Positions 1 to 64,000 of a stretch of 64,000 bases of DNA are shown here, piece by piece (the stretch's first letter is position 1; the number at the start of each line of letters is the position of its first letter). Both the position numbers and the translations under genes were made by a program. The notes beneath the pieces were generated by a model. It was not told the origin of the DNA, did not search any database, and saw nothing but the letters and a program-made list of their open reading frames with translations. Source of the DNA: Sarcomyxa edulis (taxonomy: Eukaryota > Basidiomycota > Agaricomycetes > Agaricales > Mycenaceae); contig QUOL01000012.1 in assembly GCA_009761415.1 (NCBI GenBank), positions 573,001 through 637,000 of the forward strand. Reading direction: 5' to 3'.

Positions 1-2770
1 TCTTTCGTCGGAGGCTGTTGGACCGTTCGGCAACGCGAACTCGTTGAAGAGATGTTGAATGTTCACCTAAGGATGCGATATCGCGAGCGAGGCGCCGTCT
101 GGAGACAATATCAGTCAGTGTACCTCGAAAGATTGAAACGACACTTACTGTTGTTGTTCTAGTTCCAACCCACTAGCAATCATGACCGATGGGTGTGTAT
201 TGCGATGTACTATAACATCGGGATCTGCTCCTCCATTTTCAGCGAGCGACAATCGAACCTCTTGCTGGGTTATGGCTGTGAATGTCCAGAATGAGCCGAA
301 GAATACAACACTAATGGTGGGATACATACCTTTAAAAGCGGTTTTGAAGGGATTCACTTGGGTGTTGTCACCCTCCCAGAGTTGTACTGCCCTGGTCCAC
401 AAAGCTACCGTCTCTTTTGGTAGGGCACGTTCGAATTCATAGAAGTCCTGCATGTGCTGGGTATGTTTGGGAATAGCGACTGTGATTTTCTTGAGCATTG
501 TTCGACCTTGAACAAACAAAATCAATTTTTCGATGAACTCAACCGATTGGTAAAAGAAGCCTACCGAGAGTAACAATCTTCTTCCAGTTCCAATCATTAA
601 AATGATCATCAATGGTGTCGCGGCGGGACCCTGGCCCCATCTCCTTCGTACTTCCTGCTAACTTATTGGCGTCGGCCCATCCGCGCTCCGGTGCTTCACC
701 GTCAGTTCTCCCCACGTTCTTTGTCAGGTTGAACGAGAATGCCAGGTTACAGGCCTCAATGTGTGCGGGGAGATGGAATTTTGGAACTAGGAATGTGATG
801 CAGGACATGCCGCGCAAGACTTGCTTCGAATGGGGAAATATCTCCATGCGCTCCCAGACGTTCTTGTGCCATTGACACGCAATATCGTAGGAGACGATGA
901 GCTGGCGCAGTTTTGTGTTGTCTAGACTGCTGAAGAACATGTAATCCATATTGAGATACCTATGAAACGGCCGGACTCAGTAGGGACTCTCGAAAGTGCG
1001 GAGAGAACATACCGTTCACCTTTTTGAAGATCCCCAATTCCGTTGGGCCTTTTCATATTGTGCCGTGCGCAATCGATGGTTCCAAGGCCAGACGCCGCTG
1101 TACCACGAGACTCTCTGTCAGGTTTGTTGACAGCATCATGAGCTACGCAGGTGCTACGCTGGAGATGCAGACTGTTAGTAAATTTCCCTGGTATACATGG
1201 ACTAGTTTGTCGGTCTCAGATACGTACCTCCTGCTTTTGATCCCAATGCAGAGCTAGATGCTTTTTGTACTCCCTCTCTTCGACAAAAAAAGCCCAACCG
1301 TCACTCAATCCAGGGTCGACCTTATCGCTGGAGACAATCTTTCTTCGTAGCCGAAAATTGGCATCGATCGCTAGAAACAATGCATAGATCCATCTAAGCA
1401 ATGAGTCAGTATCAATTGTGATGACCCGTCATTGACTCCTACTTACTGATGATCGGCATTCTCCCATCCTTGGGGTAGATTCTTGCCAGTCTGTGGGCAT
1501 GCTGGACAAAGAAGAGCACATTGTCCTGGAGCAGTCGCTGCAACTCCTCCAGGATCATGTCCACGGCCAGCGCGTTTCAGCATTCGAAGATGTCGCCATT
1601 CGAGCACCATTCGCAGAAATTCGGAATATCGATCCTAAGACTTCTCGTCAGCAACGAGATCATACTGGACTACATATGAAAGATCACTTACCTTGACAGC
1701 CTTCAAACCGGTATTATTGGTCTCTCGGGCGAGACTTCTGTAGAATTCATACGCTGAGCACTTTGATTCGAACGAGAGGAGCTGGAAACGGTTTAACACG
1801 TTGAATGTTGCTGCTGTGTTTGGATATCTGTCCGTCGCAGGGAAGAGGCGGGCACGAAGGAGCTGAGTTGCATAGTCTTTACTGAGTTCGCAGTCGCAGA
1901 AAGAGAGCGCCACTTGGTGGATTCCGTGGGTATCGATGATGACAAAATCATTACCACGAGCCAGCCTTGGGTTAGTGCAGGGTACACCGGGGGGATGGCC
2001 AAGTTGAATAAGCAAGCCGAGAGCCTTGAGAGTGGTCTGCTCGAAGTAAAATCCGTTCCATTCCTTGTTAACCCTGTAATCAGTAACAACTCGCTCTATC
2101 ATGTGAACTTGGACACTCACCTCGATGCGATGCAACGGGTTCTGCCTGTGAAGGCCTACCAGACAATCCTGGCACCACAGCTCTCCCCCAAAACAACTCT
2201 TGCAGCGATAGATCCCAGGTCGATTTGCACATTTTCGGCACGAAAAGTCGCCCTCCCCTTGTCCTTCAAGCCATAAGACAGAAGCGAGATAAGAATCCCG
2301 CTGTGTACGCCACATCATCAATGGATTATCCTGTCAAGACAGTCAGCTTTCAACCCTAGTCACAATAAATAAACACGCACCGAGGCAATGCGCTTTCGAG
2401 CTGGATCGACAACATGCGACGTATCCTCAATATCACATATGTCCGCATCCCCTTCCATCGCCTCAAATATATCCCCAGGTACGAAAGCGCTGTCGTCGTT
2501 CAACTGGAATCGCGGTGTACTGGGCTTCTGAGGCGACTTCGGTAGACTGAAATAAGTTGTTCTGGTAGATATATTTCCGGTGTGCCCAGAGGAGTATTGG
2601 GAATGTCGATGGTAATCCCGAGTTGTGGTGGACTCCATAGGCTCGTCTTCATCTTCAGTCTCAGGGTCAGACTCGGGGACTACGTAGTGGTGGACGCTAG
2701 CCTTGGTTCGTGTTTTTTGCCGACCACGTTGAGGAGCTGAGCGACTACGTTTCTGAGAAGACTTCGTCAT
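1..2770 (-). CDS. KDZ transposase 1 with CxC2 zinc cluster (3' part outside the window)
   Basis: DNA transposase of the fungal Kyakuja-Dileera-Zisupton superfamily. The start is the ATG at 2768-2770, followed by a basic, disordered N-terminus. The first intron (GTGCGT...CAG) leads into 'DNPLMMWRTQRDSYL' and the CxC2 cysteine cluster (CRKC, CKSC, CQDC, then H). 'NGFYFEQTTLKALGL' and 'FVIIDTHGIHQVALSFCDCE' follow. Later exons hold the catalytic RNase H-like region: 'VDCARHNMKRPNGIGDLQKG' type text around 1080-1010, 'SYDIACQWHKNVWER', and 'GRTDGEAPERGWADANKL' near 700. The last exon, beginning near position 95, is open and runs out of the window, so the C-terminal helical region is missing. All reading frames that can be followed are intact across about eight introns. 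The gene lies upstream of, and on the same strand as, the TET/JBP gene at 3750-5993, an association known in mushrooms. Confidence 0.9.
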
Positions 2771-3190
2771 TCGAGAACTGAGGGAAAAAATGGTGGGCTT
2801 AGCATGCTTAGAGTCCCAACGACCCCCAAAAATCCAAAAATCGCGATCATGTAAAATACAAATTGACACGCTCGGAATCTCACGTGATCGACGCGTCTAC
2901 AGATCGATTCAATTTCAACTTTCTGTTTTGAAGCCAGCGCTCCTCCTCTCAGCACTCCTCCTCTCAGCGCTCCTCCTCTCAGCGCTCCTGATCTCAATGT
3001 GCACTTATGTTGCGTTTGTGTAAAGGCGTTTGGCGGAAAAGACAAAGATATGTACGCCAAGTTCAAGGTATCCGAGAATTCCTAGACAATTATTCGCGCT
3101 TCAATTCAGGACCTCGGCATCAAGTCCCGTAAAATTGCGTTCTATTTGTCACGATCAAATCTAGCGTAGATCTGCAGCTACAATTTGCTC
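2771..3190. other. Intergenic region with a 15-bp microsatellite
   Basis: No convincing gene. At about 2937-2991 a 15-bp unit (CTCCTCCTCTCAGCG-like) is repeated about four times. This region would hold the KDZ promoter. Short ORFs here are repeat-driven. Confidence 0.5.
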
Positions 3191-3650
3191 TTAATCATCA
3201 AACGTGGGACAAACTTTATAGCCTTTTGGTTGGCCTTCGATCCTGAAAGTAAAGTAAATCAGCAGTGCCTACAATCGCTAGCAACATAGGACTCACTGGA
3301 AGCAACATACGTGCTTGTGTTGCTCCATTCACGCTCTGGCCTTTCGCCCTCGCACCAGTCATCAATATTGTCGTAATGTACAATCGGATGAAAGTATGGG
3401 CGGTGGAAGTATGGGTGGTGGAGCCTGTCATATATGATCAGATAACCATCATCATTGCATTTGGAATATCATACGCACAGTACAGCCGAGGGCACAATGA
3501 TAGATCCATTGGAAAAGATTCCGTAGTGTCCCGAGAGGTTGGGTGCAAGCAAAGAAAAATTGCTAAACTCCAGTTCGCACAAGGGCAAGGGATACCCTTC
3601 GCGCATGTCAGACTCTTGGGACATTTTTTTTCATTGGGACCGCACAACAA
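3191..3650 (-). CDS. Small orphan gene between KDZ and TET/JBP
   Basis: Three exons can be joined with GT-AG introns into a protein of about 110 residues. Exon 1 starts at the ATG at 3648-3650 (MLCGPNEKKCPK) and ends in PRLYC. Exon 2 reads 'HHPYFHRPYFHPIVHYDN' and exon 3 'EGQPKGYKVCPTFDD' before TAA at 3191-3193. It is rich in Cys, His and Pro, with no clear signal peptide or known domain. The evidence is only that both introns keep one frame open. It could be a remnant of the transposon or spurious. No function is assigned. Confidence 0.35.
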
Positions 3651-3749
3651 GAGACTTATATAGTCATTTGAAGGCTCTGGTTTTCAGGGTGAAGAGATAA
3701 TTACAAAAAGGTAGTAGGACGTCCCCAGGAACCGCGAAGATGCGTTCGA

Positions 3750-5993
3750 TCAAAATCGGAACTCAGACGTCCCGGGAACCTCGAAGACTTGTTTTCGATC
3801 ATGATCGAGCTCCCCGATCTTCGAAAATAGATCAAGACGATATTTCCAACGCTCACCATGCTTACGATCAAAACGCCTCTTCTTCTCTTTACCCCCCTTT
3901 TCTGACAACAAAGTTTTAGCTGACTTGAACTCGTAATCTACCCACCTAAACAGTCCCCCAGCACAGTATTGAGTCATAGAGCAACGGTGGTCGCCAGGCT
4001 GAAGGGCGGTATTTGCGTGATGTACGACGGCGGACGGCAAGAGAACGGTGGAGCCAGAAGGAAATTCGATGATCATTTTGAATGGAAAAAGAACGAGGAG
4101 ACCGCTGACTTTGGGATCGAAAGTGCCGAGGGCCGTGATAGCACACAAACCCCCAGCTACATTTCCGCTATCGAGATGTTTGAGTGCAACAGTCTGAGGG
4201 CCACAGTTGAATGTGACAGCGGGGAAGATGCTATTGGAAAAGTTATGCTCGAGGTTGGGCATGCGCGTCCAGAGTGGCTTGAGTTCCGAGACGTAGTCCC
4301 CGTACAATTTTGGTGCGAAGCGCACCATACAACCTTGTCAACATCGAAGTATATCAGAGGCAGCACTGTATACAACAGATAGACCTCAACTCACTGTTGT
4401 GGAAGCCCGCGAAACGCTTGAAACTTGGATGGCTTAAGAGATGGTGTAACATCCGCCGCCGAGTCTCAGTCTGGACCAAGTTGCCCGGGATCTAGCAGCG
4501 CATCGCATCTCTGATTAGCAACAGGAACGTCGGACTGAGGGATGTAATGATTTACTTTCTGCCCTCCACCATAAGAAACACCCGCAGCCAGAGCAACGAA
4601 ATCCCCTCGACGATGACTGACGTCGGGGGGCTTGAAGTTGTCCTCAGACTGACCGAATTGATAGACTTGGTCCATAGCCTTCAAGGCGTCCAAGACAACA
4701 ATATCCCAGTCCGGATCATCAGGGCGTCCCGCAAGCACTGTGACAATTCGATCCTCGGCGTCAAGGATGACCTTGGGCACGCTGATGTTATGCGGTTAGA
4801 TAGTTTCAATAGAATGAGCAGCAACGAACGTACATTCCATCCCATTCAATCAAGCGAAACCCATCTGCAAGGAGTTCTTCCCGAGTTCATATGTGGCAAT
4901 CTTTTTCTTCGGCAGTATCACGTTTACCAATGTATGATCCGCCCTTTGTGTGACGCCAATCCGTAGCGTTGGTGGGAGCGCTGATTGAAGCGACTGAAGG
5001 GTGTGGCAGACGACGACTGGGGCGAGATTCAAAGCCACCATGGGTAGTAGTGGCCTTCTCGATGCGCGAGCGAGTGCAACGAGTCTTGGAACTAGTTTTG
5101 GTGCGTTTTTTCTCATTCGTGGCTCGAGAATTTGAACGAGTAACACGTGCAGAGGCTGACAACTGAGTAGTCTCGAAGTCAGACTCCGACGATGTAACGG
5201 ACAGAGACGAGGGAAAGTCGGATGCGACAGGGTAAGACAAGGTAGAAGGCGCCCGTCCACCAGTAGACATGCGAGCTGTGGTACCCTGTCGACGATTACT
5301 TTTGATAGGAATTCCGCCAAGAATGGCAGAGTAGGCAGCGCGAATGAGGCGAGAGGGAGCGAAACGTGGAAGAGGTGCGGGAGGAGAGGGATTTGGAAGC
5401 GAAGTCACTTGTACGCCATCTGCGTCTTCGTTGTCGGTCTCGAGGGTTCTGTTCTCGGTTGCTACTGACTTGTGCATCAACAATGACAAGTCAATGCCAG
5501 TAGCAACAAGGGTAGCGTTGCCTTGGTCAATCGTGTACTGATCTGAGGTTTTGTTGTATGGAATAAAGGCATGCCTAGAGCGGGTGCCGTTCGCAGGTCC
5601 TTGGTCCTGCAAACGGAATATAATGTCAATCAAAAAGCATATGTAGAAAGGAGAAAAAATTCCGTACGCGCTCGGAGGGTTCCATTGTCGAGGTCTTTCT
5701 GGACAGCCTACGACAAGACGATTCAAGTCAGCGACAGACATTATGATGGAGATGGATGTCTTTTACCTTGTGATGGCAAGACACGGACGATCCTGGTGCC
5801 TATCATGTGCGTATTTGAGTATCAGAGAGGCGACAAGAACGAGATCTGAGGTGCATAACTCACCGTGCTTATGTCCCAAAAGGCTATGCAGAAAGGCCGT
5901 TTGCAACCTTTGATCGCAAATCAGCAAATGTAGGATAGGAGACCCAGAAATTTGAACTCACAGAAGGTTCCAAACAACGAGGAAGACCGGTTA
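3750..5993 (-). CDS. TET/JBP-like 2-oxoglutarate/Fe(II) dioxygenase (DNA base oxidation family)
   Basis: Fungal TET/JBP enzymes oxidise 5-methylcytosine (or related bases) using Fe(II) and 2-oxoglutarate. The C-terminal double-stranded beta-helix is clear. The iron ligands are HxD in 'ALKHLDSGNVAGG' and a distal H in 'LLPSAVVHHANTAL'. The 2OG-binding arginine is in 'GDHRCSMTQYCAGGLFRWV'. Exons whose phases all agree are 3750-4333, 4395-4491, 4556-4781, 4834-4876, 4928-5606, 5668-5707, 5767-5792, 5864-5907 and probably 5962-5993. Counting only from the ATG at 5683-5685 gives about 548 residues. The upstream exons add 'CKRPFCIAFWDIST' and 'DRPCLAITR', so that ATG is probably internal. The middle part is a basic, Ser/Thr-rich linker (5200-4950). 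The 5' end lies only about 80 bp from the LTR of the retroelement, and a further exon may lie on its far side (39823-39877). The core domain is intact; the 5' end is uncertain. Confidence 0.88.
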
Positions 5994-6070
5994 CTGCAGA
6001 GAGAGAAACAGTGAGCTTTACGTTATGACCCGCGACCCTATGCCCGCCTCCAAGTAGTCTGCAGTATGCC

Positions 6071-6074
6071 GCGT
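6071..6074. other. Target-site duplication, left copy (GCGT)
   Basis: GCGT directly precedes the 5' LTR and recurs at 39743-39746 directly after the 3' LTR. Four to six bp duplications are usual for Ty3-type integrases. This marks one integration event for the whole 33.7-kb unit. Confidence 0.8.
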
Positions 6075-8059
6075 TGTGAGGATGTGAACATCCCTAGCCT
6101 GCGACATCCTAGTTCCTATCCATTTCATGAGTACGAAGACATTTAACCCCATACCGATCTAGGTTTCTCCCCGAAAGACCATCCCTCACCTACCCGCTCA
6201 GTACTGCGTTCACGCTTTGACGACTTTCCTCAGCCATTACCCCTGTATTCCCACAGATGAAGAGTTCAACCAGTCACCAGAAAAAATTAACGACAGTCTA
6301 GAAGAAATCACGACTGAAGTTTCCAATAGACGACTCCACGACTCCTAAAAAGATCCCGTCCGTCATACAGTTACCCATGAACTCCCTGCCAAAACGCATT
6401 TTCCTCTGGAAATACCGATCGCCCAATCCACACACACGCTCCTATCACTCCTTGTACCTTGCGCCCACACGTACCTGGTGGCCTAGCCTATCACTCCTGA
6501 TACACAATTCACGAACTTCCCTATCTATCAGCCGATCGGTCGCCGAAAGGATCCGAGACCTGGCTATCGCTGCCGACAATGTAAGACCAAGGCCTATCCT
6601 ATGAATTCGAATTGGAACGTTGCCGATCAACTTAGTAGGAGGCCAAACGCGATCGCTTTCTGTAGAAGGTTCGGTTACAAAGTCAGCCGACACTTATCTT
6701 GGTCTAAGGATTCAAACGCGCAACAGACCGATAATATGCACCAACCGATCGGCCGACACTTATCTTGGTCTAAGGATTCGAACGCGCAACCGACCGATAA
6801 TATGCACCAACCGATCGGCCGACACTTATCTTGGTATAAGGACTCGAACGTGCGACTGACCGATCCTATGCACTGACCGATCGGCCGACCTAGTCATCCA
6901 GCAATTTCAAGTTACGGATCTTATCCGTGCAGATGACACGCATGTGTAATGCCATTCGACGCGACATGCTGTCCCAGGAGTAGCCGATCGTCGTTTCCAT
7001 CCAATGATTCGAACCCGCGACTGACCGATCCTATGTGCTGACCGATCGGCCAACCTAGTCACTCGGCAATTTCAAGTTACGGAACTTATCCATGCAGATG
7101 ATACCATGGCCGATTGGCCGATCCAATTAAACGGCCGACCAGTTTATCCCGGCTTAAGATTTCGAGCGCGCGACCGACCGATCCTTTGCACTGGCCGATC
7201 GGTTGACCCATTCACCAAGCGATTCTAAATTATGGATCTATCAAGACAAGATGAAGCATATGTGTAACACTATTCAACGCGACATGCTGTTCCAGGAACG
7301 GCCGATTGCCGTCTCTACCCAAGGATTATGGCTCGTAGCCGACCGATTCCAAGAATTGGCCGATCGACCGATCCAGTAAAGCGGCTGATTCGGTAGGAAA
7401 TTCGCCAAAGACCGACATAGCGACAATAAGGGGTTGCCCTTCGACACAACCGATCGCAAACGAAAAGTCTGCATTCGAAATACGCTCTACCAATTTCAAC
7501 GGACATCTCCCCGGTGGAACCAATATCCGGTTCGTGCTGCGTGCATCGTTCTTTATCGGAAATAGGCCTCGAGGGGTGGAAAGGCGAACCCCTAATCGCA
7601 GGAGGCGATGAATACTTATACCGGACTTGTAAAATACATTACGGTAGCTACGGGTAGACCCCCCCCCCATCTCTGTACGAACGAAATAATCAACAAACCC
7701 ACTATCTACAAGGAGAAGTAGCTCACTTCTCACCTTTTAACGAATTGCTCCGACTGATCGCCTTTCTGAAATCACCCAAATCCGAACAAACTATTGCTGC
7801 GACCATAAACCGATCGGCTAAGTCGTTCGCTCCCAGTTCCTTTACCTCTAAATTCGAGAGGGCTTCCTCTCGTCGCGTTATAATTCTCACAGAGGTCATT
7901 TAGACCTCTCCATTATATTTACTTATAAAATCCTCGAGCATATAGGTATTACCGTCAAGTACAAATCCCCTCAAATAAACGTCACCTAAACCCTTAGTGG
8001 ACGAACTACTGTTAGGTTGCAGAAACTATTTCGCACCTAGCGCCGCAGTCCTCATCACA
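6075..8059 (+). repeat. 5' long terminal repeat (1985 bp)
   Basis: A direct repeat of 37759-39742 at a constant offset of 31684 up to a C-tract (10 C at about 7659 versus 9 C in the other copy). The only differences noticed are substitutions at 6361, 6714, 7030, 7683 and 7755. It begins TGTGAGGATG and ends CCTCATCACA. ORFs of 60-135 codons inside it are not convincing genes. It should hold the promoter and polyadenylation signals; a TATA-like TATTTACTTATAAAATCC lies near 7916-7933. Confidence 0.95.
6686..6885 (+). repeat. 66-bp tandem repeat inside the LTR
   Basis: About three copies, starting at 6686, 6752 and 6818, of a unit opening GCCGACACTTATCTTGGTCT and containing CCGATCGG. A longer degenerate unit of about 150 bp follows, seen near 6890, 7030 and 7190 (GACCGATC..., CAATTTCAAGTTACGGA, GCGACATGCTGT). 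The same array occurs in the 3' LTR from 38370. Confidence 0.8.
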
Positions 8060-8061
8060 TC

Positions 8062-8080
8062 TGGAGCCCACCGCGAGGGG
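8062..8080 (+). other. Candidate primer-binding site
   Basis: Two bases after the LTR the sequence reads TGGAGCCCACCGCGAGGGG. A TGG start directly inside the 5' LTR is the normal place and form for pairing with a tRNA 3' CCA end. The matching tRNA was not identified. Confidence 0.55.
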
Positions 8081-8088
8081 ATTTAAAG

Positions 8089-10644
8089 GTGTCTACTAGA
8101 CGTGTAACCCGCGCTTCATACCGCATTCTGCAAGCGGAATCACAAGCACTCGCTCAGGTTCCACAACCACAAATCCTTCCGGAAGACGTCCCTCTTCCCG
8201 AACCACAAGACACTCCGTCGCCAAGTTCTCCCCTATCTCCGTTACCTGACAAGCCTTCGCTAAGCCTCGATTGGATACCATCTCTAAATCCTCCTTCTAT
8301 CATTGATTCCCAATCGGAAGACGAAGATCCCCCTGTAACACAGAAATCGGAAAGCACGACAGAATCATCGGTTACACCTTCATCACTCACCTCTTCGAAG
8401 TCGAATTCCCCCGAAGCCACTGCGGAGCCGATCGCTGGACCAAGCAATAACCGATCCCAAATACCGATCCTCACCCGTCACCCACTTAGAAACCAGCAGC
8501 CGATTCCCAATCGCCAACCTAACATAGCGATGGCCGCCAGACCCTTACCCACTCGCACAGGCAGAGACGCGCCGAAGTTTGATGGGAAAGACGAATCGCT
8601 CCTTCGATATTTTGCCGATATTGAACAAATATGCGCTACGGCCAACGTAATAGACGTGGCGGGAAAAGTCGACGCAGCACTATTCTATCTAAGCACTGAC
8701 GACGAAGCTGTGTGGAAATCAATAACGAAACATGCGACTTGGGAAGAATTCAAGGAACTCATCAAGGCGTTGTATCCGGGGTCGAACGAGAAGAAGAAGT
8801 ATTTGTTGAATGACTTGGAGGTCCTGCTCGCGAAAGAGGTAGCGAATCCGATCAACACTAAATCGGACCTCGGGCGATATCATAGGGAATTCATGAAGAT
8901 CACCTCGCACCTTTTAAAAGAGAAAAGAATCACCGAAGGCGAAGTCAAGCGGTATTATACCAGGGGGATACATCCGGAGTTCCTGATGCAGGTTATAAGC
9001 CGACTCAGAATCACGAAGCCAAATCACGACATCGACACGCCATACGAAGTCACTGACGTATACGACGCGGCCTTGTATATCCTCGGAGGACAGATTCTAT
9101 ATGGATCGGGTGTCATGTCGCCACAGCCGATTCCGTCGTACAAAACCGAGATTGACGAGATGTCTAGAGAAATGAAGGCGCTCAACAGAGAGATGGTCGC
9201 CAACATGAACACCATGGCTAGGACGCTGTCTAATATGGGGATCAATGCAACCCAGGCCTACCCGCAGAGAAATCAGGGATATGTTCCACAGGCGTATAGA
9301 GCGCCGAACCCCTTTACCGACCGATCGCCGATCCGCAGACCACCGGCACCGGGAGGCGCGAGCTCTCTCTGCACCTTCTGCTCCGAACCGACTCACTTTA
9401 TACGAGAATGCCCCAAGGTCGCAGAATTCATACGAGACGGCAAATGCATGAGAAACGACACAGGCCGAATCGTCTTGCCGAACGGGTCCTGGGTGCCCGG
9501 AAACATTGAGGGACCAAACCTTGCGGCTCGGATCTCGAGGTACCACGAACTGTATCCAGGAGCGATCATCAATGGTGTAAACTTCATTCGCGAACAACCG
9601 CCTCACGCATCCACAATGTGGTATACGTCGAATGCAGACCAAGGGGCCTATTATTATTCTGGTGGGACAATCGAAGAAGATAACGACGAGAGCGAATCGG
9701 GTTACACACTGGTCAATGAGGGCGTAAAAAGGACAACCAGAAGTGGTAAAACACCGGACGAAAGGCCGGCACCGGCCATGAGGAGAAAGGGGCCGCCAGG
9801 GCGTCCTTCCCCGCTACCGGAGGAAACACCCGTTGTCCCTCCCCCAAAGAAGAAATCGGTCGAATTCCAGGAACCACTGCCGGATGGTCGCCGATCGCTA
9901 CCAACAGGTCCACAATATAAATTCTCGACGCCGATCGAGGATCCCGAAATAGCTAAAGCCGTGCTCAAGCGATCGCTCGACGCCCAGTTCACAATTTCGC
10001 AGCGCGAACTTCTGTCACTCAGCCTGGACGTAAGGAAACAGTATAAAGAACTAGTCTCAACGAAGAGAATACCAACGGTTGGCAAATTAGAATCGGTCAA
10101 CCCGGATGACGAGGACAACCCCGATACCAGTTACATCCTACGGTACGCTAACCCGATCGGCCCCGACGAAGAAGTTCTTTTGACGGGATCATCGATCGAG
10201 AAGCTGAGGGTCATTTACCCGAAAATAGAGGATGAGAGGATTGAATGCGTCTTGGACGGTGGGTCGGAGATTATCGCCATGAACAAAGGGTTATGGCAAA
10301 GGCTTGGAATTCACCTGCGCCCCGACCATAAAATCACTATGGAATCTGCCAACAGTCAAACCGATACGACTACGGGTCTAATCGAAGACTTGAAGTTTTC
10401 GATCGCTGGTCTGGAAATCTACCTTAAAGTCCACGTCGTAGAAAATGCCCCCTTCGACATCCTCATGGGCCGACCTTTCTTCAAACTGACGGAATGCGTC
10501 ACGAAGGACCACCTATCGGGTGATCAAGACTTGACATTGACTTGTCCAAACACTGGCCGAATCGTGACGCTACCAACGTTTATCAAACCACGACGCGGTC
10601 CTCCAGCTTCAGTGGGTTTTTACCCGGTAGGAGGGTACCCTTAG
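8089..10644 (+). CDS. Retrotransposon Gag with zinc knuckle and aspartic protease
   Basis: Structural polyprotein of the LTR element, about 851 codons in one open frame. The N-terminus (STRRVTRASYRILQAESQ) is followed by an acidic, Ser/Pro-rich stretch. A capsid-like region then starts near residue 155 (GRDAPKFDGKDESLLRYF). A CCHC zinc knuckle, 'CTFCSEPTHFIRECP', lies near residue 430. After a basic, Pro-rich linker a retropepsin-like site reads 'VLDGGSEIIAMNKGLW' (DGGS in place of the usual DSGS/DTGA), with 'FDILMGRPFF' further on. The frame begins with GTG at 8089. The first in-frame ATG is only at 8530, so either the true start has been lost (ATG to GTG) or an upstream exon supplies it. 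It ends at TAG 10642-10644, overlapping the pol frame. Confidence 0.9.
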   Translation: MSTRRVTRASYRILQAESQALAQVPQPQILPEDVPLPEPQDTPSPSSPLSPLPDKPSLSLDWIPSLNPPSIIDSQSEDEDPPVTQKSESTTESSVTPSSLTSSKSNSPEATAEPIAGPSNNRSQIPILTRHPLRNQQPIPNRQPNIAMAARPLPTRTGRDAPKFDGKDESLLRYFADIEQICATANVIDVAGKVDAALFYLSTDDEAVWKSITKHATWEEFKELIKALYPGSNEKKKYLLNDLEVLLAKEVANPINTKSDLGRYHREFMKITSHLLKEKRITEGEVKRYYTRGIHPEFLMQVISRLRITKPNHDIDTPYEVTDVYDAALYILGGQILYGSGVMSPQPIPSYKTEIDEMSREMKALNREMVANMNTMARTLSNMGINATQAYPQRNQGYVPQAYRAPNPFTDRSPIRRPPAPGGASSLCTFCSEPTHFIRECPKVAEFIRDGKCMRNDTGRIVLPNGSWVPGNIEGPNLAARISRYHELYPGAIINGVNFIREQPPHASTMWYTSNADQGAYYYSGGTIEEDNDESESGYTLVNEGVKRTTRSGKTPDERPAPAMRRKGPPGRPSPLPEETPVVPPPKKKSVEFQEPLPDGRRSLPTGPQYKFSTPIEDPEIAKAVLKRSLDAQFTISQRELLSLSLDVRKQYKELVSTKRIPTVGKLESVNPDDEDNPDTSYILRYANPIGPDEEVLLTGSSIEKLRVIYPKIEDERIECVLDGGSEIIAMNKGLWQRLGIHLRPDHKITMESANSQTDTTTGLIEDLKFSIAGLEIYLKVHVVENAPFDILMGRPFFKLTECVTKDHLSGDQDLTLTCPNTGRIVTLPTFIKPRRGPPASVGFYPVGGYP

Positions 10645-13600
10645 TCGAACAAACCCTCCGCGAATATACATCGGCTCTGTACCTAACAGTGGCCGACGAT
10701 ACCCCGACTCACTATTAATAAACGAATCACCGACCGAGGCGATCCATTCTATTCCGCGTACTACCGAACCCGAACTTACACCACCCATCGATATATACCC
10801 AGGAGAAGCAGTGACAGAGGGAGCAAGGTGGTCCCAATCGGAGCTTCATCCGTTGTATAACAAAGAAGCACACCGTATCGTCACAATCGATGCGGACGCT
10901 ACACTAAAAGCCGATCCACCGGCGAAGAAAAAGAAAGGGAAAAAGTACAAACCTGTAGAAAGACGAACGCAGCCAGTAGCTGCCACCCTACCAGAGGAAT
11001 TCCGTATCATACGGAAATTCCCGTGCGATCCATTAGAGACTCTGCCGATCCTACCAACTAGTCCCCCAGACTTCATTCCTGGCACAAGATATACTCAGGA
11101 AAGGATGATCGACCAACACATAAATGCCGATGGATTCCTATGGCCTGAAGAGGAGAAGCTGGTACATCATATTATCAAAATACACGAAATGGGTTTTGCC
11201 TGGGATGAGACGGAGAAAGGACACTTTCGATCGGACTACTTCGAGCCGATCAAACTTCCAGTCCTAGAACATACGCCGTGGAGTTACAAAAACATACCTA
11301 TTCCACCAGGCATTCGGGACAAGGTTGTACAGGCGGTAAAGGATAAGATATCGGTAGGTGTTTATGAACCGTCGAATTCCTCGTATCGCTCGAGGTGGTT
11401 TTGTGTTCCTAAAAAAGACGGCGTATCCCTGCGCATCGTTCACGACTTACGACCGCTCAACGCGATCACTATCAAAGACGCAGGATGCCCACCGATCGTC
11501 GAAGTTTATGCCGAGTCGTTCGGTGGTGCATGCGTGTACGGGATGTTCGACCTGTTCGTAGGATTCGACCATAGAATCCTAGCGGTACCATCGAGAGATC
11601 TGACTACCTTCCAAACACCGATGGGAACATTCCGACTGACGCGGTTGCCTCAAGGATACACTAATTCGGTGCAGATCCAACAAGGCGATGTCTCGTTTAT
11701 CCTTCAAGACGAGATACCAAAGTACACTCAGCCCTTTGTGGACGATTGCCCAGTCAAAGGACCAAGCACCTATTACAAATTACCGACCGGTGAATTTGAA
11801 ACTATACCGGAAAATTCTGGAATTAGACGCTTTATATGGGAACACCTGGTTAACGTTAATCGCATCATTCACAGGATTCGGCATGCAGGAGGCACCTTCA
11901 ATGCAAAGAAATCTTTCCTCGCAGTGAAATCGGTCATCATTGTCGGACATCGTTGCAGTGCCGAAGGAAGAATTCCTGACGAATCTAAAGTACAGAAAAT
12001 CCGGGACTGGCCGCCATGCGAAGACCTCACCGATGTACGAGCGTTCTTAGGGACGCTCGGCTTGATGAGGATCTTTATCAAAAACTTCTCATTTCACGCT
12101 CGGCCCCTGGTCATGCTCACTAGGAAGGACGTAGACTTCATCTTCGAGTCGGCCCAACAGAAAGCAATGGCGATTTTAAAACACCTCTTAATCACATCGC
12201 CAGCATTAAGGGCGATCGACTACCTGTCTGAACGAATGGTTTACTTGGAAGTCGATTCGTCATGGATCGCCATGGGCTGTGTATTACTTCAACTTGGATC
12301 GGACGGTGTCGAATACCCATCCCGATTCGGATCGATCACTTGGAACGATCGGGAACAGGGTTACTCGCAAGCGAAGATTGAACTCTATGGGCTATTCAGG
12401 GCGTTGCGTGCCTACCGACTGTATATTGTTGGGATCAAGAACTTCACTGTCCGAACCGATGCAAAGTACATCAAAGGCATGCTCAATAACCCGGACATAC
12501 AACCGAACGCTGCAATAAATCGCTGGATAGCCGCCATTCAACTGTTTACGTTTAAACTTGTTCACATACCGGGTACTTCAATGGGACCAGCCGATGGGCT
12601 GTCGCAAAGGCGTAGGGCTCCGGAGGACCCGGAAGAAGATGAAGACGTCGAAGAGTGGATCGATCGGGCTTGTGGATTCTTGGTGGAAGTCCTCAATAGG
12701 GGAAGAGCACAAGTCGATTCGCTGCTCGACTCGGTACCGCCCCGTCGACTCATGATTGACGATCGCCCATTGCCGATCACGATAATAATGAATTACCAGC
12801 GATCCAAGGAAAAGGCCAGAGGATCGGTATCAGTTTTCACCACTGAACAACGACCAAATGTTATCATTCCGCAAACGGAAAACGCCTTAAAACGAGATGC
12901 TGAGCTGCTCGAAATTCAAAAATACCTAGAAAAACCCGAGCGACCGATCGGCTTTAGCGATAAAAGTTACAAGGCATTCATGAAAAAGGCGACCCGGTTC
13001 TTTGTCCTCGATGGCCGCTTGTGGCGAAGAGACAAGCAGTTATCCCATAAATTGGTTTTATCACCAGACAAGCGATTAGCAATAATGGCCGAGCTTCACG
13101 ACAAGTACGGACACAAAGCGGCGTGGTCGACAAAGGTCAGACTTATGTCTCGTTTCTGGTGGCCTAGTATGAGCGAGGATATCCAGTGGTTTGTTCGAAC
13201 ATGTCACCAATGTCAGCTCCGTAATGACGCGAAAATCCATATCCCACCGACGATAGCCATCCCCTTCCCACTATTCGGGAAAATATATATGGATACAATG
13301 CATTTACCGACGGTCGATGGCTTCCATGTAATCGCGCATGGCCGATGCTCGCTCAGTTCATACCCCGAGTGGAGAATGCTGAAAAGCGAGAGCGCAGTAA
13401 ACCTAGCTAACTTCATCTTTGAAGACATTCTCTGCAGGTGGGGAAGCATAATGGAAATCGTAACCGATAATGGAAAGCCATGGGTCAAGGCGGCCGATCA
13501 GCTACAAAAGCAATATGGAATTCATCACATTCGCATTTCAGGATATAACTCTCAAGCACAGGGTGTCATTGAGAGAAAGCACTATGATGTTCGGGAATCA

Positions 13601-14347
13601 CTCATCAAATCCTGCGACGGCAACCAATCAATATGGCCAAAGGCGGCTCATGCGATATTCTGGGCGGAGCGTATTACAATCCAGAAATCGACGGGGTACT
13701 CGCCTTATTATATCGCGCACGGGGTTCAGGCGATCCACCCCTTCGACCTGGAACAGTCCACATTCATGCATCCCTTCATAGACGACGATATGAATTTTGG
13801 AGAACTTATCTCAAGAAGGGCGATGAAGCTTCAAAAGAGGGACAAAGAGCTCTCCAAGGTTCAGCGAGACAAATACCGATCGCGTCTCCAGTCGGCAGAG
13901 CAGTTTTTAAAGAAATACGAGGGACAAATTCACGATTTCAAGTTCGCGCCAGGAAGACTCGTACTTGTTCGTAATACTCGGATAGAGAAGGAACTGAACA
14001 ACAAAATGAAGCCCCGATACATCGGTCCAATGGTCGTGGTTCGCCAAACCAAATCGGGAAGCTACATCCTATCGGAAGTGACAGGAGCGATCGCTGAACA
14101 CCGATTCGCCGCATACCGATTGATCCCATACATGAGGAGGAACGAGATAACCCTACCAGTTACTACGCTAGTTGGGAAGTCGACGAAGCAGCTGGATGAT
14201 ATGGCCGATGAGGACACGCCTGACGAGTTTACTCTCGTGGAGCCCGGAGACGATGCACTTCCGGGAACGTATAGGACACGATTGTGGCAGTTTCCAAAAA
14301 GGCCGGAACAAGAATCTAATACGCTAAGGCCTCCGGAACGATCGTAA
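10631..14347 (+). CDS. Retrotransposon Pol: reverse transcriptase, RNase H, integrase
   Basis: Single open frame of about 1238 codons; the first conventional-looking segment starts near 10811 with GTG. Reverse transcriptase: 'LRIVHDLRPLNAITIKD', 'GMFDLFVGFDHR', 'RLPQGYTNSVQIQQGDVSF', and the catalytic box FVDD in 'QPFVDDCPVKGP'. RNase H: 'YLEVDSSWIAMGCVLLQ', 'QAKIELYGLFRALRAYR', 'VRTDAKYIKGML'. Integrase: an HHCC zinc finger (H-KYGH ... CHQCQ) and the DDE residues in 'IYMDTMHLP', 'IVTDNGKPW' and 'NSQAQGVIERKHYD'. The C-terminal part reads 'KPRYIGPMVVV'. Domain order RT-RH-IN places it in the Ty3/gypsy group. No stop codon or frameshift is seen and all catalytic residues are present, so the enzyme could be active. 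Confidence 0.95.
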   Translation, partial: EGTLSRTNPPRIYIGSVPNSGRRYPDSLLINESPTEAIHSIPRTTEPELTPPIDIYPGEAVTEGARWSQSELHPLYNKEAHRIVTIDADATLKADPPAKKKKGKKYKPVERRTQPVAATLPEEFRIIRKFPCDPLETLPILPTSPPDFIPGTRYTQERMIDQHINADGFLWPEEEKLVHHIIKIHEMGFAWDETEKGHFRSDYFEPIKLPVLEHTPWSYKNIPIPPGIRDKVVQAVKDKISVGVYEPSNSSYRSRWFCVPKKDGVSLRIVHDLRPLNAITIKDAGCPPIVEVYAESFGGACVYGMFDLFVGFDHRILAVPSRDLTTFQTPMGTFRLTRLPQGYTNSVQIQQGDVSFILQDEIPKYTQPFVDDCPVKGPSTYYKLPTGEFETIPENSGIRRFIWEHLVNVNRIIHRIRHAGGTFNAKKSFLAVKSVIIVGHRCSAEGRIPDESKVQKIRDWPPCEDLTDVRAFLGTLGLMRIFIKNFSFHARPLVMLTRKDVDFIFESAQQKAMAILKHLLITSPALRAIDYLSERMVYLEVDSSWIAMGCVLLQLGSDGVEYPSRFGSITWNDREQGYSQAKIELYGLFRALRAYRLYIVGIKNFTVRTDAKYIKGMLNNPDIQPNAAINRWIAAIQLFTFKLVHIPGTSMGPADGLSQRRRAPEDPEEDEDVEEWIDRACGFLVEVLNRGRAQVDSLLDSVPPRRLMIDDRPLPITIIMNYQRSKEKARGSVSVFTTEQRPNVIIPQTENALKRDAELLEIQKYLEKPERPIGFSDKSYKAFMKKATRFFVLDGRLWRRDKQLSHKLVLSPDKRLAIMAELHDKYGHKAAWSTKVRLMSRFWWPSMSEDIQWFVRTCHQCQLRNDAKIHIPPTIAIPFPLFGKIYMDTMHLPTVDGFHVIAHGRCSLSSYPEWRMLKSESAVNLANFIFEDILCRWGSIMEIVTDNGKPWVKAADQLQKQYGIHHIRISGYNSQAQGVIERKHYDVRESLIKSCDGNQSIWPKAAHAIFWAERITIQKSTGYSPYYIAHGVQAIHPFDLEQSTFMHPFIDDDMNFGELISRRAMKLQKRDKELSKVQRDKYRSRLQSAEQFLKKYEGQIHDFKFAPGRLVLVRNTRIEKELNNKMKPRYIGPMVVVRQTKSGSYILSEVTGAIAEHRFAAYRLIPYMRRNEITLPVTTLVGKSTKQLDDMADEDTPDEFTLVEPGDDALPGTYRTRLWQFPKRPEQESNTLRPPERS
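10639..10645 (+). promoter_or_regulatory. Putative +1 ribosomal frameshift site between gag and pol
   Basis: Gag ends CCT TAG in frame 1. The pol frame is open from 10631 in frame 2, so the two overlap by 14 nt. Skipping one T after CCT (CCT-T-AGT-CGA) enters pol directly. A slowly read stop codon after a slippery proline codon is a known setting for +1 shifting. Pol has no early ATG, which supports a fusion product. Confidence 0.5.
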
Positions 14348-15663
14348 AGATATCGCGCGGATATCTGGAAACATCGGGAAATACTCTAACAAGGGACCGC
14401 GAACGAACAACTCTGGATAAGGCTCCCTTCTCCACATGATACTTTGAATCACCTTTCTATTTTCTCTCCATATAAAAATGTACATTATTACAAGAATATC
14501 AGCACCCTTCTCTCAAGAATGACCCCTTTTTCCGACCCCTGTCTCGACGAGAAGAGGGATACTACCCCGAGGAAGCAATCAATTCTACGAAAACTTTACT
14601 GGCCAGGCGCCAGAACAGCGGGATCCAGGTCAACGCTTAGTTCAAACGATCTGCTGAAGAAACAAAGCAAGAGGATGACCGTTAGACCGATCGTCTTGAC
14701 CAATTGCATCCCAAGTCGTACTTTCTCCGATAAAGCGTCACAACGAAGGCCGATCCTGAGAAATAACCGACTATAGCTCAAAAGGACGTGAAAGGACGAA
14801 TTCTTGGAACAAAAGCCGATCGACGATACAAATACAGTCCGAGCCGGTCGTTATGTTCAACAATCGGTAGCCGATTGAAGGAAAGATAGAAAAAGGCCGA
14901 TCGTGGCCGACTGCGAGAAATTGCCGATTACTGCTGCTCTAAGAGGACTTAGACAAATTGCTGCACCGAAAGCCGATCGACGACACGAACGCAATCCAAG
15001 AGAGTCGCTGTGTTCGAACGATCGGCCGAAGAAACTAAGCAAGAGGACGATCGGTAGACTGATCGTTTTGACCGATTGTATCCCAAGTCGTACTCTCACC
15101 GGACTTAGACGAGTTCCTGGGACAAAAGCCGATTGTCTATACAAAGGGAATCAGAGAGGATCGCAGTGTTCAACGATCGGTAGCCGGGTGATGGAAAGTA
15201 GAAAAAGCCGATCGTGGGCGACTACAACAAAATCCCGATCGCTGCTGCTCAAGAGGACTTTGACGAATTTCCTGGACAAAAGCCGATCGAAGTTGTTCGA
15301 AATCGTGCACTTTCCGGTATTAAGGCCGACCGATCGACTTGGGGATTTTTGACAGGAAACCTATGTGTTGGACATATAACCAATTGTTTATGGCCGATCT
15401 TGCGGCGACTTAAGAACGGGATCCATTGACTCGTGAAGAATCGGTTTTCTGTATTTACAGATAACCGTACAGATATACGAGTCGGCACCACCTAACGTGG
15501 TACCGACGACAAGCTACGATCCGTAAAAAATGTAATATGGGCCGAAACCCGAGGAAAAATGTCCGCAGACGCGAGAGCCCGACCGAACAAAGGATGCGCG
15601 AGGAGGGGGAATTACATGAAAGAAAAGAAAGAAGGGAAATTTTAAAAGAAGTGATTATACAAA
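14348..15663 (+). repeat. Non-coding 3' pol region with degenerate tandem repeats
   Basis: Between the pol stop and the antisense zinc-cluster gene. Related blocks recur at an offset of about 314 bp (CAATCGGTAGCCG at 14860 and CGATCGGTAGCCG at 15174, each followed by AAGCCGATCG and GCTGCTCTAAGAGGACTT-like text). Another pair lies about 373 bp apart ('GAAGAAAC.AAGCAAGAGGA' near 14655 and 15028). No convincing ORF. It may hold termination or packaging sequences of the element. Confidence 0.55.
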
Positions 15664-17213
15664 CTACTTAGCTTGCCTTGAATCCTTCTTCTCCTTCTTC
15701 TTAACGATCACCACCCCATCTAACCTGCTCGACCCTTCTCCGACGTCGTCCTGCACAGGAAGAGGCGCGGGAGGCCCACCGAACGAGTACGAAAGCCCTT
15801 CGTTGAAAGCCGATTCTACGGCGCCGAAGTGCAAGTTCATCGCGTCCTCGGTTATCTTGGCGATCTGGCCAGCGACGAATGACGAGAAATCCCGCTCGAA
15901 CCTCTTGCTAGAAGCGGACCACAGGGCTCGGAGGTGTTTTTGGGCCGCATCGTTAGCAGCGGCCTCCTCGGCGTCATTGGCAGCAACCTGAGAAGCGGTG
16001 TCGAAGTCTGGAGAGAGCGGGGGAGGGATGTTTAGACGTCGGTCAGGAATTTTAATACTAACTCCCGTACGCAGACGCGTACGGGAATACGGACCTTCGT
16101 CGTCATCCTCCATTTCCTGGTCCTCGTCGGCTTTCTGCTGTTGGTGCGAAGGGATTATGTTCCGACTGAAAGATTCACCAGGAGGAGGAATGCCGGGCTC
16201 GGTGACCAACTTCAAGAGGCCGTCTGCGATGTACTTTGCCTTGTCCGCGCTGGTGAACTCGTTGAACTTGATCGAGCACTTGTGCTTGTCGCGGATGCAC
16301 TTTCGGCAACGTCGGCCGGGGAGCCCGACGCATGGCTGTACATCGAGCGCGATCCGGCAAGGGCGACACATCAAATGCTATAAACAAATGAACAAAGTCA
16401 ATAAAAGGAAACCGCTGGAGGGCGGTAATATGACAAGGAGAAAGGAAATTACTCACCTCGAGTCGGAAAACTTCGCCTACAGCCAAAGCGCGTTGACGTC
16501 GAACACGCGTAGTCGCCGGCACGGTCTTAGGAGGGGGTTTCTGTGCCTCCTTGGGGTCGGCTGGACCTTTTCCCTTTCGAGCTCTCTTCTTTGCCGGAGC
16601 ATCGGATTCTCTGGTGGAAGAAGTCGCGATGACTTTCGGATCGACCTTGATCTTGGGCTCGAAGGGAACAATCCCGGTGAATTCGATCTCGGAGTCGGTT
16701 TCGTCGGTCTTAGCGCGTTTCTTTCCTTTTCGCTTTGACGATGTCGACGTAGACGCTGCTGGCGCGGGGGAATCGCGCGGCGTTGGAGTGTCGGACAAAG
16801 GAATTGGAGTCGGTGCCTTCCGCTTTCCTTTCGACGAAGCGGACTTTTGAGGGACGGCCTTCTTTGGTTTTGGCGGCGGTGGAGGAGCTATGCGAGGAGA
16901 CGTTGGTGTGCGATCCCGGTCATTGTTCTCGGCCATGGGAGAAGGAGGGCGTGAGCAAGGAGGATCGATAACGTCTCGACGATCAGGATCGTCAGGCGCA
17001 TGGGAATCGGACAGAGTCGGGGGAGGAAGGGATAGACTGGGGACGATGGGATCGACGGCGGGAGAAGGAGGGCGAGCGATCGGGGGTGGAAGATCGACTT
17101 CCATCCGTGCCTCTACAGGAGGCGACTCTGGAGGAGGATCTTCGTAATCGAAAAGGGAATGAATTAGCAAAAATGTTGGGTAAAAAAGGGGAAGGTCACT
17201 CACCAATCATCAT
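15664..17213 (-). CDS. Antisense zinc-cluster protein in the retroelement (C-terminal half)
   Basis: Three exons with agreeing phases: 17204-17213 (short, from ATG 17211-17213), 16457-17139 and 15664-16377. The first long part is Pro/Ser-rich and basic (nuclear-type, KRKGKKRAK). The last exon opens with a cysteine cluster C-x2-C-x8-C-x7-C-x2-C-x6-C ('MCRPCRIALDVQPC', 'RRCRKCIRDKHKC'), much like the fungal Zn2Cys6 DNA-binding fold but with wider first spacing. A helical tail follows ('ALWSASSKRFERDFSSF'), ending DSRQAK-stop. The upstream half (17229-18266) is in the same frame, separated only by TAG at 17229-17231, so this may be the 3' part of one longer gene. A role in regulating the element is possible but not shown. 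Confidence 0.6.
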
Positions 17214-17228
17214 ACTTTCCACCTCTGC

Positions 17229-18266
17229 CTACGATGAATCCCCCGTTCCTGAGTTCGCCCCTTTCTCTGGTACGACGTCTGCCCTTCGGGCCTCTGCCTG
17301 TTCCTTTTCGAGCTCGTCAAGTCGTCGGTTTCCTAGAAGACAAGTAAAGGTTTTTTTTTAATGAGGTGTAGAAAGACGAGGAGGACGTTCGCCTGGGCGG
17401 GACTTACTGATGGCAGCGGCGTCTGTCTCCTCGCGACCCAAGTTCTCCGACTCTTCCAGAACGTTGCCCGCCGAGCTCTCTGGACCAGCGACTGTTCCAT
17501 CCTCGACGATCTTCATCCCCGAAATGTCGCTCTCGATCGTACGGTCGAAGTCCCCTCTCGATCCCTCGCCTTCGAAGCCCTCTGCGCTTGGCTCACCGTC
17601 GAACCGTCCGCTCGTCGGTGATGGGGGAACGGGACTTGGCGACCCAAAGCTGCTGACCTGAGGCGGAGGAGTGTCTGGGCAGTGATACCAGAGGCAATCG
17701 AAAGCCCATTTTGGAGTCCACTTCGACGACCTTATAAATTCGAGGGCTTCAGGCGTTATCTGGGGGAGGTCGTCAACCCAGTCGGGAAAATCGTCGTCGT
17801 CTCCGTAAACCGCTTCGGCCCAATCCTTAATCTCGTTGATGAGAGTGGGAACAGGTTTACGGGCAACGGGCGAGTGAGCGTTGATGTTAAAAGAGCTCCC
17901 GGCAAGTCTGGGATAGAAATCGTGTCGCTGAGGAAGGACGGAACGAGAACGACGTGACGTAGATTGGGTCAGTAGGATGGGGGGAACGCCTTCCCCAGGG
18001 CCACTGAGACGAGACGTTGATGTATGAGAAGCGATCGGCGACGTCAAAGACGCGTTTGCCGCGAAATGAGTACGAGGGGTGGATGTCGAAGGTTGGCTGC
18101 GAGCAAACGGCTCGGACTTTACGGCGAGGAAGGGGTTGCGAGGAGCGGCTGCCTGCATCCTGGCAGGACTAATCCGCCGAGGAACGCCGCGGATGGCAGA
18201 GGACGACGCGGTTGGCTGTGATCCGCGACGACTCTCGTCATCGGGATTCGTCTTTGTACGTGCCAT
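17229..18266 (-). CDS. Antisense gene upstream half, ending at an in-frame TAG
   Basis: Starts at ATG 18264-18266 (MARTKTNPDDES). Exon 17408-18266 joins exon 17229-17332 by a GTAAGT...TAG intron, phase 1, giving 'NRRLDELEKEQAEARRADVV', a short coiled-coil-like segment. The body is basic and Ser/Pro-rich, with an acidic, Trp-rich stretch 'WAEAVYGDDDDFPDWVDDL' and 'SKWTPKWAFDCLWYHC'. Translation stops at TAG 17229-17231, but the same frame runs on without another stop into the 17213 exon ('AEVESMM'). Either one gene of about 795 codons carries a single nonsense change, or there are two adjacent genes 15 bp apart. The strand is opposite to gag-pol. No known domain recognised. Confidence 0.55.
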
Positions 18267-18990
18267 GGAAGTCGAGTAGGGAAGGATGATGGAGGAGAAG
18301 AGGAAAGGAAGGACCGAGCGAGCGCTTAAAAATACGCGTCGAGAAATTGCTCGAAGTCTTTTGAAACTCAGCCCGGATATGGCCGAAATGCGATCGCGAC
18401 TCGCGACTCGGCCAAACAAGCTGAAGCTTCAGCCAAACAACCGCTTTTGCCAACAGCAGGTCGATAATCTTTAGAGTTCGATGCTCCCATGGACCGCGCC
18501 GGAGAGTCTATTATATAAAAACGGTAAAAATTGGCGATAATACGGGAATAATATGGATTACATAAATTCGACATGGAAAGGACAAGAAACGAACGAAAAC
18601 GGGGGAGCCAATCCAGTTTTTCGAAAAACCCACTAGCGATCGGCGTAATCACACGAACACTGTTCACAACCGAATATCGATCGGACGTGAACCAAGGAAG
18701 TCAAACAGAAGGAAGTCAAAGTGCTGCGACGCTAGCGAAACACGATTAGGAGAGCGCAAGGGTCGACAAACCAGCGCCTATGAAGGATGACGATCCTTAT
18801 AAAATTTATGCCGACTGGATTTCTGAATGAGATCAATTATGAACGGCACTAGGCGACCCCAATTCGGCTGGCCAGCGGAATGGGACAACGCAATGTGCCA
18901 AATTATGCATTATAGACGAAAAGGACGCCGCTCGAGGCAAAATACACATTTGTGGCACAAGCTACTAACTATGCAGAACTTTTATTAGAT
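18267..18990. other. Left junction zone between retroelement and nested block
   Basis: Upstream of the antisense gene. CGATCG words typical of the retroelement continue to about 18668 and then vanish. No clear terminal repeat or duplication marks the junction, so the boundary lies somewhere between about 18.7 and 19.0 kb. No gene seen. Confidence 0.4.
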
Positions 18991-20050
18991 TATGTGCCGA
19001 AGACGGGCAAATTATCAGCCTTAGCTGTAGATTGAGACCAAAGTCCAATGGCAGTTGCCACTGAATGGTTTGGGATGGCCGATGGCAACTGCCACTGGGT
19101 GGGGCGAGAAGCTCCGCTGCCGGGGGGAAAAAAATTCATATTCCGAAAGCGGAATATGTCATTAAATACTTGTTTTTCTTCGTCCAAAAGCGGTAATATA
19201 TCAGAAATAAATGATATATATGCACCTTTGGTATTTAAATCCAAATACCATTTCTTTGGGCATGAATCGGTATTTCCCGGTTGTGCTTAGAATAGGCACC
19301 CATTCAGAATGTTTCTCCGTATGTTTTCCTGACATACCCTGACAGCTAGAATTTCTTTTTTTCAAACCTATATAGAAATGCATTACCATATATTTTACAC
19401 TCATCGAAGGTTGGTTTATGTTCTCTTTTTTTGGGGGTCTTATGTTTTTTTCCCCAGCATTTATGGGCATGCACAAGTCTCGTTTAATCGCAGTTCCACT
19501 CAAAATGACAACAGGTGTAGGAAAACATTTTCTGCCTTGTGAAGATATACTTCGAGCTTGGTAGATCCCTCCCGGTATTCTCCGGGTACACTGTGTTTGC
19601 AGTACGGACACAGGGCTACCAAATGATCATTTATTCAAGGGTGACGGAATGTACCACGTAGATATATGAGTTACAGAAAGATGCATACAAAAAGATGCGA
19701 AGGGCGGGTTCAGAGAACCTCGTATGACAAGACAAGCTAGATGATGTGTCAGCGTAAAGGGCTACAATATACAAGTATCGAGACAGACTAGCGGGAACTA
19801 GGACATGAGAAAGCGCAAGAAAGTAAGCAAGTAAACGAGCGAGATGTACGAGAATGAGAATTCAGTATGATGTAGGAGGAGTCGAGGACATGGGAAGGCG
19901 CGTAGATGCATAGAGGCCAAAAAGCGGATGCATAGAGGCCAAAAAGCGAGAAGTACGAAGGTTCAAGATGATGTATCAAGAGTCGAGAAGGTACGCGAAG
20001 GAAGGTGGACAAAAAAGCGAAGGGAAAGTACGAGAGTTTGATACGAGAGT
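18990..20050. other. Repeat-like spacer before gene A
   Basis: No supported gene. It contains inverted arms GGCAGTTGCC/GGCAACTGCC near 19051-19095 and a perfect hairpin at 19137-19158. AT-rich 19150-19620 has only weak ORFs. Confidence 0.4.
19137..19158. repeat. Perfect 9-bp hairpin
   Basis: CATATTCCG - AAAG - CGGAATATG, a 9-bp stem with a four-base loop, in an otherwise gene-free spacer. It may be a remnant end of a small element. Confidence 0.6.
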
Positions 20051-22907
20051 TTAGCGAGAGTTGACCAAGATATTTTTTCGGGCTTCCAGCATATCGCTCA
20101 TAACCCAAGAGATGTCGGACAGTGCAGCCTTCCAGGATGGGTCATTTACTCCAACAGCAGTCCCCCACCAGCCTAGACATGCCAAAACACCAACAAAACT
20201 GTTGATCCCAGGTTTCTCGAGTGTATCCCATGTGTCTTCCATGCCACGTACCCTGGGCCTATCTCCTCGCGCCTTCCGCCAATCCGGCTGAAGCTCATCC
20301 CACCACGACCACCACTGTGTTCCGAGCTCGTGTGCTTTCGCGATTGTAAGATCGGGTTCTCGATTACGCGCCCACTTTATCCACCACGCGACCTCAGCTG
20401 GTCTGTTCTTTGCCGAGAACCTGCATCTTTCACTGTTTGACTTAGCGCTGCCCTCGATTTCCCCTAAATATTGCACGACATCAACCCATTCATCACCAAG
20501 GTCCTTCTGTGCGAGTTTCTCGTGCAGCGGTTGAAGCCATGCAGGGATGGACAAAGTCGAGTTTTTGACGCGTCGATGAACGGGTGCAAGGGCCGGGGAT
20601 GGGGATGAGGACAACGAGCGAGGCCCACTTGCATTCAAGGGAAGAACGGGCGATGGTGAACCGTCTGGTGCATGACGAGAGGCTGAATGAGATGCGGGAG
20701 TAGGCGAGGGAGAAACAGAACGAGGCCCACTTGCGTCGAGCAGAGGTTGGCGCGGAGGAGAGCCAAATGGAGTCGTTCGGCTCACTTCTCCGGGACTTGG
20801 TCTGGTGGGAGAGGGAGAAACAGAACGAGGCCCACTCGCGTCGAGCAGATGTTGGCGCGGAGGGGAGCCAAATGGGGTCGTTCGTCTCACTCTTCGAGGC
20901 TTTGGTCTGGCGGGAGAGGGAGGAATAGAACGGGGCCCACTCGCGTCGACAGGATGCCCGGGTGGTGGGCTGCCTGATGGTGTCCTCGGCAACATCTTGG
21001 CCAGTGCTCGCTGTCTTCGTTTTTCTCTTTGTTGAGGAATCCTCCATCGGCTCTTCAGGACGAGTTTGAAGTCGGGAGAAGGAAGGCGTTTTTTTGGTGC
21101 GAAGGGTAACTTCTTGGATTTCTTTTTGGGGACTTTCCAGTAGTGCCCAGACGAGGAAAAGCCGTAGTCGGAGATGTAGTCAGGATCGTAGGTGTCGAAG
21201 GTGAATTTCCTCTTTTTGCCACTCTTTCCCTTCCCATTCTTCGCGGTCCCCTCGTCATCATTGTCTTCATCGGACGTACCCTTCCCATCCTTCGCGGTCC
21301 CCTCGTCATCATTGTCTTTATCGGACTCAACATCTGAGTCGCGAGATACCGCTTTTCCTTTCCTCGTTCTTTTCTTCCTCCTTGTCTTCTCGACACCGTC
21401 ATCAACACCTCCATCATCTTCCTCATCGGTCGTGTTCTCTGGAGAGGAGTCGGGGCCCTCGGAAGGCTTTCTGCGACCTTTGCGACCTGTACGTTTACGT
21501 TTACGGCTAGTCTTTGGCTTGAAGCCAGACGCTACATCTTGATCTGCATTTTCCGGTTCGATTGTATATGGTGCTTGATCAAGGCCTACTGATGGGCCAT
21601 TTGCGATGTTATCCTCGTCGTCGCTGGTTGATAAACCGGGAACTATATATGCGGCGCGGTCGTTTGCATCTGATGGATCAGGATGAGTCCCGAAGAGAAT
21701 TACATGATGCTAAGACACTTACCATAGCACGTACTCAAATACTGCTGGAATGCCATGGTCACAGCTTTGTAATTCTTCTTGTTGGCCAAATTGAACGTCT
21801 TAGGAGCGGGTTCTTTATTCACGCCAGCATGCATACTAGGATTAACCGTTCAGCAAACGATTATAGCGACGAATGGCTAGATACGTACCTGACGACATTT
21901 ATCTGGCCTCGTGCACTAACTTCAGGCCCGCCAATTAACACCGTAACATGCATTTTCACGAGTTGGGATATCCCGACAATGATTGGAGTGATGAACCCCG
22001 GGAGGCGTTTGAGTATGCTATACAAAGTCCAAGTTAGCTCCAGTCGCGACCAGGTCATGATGTCTACTTACTCGGGTTGCGTCGCAGGATCAAAAGCATA
22101 CTGACCCTTCATCTGCTCCTCCCATAGCTTGACTTTGGCCGCATGCTCAGCCTGGGCAACAACAGCGTGGGCCTCACATTCTTCCTCGGGCAATGCGCGG
22201 TAGAAGTCTCGAGTAAATTCTGCGCGACAGGCGGTCTTCTGCTTGGGATCCTTACCAGACGCTGCCCAGTATTCCTCAAAATCAGCCTTGACGCGCGTCT
22301 GGTAGTACAACGTGGACCAGTGTTGTTCGACCTGGAGCTTTTTTGGGGGTTTTGTACTGACGCCTGTCAGTTGGCTGAGTAGCATGGTCAAAGGATCGTC
22401 GCTTTTCTGAGAAACCATCGAAGAAAGGCCGGAGGCGACGGGGGCTTTTTTGTACCTGTATTCGAACCAGCTCTTTAGGGACTGCGCGTGAGAGTCAGTG
22501 GTGTGGTGACATAAACACAAAAGATATTATTACCTTCTTCATTTTCAAGATTATGGCCCTTTTCTCTTCCTCCTCTTCGGGGGTCAAAGTTTCCGCCTGG
22601 GATGCGGCGTTAGGCTCTGAATTGGCCTGCATGCTATCGGGTTCCTGATCCAAAGGTAATCTCCAGTGGTACCGAGCGAAGTACTGATTGAGCACAGTCC
22701 CAAGAAAATCTGCTGCATGTGTACGACTGCGGAGAGCAGCCACAGAGTAAGCGTCGAGTTTTTTCTCCAAGAACTCTTTGCGGGAGCCTTTGGCCCAGTT
22801 GCGCTGCTGGGGCTGGTCCGGTTTGTCGGGTTTGTCGCTAGAGATTGAATGATTCAATCAGATACTATGTTCAAAAATAGGTTCAGAAACACGGATATAT
22901 ACCTCAT
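20051..22907 (-). CDS. Gene A: transposon-associated protein, basidiomycete family of unknown function
   Basis: The start is probably ATG at 22905-22907. A two-codon first exon (GTATAT donor) joins 'DKPDKPDQPQQRNWAKG' at 22837. Exon 22534-22837 ends 'AIILKMKK'. The next opens 'SLKSWFEYRYKKAP', then 'HWSTLYYQTRVKADFEEYW'. A long middle region is basic/acidic and low in complexity, and a 35-residue repeat follows (see 20705-20990). The C-terminal domain, 'RPAEVAWWIKWARNREPDL', 'WWSWWDELQPDWR', 'GVLACLGWWGTAVGV', is Trp-rich and resembles a domain I recognise from many agaricomycete hypothetical proteins. It is homologous to A' (44105-46515): similar N-terminal 'W....EFL..KL.AY' and the same intron site before a '(S)L..WF' segment. 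It sits in the nested block with B, C and KDZ 2. Function unknown. Confidence 0.7.
20705..20990 (-). repeat. 105-bp coding minisatellite in gene A
   Basis: Period 105 bp, starting near 20711, 20816 and 20921, encoding a 35-residue unit with 'TPFGSPPRQ', 'LLDASGPRSVSPSPT'. Copies are slightly diverged. Confidence 0.75.
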
Positions 22908-23204
22908 TGTTGATCGATCGAATGTTGCAGCCGGGACCAATTACAAGACCTGGGGAACTTGGGGTCTTTGAAATTTCACGGCACGTGAGATGTTCAATCT
23001 GGCACGCGGCTCGATCGCGCTCACCCTACATTGATGGATTTCGAACCCATGTAGTATGTACAGTTTGCATGACATCAAGTGTATGCCCTCAAATTGTATT
23101 ATCCATTTTTTTTGGGAAATTCAACTTTCCCCTATGAAGCTGAATGTAATCGGGAAAGTGGTGTTACCAGTGCTGACAGACTTGAGCAACGAACAAGCTG
23201 TATA
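22908..23204. other. Spacer between genes A and B
   Basis: About 300 bp separating the start of A from the stop of B, both on the minus strand. No gene seen. Confidence 0.4.
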
Positions 23205-23973
23205 TTACAACGGTTCTTGGAAGAGTAATTGTCCGTTACCGTACATAGCCATCAGTTCCTGTACGTCTGCCATTCCATAACATAGAAGTTCCTCCAGAAA
23301 GACGATCACCTCTCGGAAGCGCTTGCAAAGTGAATCCGCACGCTGCCATTGCTGTCCAACGCCATTGAGAAGTAAAGCTTCGTCGCTTGCACGGACGGCG
23401 TCGCCGAGAAACAGTTGTAAGATACTGATTGCGTTTGAGATCGTGGTAGTATCACCGTCTGTGTGATCTGACAGGGTTGCAACGAAAGCGACGTAGACCT
23501 TTTCGGCGTATGTTTTTGCAGAGGGGCGGACAAGCCCGTCCAAGGCGGCCTCGGTTTTGTTGATGCGTGAGGTCAAGCGCTCAGAGGGTGTTTTGGCTCT
23601 ATAAAGTAATGCTGCTCAGTGGACGATGACAGTGACAAGAGTGTGAGTGTGAAGACTTACTCCCACTTGCTAATAGCCGATGTCTTAGTCTGCTTGTCGG
23701 TCTGCGAGCTAAGTGAGTTGACTTTCCTGAAGTGGAGCAATCAGATACGAGGGTTTCCGGTTCGACAGGTGGGAATGAGATACAACAATTTGCTTGTGTA
23801 CTTCATTCGTTTTGCTGCGCAGATTGTTTCGCGGTTGCTGCGAGTCAAGACCAGAATGAATACAATGTCTTGATATAATATAAGTAGACTGACCGGTGAT
23901 AATGACGGTTGCGTTTATCTCTGTTGGCTTGCTTCTTCTCTTCAGGAGTGTGGTAGAGACGAGGCCGAGCCAT
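23205..23973 (-). CDS. Gene B: small basic-headed transposon-associated protein
   Basis: ATG at 23971-23973 opens 'MARPRLYHTPEEKKQANRD', a basic N-terminal signature I recognise from agaricomycete repeat families. An intron in phase 2 falls directly before 'NRETICAAKRMKY', and two more introns (donors GTTGTA and GTAAGT) keep the frame into 'AKTPSERLTSRINKTEAAL'. The last exon is helical ('RADSLCKRFREVIVFLEEL', 'LMAMYGNGQLLFQ') to the stop at 23205. Total is about 195 residues. The basic head resembles a DNA- or RNA-binding element; the tail looks like a helical bundle. B' (40951-42228) shares the head and the same phase-2 intron before NRE. Function unknown. Confidence 0.7.
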
Positions 23974-24475
23974 AAGCGACGAGCGATGAGTGAGGGATGT
24001 GGTTGGAAAGAGGAGATGCAAGGTGATCGAGTTCAAGGTTAAAGAACGAATTTGGCGCTCTCAACTCATTTTTGTCGGACCTTTACTAAAAATACCTTCT
24101 CACTCAGCACTCATGTACAGTTCAGCTATGGGAATAATGCAGAATAGACGTGTCCGTCGTAGAGGACGAGTATTCCTTAAAATCCTCGTCGTATGGTCAA
24201 TTAAACTTGAGTAAATGCATATATCTTCGAGACTGAGACAAGGCACTTATTTATCTGGTCTCTGATTTTGCGGTGGAACACTCAGGTATATAAGCAATGT
24301 TCAACAGATAGCTTATATATATTGTTTAGATGGGGACAGCGATACTACGAGGAACTAAACTATGACGGTGCTGACAAGAAAACTACGGCCCGTTCGAACT
24401 CTCGTGATGCGAGACAATGTCTAGTGCACAAATGGTCAATGTTCGCGCATCACAACAACGAAGGAGAAAGTGTAC
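23974..24475. other. Spacer between genes B and C
   Basis: About 500 bp upstream of B and downstream of C. Only short ORFs; no supported feature. Confidence 0.4.
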
Positions 24476-25213
24476 CTAAGCCAGAACAACAGTCCCTGCA
24501 GCATAGGCTTGGTGCATCAAGACACGGCCTGCGTTGACTGAGGAAGTCTTGACGAAAGTGGCCATGGTTACACCCGAGACGTAGGGGGAAGTTGAGGGCC
24601 TGCAATGATGGATCGTTAGCGTCATGGAAGAATGAGTTAGAAGAACAAAATAATGAGAACAAGATGAAAAGCGTACCAGCTCGAGAAGATTCCAACCGCT
24701 AACCCGCGAGTGACAACATAGAACGGACCAGTGGCTGTAGCGTGCGGGATGTAATAGGCGGTAGGCTGATCTGTGCCTACTACAGTGTTGGGGGCGTCCT
24801 CGAGGGGGGTAGTAGGAGGAGGAGGGGGAGGGGGAGGGGGAGGGGGAGAAGGGGAAGAAGGAGGAACAACGGGGGGAGATGAGACAAGGGTCTTCCTCTC
24901 ATCATCATCTTCGTCGCCGGCGACTGAGTCTCCCAGATAACCAACATCCACAAAGTCCCCATCTTCGAGGGGAGGGTGACGAGTGACAATGTCGATAGCG
25001 TCGATGAGTGCAGCCGCATTGGCGGGGCTGAGAGTGACCCTTGAAAGGGCTTGGACCAAACGCGCTTGAAAAGAGTAAAATACACGTTAGTGCTGATGCG
25101 AGAGGGTGAAGAAAAGGGTTTGTACCAAGAACCTCGTCGCTCTCTACACCAGATGAAGCAGGATGGGCTCCAGTCGGGGCAGAGGACGATGAAGAGACTC
25201 GATCAGCAGTCAT
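24476..25213 (-). CDS. Gene C: RNase H1 N-terminal (viroplasmin-like) domain protein
   Basis: ATG at 25211-25213 (MTADRVSSSSSAPTG). A first intron follows 'VESDEVL'. The middle exon has a helical part 'NAAALIDAIDIVTRH', an acidic stretch and a polyproline run. It then has 'GPFYVVTRGLAVGIFSSW', and after an intron splitting the Trp codon, 'PSTSPYVSGVTMATF' and 'VLMHQAYAAGTVVLA', stop at 24476-24478. The 'YVV.RG...GIF..W' pattern is the hybrid-binding N-terminal domain of RNase H1 / caulimovirus viroplasmin. The last strand-helix is divergent, and the RNase H catalytic domain is absent. Known members bind double-stranded RNA or RNA-DNA hybrids; that role here is inferred. C' at 42692-43840 carries the same domain at its C-terminus. 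Confidence 0.7.
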
Positions 25214-26058
25214 TTTTGATGAGAAAAAAATTAGGGTGTGAGTGTGTTCAAATTTGAGAGAGAAGGGAGCTGAGGATGGACTGAACTCATCGAGAACTTT
25301 ATGGTCATTTTTTGACGTTGGAAGCCACGTCGAAGAAGTAAAGTAACCTGTCAAAACGAGTACTCCTCTTGCTAAAGTGCATCGGAATGTTCGGTTCGGT
25401 CGGGGATCGTATTACCCGGTCCCATCCACGTTGAGTTTTGCTCATTGTTCCCTGCCTTCACCTCTTCTTCATTGTCCAAATACATGCATCCGTTTGTTCA
25501 CATCAGACCTCCAGACAACCTCAGCACTTCTTGGGCGGATCCATTCCCGACGTTGACCAGTCTGAAAAAGTCTGATAAGCCCTCGAGACCATCTCGCCTT
25601 ATCGCAGCATGTCGTCGTCTTTGTCTGTCGCTAATACCCGCACATTCCGTGAATCGACTCCCGGCGTCCACCACTTCAGGAAACTCTGACAAGTCTTCGA
25701 GAACACGTATCAAACGAATCTGCATTATCGTCGTCTTTTTGGTAATAATATCCGCATGCACTCTGTCTGCCCTCGTTTGCGCCCCTTCCTGCCGTTCCCT
25801 TCAAGGTGATCCAATGCTCCAATTGATGATGAGTGTACCTCAGTCTTGCTTACTAGGTGAGTCCCTCGTCTCTCTAAGGTTTTGCACAAGGTTTTGTGAA
25901 GTCTAATTCTGAATTTACAAGCCTCAACCGTGTTCGTTGTATGTATATTACTACTATACTCTGCAAGTATTTATATGGACCTACAATCTCCTATCGATGT
26001 CTCGGTTCAGTGGACTCTACTCTCTCGATTTCTCCTCTGTCGTGATTCCCTATATCGC
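25214..26058. other. Divergent intergenic region between gene C and KDZ 2
   Basis: Shared upstream region of C (minus) and the KDZ transposase (plus). A plus-strand ORF at 25445-25906 has one hydrophobic stretch and a loosely repeated segment, but no start context or homology I can support. Probably promoter sequence. Confidence 0.4.
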
Positions 26059-29000
26059 ATGCCTCGTCCCCCTAAGCGCGATGTCCTTGAACTCTTTCGA
26101 GACAGCCTCGATGACGACGACGATCCTGTCATAGATATAGACATGCCCCAAGCCCGTTCGGCTCGTATGTCAACAGATGGCCAACGGATGCTAGTGACGC
26201 CTCGTTCGCCCATGAAACAAGGTACCAGACGTGTCGTCCCGGCTCCTGAGCTGTTTGCAGGATGGGAGGGGTACGGGGAGTTCGACAACTTTGGCGGGGA
26301 TGATGAAGACGAGACAGATGCTGCAGTTGGCAGTATCGTGTCGGTCCAAATGCCGGCAAAGCGCTATCCTGGTTCGGTGAGTCAATTCGCTTTCTTCTTT
26401 TTATTTCATCGTCAATCTTGACAATTTGCTGACAACAGGATTACCCTTTGCGCGAGTGGGCTGGATTCAGACCCGGAGAGGACGGTTACCGCCAGGAGTT
26501 TCTATTAGAAGACATACGTCGCGACGGCCGTGGAGATGCTCGCACCAATGAGACCTGTCCCTCTTGCCCTGCGTTGACTGCTCCTAATCCAATCGCCGAC
26601 ATTCCACATTTCCGCTGCGACGAATGTTTCGGTTCTATCATTGAGTGCCTGCAATGCTGCTTGAACCGTCACAAGCGTCTGCCTTTCCACCAAATCAAGG
26701 TATGTTGAGTGCCTTTCTCAATATGTAACATCTTCGATCTAATCATGCTCGACTCCAGCACTGGAACGACAACTTTTTCGAACGAACCACGCTCCAGAAA
26801 ATGGGACTACGAGTACAACTTGGGCACGACAATCTGTACTGCGTGAACCCCAAGCCGGGTCATCAGGATTTCACGGTTATACATACAAACGGCATTCATT
26901 ACGTTGCCGTTGATTTCTGTGACTGCACCACAGTCTTTTCTCACCGACAGCAGCTTCTACGTCATGACTGGTTTCCGGCTACTGTCCATAACCCCCAGAC
27001 TTGCTGCTCAATCGAATTGCTCCAGTTATTTCATGTGCTCACTTTGGCGAGCAAGGTTTCCGGGTACGAATGGTATAACACGCTCGAACGACTGACGGAC
27101 CACACGGGACTGGATATTCCCAAAGTTTGTCTGACAGTTCTTCTTTTCTTTACTCTGATTTTCAAGATCAGTCGTTTTTAGTCGCGATACAAGTCCGTCA
27201 TGCAATGTGTCAGGATGTTCAGACATCTCAAGCTATTGAAGAGATCAGGTCGAGGAAATGTGGAAGATGGAGTCCTCAGTACAAAACCCGGAGAGCTTGT
27301 GTTGCTCTGCCCGGCGTGCCCAGATCCCAACCGGAACCTGCCGCCCAACTGGAAAGATGCCGAAGCTGCATTGACGTGAGTCTGTCCTACCATTTTGTTT
27401 CAATTTTCTCTGACACGTCCATCAGTTTCCTCTACTCTGTGATATATGCCCTCGATGCTAATTTCAGACTGAAGAACAGGCTTCGGTCTAGCGATAGGGC
27501 TGACCCAGGGCTTCACACTGGTTTATCGTATTTCGTAGACGACGCTCCTTACCACTCCCATGTATTGAAGTATGCGACACAAGAAGATGTAACTGAGTTC
27601 TAATTTTAGTGTACAAATATTTGCACAGCTGACTTTGAAATCAGATCAGTACGTGTAGTGGGTTCAAGACTCTAGCTCACGCTGAGAGCAAGTTTTCGGC
27701 GGGTATGCGCTCGACGGGGGTCGTTGCTTGCATATGTGCTCGTCACGAATTTGTTCGACCCCTTGGAGTTGGTGATTTGCAGAAAGGCGAGCGGTATGAG
27801 GTTTTTCACTCGTTTTGAACATAGAGACTGACGAGTAACTTGTATCTAGATACTGTAACGTGGATTATGTTTTCTTATCTGCCATCACTCCTGTTCTTCT
27901 CCTTTACCTCGTCGCTTCCTACAATATCGCCTGCCAATGGAGAATCAATCTACCAAGTCGAAACTCCGAGATGCCTGAACATTTGCAGCTTCCGGACGAG
28001 ACTCTCGAGAACATGCGATATGGTGTGCCAAAGTTCCACGGTCCAGCCCACGAACTCAAATGCCAGGTCCCGTATTCCTTGAATCTGATGACCGGAGTGG
28101 GTAGAACGGACGGGGAGGGCATAGAGAGGAATTGGTCCCAGATCAACCCTGTTGCGAGCAGTACGCAAGAAATGGGACCAGGCTCGCGCCATGACACGTT
28201 AGACGATCATTTTCATAACCATAACCATCAGAAGCTGGTGACTATTGGTATGTATATATTTCCAGATTTGCTTCTAAATACTGACCTCATACGCAGGCGA
28301 AACTTTACGAAGAAAATTACTTCTTGCCATACCTGAACGCAACCGTCAACGCGCTGCCCACGAGGAGTTCACAGCATCCCTTCCTTCTCCATCCCCCGAG
28401 GTGCAGTGGACGAACGAGATACTCCGATGGGACGCCGACCATTCCAACAAGAATCCCTATGTGACCGAAAAAACTTGTTCGTCTTGCTTATTTATCTCTA
28501 TTGCACCGATCTAATTTTTTTTTGAGTAGCCTTGACTCAAGCCGACGTTCGAAGACAGCTCATGGTGGAAGAACAGCAGGCAGAACGGGCTGGATCCGTT
28601 CCCATGCACGACACAAGTGCGAGTGGGTTTTTAAGCACAGGTCTGATGCTCGAGGAGTCGCAGTAAGTCGTCAATCTATATTGCCTTGGAAATATGGCTG
28701 ATCTATTGTTCAGACGTCGCATTATAGCCGATTCAAAGGCCCAGGAGATTCTGACCGCTGACCAGACCGCCAAGCTACAGAACAGAAGACACACACTTCG
28801 AAAGCATATTGCGCGCTTTCGTCCACTTCAAACGGTGTACATGCCTGGTATTGGGATCAAGATTGCTGCAGAGGGTCGAGAAGGTGAGGAGGCACCAGCA
28901 GTCGAGTTCATTTGTCTATGGCTGCCGTCTGCGTTGACAAGGGTCGAGCGGGAGAATGTCTGCAGGGAGGGACTAGGAGAGATGGAAGAGAAGTTACGAG

Positions 29001-29901
29001 AAGCGCAATGCAACGACGCGCTCAATCTCCTGCGATCCACGCTCCGTGCAAAGGCACATTTCATCACGCACAAGAACCTCAACGTTCGCAATCAACGTCG
29101 ATCAACCCGGGCACAGATTCTGATCCAGGGACTTGCCATGAAGGCTACCGCTGCTGGTCTCAAGTATACTCATGCACGCAATGCGCTATTAGGATTGAGA
29201 GGGGCTGGTGAGTGGGAGAATGTGCTAAAACCCCTACTGGAGAAGGATATACGGCTGCCCGGGCAGGCTGAGTTCACCATTGAGAATCTTGACGACGCGA
29301 TAGGTCCTTCAGGAAGGCATACCTCAAAGAAGAAGCGGGACGAACGTGCAAAGGCGCTAGGCGAGGGCCACCGTCTCGTTTCATGGATCTGGATATCGGG
29401 TGTCGTCGCAGAGGCAGAGTCAGGAGCGGTCGAAGCAAGGGAACTCAACGACGGTATGTTGCATTCCATATATCTTCTATCTCCAGTCGTCTTATGTCGT
29501 TTACAGCTCTACGAGTAGAATGGGCCAAAGGTAGGGCACGAGCACTGCGGTGGACGGAGGAGGTTGTGTTGCTGAAGGAGGAGATGCGGCGCGTAGAGGT
29601 CACACTGGAGTGGCAAGCGAAGTGGTGGGAGGACAGGTCCACAGGTTGGGACGGCGTCGACGACGCGCTACGAGAAGGCCTTCGGGCATACACATTTCGA
29701 CAAGCTCACATCCAACGCTCTCTGCGTGCACGATTTATGGCGAAATGGGCCGATCCCTTGTTGCAGATCAGTGTAGACGTGGCCGTAGCAAACGACAGCC
29801 TCTCGTCTGGAGGTGAGGTTGGTGAGGAACCTGAGGCTGCTATAGGAGAGGGCCCTGATGAGGATGCCGAAGCCGCCGATGACCTTGACGATGTATGGTA
29901 G
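26059..29901 (+). CDS. KDZ transposase 2, complete
   Basis: ATG at 26059 (MPRPPKRDVLELFRD). About ten exons join without frame problems. The CxC2-like cluster reads 'CPSC', 'FRCDECFGS' and 'CLQCCLNRHKRLPFHQI', followed by 'FFERTTLQKMGLRVQLGH' and 'NGIHYVAVDFCDC'. The catalytic region includes 'FVRPLGVGDLQKGER', 'NVDYVFLSA', 'SYNIACQWRINLPS', 'GVGRTDGEGIERNWSQIN' and 'GPGSRHDTLDDHF'. The long C-terminal helical region (28694-29518) continues to 'DLDDVW', stop at 29899-29901. All blocks seen in KDZ 1 are matched and no stop or frameshift interrupts them, so this copy may be active. It lies inside a young LTR element, so it arrived after that element or was carried within it. Confidence 0.92.
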
Positions 29902-30440
29902 ATACTCTGATTCTGATTTACGATCGCTCGTGTATTTGACACTTGTATTCTATGGAGATAACATAACAAATATCACAGAATCTCAACTCTCGATGTTAGC
30001 AGTGTCCTGGATTTCCGCTTTTGGACATGTACATGGCTTCCCATCTCGATTTGGACCGGGCCGAAGGTGACCCGAGGGCTTAGCAGGCCAGCAAGAGTTA
30101 GCATGTAGGTATTGCCGTGAGGTGAGCCTAAAAAGGGAATATTCGGAGGCCCAGTCCGGCCGTTAGGTGGCGCCAACGTCTATAAACAGGCTTATTGATT
30201 TGGCCGGCACTTGCCACGGGACAAGGCAAATAGTTTTGTGGCGATTGCCAGGAGATTAGGTCTATGACTACAGCCAGCATTAAAATTATGAACTGACTTT
30301 TTAATTAACTTTAGAATCGGCTGGCCTGGCGACTAGGAGCGGATCGGCAATGAGGGTTTTCCCTAGGACCGCGGCGCGGCAACCTTTCCCGACTGCCTGA
30401 CGGACCGGCGAGACCTGGCCCTCTGGCATCAGGTACATCA
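29902..30440. other. 3' flank of KDZ 2
   Basis: GC-rich, gene-free sequence after the transposase stop. It may include the terminal region of the KDZ element, but no inverted partner was recognised. A TTGCCACGGGACAAGG-like motif near 30212 loosely recalls 19084-19106. Confidence 0.35.
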
Positions 30441-30469
30441 GGAAAATGCTCTTTTCCCTAGGGTACCCT

Positions 30470-30690
30470 CAAGGTAAGTCAGACTATCTCAGGGTTTCTC
30501 AGACCATCTCAGGGAACTCAGGGCTCCAGGGTACCTCGGGGGCCCTAGGGACAAGTTACCTGAGCCAAACCTTGCCAGGGTGGCCTGGAGCATCTCAGGG
30601 TATCTCAGAGCTACTTCAGGGTATCTCAAAACTACTTCAGGGTATCTCAAAGCTACTTCAGAGCAGCCCCAAAGTAACTTAGAGTCTTTC
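30470..30690 (+). repeat. CAGGGTATCTCA repeat cluster
   Basis: Repeated units of about 21 bp, e.g. CTACTTCAGGGTATCTCA at 30610-30660, with degenerate copies before. Similar words occur in the other orientation near 32340-32410. Confidence 0.65.
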
Positions 30691-30834
30691 AGATCTATGG
30701 AGAGCAACTTAGAATCATCATATCCCTTACATGCAATTCAAGTTTTGTTCAAATAAAATATATATTAAGTTCTCAATACATCATAACTATGTAATACAGT
30801 AGATAATAAAGAACAGAAGAAGAGGGGGGAGGGG

Positions 30835-31580
30835 TATAATTCAGTGAGGACAGGTGGAGAAAGATGAGAAAAAAGTGGGGGGAGAAAGGGGTAAGGGGAG
30901 GAGGGGGAAGGTAGGGAGAGGTAAATAGAGGCAGGGGAAGGCAGGGGAAAGGCAGGGAAAGGCAGGGAAAGGCAGGGGAAAGGCAGGGAAAGGCAGGGGA
31001 AAGGCAGGGGAAAGGCAGGGAAAGGCAGGGGAAAGGCAGGGAGAGGTGAAGAAAGGTGGAGGAAGGTGCAAATAAGGTGGGGGGAGGTGGGAGAAGGTAT
31101 GGAGAGGTAAAAAAAGCTGGGGGAAGGTGACAAGAGGTGAGGGAAGGTGACAAGGGGTGGAGAAAGGTGATAAAAGGTAGGGGAAGATAGGGAGAGGGGT
31201 AAAAAAAGCTGGGGGAAGGTGACAAGAGGTGAGGGAAGGTGACAAGGGGTGGAGAAAGGTGATAAAAGGTAGGGGAAGATAGGGAGAGGGGAAGAAAGGT
31301 GGGAAGAGGTGGGGGAAGGTGCAAATAAGGTAAGCAGAGGTGGGGGAAGGTGAACAGAGGTGAGAGAAGGTGTAAAAAGGTAGGGGAGGGTGGGAGAAGG
31401 TAGGGAGAGGTAGGGGGAAGTAAAGAAAGGTGGGAGAAGGTGCAAACAAGGTGGGGGAGATGGGAAAAAGGTCAAGGAAGGTGAAAAAAGGTGGGGGGAA
31501 GGTAAGCAAAGGTGAGAAAAGGTAGGGAGAGATAGGGAGAGGTAAAGAGAGATGAAGGAAGGTAGGGAGAGGTGAAAAGA
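30835..31580. repeat. Purine-rich (G/A) minisatellite
   Basis: About 750 bp of almost pure purine on the plus strand. It includes GGCAGGGGAAA units of 10-12 bp at 30910-31045 and an exact tandem duplication of 92 bp (31115 to 31207). The long minus-strand ORFs across it are low-complexity artefacts. Confidence 0.85.
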
Positions 31581-32075
31581 TATGGCAAAAAGATGCAAAT
31601 AGAAAGAAAAAGATGCAACATATCTTTCTTCCCTGTGTCCTTCCTTTGCCATCTCTGAGCTCTGCATCTTCTAGGTTATTGGTAGTGTCTAGAAGAAGGA
31701 TATATCAGCAGAAAGGATACAGAAAGAACCATACCAATAGCAGCAAAAATGACAGCAAGATTGCCATGTCACCAATTGCTGTGCTCCAGCTTCTTCAAAG
31801 AGCGGATTAGTAAGCCAAGATAGCTAGGAACACTGGTCTTGAGGGTGTAGATGATAAGGGATTAAGCAAAAAAAAGAGGGAGGAAGGAAGGAGGAGGGAG
31901 GGAGGAAGAAAGGTGATGAGCTGGCAGCCAAAGTTCGCTTTTGGTGTGACGTGACGCCATCACATGTGCAATGTCACGTCACACAAAGAGCGAATTTCTC
32001 CTAAGTCCAAAAGGTGTGTTGTGTCCACAGGCCCGCTCCAGGGACATATGCGTATCATGGAGCCAAATATTTAGA

Positions 32076-32158
32076 GGTCTGTGGACTAATGGTTAAGTGC
32101 TTGTTTCGTTGATGTCTCGTGACTTTCTCGCAAGGTTATGAGTTCGATTCTCGGTGGA
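32076..32158 (+). repeat. tRNA-like segment (possible SINE head)
   Basis: 'TGGACTAATGGTTAAGTGC' resembles a tRNA A box and D loop. 'GAGTTCGATTCTC' 50 bases later fits a B box and T loop with a closing GAG/CTC stem. The acceptor and D stems do not pair well, so it is not a convincing functional tRNA. Confidence 0.4.
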
Positions 32159-32402
32159 TTCATTTATTTTCTCTATTGTTTCAGTTACTTGCAATGTGTT
32201 TTTGCCATGTTTCACAAGCATTTTCAATGGTCTGTGAGAGCATGTCAGGCTGTCTGAGAGAACCCCAGGGAACCATCCATTTCCAGGGTATTTCAAAAAG
32301 CTTTCAAACAACCCTCAGAGCATTCGAAGCTATCAAGACACCCTGACATACCCTGAAATACCCTGAAATACTCTGGGATGCCTTGAGATGCTCTCATGTG
32401 TC

Positions 32403-33268
32403 TCAGATCATCTGAGGGAAAAGGGGTTTTTCCAGATGTATCAATGGCCGACCGAACGTATTGTTGGTGCCGCTCGAATTGCGAACAGGTGCGGGAACCG
32501 CCCCGTGTAACAGTACCTCTTCGTGTCCATCCTTTGTGGGGAACTGGCGCACGTATGGGAGAAAGGGCATTCCGGGATCAATCGTTCCAGGATCGACTTG
32601 ACCGATCGCCTTCGACTTAAGCAAGTCATTTATCTGTCTTTCCTTCATTCCCTCATCGGCACCATACCGTGCGAAAGTATCCGAAAAACTATAACCCTGG
32701 AAGTCGATGGCGGACGATGCGTATCCGGGCTTGAAGTAGGCAGAGATCAGTAAGGCCGATTGGTCATAGACAGCTTTGGGCATACCTGGGCTATAAGATC
32801 GCACTTCAACCCGTTTAACAGAAAGCCGACATTTCTGACATTGACCCCTACATAATCACCTTCGAAGCCGAACTCCCGAATAAAGTATTCGAGCATGGCT
32901 ACCGAGAGAGTCGCCTCGGCAGGAACGTCGACTGTCCGCCAATCCCCCGCCTGGATCGCTTGAGCGATTCGTAACTTCATAGCTTGATGCTGAGCATTGT
33001 CGCTCCTCAGTATCAACAAGGGAAGCGCCTGGATACTGGATCGGCTTACAACATGATTAATCACTTTGGCGATAACGGTTCTTATCCAAAGGCGTTCTTC
33101 AATGGCAATCGCGCTGGTCGCGCGGTCGACGGTCGATAAATGAACAATGCCTAGAAGGTGCCGAATCGAGGCGGACCAAAGGGTGGCCATGTCTTGTGGA
33201 GGAGCGCCCCTGGTGTCACTTGGGTCCTCTGCGAATTTGTTCGCCGATAAGCGAAGTAAAAATGACAT
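32403..33268 (-). CDS. Antisense paralogue G6 of the retroelement cargo family
   Basis: Three exons with agreeing phases: 33050-33268, 32786-32989 and 32403-32729, about 249 residues from ATG 33266-33268 (MSFLLRLSANKF). Exon 1 ends 'RTVIAKVINHV'. Exon 2 opens 'HQAMKLRIAQAIQAGDW', then 'VDVPAEATLSVAMLEYFIR', which carries the family's VPxEA motif right after the shared intron. The 60-nt intron is a multiple of three, so the frame is also open unspliced. The last residues ('EKPLFPQMI') are encoded by sequence of the nested block, so the native C-terminus has probably been cut off. The sixth and most left-hand copy of the array. Function unknown. Confidence 0.6.
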
Positions 33269-33313
33269 CGCGGTACAGGGATTTTTGAATCAAGACCGGG
33301 TTACACTCTCTAT

Positions 33314-34051
33314 TTATTCGAATTCAGTGTCGCTCACGCCTGGGTCGTCCTCGGACGATACTCCGTTCGGGGCCGGCCACATCTCGTAAGAATCCGATTG
33401 ATCGCCCCAGCCGTTCCCCTCGTCACCATTCATTTCGTATCCTCCATCGGTTCCCCAGGCACCGAACCGATCGGCCGCTACATCGTAGTCTGGCGATGCC
33501 TCGCGAGCGAAGCCGTATTGAGGCCAGTCGAAAGGGTCTGTGGCTTGGCTGTAGTTGAGAGCAGCCAATCGGCTAAGCTCAACAAGGATCTCTACCGATC
33601 TCTCCCTCCATGTATCGCTGCCCTCAAAAACGAATTCGGAGCGATCGGCTGCCCTCCATATAAGCCGTAGATCGCTTAGCATCTGACCGGACTCGGATGG
33701 TACCCGGTTCTTGTTTAAATCGGCATCTGAGACACGGTTGCGCGCGTTCCAGAATACAATCTAAAAAACTTGTCTAGGTCAGAAAAGGGCCGATCGAGGG
33801 CCGATCGGCATACGCACCAACAGTTTCATGACCGATCGAATGGAGCTGGCAAAGGATGTGCGATCGACCTCAGAGAGGGACGGGAACTCGCCACTTGGGT
33901 CGAGTACGGGAAAGATTTTGGATGCGACAAGGCCGATAATGGGACGAAGGTACCGACGAAGGAAGCGATCGGCACTCTCATCGTTACTGATCCAATGGAA
34001 GCTGGCGTCCTTGACGAGAACGTCGAGTATGGCTATACTAAGGGGGTCCAT
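33314..34051 (-). CDS. Antisense paralogue G5 of the retroelement cargo family
   Basis: Exons 33818-34051 and 33314-33760, phase 0, about 226 residues from ATG 34049-34051 (MDPLSIAILDVLVKD). The shared arginine segment reads 'FLRRYLRPIIGLVASKIFP'. After the intron comes 'NRVPSESGQMLSDLRLIW', a variant of the (I/V)PxEA motif. The C-terminal third is acidic and Tyr/Asp/Gly-rich, ending VSDTEFE. No transmembrane segment or known domain. Stop at 33314-33316, 46 bp before the start of G6. Confidence 0.62.
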
Positions 34052-34335
34052 GTATGGTCTGCGATATTGACAGCAGTCGGTCGCGATGATATTGCTCTTA
34101 TACTCGACGCCGAACACCTCGAATGGACAAGATCGGCCGATGCTGTGAAAAAAGATTCGAGCCGATCGGCTGTGAAATCGTTTTTATTTCAAGTATATCG
34201 TAGAGCGAGGCTATCGACTCTGCTCGCCCCTCGCCGACATTGTACCGCATGATATGCCGATCGCTGCTCCAGCTAGGACATCGCCCTCGTTTCGTCACCT
34301 AATGCGTTATCTCCACGCTCTTTTGGCTTTCTCTT

Positions 34336-34870
34336 CTACTGGTATCCGGGATAATCGACTTGTCCGTTTCCCCTGGCAACGACATGCCGCGTGTAAAATG
34401 CAAAGCTCGCTGTCATATTCCGAAAAGTTGTAATAACGGTCGAAGATAGGCCGAGGGAATCTGCCTGGGCAATTAACAAGAGATGTGCGCGTGACCCCAT
34501 GTTATGCGCTTCGGTTGGGATGCGCACGGTGTTGCGGAGTCCGCTAGCAACTGTGCGCGATCGGTAATCTAGGATGAGGGCCTGCTGTGCATGAGCGATC
34601 TTCTCGAACGATGGATCGACACTGACCTACCAAGTGCGCGAGGAATCTGATGAAATGTGTACGAGCGACAGATAGTGCGGCTTGCGCGACCATAGCATCT
34701 GAATGAAGGTTGATACTGGCGGTGTTGTATTCGCGCTCTATCAGGTAAAGCATCGGGCGGAGCCGATAATGAAGGAATCCGTGAAATCCCTCAATCGGTA
34801 CGAACGTCGGGATGAAGGAGGACGATGGCAAGGTTAACAGGGCAAATTCTGTCGCATTATTGGACGCCAT
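34336..34870 (-). CDS. Antisense paralogue G4 of the retroelement cargo family
   Basis: Exons 34627-34870 and 34336-34568, phase 1 intron, about 158 residues from ATG 34868-34870 (MASNNATEFALLTLP). Arginine segment 'FLHYRLRPMLYLIEREYN', then 'HFIRFLAHLV' before the intron. After it comes 'NTVRIPTEAHNMGSRAHLL'. One of the shortest members; ends in 'DYPGYQ'. Helical, with no known domain. Confidence 0.62.
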
Positions 34871-34923
34871 TCCTGAACAATGCTGAAGAGTACGTTATTC
34901 TGGCGATCCAACTACAGGTCCTT

Positions 34924-35609
34924 TTATAGTTGCAACTTGTCAATCTCGATCGGCACGCGAAAACATGGATCGGCCGCACCTTCAGTTTGGAACGCGCCGA
35001 TCGGTACGCCATGTATTGCATTATCTAGTGGCCAGCCTCCCTTGTCGTACCCCTTGAAATCTGCAAACGTCTGCTCGGCTATCTTTCTAACCTCGACCTC
35101 GTCCAACATGTCTCTGACTATTTGATAGGCGATAGGTGTCCTAGTGGGAATGCAAGGTTCACCGTTGAGGCCGATCGCTTGAATGAGGCCGAGGATTGCC
35201 CTCAACATATACTGAGCCTCGACGGGAAGGGTCGGCATAGGCTGGCCGTCGCTGCGTTTGTGACGTCTGATCTCTTGGACTGCCGCCTGAAGCCAGAAAA
35301 GTCAAAAGTCGCGCTCGGCTTCCTTGTCCTGATCGCTCGACGCACCAGGATTTCAGTTATTTGCTTAACCATCCACCGGGCGTTGTGGACGCCTTGGTTC
35401 TCCTTCATCTTGTAGAGATCGCTTCTCGTCTCGGGCAAGGGCAGGGGCACGACGGCAGCGATATAGGCTAACAAAGGGCGGACGTGCTCCGCAAGGAAGT
35501 TTCTAAGCTCGTTTTCTGATCCAAGGTTTTGCCGATCGGGTAGAGCAACTTGGACAAATTGCTGTATCTTCAGGTTACCTTCAAAGTTCCACTGCTTTGA
35601 CGATGCCAT
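34924..35609 (-). CDS. Antisense paralogue G3 of the retroelement cargo family
   Basis: Exons 35346-35609 and 34924-35286, phase 0, about 208 residues from ATG 35607-35609 (MASSKQWNFEGNLKI). Arginine segment 'FLAEHVRPLLAYIAAVVP', then 'MVKQITEIL' before the intron. After it 'AAVQEIRRHKRSDGQ' and 'LPVEAQYMLRAILGLIQ', then 'VRKIAEQTFADFKGYDKGG'. Stop at 34924-34926, 54 bp before the start of G4. Confidence 0.62.
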
Positions 35610-35960
35610 TACGAAGGATAGCGGAGATCGTCGTATCTATAGGAGATATACGAAAATTTTTGAAGCACCACCGCATGTTTGGACCTGTGGGGCTTTGTGG
35701 ACGCCACTGCCGCTCGATCGCGTCGCGTGTCCTGGACTGGCTCAGGTAATTATTCCACGATTATTCCAACTGAGAGGTATCTACGAGATCCCGTCACCTG
35801 CCGTTGGGTCGACATCTTTCATCTAATCGTCTACCTCTCCTGCCTGGACTCTCTCTCCTCGACTGTGCGGCCGATCGTCTCTGTTTTTTTTTCGCAACGT
35901 TTTAGTCAAAGGGTCACAGGAGAAAAGCGATCGCTTGCCGGTTCCGGTATTGGTAGAATT

Positions 35961-36510
35961 TCAGCCTTGATCAAAATCAGGATATTGGCCATGGCCGATC
36001 AGTGTCCTGCCCAGTTCCTCTGCTTCAGCTTTCAGCTTCCCCAAGAGGGCTACGTAGAAGTTGTTCGCGTCGTCTTTCCAGTCTTCATAGAAGCCGACTC
36101 TGTCTATGACAATCAGGGCTCGTTCGAGCATGATTGTCGCCTCGGCGGGAATTTGCCGATCGACGGTTCCTGTATCGGATACTGTGTTTTCTCTGTGATC
36201 GATTATCATGGCCTTTACCAGCGGTTAGCTCCCCTGCAGAACGTTTGAAGAGGACTTTTCGACGCACGATGTTGGATAAGAAGAACGCCATGAGATGGCG
36301 TGGAACGCTATACTCCGCGATCGGGTTGAACGACGTGGTCGGCAAGAACATCACCGGGTGCGGTAGGATTCTCTCTATAATACTGAACATTGGTCGAAGG
36401 CGGTGCTCGAAGAATTCAGGAATGGTTTCGCGTGCTGCGACGCTGGCCGATTGGTCGATACGAACGTACAAAGAGAAAAACTCCGTTAGGAGAGAGTGAT
36501 TGGGATTCAT
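35961..36510 (-). CDS. Antisense paralogue G2 of the retroelement cargo family
   Basis: Exons 36219-36510 and 35961-36169, phase 1, about 166 residues from ATG 36508-36510 (MNPNHSLLTEFFSLY). This copy shows the family pattern most clearly. 'FFEHRLRPMFSIIERILP', then 'RHLMAFFLSNIVRRK', then the intron, then 'IPAEATIMLERALIVIDRVG' and a helical tail. A shorter intron using the acceptor at 36180 would also keep the frame. Stop at 35961-35963. Confidence 0.62.
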
Positions 36511-36791
36511 TCTAACGGGGATTTTTCACGGCACGGGAAGGCGCTGTATTCTAGATATCAAGCCATTCCTGGCCGACCTTTATACCAACTACGGATTGGA
36601 AATCCGGCTTTTTCCATGGAATAGTTTTTTTTTGTGCCCCCGATCGGCTACCTCTCCCTTCCAAGAAACCCTCTCCCCGAAGGACCGATTGCAGTAACCC
36701 CTTTTCAGCCGTTCCGTGCGACCACTAGTCGCGGCATTCCGTCTTCGGCACTTGCGATTAGTTGGGCAATCCCTTGAGAAACATTAGTCAT

Positions 36792-37604
36792 TTAAACCGC
36801 GGACCGGCGGTGAGCGTTCCACTCACGAGCTGTCTCTATGTCTGTCTCCCGATTCAGAGATGGCCTGTCAACTGCTTCTTCCCCTTCGCGAATCTCTTCG
36901 CCCATCTCTGTATTGCTGTCAGTGGCGACGGTTCCCTCTTCTTCCCGTCGGCCCGGGAAAGGTAGAGTGCGACGTGCGACCTGCAGATTGGTGTGTAGAA
37001 TTTCGCCAGTAAGGCTAATGCGATTGCCGTATAGTCTTGGTTGAAACTCCTCGATGGCCGCACATAACATGTTCGATGGATCGGCCTCCATGTAGTCCAA
37101 GTTTACTCCCGACCGAGATCGACGCGCATACAGCTCTAGGAACTGCAGATCACTGTATATCCTACTAGCCTCTTCCACTAGGGTATCGTGTGTGAAACCA
37201 ATGACATACACAAATCGGCGAGTCAGGACAACGAGCGCTGTTGCTTCTGTGGGGATTGGCTCCTTGTTATCGCGATACCGATTTTCAATGGTCCAACGCA
37301 GGCGGAGGATAAATGACTACAGTGCAGGGTTAGCTTCGGGTCCTGGTGTTCGACCGACTGTGCTCACTAGGTGATCGCATATAATCCGAACGTGCTTACG
37401 AATAACTTCTAACCCACGCGGCGTAAATTCTTCATGAAGTTCGTTGCCGATCCTGTCCTGGAACAGTGTACAGAAGACGATGTTGACCATGGACCGGAGA
37501 TTAACGCGTAGATACCGACGGAAAGTATTTTTCGATATTTCGGGGTCGATACCCTCCAGGTCGAGTGAGAGGTCAGCAAAAAGCTCTGTAGCGACGGAAT
37601 CCAT
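36792..37604 (-). CDS. Antisense paralogue G1 of the retroelement cargo family
   Basis: Exons 37368-37604 and 36792-37316, phase 0, about 253 residues from ATG 37602-37604 (MDSVATELFADLSLD). Arginine segment 'FRRYLRVNLRSMVNIVF', then 'IRKHVRIICDHL' before the intron. After it 'LRWTIENRYRDNKEPIPTEA' and 'TRRFVYVIGFTHDTLVEEA'. The C-terminus is longer than in the other copies: basic, then acidic. The start is about 155 bp from the 3' LTR, so an antisense LTR promoter could drive the array. Confidence 0.62.
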
Positions 37605-37742
37605 GATGAGCGGCGTCTACTTCGTGATCGGCCTGCCGCTTTTATGCGTACCACAGGACCCTCGGGACCCCGGCGATTGCCCTCTGGTCCTCTGCCTACG
37701 GGTTCCCTGATCTGGTTGATCGACCGAGGACGGTCGATGTTC

Positions 37743-37758
37743 AAAAGTTAGGATGGAG
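37743..37758 (+). other. Weak polypurine tract before the 3' LTR
   Basis: AAAAGTTAGGATGGAG directly precedes the LTR, where plus-strand priming occurs in LTR elements. The two T pairs make it imperfect. Confidence 0.4.
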
Positions 37759-39742
37759 TGTGAGGATGTGAACATCCCTAGCCTGCGACATCCTAGTTCC
37801 TATCCATTTCATGAGTACGAAGACATTTAACCCCATACCGATCTAGGTTTCTCCCCGAAAGACCATCCCTCACCTACCCGCTCAGTACTGCGTTCACGCT
37901 TTGACGACTTTCCTCAGCCATTACCCCTGTATTCCCACAGATGAAGAGTTCAACCAGTCACCAGAAAAAATTAACGACAGTCTAGAAGAAATCACGACTG
38001 AAGTTTCCAATAGACGACTCCACGACTCCTAAAAAGATCCCGTCTGTCATACAGTTACCCATGAACTCCCTGCCAAAACGCATTTTCCTCTGGAAATACC
38101 GATCGCCCAATCCACACACACGCTCCTATCACTCCTTGTACCTTGCGCCCACACGTACCTGGTGGCCTAGCCTATCACTCCTGATACACAATTCACGAAC
38201 TTCCCTATCTATCAGCCGATCGGTCGCCGAAAGGATCCGAGACCTGGCTATCGCTGCCGACAATGTAAGACCAAGGCCTATCCTATGAATTCGAATTGGA
38301 ACGTTGCCGATCAACTTAGTAGGAGGCCAAACGCGATCGCTTTCTGTAGAAGGTTCGGTTACAAAGTCAGCCGACACTTATCTTGGTCTAAGGATTCGAA
38401 CGCGCAACAGACCGATAATATGCACCAACCGATCGGCCGACACTTATCTTGGTCTAAGGATTCGAACGCGCAACCGACCGATAATATGCACCAACCGATC
38501 GGCCGACACTTATCTTGGTATAAGGACTCGAACGTGCGACTGACCGATCCTATGCACTGACCGATCGGCCGACCTAGTCATCCAGCAATTTCAAGTTACG
38601 GATCTTATCCGTGCAGATGACACGCATGTGTAATGCCATTCGACGCGACATGCTGTCCCAGGAGTAGCCGATCGTCGTTTCCATCCAATGATTCGAACCC
38701 GCGACTGACCGATTCTATGTGCTGACCGATCGGCCAACCTAGTCACTCGGCAATTTCAAGTTACGGAACTTATCCATGCAGATGATACCATGGCCGATTG
38801 GCCGATCCAATTAAACGGCCGACCAGTTTATCCCGGCTTAAGATTTCGAGCGCGCGACCGACCGATCCTTTGCACTGGCCGATCGGTTGACCCATTCACC
38901 AAGCGATTCTAAATTATGGATCTATCAAGACAAGATGAAGCATATGTGTAACACTATTCAACGCGACATGCTGTTCCAGGAACGGCCGATTGCCGTCTCT
39001 ACCCAAGGATTATGGCTCGTAGCCGACCGATTCCAAGAATTGGCCGATCGACCGATCCAGTAAAGCGGCTGATTCGGTAGGAAATTCGCCAAAGACCGAC
39101 ATAGCGACAATAAGGGGTTGCCCTTCGACACAACCGATCGCAAACGAAAAGTCTGCATTCGAAATACGCTCTACCAATTTCAACGGACATCTCCCCGGTG
39201 GAACCAATATCCGGTTCGTGCTGCGTGCATCGTTCTTTATCGGAAATAGGCCTCGAGGGGTGGAAAGGCGAACCCCTAATCGCAGGAGGCGATGAATACT
39301 TATACCGGACTTGTAAAATACATTACGGTAGCTACGGGTAGACCCCCCCCCATCTCTGTACGAACAAAATAATCAACAAACCCACTATCTACAAGGAGAA
39401 GTAGCTCACTTCTCACCTTTTAACGAATTGCTCCGACCGATCGCCTTTCTGAAATCACCCAAATCCGAACAAACTATTGCTGCGACCATAAACCGATCGG
39501 CTAAGTCGTTCGCTCCCAGTTCCTTTACCTCTAAATTCGAGAGGGCTTCCTCTCGTCGCGTTATAATTCTCACAGAGGTCATTTAGACCTCTCCATTATA
39601 TTTACTTATAAAATCCTCGAGCATATAGGTATTACCGTCAAGTACAAATCCCCTCAAATAAACGTCACCTAAACCCTTAGTGGACGAACTACTGTTAGGT
39701 TGCAGAAACTATTTCGCACCTAGCGCCGCAGTCCTCATCACA
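37759..39742 (+). repeat. 3' long terminal repeat (1984 bp)
   Basis: Near-identical to 6075-8059 (five substitutions, one C-tract length change). Same TGTGAGGATG start and CCTCATCACA end, followed by the GCGT duplication. Confidence 0.95.
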
Positions 39743-40950
39743 GCGTGCCTATGGTAAGGCTCAGCGTACAAAGAACTACAGAAAACCAGGCGGCGATACA
39801 GGCAAACAGAAAGAAAACTCACCAACAAAAAGTGGGGGGGAAATCGGTGCAAGAAAATGATTTGACCCAGCAGTATTCTTAAGCTATTTCGTTTATCAAA
39901 CACCTTATCCCAATCGAGCGATGATCGGAGAGCGTGCGGAGGGTCCGATCCACAGATGAAGAGATATGAAATGCGACGGAGAGAAATCGGCTGGCGGAGT
40001 TACCTCTTTGAGCTCATAGAATCGTCCACGTGACTGTTCGACGCGACGCGATTGACAGAGGTCTGTTCGCGATAAGACTGGATTTCACGAGAGTGGGTAC
40101 TTATTGAGACAATAGCAGCACACCAGAAGCTGTGTATATATATCCCTGACTATATATCAGGATCTGGGAGAACACGGGAGACGTCACGAATCTACGATCC
40201 CATATCTATACAAAATATTCTTGAGATATGTTCGCGATATATGGATGTACACTTTGCACCGGAAATCCAAACACGAATACTAGGGTCGTAAGTAATGTAT
40301 ACTGCAATCTCCAAATGCTATGTGAGTCCTCAGTTGCCAGGGATAAGTACTGCAATGCATGGCCACGTAGAATGATGCACAGGAAAGGCCTTATGTTCGC
40401 GATATTATCGATTTTTGTATTCGCCGCAGGCAGTCTAGTAGTCAGACTGATTTATTTGCAGTACGAATGTGTAAAAGCAGCCAATGAACATACATCCAGA
40501 TATCCCAAAGGGTTTATTAATAAGGGCTAGGATGTTGCATTTTTGTCGAGGACTCAGATTGAAGCATGCGCACTTACCTGTCCCTTATGCTCTTCTCCGC
40601 CAAAATGTGCTCTTCGGTCAAAACGAGTAAGCTCAACGATTTGAGCATTGACATGGCCATTCGTTATGTAGATTCGTAGACTGTAGAGATGATCAGGAGA
40701 CAGTGTACGACCGCATAGTGGTAGACCAGTGTACAAATGTTCACGAGTTGTTCGCGATATTCATAATTTGTGTGTTTTTAAAAGGAGTCTAAGTGTGTTT
40801 CAAAGTCTGTGGTAAGCTTCCAGGTTGAACTGAAATCCATTTTGAGGCGTCCAACAGACTTTGTCGAGACGTCGAAGAGGACAGAGATCTTGTTCGGGGC
40901 TCAAATTGGATCACGCGCCACACTCGTTACTCACACTCGTCCATGTCAAA
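39743..40950. other. Right flank of the retroelement with a phased 10-11 bp motif
   Basis: Begins with the GCGT duplication (39743-39746). A candidate minus-strand exon at 39823-39877 (GTGAGT donor at 39822, acceptor CTTAAG at 39878) would fit the TET/JBP gene. GTTCGCGATA(T) occurs at 40065, 40230, 40395 and 40750, and twice more in gene B'. Plus ORF 40228-40530 and minus ORF 40554-40736 are unsupported. The latter ends at a good GTAAGT donor, so it could be an upstream exon of a minus-strand gene. Confidence 0.45.
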
Positions 40951-42228
40951 ATGCGCACTCTAGAAGAGAAACAGGAGGCTCGCCGCATTGCTTGCGCAAA
41001 ATACAATGCTAAGTAGGTGCTCGCTGGATATGGTCAAAAGCCTGATGCTCAACTGGTCTTTCGAAGGAACCGAGAACAACTAAATGAACAAGCTCGAGTC
41101 CGCATGGCAAAGTACTCGAGATGTCTATCATCTTTCAAGCTCATTTACAGACCTCATTAGACATCACAAGAAAGCAGCAACACCTCCTGTTGAGGCCAAG
41201 CCTCCTCAAAGACACAAACACAATATTCTCAGGCCTCAGCAAAAACCTAAGCACAAGTCAAGAAGCTCTTCTGTTCGCGATATCTCACCTCCCAGGCACG
41301 CAATCTCTCGCACAACTTGCAAGTCGCGCATAAGGTTGACCGTCCACGTCTCTGCTACAAATGTCTGTTACTGATAGCTACTTCGTAGCGCTGGCGATTC
41401 AAATTCTGAAGATAGCAAGTCAAAGAGCCCTTCAGTTCGCGATATCGTACCTCCCAGTCATACCAGCCCTTGCACACCTTCCAGGAAATCCAATAAGTCC
41501 CATTCACGGCGTGCGTCGACTTCTCTAGATAGCAACAATCTGTCCCCCGCTCAACTTCATGAATCTATATATCTCGAGCGGTGCGTTCGAGAACTTGCAT
41601 GCCATAGGTTTTCTTTATTCATGCCTACTTTTTCAGCGCTGTCCATTCGGACTCTGGCGACTTTGACGAGCTCCAAGCAGACAACAGTGAGGAGATATAT
41701 GCTGTTCCCGTCAGGTATGATTTAGTTCATATTGAACCGGCGTAAACTAAGAGTGTACACATAAATTGTAGTCGACATCGTAAGAGGCTCGCTGATTGGA
41801 GATCATGGTCTCAAGTCCAAGACTACTCGGAGATGGTCGAGCAGACCGGAACAAGCGGCAATGCTCAGCTCACTCGTGAAAGTTATGCCCGTAGCTGCCA
41901 AGACTTGGATCTTGATGAGACTACGGGCGCCGAGATGAGGGTTAAAAATACGAAGCGCGAGGTGAGCCAACTCGAGTTCTATGTCCGCCAGCATCACCAG
42001 CATCACGTACCTGCTTTGGAGGAGATCGGAGTAGATATGAAAGCATACTACGACAGGAGAGAGGAGAGGAGAGCCAACCGTAGAGAATACCAACGCTTGC
42101 GGAAGGTGATGAAGGACGAGGATCGGCAAGCTCGAGAACGTATAGCCGTGTCTGTCGTTGAGGGGGAGGATCTCATGTGTGATGATCTGCGCAAGGACTT
42201 TTCACGCCGTATCAGGGGCCGAGATTGA
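40951..42228 (+). CDS. Gene B': homologue of gene B outside the retroelement
   Basis: ATG 40951 opens 'MRTLEEKQEARRIACAKYNAK'. A phase-2 intron (donor GTAGGT) falls directly before 'NREQLNEQARVRMAK', exactly as in gene B before 'NRETICAAKRMKY'. A second intron (donor GTACTC, acceptor CATTAG) leads into a basic Ser/Pro/Lys region. That region has two copies of an 'S.SVRDI.PP' phrase (41270 and 41430). Later exons read 'RKRLADWRSWSQVQDYSEMV' and the coiled-coil-like 'RREERRANRREYQRLRK', stop at 42226-42228. The middle exons are less certain. Together with C' and A' it forms a second A/B/C set. Function unknown. Confidence 0.6.
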
Positions 42229-42691
42229 GCTTGGAAATATTATCCTGGAGGATGATCACTCACCATAGAGGATGCATGTGGCGCAATAAAATAATTTGCC
42301 CCAATTGGTGGTACCGATAGCTCAATCTCTTATGAACCAATATTATTTCATTCCGTGTGCATGCGTCCGTCCTCTGTATGTCTTGAACTGCTGTGTGTGT
42401 GGCAAAAGAGGACTTGAAGGATATTGAATTTCAGACCTATATTTGGTATTGTTGCAAAGGGAGGTCAATAGCGTGTTTTGTATTGGCTTATACTATTTGC
42501 AATCTCGGAGACACTAACCTCAACGGGGCGGATGTAGAATATTAGCTCCGAAGATTAACTCCGTATCTTACATTTCAAACGAGGGCGGGAGCAAGGTACG
42601 TCAATTTATTTCAAATGACGGAAACTCAGTACATCACTTTATTTTAAAGGAACGACGGGTCAGTACGGTACACAACCCTCATCCCAAGGAA
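42229..42691. other. Convergent intergenic region between B' and C'
   Basis: Both genes end here. No gene seen. Confidence 0.4.
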
Positions 42692-43840
42692 TTATTTGAA
42701 AACGACATCGCCCGCGTTCCAGGCGCGAACATATCCAGCGAGTGCATCCCAGCGAGACGCGTACTTCTTATAGATGGCACCCGAGACCTTGTTTACAAGA
42801 GGTGCTGCCTCATCCCTGAGATAAATGAGTGACATATGACGGAGATGCAAAGCGGACGACCCTACCAATTAGCATAAACCCCCGGAACTTTCCCGGCCGA
42901 CACAAGATACCATCGACCATCAGGAGGCTCCGCCATGTTAGCTAGCGTGCGCGAGAGTTCGTCTGGATGAATGGCATTCGGATGGATGGCATTCAGATGC
43001 ATGCCCTGACCTGAATTTCGAAATCAGTGACACGCACTACATATCCAACTAGGGAAAGCTTACCTCCTGCATTTGAAGAACCGGCGATGGGCTGAGTCAT
43101 ATCAGTCAAAGATGCTGCGGCAGGAACAGATGCTACGACAGGAGATGAGGTTGCATCGGACGGGACAACTGGGGGAGGGCCCACGACGGGAGACAAGGTT
43201 GCTGAGGACACGACAGCTGCTGCGACAATAGTAGGATCTGCGGCAGGGGTAGGCATTGCGAGGTCAGAGGAAGAGTCTGCACTGGTAGACGAAGCTGTGG
43301 CGACAACGGCATCCGAGTCTACATCTGATGTAGCAGCTACGACTGAGACTGTTGGAGCATCGTTGACAGATGCAACACTAGCAGAGTCATCGACAGCGAT
43401 GGGGACGGGGGAGGCAGCAAGGGTACTGTCAGCCAAAGCATTTGGAGCTGCAGCGGCGTCGGCGACGGGCGAATTGTTAACCGTGAGCAACACAGCAGAA
43501 GCTGCTGAGAAAAGAAGTCAGTTCTGTTCGCAGAGTGAGGTAAGGTACATACCTGACTTGGGAGTGGATTCAGAGACAACACTTCCTGGCCCAAGAACGA
43601 CTGGATGTATGGCTGAAAGTCTATGGTTTAGGACCGTAATATGAACGGTGAATGAATTTACGCACCAAGAGGTAACCTTTCCAAGATGGCGGCCTGAGTA
43701 ATAGCTAGCTGAGACAAAGCTAGGGCAATGGCGGACAACGGCGAGGCTGAATCGCCAGCATCCTCGTTGCACGCAGTTGCAGTCGCGTTGAGTTGAGTCA
43801 TATCAGGAGGAAAGAGTGGGAGTTTAGACTGCAGGTCCAT
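42692..43840 (-). CDS. Gene C': RNase H1 N-terminal (viroplasmin-like) domain protein
   Basis: ATG 43838-43840 (MDLQSKLPLFPPD), helical 'ALALSQLAITQAAILERLP', then a long Ala/Ser/Thr/Val-rich low-complexity stretch (43493-43080). The C-terminal domain reads 'GRWYLVSAGKVPGVYANW', with the intron splitting the Trp codon exactly as in gene C.  Then 'DEAAPLVNKVSGAIYKKYAS' and 'WDALAGYVRAWNAGD', stop at 42692-42694. This is a good match to the RNase H1 hybrid-binding domain (Y.V..G...G.Y..W, then V.G....K.). No catalytic RNase H domain follows. Confidence 0.68.
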
Positions 43841-44104
43841 TTTGAGTTTTTAACAAGTCATGAGGAATCTACTAGTACCTACGTGATCGATTGAACAATG
43901 TGGCTGAAGAATCGAACCGGAAATGTTCAGATCTTCAGATCCGCTTCAGATCCGATCAATTCCAATTCCTCGACCTCTACCTGCGCCGATGGAACATGTG
44001 GATTTGAAAGTAAGTACTGTTATATTAACTCCCTCTAATGCAGAATCCACTGTTATATCACCTGTTATATCACTCACCTCTAGTCCCCTTTTCGCCCTAA
44101 TACA

Positions 44105-46515
44105 ATGGCCCCTCCTCGTTGGCAGACAGCCGAACAACTCGAGTTCCTGAAGTCGAAGCTTCCCAACTACCATTCTGCTTGCGCTAATAAACTGTTGTCG
44201 AAATTCTGGCCTCTCACTAACGAGGCTTGGTTCTCTCGATGGCCCGAAATCGACGCCCAGAAAAAAATGGCTGCACTTCCGCTCGACTTCTTGGAGACAT
44301 CCGTAGCCACTGACCCAGATCCTGAAAGTCCGGCGAATCAACTTGTTGTAAATTACCGGAAGATACTTAGAAACGCTGTCAAGAAAAGAAAAGAAGTACG
44401 TGACATTTTGTATATCAATTAGATGTCCTCTAATGCTCTGTATCAGCGATTGAGCCAATGGTTCCGCAACAATTCCCAGGATAAAAAATCGTCGAACAAG
44501 CCTTCCGTCATTCTCGACACACTCTTTGCTCCATCTGAACGAAGGACGCGTCGTCACCACCGCCGGGAGATCTACGAGAAGCGCTATGCACAGAAGGTCC
44601 ATACCGCGGTGCAGAAAGCTTACGATGAGGAGGTGGCTGACTCCAGTGATGAGAGCAATGATGATGTTAACAAGGACCGCTCCAAGACTCGTTCGAAGAA
44701 AGCGAGGAGGATGGAGATCAGACGGAGAGTGGTGAAGGAGATGTGGGAGAATGAGTCGCCGGACGTGCAGAAGGAAGTCGAGGACGCGTGGAATGCCGAG
44801 GATGAGGAGCATGGAATGAAAAACAAGGAGGAAACACGGTCCGAAAGAACTCCGCAACAATACCAGAGGTATGTCTTTAGATTATGGGCAGCTTTGTGAA
44901 GTTGACTTTTCCTTCCCAGCGCAATCGAAGAGTTCCCTGAATACATGACGCGTTCAATGGAGGCTGGAAAGAGCATGGCTGGCTGGAGTGGCTTTTGGGT
45001 CACTGGTGGACCGAGACCTTCAGCCGGTGGCCGGATCGATGTTATAACGTGAGTATGTTCAGCTCCTTCTGTAGTCTTGTATGTTAACTCGAGCTTCTCT
45101 CAAGTGTGCACGTTGGAACCACAGAGGTTGGAAATACCTTTGCAGACGCCCACGGAAACTTTGAGGAAGCCGTCATCGCACCATTTGGAGAGTGGCTCAA
45201 GAGGGTATATCGTACGTCCTGATCTTCGGTACAAATGGTGTAAATCTCACAATCATCATATACAGCGGCCTCTGTCAGAGGTGCCCGAGCACTTCCCACC
45301 GATACCACCCCAACACCAAGTTCATCCCCTGTACGAAACACCTCGTACTTGAACAGAGTGTCTACCTCTTTTCCATCTCCCAACTCGTCTCCACCAACCC
45401 GCGACCTTCCCGATCTCTCGGATCCGCTCTTGATTAAATTGACGCCCACGTTGGAAGGTCGTTCTTCTGATTCTCCGAAGAAGAAAAAGAAGAAAAGGGG
45501 GAAGGGGAAGGAGAAGGAGAAGGCGAAGGCGAAGGAGAAGGAGAAGGAGAAGGAGAAGGAACCCAGGCCCGTGGGCGGACTTAGCTCTTCGGATGGCGTA
45601 GAGTCGCTCGAGTTCAATACAAGTCCAGGGCACACCATGCACGACGCACCGTCAACGCCCAACAGATCGCCTACCTCACGTCTAGAGAGACCAGGTTCAG
45701 CATGCAGGTTCAACCCACCACTCTACCTCCCTTCCGTCGACAGTCCATCGCTCAATCCGTTCTCAGTCGATGATATGGACCTAGATCCAGCATTGCGACC
45801 ACATGGGAGCCTTCTTCATTCATTGTTCGACACCACCGATCCTTTCTTGGGACATTCGTCCTGGTCAAGTCCTACGGCCACATTCTTCCAAACTCTGTAT
45901 GGTCGACCCACAGCAATCCCGGCCCTACAACCCCATACCTCACCAATTGCTCCTGCCAACCCAATCCCATCGCCTTCTCAACGTCCACGTCCACGTCCAC
46001 GTCCACGTCCACGTCCCGCCAACCCGAGAACAAATCAAACTCTGTTGTTACAAACCCCTGATATATCATCATTCAATACATTGTCTCCCAACGTGCTAGA
46101 CGCTACACAGCCTGCGCTACCTCACACTCCGAAGACGTCACAGGCTCCTGATATATCATCTCCCTCTTCCACGGACGCACCTAGACCTCCACCTACACCC
46201 CCTGCAAGCTCACCCCCTACTAGACCTCCACCCACACCCCCTGCAAGCTCACCCTTTAGACCTCCTCCGTGTTTGCCTCCTCCAAGCTCACCGGACAAAG
46301 TTCCCTCTTCAGAGCTACCGAAAACAACTGCTAGGACATCTAAGAAGGGAAAACGTGGATGGAAGGGATGGGCTCTAATCCCAGTAGACGATGATAATGC
46401 AAGTATACAGACAGAAACTGTGATTGAGGCACCACTTGGAAGACGCGCTACAAAGCGTAGAATAGCGGCGGATGGTTCAGAAATTTCCCTACCTACGAAG
46501 AAGCCCCGCAAGTAG
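44105..46515 (+). CDS. Gene A': homologue of gene A outside the retroelement
   Basis: ATG 44105 (MAPPRWQTAEQLEFLKSKL), with 'FWPLTNEAWFSRWPE' downstream. Intron after 'KKRKE', then 'RLSQWFRNNSQDKK', the same site as gene A's intron before 'SLKSWFEY'. The next exon is basic ('RRTRRHHRREIYEKRYAQKV'). After an intron comes 'MAGWSGFWVTGGPRPSAGG', then 'VHVGTTEVGNTFADAHGNF', then 'APFGEWLKRVY'. The last exon is long and disordered: Lys/Glu-rich (45480-45560), an Arg-Pro repeat at 45980-46010, and Pro-rich stretches, ending 'LPTKKPRK'. Unlike A it lacks the Trp-rich C-terminal domain. Function unknown. Confidence 0.65.
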
Positions 46516-47020
46516 ATACTCGTGTAGTGCTCAATACTTAGACTTGTGAATCAATGATTGTCATTTTAAAACAAAGGATATCAAATCTGTACTGAAATCT
46601 GTCTATGCTCTCACACGTACACCAGTAGTGCTGACGTGGAAGATCAAAATGTATTACTCGTAGCTACCACTCAGTATTTTTCTTCGAAGCAAATGACAAA
46701 AGTTCCGTCTGAAGGAAATTACGGTACCGTAGGGGAGAGACCTGACAACTGTGGACCGATATAGGTTTTTTTTTTTTTCGGGAAGGGGGGGATTCGCCGA
46801 CGAGGGGGCGGGCCCAAGCAGCGAGCAAGAGGTGGAATGGCGCCCTACCCGATTAGGTACCGCCCCGCCCAACTACATTTGAAATTACACCAGAAATAGC
46901 ATACAATGCCGCAAGCAAGCCGCATTCGAAGGGTGCCGAGGATGCCGTCGTGCAACGGAATCGCGCTCTCTGAGTACCTCTAAGGTGATATATCATGTCC
47001 ACTTGTGATAAGAGACCACA
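46516..47020. other. Intergenic region
   Basis: Contains a T-tract near 46768. No gene supported. It separates the transposon-rich left part from the conventional gene set. Confidence 0.4.
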
Positions 47021-47679
47021 TTATAACACACTATGTGTTGTGATTATAGGGATGTGATATATTATTATTACAGTATAGACTGGTGACGTATGGCGTGCTG
47101 TTGTCGCGTGTACGCGTACACCAGGATCAGACAGATGGAAATCAGGAGATGCATGCAGCTCAGAGCGTGAAGTGGGGTGCATCGTCGTAATCGGTATAGA
47201 AGGCTCGGGATGGGATGGACGGCGTTGTCGAATATGGGTCTGAGACTGATATGATAGAGTAGGCTCCACGGTCAATCGAGATGGACGGCGGGTATGAGTC
47301 TGATGAGCACCAGCTGAACTAGCCTGTGTATTGGCATTATCAGAGATGCGGCCCGGACGCGAAAGTCCTGACAGTGATTGCGATTGAGAGTGGTGCCGCG
47401 GCGTATGCCCTATACCCATTTTCTCGACAGGTACACCAGCATGAGAAGGATTCCCAGAGTTCTGAGCGTGCGGGGAGGACGATGTCGAAAGTTCCTGTAT
47501 CTTTGATAGATGATAAGATAGAAGCTCTTGGATGGAACAACCTGCCAGTGACTCACAGAATTGTGGTAAGCCTCATCTCTCGCATATCGAGACCTTGAGG
47601 GAGCCGGAATATTGTAGTCCTGAGAGCTGCCTATGTGAGAAGCACCTGCGCTAGAAGTGCCTACATCGACGACGATCAA
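47021..47679 (-). CDS. Possible disordered protein, uncertain
   Basis: Two minus-strand segments (47679 to about 47560 and 47419 to 47021) are open and rich in Ser, His, Pro, Arg and Thr ('SSQDYNIPAPSRSRYARDE', 'HSQSQSLSGLSRPGRISDN'). A GTGAGT donor after 'EAYHNS' could start an intron between them. No known domain. It could be a disordered tail or chance. Confidence 0.25.
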
Positions 47680-47779
47680 TATGTCATAAGAAACGAAGAT
47701 TCTTGTGAGGAATGATTATCCTACCGCTATATGGTCCCCTAAGTAGTGCCAATCTGAGTTTTTCATCATCTGATGACCT

Positions 47780-48245
47780 CTAGTTCGGCTGAATCATGAG
47801 CAAGAAGCCAAAATTTCCATCAGATGTCCGTACATTGATTTTATCGCGAAGCCTTTCCGCGTCGATCTTGTTCTGGCTGGCTGTCTTCCTGTTCTTTGAG
47901 CTCAACGACTCAGCTATAGTCTGGACACCGGCGATCAGATCGTCGTTAGTCTGTCTGATTCTGCAGGTGGCAGCAAAAAGATTCAAGACATAGTAAAGAG
48001 GATCAAGGCGAGAATACACACTGTATATATTCGCCGTGATAATTGTCGTGATCTGTTTGAGTGAGGACTAACTCCCCTTCTTCATTTATCAATGTCTGTT
48101 GAACCCTATTCAGGACTTTCTGAGCATCTTTCGCCTTCGAGCGAGCTGTCTTGCTCTTCAACTCTTTCAAACCTTCCTTCGCGAGTGACACAGTAACCCC
48201 TAGCACGGAGCCCGCACCTGCGATCGTTTCGGCGGGTAGGGGCAT
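47780..48245 (-). CDS. Short helical protein of unknown function
   Basis: Exons 48022-48245 and 47780-47960 (phase 2) give 134 residues from ATG 48243-48245. N-terminus 'MPLPAETIAGAGSVLGVTVS', then a Lys-rich amphipathic helix 'LAKEGLKELKSKTARSKAKD'. Exon 2 reads 'NDDLIAGVQTIAESLSSK' and 'KIDAERLRDKINVRT'. The Gly/Ala-rich hydrophobic N-terminus followed by a charged helix resembles helical adaptor-like N-terminal domains in fungi, but I cannot name the family. Confidence 0.5.
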
Positions 48246-48921
48246 ATTAGATGCTTTTCGAAGGGTGAGAGCGAGGTGGATACAGTATCTTGTTCAGTCT
48301 TGCCTCCTTATGAAGAGGAAGATATAGCGCCAGCAACGTGAAAAAGACGTGGCCGAGGGCTATCATTGACATCGTGGTGACCTGAAGGAATGCTAATCCG
48401 ATGAGCACGAAGGATAAGCTAGATGTAAGCGCCCTAAAAGTTACGACTGACAGACGAGTCATAAGCATCGATCAAGTGTCACGGGTCGACGTGTGGACGT
48501 CAGTACGACGGAAGTATTATCTTGAGCTTGCAAGTCAGAAACATCAAAGATCGCTTTACGTTCGCAATTACTGCCGAATTGCTGCACCGGCGAGGGGGAA
48601 TTCCTCGTCTGCGAGGAACTAGATTTCGAGAACCAAAATCGCATTGACCTTCCTGGTCAGTTCATGATCTCAGGTCAGAGGTAAGACGACGAGTACTGAC
48701 GATTGAAGCAGAGGCGGACACACTGAAGAAAACTCGTTCCACTTGATTTCAACTACATGCCCGTTAGATAGGAGATAACGGCTTCGTCTCTGTCCAGTAA
48801 TTTCTAAAAAGACCTTGGAAGTTGATGGAAAATACACACGCGGTCAAACTGATCCCTGAGTATGTATGCATCAAACTGACCAACAGTGCATGGAAAAACA
48901 CCGCTTCAATGCCTCGAGACT
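48246..48921. other. Intergenic region
   Basis: About 675 bp between the short helical gene and the kinase stop. Only short ORFs; nothing supported. Confidence 0.35.
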
Positions 48922-50247
48922 TCATGCGACTGGAGTAGGTGAGGGCGAGGTACCGTGCATGATAAACCCAAGACGACGGATCCTATGCGAGAATGAGTCT
49001 AGGCAACTACCGATAGGACCCTCATTATCAAGGATGGCTCGTGAGCGAAGCGTAGATTTATCGAGTGAGTGGTAGATCTCATCGAAGCGTGCGACAACCT
49101 CGTCCATAGTGGGTCGCTTCGTAGGATCATCCTGGACCATGTCTGCAATGAGAGGCCACATGAAGTCTAGATGCAGCGTAGCAGGATGCGTCTCGGTTCC
49201 CTACAGTGAGTATGAGCGCAGATACATCAGATGACTCGAAGAAGACCGCACGGTGAGGAAGTCTTCTCTGATCATATTACCGACATAATAAACATCTGTT
49301 GGAAAGGGGTCGGAAGGCTCGTATGCACCATCTCCTTGGAATTCTGGGACGGTTTTGTCGCCACCGCGGATAGGATATTCGAGGTGGCGTCTTTCAGCAG
49401 AATCATATTGACGAGAAATACCAAAGTCGATGATATGGTATTTGGTAGGTCGCTGAGTACGAGTGTAGTGTTTAGCCGTCGAGATGTAATCAGGTTTCAA
49501 ATTTGTTGCAACAGGATGAAAGCCTTCTGGGTAGAGGGGCGATGCATCCATCATTATGTTATCTGATTTAATATCCCTAGATTCAGATGTTCAGAGAGTT
49601 CTCATCAATGGAAAAAAAGGTACTTTAATCACCTGTGAGCAATCTGCAAACCATGCATAAATTGCAAACCCTGGAGAATACATTCAGTAAATCAATTCGA
49701 GGCCTGAAGGGAAATTCTCCACCTCGAAAATTTGACGAAAAAATTCGACGATCTCGCCAATAGTATCAAATTTGGGATCATCATAGGGGCGTAAGAGAGG
49801 TGTGACAATGATAGCTACATCGTCGTCGTCCGGTGTATGCAGAACATCATACGTAGGGACGCAATGGTTGCGGGAGTCGCGCCGAAGACTTGGAGACGAC
49901 AGAAAGAGCCCTATCTCGATTTCGTAAGGATGGACGGATTTACTGATTTTTTTGAGAGCGACTAGCTTCCCGTCTGAGATGCGAGTGGCATCCATGACTG
50001 CCAAGTGCTTGATGAGAGTCCACTTGATCAGGGTTATGTTTATCATACGCAGGGGGGCACTTACGATGCGAATGGCATAGTCCTCACAAAAAATCATTTT
50101 TGACCCATTGGTTTTCCAAGACGGGACCCAATCAGGCATGTAACGAGGTCTCAACATGTAGCCTGAAGATTCGAGCCATTTCTGGTGGTCGCGCCAGAAG
50201 CACTCAGCTTTTAGCAGAGGTCTGGTCCCGGAACTTCCAGTGAACAT
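48922..50247 (-). CDS. Protein kinase, agaricomycete-expanded type
   Basis: ATG 50245-50247 (MFTGSSGTRPLLKAECFW). The N-terminal signature 'FWRDHQKWLESSGYMLRPR' with 'MPDWVPSW' is typical of a kinase family expanded in mushrooms. Catalytic lysine in 'LVALKKISKSVHPYEIE'. After introns, 'GLQFMHGLQIAHRDIKSDNI' holds the HRD loop with D and N, 'KYHIIDFGISRQY' holds DFG, and 'DVYYVGNMIREDF' and 'WPLIADMVQDDPTKRPTMDE' form the C-lobe. A region at 50070-50010 translates as hydrophobic text and is probably an intron. All catalytic residues are present. Stop at 48922-48924. Substrate unknown. Confidence 0.82.
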
Positions 50248-50586
50248 TGAAGCTAAGCACAGAACGATTTCGAGACAAGAGGTGAATTCACTGCAAGAGA
50301 AGGTGAGATTTGTTGAGACCGTGCTGGGATCGTAAAGGCCGTTGAAAGTTGAAACGTTGAAATCTGGAGGTTCGATTTCAGCCCGATACGTATGTCACGT
50401 GATTCATTTCACGAGACGCGTGGTTTACACGCGCAATACACGCGGCGTTGCCAGCGCTTATTGCTTCTTTAATGAGACTACGCCAAAAGCTCGAGGAGTC
50501 CAGGTCAATACACCTGTAAGACTTGGAGGCCAACTCGAGGCGGCCTCAGCTCTAGCCTCTTGCGAAGTCTTCAAGTTTCCCGACAT

Positions 50587-51352
50587 GTCTAGTACTGTGG
50601 GCCAGGGACACATAACCAACATAGATGACAGCATCTCTGTCCTGGACAGACTTCTACCAAGGCTTAGTGAGCATCTCACACGTCTGCTTACTCTAGGTCT
50701 GTATCACTCAATTGTAGTCATGTAGGAGCGTACCTCGTCAACCTGTTAAGCGGCTTGCTTCACCCGGTAGGGTTATTCCTAAGCAAGTAATTCTTGAAAC
50801 GAGGACTCTCTTGAAATTCACAGTGATGACTGTTCGTCAGGCGAATTTTTGCACCGTCCATCCGAGGACGCTGGTGGTTGGCCCGCCCGGGTTCTTCTCT
50901 CTTTGGATCAAACGCGTGAGTCGCTCCAGTCAAATATCATCGATTTTATCTCAGCTTGAAGCCGAAGTCAAAGGTCATTTCTACTATACGCTGATAATAT
51001 CTTGGTCGATTTTCTTTGGCCCAGTATTTTTCCTCCTACCCGCCGTCCTAGAGCAAGAAATCACAATCATCTTGGTCTATCACTCATATTCCATTCTACA
51101 CGGGGCCATCCCAGGTACTCAATCAATCATGGCCGCCCACGTCTACTTACGCTCCACAATGTAGGGTCTCCTGCTGCTCGTTACAGAGCATTGCGAGACA
51201 ACCTATCGACAACGCCGAACCCAATATTCCGCAGGCTTCAATCAGCCGGGGAAACTTATAACACTAACACGATGAACAGTGCTTTTCTATGTTTCGTTAG
51301 GTTGGTAGCACTTGCAGTCGGTATATATATCCTACTTTCGTTGAGAAGCTGA
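50587..51352 (+). CDS. Possible small membrane-anchored protein, uncertain
   Basis: Plus-strand open segments: 'MSSTVGQGHITNIDDSISVL' from 50586, then 'RTLVVGPPGFFSLWIKR' near 50870, and a last part ending with the hydrophobic tail 'FVRLVALAVGIYILL' before stop at 51350-51352. Splice sites joining them could not be fixed in one frame. It could be a tail-anchored protein or chance. The rest of 50248-51622 shows nothing else. Confidence 0.25.
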
Positions 51353-51622
51353 GGAAAAGAAGGGGCATCTTGTTCCGGATTGAAGTCTCGATAGGTGTCC
51401 ACAATGTATAATTCAATGGAAGAATGGATGAGAGCAGGATTGTTTGATTTGACAGATAGTAAAGAGTATTACATGTTATATCGAGATCGTACGTATATTG
51501 ATGAATAAGTGAGCGACAATGGAGTGGGGGTTTGTGGCATTCGATTAAGTTGTGGATAGCATGCGTGAGGATAGCGAAGAGGCGTAACGTTCATGACAGG
51601 AGGACTACGGTAAGGTCTTGTT

Positions 51623-52933
51623 CTAAAAGTCTTCTTCGGTAGTGCTAGACAAACCATTAGTTTGCACGACTGAAGAATTGACACGCAGAACTCACAAGTT
51701 CTTGGCATTTGATTCGACAGTATTGGAAGGTGTGGAGGTGAAATTGATGTTAGCCTTGGAGTAGTCTGATACACGCTTCTCGAAGAAATTGGTCTTGCCC
51801 TGGAGCGAAATCATATCCATGAAGTCAAAAGGATTCGGTGAATTCCACACTTTTTTGTTTCCGAGGGCTACGAGGAGTCTATCAGCAACACATTCGATGT
51901 ATTGACACATCATATCGGCGTTCATGCCAATGAGGGACACGGGCAGGGCATCTATGCAACACGACAATGAAATGAGTTCGGCGTCGACAAGAAGTGCTCT
52001 GAAGACAATTACCGGTCAAGAACTCCTTTTCGATTTTTACCGCATCCACAATGATCATCTCCACGATGTCAGGATGAGGGCGGCGTTTCATGTGCGAGAA
52101 CAGAAGGCACGCGAAATCCGTATGCATGCCTTCATCGCGACTGATGAGCTCGTTTGAGAAGGTCAAGCCAGGCATGAAACCCCGTTTCTTGATCCAGAAG
52201 ATAGACGCGAATGATCCAGAGAAGAAGATACCTTCAACGGCAGCAAATGCTACTAATCGTTCGGCAAATGTTGAACGTGTGTCTCCAATCCATTTGAGAG
52301 TCCATTCGGCTTTGCGTTTAACACATGGGATCGTTTCGATAGCATCGAAGAGGTAATTCCTTTCTTCGGGATCTTTTATGTACGCATCGATGAGCAGGGA
52401 GTACGCTTCCGAGTGGATGTTTTCCATCATCATTTGGAAGCCATAGAATGAACGAGCTTCAGCTGCTTGGACCTCGCCCGAAAAGCGAGTGATGAGGTTC
52501 TCGTTGATAATTCCGTCGGAAGCTGCAAAGAAGGCAAGGACCCGTGATATGAAAAAACGATCGTTGTCACTCAGATGGTTCTCCCAATCCCCGATATCTC
52601 GGGACAGATCCATTTCTTCGGCGGTCCAAAACGACGCTTCTGCTTTTTTATACATTTCCCAGATCTAAGGAGAAGGGCGAATGAGAAGGCGAACGAAGAC
52701 TGAGAGGCCATGCTGACCTCATCGTATTGTATAGGAAACAACACAAAACGCCGTCTAGACTCTTGAAGAAGTGGTTCCTCGCCTGTACCTGCGGTTAGAA
52801 TGGTTCTTTCCTTCAAGTAGATATTTGGGAACGTACTTTCGGGAAGATCGACTTCGCCCACGAAACGACGGTTTGCAGGTAATTCGAAAGGCGAATCCGC
52901 ACCAGGCGTTATAGTGGTATTCCCCAGAGACAT
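51623..52933 (-). CDS. RNR2: Ribonucleotide reductase small subunit
   Basis: Makes deoxyribonucleotides: this subunit houses the di-iron centre and tyrosyl radical and pairs with the large subunit. Exons 52718-52933, 52013-52664, 51696-51951 and 51623-51644 join in frame. Radical-site and iron-ligand blocks are clear: '[15 protein letters not shown]', '[13 protein letters not shown]', '[18 protein letters not shown]', '[15 protein letters not shown]', '[19 protein letters not shown]'. The C-terminus 'FTTEEDF' is the tail that docks to the large subunit. In exon 1, 48 bases (52786-52833, GTACGT...GCAG) look like an in-frame intron. Removing it leaves 'LPESTGEEPLL' and about 365 residues; retaining it gives 381. 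The N-terminus is shorter than in yeast Rnr2. Confidence 0.95.
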
Positions 52934-53884
52934 TTAGTAAGTATTAGAGCGATAGTGAAAGATGGGTATGGAGGTCGAAAAAAACAGATGTAGTCCAATA
53001 GGGGTCCACGGGACGAGGCGGCCTGGAAGAGCCATTTTAGCTCTTTACTCCAATGCTGCACTCAGGATTGGTCCTCCGATTTCGATTTCGATCCTGATCG
53101 TATCTGCGGATGCAAAGGCGGCCTAGGGGCGTCGCATAAGGTGAGGGGACATAGGGGGACATTGTGACTGACAAGGATGTCGACTTTGAGTTGAGTTAAC
53201 TGTGATCAAACACAGATCGGCGAATATTGCTATCTAATCTACCGCGGCATACGCTGAAGTACGGTACATAGCTGCAGGCCTTGGAACGCTGTCGTGGCTG
53301 AAGCGCTGAACGCCGTGTACCGGTAGAGATGAAGATCAGCGAATCAAGGAAGAACTCAGACAGTCTCTTCGACGCGTCGTCCAAGTCGGTAGTCCTAGTC
53401 ATGTACAGTCCGCCAGCAGCCACATCACGGTTGTTTTTCGACCAGTCGTGCTTGTCACATATATGATAAGTACCAAAGCTTGCTCAGGAACGAACAAGTC
53501 AACCGTAGTCAATCGGCCTCATTGTTGCAACATCGGCGGGAGAAGGTGGGAGGTTTCTCGGGGGGCGCCCTTACACGCGGTCTATTTCTCTTTTCTTGTT
53601 TCGCGTTGATCTCGTGCGCCTCGTTTCCAAATGTAGACACTGACCATTCATCACAAAAGACAACGACACGAGCGTCCGACCAGCGCCGTTGTACATCTAT
53701 TAACAATCGGTTGTAGGAGTGGTATTCTGGTCCCCGGAAACAATCCTCCAATCCACTGGAGGTGTCCACTGCCCCGAATTGGATAGAATGGTAGACACAC
53801 TAAATTTTTTTGTTGTGGTAGTGGCGTCCTTCAGAGCATCGAGTGGAATATGATCTACAGTCCCAGGGAATCAAAAATGAGGTA
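52934..53884. other. Intergenic region upstream of RNR2
   Basis: About 950 bp holding the RNR2 promoter and the 3' side of the DUF6533 gene. Open frames at 53196-53423 and 53509-53769 (minus) and 53480-53716 (plus) have no support beyond length. Confidence 0.4.
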
Positions 53885-55614
53885 TCATTTGTGCGGAAAG
53901 AGACGATCACCTGTCAAAGCAGTCGCTCGGGCACCGCCCGGACGATCCTGGTGATTATATTGGAAAACGTCCTTTTCTTCCACAGCCCCCCGAAGATTGA
54001 GAATGAGGCGAGACACCATCAAGCTTGTTATCCTGCAGGAAGTGTTAGTTGCTCGATCCTTCGATAGTATTTGTGCATAGTAAGATACGGACAAAGTGCT
54101 GAAGCTTGCGTTGACCGCTTTGATATCTGCCTTTGAGAAAGTTCAAGTCATGAAATGAGCCTAGTAGGAATGAACGGGTAGACTGACTGGAGCGAGCTGG
54201 AAGAGGGGAACTGCTTTTAACATGCTTCAAGACGGACTATATACACACGTGAGACTTACTATGAACATAAGGACTGTGATGATATTGGCAGCACAGATGA
54301 CCCCAAAATATACAATACCTTGATCGTTTGTCAGACGGGATCAGTTGTCGAAGTGCTGAACACTCACCATCGCGCATGATAACTTCAATTAGAGATTTAG
54401 TATTCTTTTGCGTGGTTTGTCGGTACAGAACGATCGTCCGACATAAAGTTGCAATGAAAACAGTAAAATCTGTTCATCGTTTATCGAGACAGCTCTGAAC
54501 GGACTAACCGAGGAACCCACCGAAAGCGAGTTCCGCAACCCAGGTGTATACAAATCGCGTCCTGCTGGGAAGATTGTCAATGTGAATTTGATAGGTCATC
54601 CAAGATACGACTCACGTTGCAGACCTTCCTACCAAAATACACCCCACGAGTCCTGAAAACGAGATTACAGGAACCCGCAGCGAGGAAAGATCAAAGCCAT
54701 ACCTGGAGGAAGATCAAGACTCGTTCCATCTGTGAAAGCCCACTTCGAGAGAAAATGATACACAACAAGAAACGTTAGACAATTAGGTTTAGGTTAGGTA
54801 TTAGAGCTGTAACGCACGATTTTTACACCCAATTCTGCTGCTAATAGTACACTCACAGCTATCGCTATCGCTCGGCTTCGTGAATATATGGCGTATAATC
54901 TTAGGATAAAAATGACTGCGTGATGATTGAACATACTATCCGGGAATCGATATCGAAGGCACGTACGTCCTATGGCAAGCGCAGTGAAGAGCTTAAGCGC
55001 CTCGGGGTATAATACATATCGATTACAGGTGGACTTTCTCCAAGGATCGTGGAATGCTGATGTGCAAGCTCAGTGGTCGGCGAACCAAAAGCGACTTCGA
55101 TGTCGATAAAATGCGTACAAACTATGATCACGATGTATCCTAGCGGGGAAAGATATCGATTCTAGAGGACACTAAATCACTAGAACAGAGAGAGTGGTAG
55201 AATAACGCACCATGAACCAAAGTACAGTTACTGCTGTGAATTTCCGCTTCCAGATTTTCTCGATTTCGTCTTGCGGGTATGCTGATTAGATTATGGTCAT
55301 CAGTGGGATGTGCCAAAATGTACTGTAGCGAGATATTAACAGATCTGGAGATCGAAAAGGGCACAAAGACTTCACATACCCTCCAAACGTGAGTGCAATG
55401 TCATAAAATAGCATTACTTGTTACAGTGGGTCAGTCTTCGAGCAAAATATCCACATAGGCGTGGATGTCGCACCACACGACGCCAAAGAGAACATCTTGG
55501 CAGCCATTCTATGCGGAGCGAAAAGTCAACATTCGTTTCCGGATGTCTGATGTCCTAGACTCACAGATGGTCAGCAGTAACCGCCAGCTCTGCTGGGGAT
55601 AGGACAGAGCTCAT
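53885..55614 (-). CDS. DUF6533 seven-helix membrane protein
   Basis: A membrane protein family very expanded in mushrooms; biochemical role unknown. ATG 55612-55614 (MSSVLSPAELAVTADHL). Nine or so short exons keep one frame: 'KMFSLASCVMLFYDIALTFG', then 'YPQDEIEKIWKRKFTAVTVL', then 'MNRYLSPLGYIVI' (the DUF6533 hallmark), then 'STCNRYVLYPEALKLFTALA' and 'VIFILRLYAIYSRSRAIAIA'. Further on are 'TRFVYTWVAELAFGG', 'KNTKSLIEVIMRDGIVYFG' and 'VICAANIITVLMFI', and finally 'ITSLMVSRLILNLRGAV'. Stop at 53885-53887. It contains about seven hydrophobic segments with a cytosolic basic tail. No stop or frameshift noticed. Confidence 0.78.
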
Positions 55615-56149
55615 ATCGACGGCGTAGTGAAAAGAGAGCCGCGTTGAAGAGAAACCGATATAACACGCTCTTTGTTGTCATTCTAAAGGCCTAAATCATT
55701 GATGCCGTAAGTACCAACGAAAATCAATAACCAGGACACCGGCATGCTTCACACCTTCGAGGGGTTCTTCTGTTACGGTAACAGCTATTGGTGGCATGAG
55801 GACAAAAGGCCAAATACAGCATCATCATTGGGGAGCGTGTCATCTCAGAAGCATCAACGTGAGAAATATATTGATGGCTTGACGCTCGCCGCGCTATGTA
55901 AATTGGGGATTGGAAAAAAACGAGGAGAGTCTTGCAAGGAGCAAAGCGGAGGCCTCATCTAGAACAAAACGATGCATTCGGGTCAAAACTTGCGACTGAT
56001 TATATGGAGCAAGCTGACCTCTTAATCAGTCGAGCTCACCCTCGAGGTGATTTCCTTAAGCTTACCTTTCCATTCAACTTTCATTCGACCTGTTCATAAC
56101 CAATGAGAATTCGCGTTTACCTGTCACTGTCTTGGATTTATAGTGTCTG
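55615..56149. other. Intergenic region
   Basis: Promoter side of the DUF6533 gene and 3' flank of the MFS gene. Plus ORF 55744-55962 is unsupported. Confidence 0.4.
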
Positions 56150-58876
56150 TTACACGAGGTAGCGAAAGCCTTTCCTCTTCTCCATGGCTTGTTCGAAGGT
56201 TATGCCTTCCAAGCGAGCTGCCTCCTCCACTCTGGCCCGATTTGTACCTCTCAAGATATTCTTCTCGTCAATGTCAAGAGCACGATTAACGCGAACAAGC
56301 ATCTGACGAATGACTTGACATCATGTATTCAATTTCATAATCCATTCATAACATGAACATATGACATACCAAGTGCAAGAACGCTGCTCAGGACCAGTGA
56401 TGCGAGGGAGATCGCCATGCTTTGATGGTATTGCGGACCCCATGCCGCTTTCCAGGTGTACGAGCCTATCAAGTTTCCTAGGTTTCCACAGCTATTTTCT
56501 CGAATTAAGAAATAGAACCGCCGAACCATTTGATCACGGCTTACCCGTTAACGATGCCTGTAATTTCACCCAATCTTCGTAAGCATATGACCACACAACA
56601 GAACAATAAGAAGGTCCAACCCATAGCAGTCGCTCGCTTTGCTGGAGGTCTGGGTATGGCGTTAGATACCCAAACTAGAGTCATCGCGAAGCCTAAGAAC
56701 AGGTATGTAACTGGTAAGCCAGTGCCGAAACCAAGACCTTCTACAATTTATTCACTGACCGGCATATCCGCAAGCCATCAAGAACATGGAAACATAACGT
56801 CCTGCGATGGACATGGTGCTCAAGGCGATTATGAACCCTAAAATGACCCCCCACCACCAACCAGCGATATGGAAGAATCGCTCTCCTGTTCGGTCTCCAG
56901 GAAGGAGTCAGCCGGGTCAAAACATAGCTGGCATGAACGAAGAAATCTCACCAGCATGCCAAGCGCTCACGCAACAAACGATTGCTGCCAAAATCCAGGG
57001 TGGTCTGAGTGATTGTAAGTCAGGTGCGGCGATAAGAAAATGAAGAACATACGCCGCAAGTAACAAGGAAATTGTAGTCGAGAATCCGAGCGTCTCTGTC
57101 AGACTGTAAATGGAGGTATTTAACAATGAGTAACACTGCCACTGAGTGCTGACAAAACGTACGTCGGGAAGAAGTTGACGAAGCTTAGACCCAGAAGTTG
57201 GGAAAGCGCCATCACCGAGAATATGTACACTTTCGGATCTTTCAAGGCGAGTTTCAGCCCTTCCATAGGACTGTCTGTCACATCGTCTTTGTCCGCCTCT
57301 CCAGCATCCTAATGTAGGGGAGTTAGAGACGATCGTGAAATATAGACAAGAACTAGGTACCTCGGCGAGGCGGGCTTGGGCCAGACGCCGATCTGCGGCA
57401 ATAATCCAACGTGTATTCTCGGGCTAATCATGGCATAGCTACCTCAGTATCAACACATAACGCCAAGGATCATACGGACATAGTCTGGAAGTAGCCATCT
57501 AAGGGGAGTACGTCAATATTCCTCCACCGAGAGACTCTTGAATGGATACACACAAGGTCTGGAGACCAACAAATATGGTGATAGCCCCCTGAAAGAGATC
57601 ATTGGTCACGGAAGACAGTGCCTGATGAAGTTTGAGTACCTCAATGTAGAATAGCCTGTCACGTATAGCGTCAGTCAAGACTTCCAAGATGTTATGAGAT
57701 TATACATACCATCGCCACGCTCTTATGCCGAGTTTGCCTTCCATATTAGCCAATATACCAGCCGCCATGAGCTAGATTGCAGATGTCAGTCCACGAGTAA
57801 GTAGTAATGTGTGGCTATGCAGGGCGATTGACTCACACTTCCAAAAGCATTAGACACTAACAAACCGGCGTAGAGAATGGCAGAACGGAATGCCAATTCC
57901 TGCAGAGCAGATCAGTACGTTGGATTGATCTAGGTGGTGATTTTGAACCTTTTTCGTGTACCACCTCGAGAGCAAATACATAGCACCAGGATAGAACGCG
58001 GCCTGTGACATTTAATCCATCAGAAGATCCAGAGGCGATAGAACTCGAGGGGTATCAAACCTCCGGTAGACCGATGAAGACACGACAGAGCATTATCCCA
58101 GTGAAGTTTTTGGTGACCTAGAGTGGGCCAGTCAGGATAGGACAATTGAAAGTGTTGAATGGAATCGGCGTACACCTGTCAGCAAACTCGTAAGGCCCCA
58201 AAGTACGACACAAGTTCCGATATAAAAGGACGGTCTATGATCGTTTGGTCAGGAAACGACAAATAAAGTACCAGATAAAAGGACCTAGTGACTCTGTTGA
58301 GCATCTAGGGTAATGCACATTAAACGAAGATAGCCTTCTGTAGATGTATGAATAGCATACCATGCTGTTGATTGTATGGTAATGAGCAGATGTTGTGTCA
58401 GAACATCGAGCGAGCGCTTACTTCGAAGGTATTTGGGCCGGACAATAGGACGCGTAAAGGATGGCAATCAGGGTTGAGTACTGTATATCTGTACAACAGG
58501 TTCAATTTGGAATTTCGAGATTCGCTTGACAATAGATATAACCTGTGAGATGCAAGTCTTGTTCCATTCCCTGCAAGCGGGCCGTTGTGATTGCTGTTCG
58601 CTGAACACTGGGATCAGAAACAGCCACCACAGACTCAATGAAAGAACGTACGTCGATGTAATTCATGATAAATATGACGAATATGGTGGGCATCAGCCTG
58701 AAGTCAAGTTTACGCACAAGCTTCCGTTCTGCGTCGGTCCTCGCCTGCGAACCTGGCTCAGGTAAGTCACGGTCTGGATAGATCGTGTCATTTGTCGGCG
58801 ACTTTTCCACGTAGGAGAGAACCCTGTCTTTGTCGGACGGAGTGGGACTAGCCATAGTGTTGTAAGCGATTGCCAA
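56150..58876 (-). CDS. MFS transporter, Dal5/anion:cation symporter type
   Basis: Plasma-membrane permease of the allantoate/nicotinate/vitamin (Dal5, Tna1-like) group; substrate not predictable. Start ATG 58874-58876 or the second Met (MASPTPSDKDRVL). TM1 region 'RKLDFRLMPTIFVIFIMNYI'. After introns come 'RTAITTARLQGMEQDLHLT', then 'IQYSTLIAILYASYCPAQIP' and 'NRVTRPSFYIGTCVVLWGL'. 'NFTGIMLCRVFIGLPE' is the signature loop, then 'AAFYPGAMYLLSRWYTKKE' and 'AMLYAGLL'-like 'RSAILYAGLLVSNAFG'. The C-terminus is 'RVEEAARLEGITFEQAMEKR', then KGFRYLV and stop at 56150-56152. More than ten short introns are present, and one appears to flank a 4-nt exon (58362-58365). Confidence 0.85.
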
Positions 58877-59557
58877 CTGGGGGGGTCGAGCGTATCTTAG
58901 TGACGTTTAGTCTACTTATGCCATTCACGGTGCCTGGTCGTGCCGGGATTTGGAATATGAATAGGGCACCAAAAGTATGACTTTCAGCGGTGCGATACGT
59001 AGAGGGCACATGAGAAGACCACGGCACTCCACCAGCAGCCGCGGGTCATACGGACATACCCCGGTGCATGGAGTGGTATTGCTAGATCGAAAAGATACTA
59101 GTCAAGGACGAAGGTCTCTATTGTTAGAAGCGATTTGCTCACCTTTCTACGTTCTACAACCTTCTCGTCGTGAATTTTGATCACCTGCCGAGTCAGCTGT
59201 TCCGATAACAGGAATGTCCTACCTACCCGCAGGCTAAACCGCACACACAGGCCTTCCAACGACCAACGACATTATTGGAAGGAAGGAAGACACGTACGAT
59301 ATAAGTGATGCACCAAGTTTACTCCAGTTCGCCACCCGGTACCGCCTGCATGAAAAAAGCAATGTTTGCAATAAATTATGTGCGTCCATAAATAAGTACG
59401 ACATGCAGTCAATCCACTTCAGCGCGATACAGACCTTCGAACCATCCCGCCCAAAAAGACCTGCGTACTTACATTATATGTATATGTTCAATAATATCGA
59501 AAGCGATGTCCGTCACAGAAGAAAACGAAAGATAGCATGAATATAGATGTTGGCTTA
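58877..59557. other. Intergenic region between MFS and GH5 genes
   Basis: Upstream region of the MFS gene and 3' flank of GH5. No gene seen. Confidence 0.45.
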
Positions 59558-62500
59558 TCAAGAGCCGGTGCATGTAGCGGTTGGGAGAGCAGCACTGACC
59601 GCATTCCATGGGCTATAAAGGTAGAGAGTTAGCACCTGATGGATGATCGAGTATAAAAAGATGCACGAACTCGGGGTACGAGCATCCAGCGACAGTCCTG
59701 GATCAGCCCAAGCTATTAGACGTTAAAAGAAGTAACAAAAAAATCGCAACATACACATAAGCAGAAGCAGTATCTGCAGAATTATTCCACCCGGTCCCAA
59801 CCACCGCAGATGGGGCTGCAGTAAATGTTGGCGCGAATAATGACTTGACGCTTCCCGTCGGTGTGTACGTGGGTAAAAGGGAGACTTGCGTGCCTGAGAA
59901 TGACGGTGAGATCGTGGTAGGAGGGAAACTGTGTGAAGAGGTTTGTGCTGTGTTCACCGTCCCGGCGCCCGCCTGGGTATAACACAAAAAAAGCGTCACT
60001 AAGATTGAACAAGGGACTGTATATAGGATGGACTCACGCCTCCGGTTGCGGTTGCGGGGTATGTTCCGTCGAACAAGGTTGAGGAACCAAGGACTGAGGC
60101 GCAGTGACCAATGGCTTCTCGAGGATCTACCAGTCGTTTGAGTTATTGAGGGATCGGAAGTGGGGATGACATCATATGAGCATACCTTTGGGAATCCACC
60201 CTTCCTGTAGCCCTAATCTATAATGCCAAAGCGGGCTAGAGGACGTTCCAAGAACAGTAGAGTTCCCGATTTTCCAGGTCCAGAAAAAGAAATTTTGTAG
60301 AGCGTCCATTGTTGCTAGTGTTACTTGTTTGAGACTTGTAATCAGCGTAGAGTTGTACGACTGTAGAAAGCGGTGATCCCGTCAACACGTAGTGGGTATT
60401 CCTCAAACATATTGCCACTTACAGCCCAATCATCCCACTCTGCACAATTGGGGTAATTCGGAGTTGATCCAATGCCATTGAGCCTATAATCGCGAAGGTA
60501 AAACTTATGAGCTATGTAGCAGTCGGCGAGTAGCAGACAACGACTTGCCATAGACCGCAATTATTGATCGCAGTAGAAAACTCGCCGCCCAAAGTCACAC
60601 CAAATTTGGCTTGTGAGACATTAGTCGCAATAGCCCAGGCACTTCAGAATAAGATGAGCGAAGGAGAAGTAAGAGACGCGGTGACGAAGACAGCGTACCA
60701 GGGCTTGACTGCCATTTGGTCTGGGCTGCGATAGACAAGATAAAGTCAACGTCGGTAGATAGTGTCAGGTTGTCAGCAGCACGTACGAGCTCGTCATATC
60801 ATTCATAAACGCTAAATACTGTAGAGGGGGAGTGTTAGAATCCTTGCCGCTGCAAATTTCAGTGCAATGAATTCACGCACGGGATGCTGGTCCAGAGCAA
60901 CGCGATCAGCTCCTGCAAGGAACCTTGTATGAAGAGTCAGCTATCAAGTTCTGACCGAGACCAACTCTTTACTCACCCTTCCCATATGGCGACCTACAAA
61001 ACCAAGCCATCAGTCAAAAAGAACATCTGATCGAAAAGAAGGAAACACGCATACCCCTTGAAATCCCTCGTGGATAGCGATATAAGGACCTGCTCCGGCG
61101 CCGATTCCACTGCATATAGTAAAACCTCAGTAAAAAAAAGATCAAGACCAGAAGACACGAGTAATTTCTTACGATGACGTCCGCATAGCCTCATACGCCG
61201 CAAAATAAAAACTCTGCACCCCTACTTGACCGATCGTTCCCCATAGAATCTCGTTGACGATACCCACACTAAGAAAGTAATCACAAATCAGTTTTCTGAC
61301 AACATATTTCGCCCGAGAAAGACGAAGGAGGAGAGAAATGTGCGTACACCCCAACGACGTCTCGGTATTGGTCCTGAGAGACGAATTCTGTGATGATTCG
61401 GAGATACGTGAGGGTACGTTGAGCGTTCGCAATACCCATCACTCCGTTCATGCTGTGGGAAAGGAAGCCATTAGGATCCAGATGAATCAATGAATTACGA
61501 GAGAGTGGACTTGCAAATTAACGGTGCCGCCTTGGTTTCGAGGGGACCGTTAGTTATTTGGATGAAATCAAGACAGAATAAAACGAAGGTTCGCTGACTT
61601 TTTCCAGAATGATTCTTCGGAGATATACACGTCAATTATAGCTCTACAACACAATATACACGAAACACAGCTGACTTACCCATCCGTTTTGACTACCTGG
61701 GAGAGCGTGGAGATCTAGATATATCCGTATCCCGTATTTTCGTCCCCATTGGACACTATCCGAAAGTTCGATGAGCATGCACCATACGGGGCGTCGAATG
61801 GCGAGATACGCACGCTTTTAAGAAGTACGTCCAACATGTCCCGACGAGGAACGGTTCGTCACCGATTGCCTCTATTGCCCAAAATCCGATAGGTATGCGA
61901 ACCCAATTCAAGCCGGCACCGGCGATTTCTGCAAAGTCTTGTTCCGTCTAGAAATGCAAGTGTGAATATTAATGAGGCCATTTCGCGTAGATAGAACTGA
62001 CGATGAAAGTAGCGTAATGAGCTTCCATCTCCGTGGCTAGGTTAGCCCCCATGGCTTGCGACAGGGTCCATTCGTCGACGATCGGGATGCTACTCGAGTT
62101 GATGTATTTCTCGTAAAGACTCGGTACGATGAACGGTTCCGTGACTTGGTAAGAAAGATGAGTTTGGGGACACATTCCAGTGGTGCGAATCAAAAGCTTA
62201 CCTAGCCATCCTCTGAAGGCAAAAATGAGAAGATTTAGTCCAGTGAGCTTGACTAGAGACTGTGGATCCACTTACCCGAGATTGACACCTCTAGCGACAT
62301 CGGTACCCCATACCCACTCTTCCGTCCCAATTCGCTTACTCCAGCTCTGAGCCTTCCCTCCAGTCCCGAACGGCTTGGTAGGATCAGCAGCCCAGTCACC
62401 ACCAAAGTCATTCGTGTATATGAACGTCGAGTTATCCTCTGCTGTGATTGTACTTCCCGTCGTTCCAGAGGTAGCGATATTCTTGGACGACGAGCCGCCC

Positions 62501-62966
62501 CCACTCGATGACGAATTCGTCGTTGAACTAGGAGATGAAGAAGGACTGGCACTCGAGGATGTGTTATTGTTACTGTTATGTTTGCTGAGAGTAACTCCAA
62601 GGGCGACAGCTACCGCGACGGCGACCACGGCCAAAACACCGCATGCAATGATGATATTTCTCTTTCTGTGAGATCCACGAGGCTTCGCGAAAGGAACTGC
62701 GCGACTGGTGCCCTCTTTTAGTGGTGCGTCAGTGAAGAATTCGGGATTTGAAGCGTTGATATTGTACTGCGAATCATCTCGATACTGCGAGGCGAATTCT
62801 CAACGGTCAGATTCGGCAAATATAGGCCTCTGATGGTACGCACCATGCCCATGTAATTGTCCTCTGCAGGCCACTGTCCCTGGTCCTGATGTAAACCTGG
62901 AGAAGGCTGAGGGGACATCTCAAGCGAATCCTCCTGCGTCGAGACATTCTTGTAATGGCCTACCAT
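59558..62966 (-). CDS. Membrane-anchored exo-beta-1,3-glucanase (GH5)
   Basis: Cell-wall glucan hydrolase with a type II membrane anchor. ATG 62964-62966 (MVGHYKNVSTQEDSLEMSP). A cytosolic N-terminus is followed by 'IIIACGVLAVVAVAVAVALG' as the transmembrane helix and a Ser/Thr/Gly-rich stalk. The catalytic domain starts at 'WGTDVARGVNLG', then 'VTEPFIVPSLYEKYINSSS'. The acid/base Glu is in 'VGIVNEILWGTIGQV', and the nucleophile Glu in 'GVTLGGEFSTAINNCGLW'. The C-terminus reads 'TVAGCSYPDPWNAVSAALP' and TATCTGS, stop at 59558-59560. About fifteen to twenty short introns are present. One, starting at 60548, has a GC donor (TATG/GCAAGT) that restores 'CGLWLNG'. Residues are complete, so it is probably active in wall remodelling. 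Confidence 0.88.
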
Positions 62967-64000
62967 GTTGGCAGTCGGAGAGAAAAGGGAGCAAAGAATG
63001 AGGAAAAGCCCGTCATGGTATATTAGTTACGACTTGAGCGCTGATGGAGCGGCTGGGTCGTGTTCAGGGCAAAGATGGCCGAAGTCGAAATGGAGGCTAA
63101 CTTGAAAGCTTGTCACGTCGATCGAACGACCGTCCGACGACTTGGACGTGAAGCGAGATAAAATTTCACAATTCCATGCTAGACTCTCTCTCATATTCTG
63201 CTTCATCAATAGCATTCATGGCTCTTGAAGAACACCAGGCAAGACTTTAGATACCAGCTTCCAAAAACCTCCGAGAAAAAAAGTTGTCTTGGCCAGGCCC
63301 TAACGGCGATTATCCACCGTGGACAGAGTCCATTCGGGTCTCCCATCTGCCATGATCATCCTCGTTTCCTACCATCATTCAATGGCAAACTCAAGCTTCC
63401 CAGTAGCAGCAAGATGGGTGGCTCATGTAAGTAGCTCAAGCTGTTTAAGATCCAGACGGTAGTGGTACACGTGGGTCATCCTCAGAGTCAAGCTTCGTTC
63501 CACACGCATACCTCCTGGCATCATCTCGTACGTTCGACTCAAAGCTTACTTTCCTTGAGGCCAACTGCTGTGGTTCTGATGATTCTTTTCCAGTGAAGCC
63601 AGTACCCTGAAAAACAGTCGTTGCAATTCGAGAATTCGAAGCTCCTTATCGTCGTGTACCTCTATCATTCAATTCTTCCCATGGAATCCCGTATCACCAC
63701 AATTTCCCATGCTCATCGGAACCTTCTCCTTTTCTAGCCGATGCTCTGCATATCCTACATTTTTTGTTGCAATCGCAAGATCGCAAGGGCGCTGTAGAAT
63801 GCTTGATCTGATCTCCACAATCTAATCTAATCTAATCCTTGCTTGTTCACCACTCTTTTGCCAAACAACCTTCCTCAGTTCCGATCGTCGGACTGGAATA
63901 TCACGTGTGTGATTGGCTACGCTTCTCAAGATCTCAGACTCTTTGTTTCTGATAACGGAAACAAAGACATAACCAACGCCGATCCATCTCATTCCCCCAG
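62967..64000. other. Upstream region of the GH5 gene, no gene seen
   Basis: About 1 kb with only short ORFs (for example 63225-63434 plus). An ATCTA pentamer is repeated near 63819-63838. It may hold the promoter of GH5 and the start of a gene beyond the window. Confidence 0.4.

Follow-up and report, generated by a model that had tools for sequence, protein, structure and literature searches.

Six antisense paralogues, probably accessory genes, in a Ty3-type LTR retrotransposon of the fungus Sarcomyxa edulis

LTR retrotransposons are usually thought to require gag and pol only. Conserved accessory genes are known mainly from retroviruses (the antisense gene of HTLV is HBZ) and certain plant elements that have ORFs in antisense. 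The closest known systems to the one described here are the antisense genes of the plant Retand and Grande elements. In the Retand lineage (Ty3/Gypsy), a long region between pol and the 3′ LTR carries conserved antisense ORFs (TRP28) of unknown function, which are described as having no similarity outside transposable elements and are suspected of a regulatory role (PMC11963269). Additional antisense ORFs between pol and the 3′ LTR are also reported for Grande (gene23), RIRE2 and others (PMC7264820), and the HTLV antisense gene is mentioned in both articles (PMC7264820; PMC11963269). The locus analysed here resembles Retand in that coding sequence on the antisense strand separates pol from the 3′ LTR. 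However, Retand elements as described belong to plants, carry mainly TRP28 and often contain tandem DNA repeats (PMC11963269), whereas the present element is fungal, carries a cysteine-cluster gene in addition to its six paralogues, has an intron that is conserved and shows a TATA box before most of the genes. Grande gene23 has its own promoter, like the promoters inferred here; we noted no paralogue array in that review, against six members here, and its text does not contain the word 'intron' (PMC7264820). The likeness to HTLV is that of an LTR element with an antisense accessory gene, but in HTLV this gene is driven from the 3′ LTR of an infectious retrovirus. A survey of fungal LTR retrotransposons, which shares with our case the fungal Ty3 elements, attributes 'complex' elements with many extra domains to multiple insertions into one locus, and 'antisense' is not found in its main text (PMC3248453). 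A search of titles and abstract openings, which is not proof of absence, gave no case of a row of antisense paralogues in a fungal LTR element.

The array is carried by a Ty3-type LTR retrotransposon of ∼ 20.4 kb (without two nested insertions) in the window, by which we mean the whole 64,000-nucleotide stretch of S. edulis DNA analysed. The 5′ LTR (6075–8059, plus strand; TGTGAGG...CATCACA) and the 3′ LTR (37759–39742, plus strand) match each other at 99.7% in a blastn self comparison, with 5 differences in 1,985 aligned bases; the pair has TG..CA ends, and the flanks show a 4-bp target repeat, GCGT, on both sides (6071–6074 and 39743–39746). LTR ends other than those on the PBS side adjoin NCG in 52 of 53 cases, and titles and abstract openings, again not proof of absence, yielded no comparable case of CpG targeting. 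The gag frame (8041–10644, plus strand, stop to stop) contains Pfam aspartyl protease matches (PF13975, PF13650) and a DUF4100 match slightly under its cut-off. In the pol frame (10631–14347, plus strand, stop to stop), RT_RNaseH (506–637) precedes the zinc domain Integrase_H2C2 (812–866), so that protease, reverse transcriptase/RNase H and integrase follow in Ty3-type order, with the protease within the gag frame; the RT core and integrase core of pol had no Pfam match. Nested insertion 1 (about 19016–30282) has a 7-bp target repeat, AAATTAT, and nested insertion 2 (about 30436–32437) has purine-rich tandem repeats and truncates G6. Neither was seen in the 7 other full copies of the same family (family A). 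No RNA families were found in 32000–40000, and no tRNA genes in the window in a scan under the bacterial code.

Six minus-strand genes lie between pol and the 3′ LTR, where a preliminary description had placed them, and each forms an open frame once the predicted GT..AG introns are removed, in agreement with its claim that the splice phases close in every copy. G1 (36792–37604; exon 37604–37368, intron 37367–37317, exon 37316–36792) encodes 253 aa with an acidic tail, G2 (35961–36510; intron 36267–36213) 164 aa, G3 (34924–35609; intron 35345–35287) 208 aa, G4 (34336–34870; intron 34630–34582) 161 aa, and G5 (33314–34051; intron 33817–33761) 226 aa, again with an acidic tail. G6 (32403–33268) departs from the earlier model. 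The intron homologous to that of the other genes is present (33049–32990), but there is a second one (32785–32730), and the proposed end at 32403 falls in the nested insertion that begins, on the side of the gene, at 32438, the limit of native sequence. In the 7 other full family-A copies G6 has 278 aa and a basic tail. Its first intron is readily overlooked because it is 60 nt long, stop-free and in frame; it is likely to be real, since its counterpart in a second family (B, see below) shifts the reading frame. A further common motif, [DEQ][YFW]..[YFDE], absent from the preliminary description, follows the last helix.

TATA[AT] occurs 35–85 bp before the ATG in 9 of 11 genes of the two families, against a background of 6–8% of positions (p = 5e-9), for an interval that was set after the promoters had been read. 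On the minus strand of the window, the candidate boxes are TATAAAGG (36577–36584) upstream of G2, TATATCTC (35643–35650; counted, though a poor TATA box) upstream of G3, TATAAAAG (34921–34928; overlapping the G3 stop codon) upstream of G4 and TATAAGAG (34095–34102) upstream of G5. The TATA-like sequences CATAAAAG (37639–37646) upstream of G1 and AATAAATAG (33310–33318; overlapping the G5 stop codon) upstream of G6 are not counted TATA[AT] matches.

Family B, whose pol is 84% identical to that of family A, keeps five of the genes (S1, S2, S4, S5 and S6) in the same order and orientation. For the 11 proteins (G1–G6, S1, S2, S4, S5, S6) we built leave-one-out profiles, each excluding the tested gene's own orthologue group. 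Ten proteins (G1–G6, S1, S2, S4, S6) scored 19–49 bits, equalled by 0 of 1,000 shuffles in each case, and S5 was recognised weakly by the other groups (6.0 bits; 1 of 1,000 shuffles as good); the shuffles preserve composition but not helical pattern. When a profile of all 11 was run against 630 six-frame ORFs, the 12 array exons ranked first by construction, and the informative result is that the next best ORF reached only 8 bits. A duplicated Gag was rejected as a candidate, the gag frame being among the ORFs scanned but outside the best 25 listed. A phase-0 intron is common to all six G genes at one alignment position (column 95 in 9 of the 11 genes; in G5 and S5, where a gap adjoins it, the intron falls at column 96). 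By these comparisons the six G genes are homologous paralogues, and the shared layout from which a family had been proposed reflects homology at the sequence level. Identity between paralogues is 16–30%, consistent with the earlier view of the array as old or fast-evolving; the LTRs, by contrast, are young.

The sequence comparisons point clearly to purifying selection keeping the G proteins at the protein level. All 48 of 48 gene frames are open in the 8 full family-A copies (G6 of the window counted over its native part), with 0 indels in 3,766 coding columns vs 14 non-coding gap intervals and a pN/pS of 0.24 (p = 5.6e-9). Singly, the ratio is 0.37 for G1 (15 changes), 0.58 for G2 (9) and 0.56 for G4 (8); gag and pol give 0.16 and 0.15. 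In 6 of the 26 full-length family-B copies found, 30 of 30 frames are open, there are 0 indels in 3,416 coding columns vs 8 non-coding gap intervals, and pN/pS is 0.085 (p = 2.7e-35). A genome search with G6 returned exon 2 as a single unbroken match at all but one locus of each type (8 of 9 for A, 30 of 31 for B). The exceptions are a partial ninth A copy (C5), which lies at the end of a contig and has G6 frameshifted by a one-base insertion, and a B copy (C25) in which S6 exon 2 is split; two breaks against 38 unbroken loci leave the argument unchanged. The frames are present in other copies of the element, whereas their absence there had been named as grounds for refutation; the frameshifted G6 of the partial copy is the exception.

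Between families, pS is 0.72–0.83 for both the pol tail and the G genes, so that synonymous sites are near saturation, whereas pN is 0.34–0.53 in the G genes vs 0.07 in the 330-nt pol tail; the G genes evolve far faster than pol. Positional orthologues are 46% (G1/S1), 32% (G2/S2), 30% (G4/S4), 31% (G5/S5) and 53% (G6/S6) identical. Since the 46% and 53% values exceed those between paralogues, groups 1 and 6 at least were distinct before the A/B split. G4 is equally close to G2 (30%), and its orthology with S4 is by position. Tail charge is preserved between orthologues: acidic for G1 and G5, basic and R-rich for G6/S6. No counterpart of G3 was found in family B beyond chance-level matches; a degenerate G3 was rejected, because variation in the 1.06-kb gap there is 0.058 per site, comparable to that of most other spacers. 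Not every member is therefore required everywhere. Nor does every Ty3 element appear to need the array: the distant pol families L030 (51% pol identity) and L031 (43% pol identity) of this genome, one locus each, gave chance-level tblastn matches and no clear array within 10 kb downstream of pol.

The first impression of no recognisable family for the G proteins was borne out in the libraries searched. The one Pfam match (Gp38_E217, E 0.056) came from a single protein, both in the scan of 6 and in that of 11, and nothing rose above chance, in a search that included no TRP28 model; NCBIfam (prokaryotic models) matched 0 of 11, and PDB sequences gave no relative at E ≤ 10. Structure models (pLDDT 51, then 64) predict a helical core. 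The pLDDT 64 model gave generic helical-bundle matches only against PDB and viral libraries, and at this mediocre quality absence of a match is uninformative. With E allowed up to 10, G1, G3 and G6, the three searched, had no match in this genome other than the A- and B-type loci. Public relatives exist for G2 (P0001, 66%), G3 (P0007, 55%), G5 (P0005 and P0006) and G6 (P0002). They lend splicing no support, because each of the five is a single exon and the four exon-1 ones continue past the donor site.

A further multi-exon antisense gene (15664–18266, minus strand) encodes a cysteine cluster, CX2CX8CX7CX2CX6C. Three pieces of it gave no Pfam family at E ≤ 0.1, Zn_clus included; the likeness to Gal4-type Zn2Cys6 regulators is limited to cysteine spacing. 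Its three exon pieces have pN/pS values of 0.22, 0.22 and 0.10, two of them with some indel positions, and family B has a cysteine-cluster gene in the same place (L028, about 2034–568, minus strand; read by eye).

We propose that the array consists of element-encoded accessory genes of the Ty3-type retrotransposon, a reading to which we assign a probability of about 0.7. G1–G6 are probably accessory proteins and not junk, because they are kept open in nearly all copies checked. The preliminary description had spoken of a cargo gene family inside the element; the genes are indeed carried and kept, but 'cargo' is too weak a word, as selection suggests that the element itself uses them. Each G gene would have a promoter of its own and be transcribed by RNA polymerase II antisense to gag-pol, and the transcripts would be spliced and translated into small helical proteins. 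Because the genes are antisense, their introns would go unrecognised in genomic RNA of the sense strand and would therefore persist through reverse transcription. A common core with differing tails that are preserved in orthologues suggests non-redundant partners, probably in a mixed oligomer. Within the accessory-gene explanation, we tentatively suggest, at somewhat less than even odds, that the proteins act in trans to the benefit of the element, either as regulators of its expression or replication or as a counter to control by the host. More speculative, and to our minds doubtful, is the fuller picture of 'complex' Ty3 elements with at least seven individually promoted, intron-bearing antisense genes, six of them subunits of a new helical family in a mixed machine that evades host silencing or steers the element to nearly strict CpG integration sites.

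The predicted helical core, the joint retention of several non-redundant paralogues and the basic, R-rich G6/S6 tail, which could bind RNA, would also suit structural proteins, that is, extra virion or nucleoprotein components in a mixed oligomer with Gag. We consider this unlikely, as the proteins show no likeness to the gag frame within the limits of the ORF scan and separate antisense promoters offer no obvious way to set a ratio to Gag; the fold search was unspecific and tells little at such model quality. Slightly less likely still is that the whole antisense block was acquired from a virus or a different mobile element and retains an old function, such as its own replication. The compactness of the genes and the overlap of promoter boxes with upstream stop codons (G4, G6) recall viral or plasmid blocks, and the three proteins searched have no host homologue, but the Pfam-scanned pieces contain no polymerase or helicase domain, the mediocre model found no viral fold, and viral contigs searched with pol gave no match.

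Introns and individual promoters resemble those of ordinary host genes, and G1–G6 might be captured host genes carried passively, in the manner of LTR elements or Helitrons that capture genes. This is improbable: the three proteins searched match only A- and B-type loci in this genome, and protein-level selection and synteny across near-saturated divergence would be unexpected for passive cargo. Antisense transcription may regulate some LTR elements (PMC7264820), and the transcripts rather than the proteins could matter here, the RNA regulating the element and the frames being incidental. Such a role is highly improbable and already contradicted by protein-level constraint, given the low pN/pS of both families and the lack of coding indels in aligned copies, while introns and spacers vary freely.

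A fungal element with six antisense paralogues, of which two families retain five, would offer a new model of retrotransposon accessory functions. The array would also model intron survival through reverse transcription and, perhaps, counter-silencing in fungi. Because many copies are young and open, expression and function are open to direct testing.

The element of the window, in a host genome of 35.6 Mb, is bounded by an LTR pair (6075-8059 and 37759-39742), whose alignment over 1,985 bases shows 5 mismatches, and is flanked on both sides by GCGT (6071-6074 and 39743-39746). Downstream of the 5' LTR are a gag frame with protease and then a pol frame, in which Pfam places RNase H ahead of integrase; on these matches, the arrangement is the Ty3-type order. 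Two nested insertions stand out when the window copy is set against seven further full copies and a partial one, the first of 11 kb (about 19016-30282, with the 7-bp repeat AAATTAT) and the second of 2 kb (30436-32437). Without both, the element measures 20.4 kb. The first contains a plus-strand multi-exon gene (~25.9-29.9 kb) that we take to resemble CxC2/KDZ transposase genes; the single piece of it that was scanned had no Pfam match. The second consists mostly of purine-rich tandem repeats. Sequences 64-80% similar to it occur in L030, a locus of a more distant related element (51% pol identity), so it probably represents a repeat family of its own. Tandem copies inside the LTRs (6683-7257 and 38367-38941) carry GATTCGAAC-like words that by eye recall a minus-strand tRNA T-arm/B box; ARAGORN found no tRNA in the window, these copies included. 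Palindromes of the CCGATCGG type are, by eye, strikingly frequent throughout the element and its LTRs (6075-39742).

Between pol and the 3' LTR lie six genes (G1-G6), all on the minus strand. Excision of phase 0 GT..AG introns leaves an open protein in 6/6, as the preliminary description had claimed for every gene. Exon 1 encodes an LRPM-like segment, the [IVL]P.E[AS] motif noted earlier is indeed present after the intron, and an additional motif, [DEQ][YFW]..[YFDE], lies behind the last helix. G6 has the common intron ascribed to it, but it is not a single-intron gene, as a second intron exists, and its C-terminus in the window is not the true one; the seven other full copies show a 278 aa protein with a basic tail. 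In an alignment of 11 genes (the six of the window and S1, S2, S4, S5 and S6, their positional counterparts in the sister family B) built blind to introns, the common intron occupies the identical column in nine and is one column away, by a gap, in the other two. Profiles that excluded the tested gene's own orthologue group detected 10/11 proteins at 19-49 bits (0/1,000 shuffles as high); the exception was S5, at 6.0 bits, matched by 1/1,000 shuffles. Identity among paralogues is low (16-30%), in agreement with the earlier reading, and that of positional orthologues is 46, 32, 30, 31 and 53% for groups 1, 2, 4, 5 and 6. Groups 1 and 6 had clearly separated before families A (the copies of the window element) and B split; the orthology of G4 and S4 is based on position. 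Pfam, NCBIfam and PDB sequence searches with the array proteins gave nothing better than chance. Structure prediction on read-through rows yielded two models, one all-helical (pLDDT 51), the other helical for the most part (pLDDT 64). Fold searches using the latter returned generic helical bundles alone, and we draw no fold or function from these models and matches.

The array recurs in other copies of the element, with seven full and one partial besides that of the window. A DNA search of the host's own genome retrieved eight array copies, the window's included, at 98-100%, a contig-end fragment and two further matches of 37-39 bp, which fall almost entirely inside the nested insertion. In family B (83-84% pol identity to A) the five counterparts keep the order and orientation of family A, with a cysteine-cluster gene after them; at least 26 full-length array copies were found, plus partial ones. 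No counterpart of G3 was found in family B. Further searches of the same genome covered G1, G3 and G6; matches to G1 and G6 were confined to loci of A-level or B-level identity, those to G3 to the eight A copies. Protein searches also gave public relatives of one exon each: P0001 (G2-like, 66%), P0002 (G6-like, 70% over 73 aa), P0005 and P0006 (S5-like, 98% and 62%) and P0007 (G3-like, 55%; profile E-value no better than 0.28, BLAST match to G3 clear). Several array copies, on contigs C16, C9, C5, C23 and others, lie a few kb to ~15 kb from contig ends. The cause would be that the assembly broke at repeats or else that the copies favour chromosome ends or centromeres.

Among the eight A copies, 48/48 gene copies are open and of equal coding length (for the window's G6, its native part). 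The 3,766 coding columns are free of gap intervals; spacers contain 12 and introns two, and the G5 intron, for example, is 57, 60 or 61 nt long. The 39 synonymous and 31 non-synonymous changes give a pN/pS of 0.24 (p 5.6e-9), a signal that is uneven, with G2 alone at 0.58 (9 changes) and G4 alone at 0.56 (8 changes). In six B copies, 30/30 gene copies are open, gap intervals are eight in non-coding and none in coding sequence (3,416 columns), and 90 synonymous versus 25 non-synonymous changes give 0.085 (p 2.7e-35). Broken loci do occur: on C5, the partial A copy carries one inserted base in G6, and one B copy, on C25, has a split exon 2 of S6. Exon 2 of G6/S6 is a single unbroken match in 8/9 A-type and 30/31 B-type loci. 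The corresponding ratios in A copies are 0.16 for gag and 0.15 for pol (mean 2.8 and 5.3 pieces compared), with indels in pol pieces of some copies. Between families, pS is near saturation (0.72-0.83) for the G genes and a 330-nt pol tail alike, and pN is 0.34-0.53 in the G genes and 0.07 in the pol tail. Together with the within-family ratios, these values point to genes that change quickly over long times yet are still constrained. The low within-family ratios show no positive selection.

A further antisense multi-exon gene, with a cysteine cluster and no Pfam match, lies on the minus strand at 15664-18266; its cysteine spacing is Gal4-like. Three pieces have pN/pS of 0.22, 0.22 and 0.10, with indel positions in two, and the gene is under constraint. 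In family B a cysteine-cluster gene occupies the corresponding place (locus L028, about 2034-568), and the similarity of the two sequences is at chance level only.

A 17-nt LTR end, common to families A and B and perhaps others, occurs 85 times genome-wide, followed by the primer-binding site in 32 cases and by NCG in 52. NCG thus adjoins 52/53 ends lacking a primer-binding site (not 53 independent events, as flanks of some copies may be shared by duplication); in the window flanks, CG accounts for 5.6% of dinucleotides. CpG is probably an almost strict integration target. All 8/8 A-family 3' flanks read have NCG. The C12 copy, the sole other one with both flanks read, has 4-bp repeats that mismatch at one base (ACGG, TCGG).

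TATA[AT] is found 35-85 bp upstream of the ATG in 9/11 genes, compared with 6-8% of positions (p 5e-9), in an interval fixed only after the sequences had been read. The match of G3 (TATATCTC) is a poor TATA box, near matches in G1 and G6 were excluded from the count, and the box of G4 shares bases with the stop codon of G3. The upstream TATA boxes and private introns suggest that each array gene is its own transcription unit. At the level of sequence, then, gene homology, the common intron, protein-level selection, synteny and TATA boxes at most genes are established. The genes would be transcribed separately in antisense, spliced and translated, and their introns would outlast reverse transcription because the sense RNA holds merely their complements. 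Tail charge is matched between orthologues, acidic in G1/S1 and G5/S5 and basic in G6/S6; given that both families retained these paralogues, each with its type of tail, the proteins may be non-redundant.

Antisense TRP28 ORFs are found in the Retand elements of plants (PMC11963269), and antisense ORFs also in Grande and RIRE2 (PMC7264820), located in each case as the array is here. The likeness is one of layout, and we do not class the window element with these plant elements, among other reasons because its host, judging by the sequence, is a fungus. The titles and summaries listed by a literature search included no fungal case of such an array. The rapid long-term change of the G genes would fit antagonism with the host, without being proof of it. 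A structural role of the array proteins is our second choice; the candidate role that we prefer is that the array regulates the element or counteracts host control.
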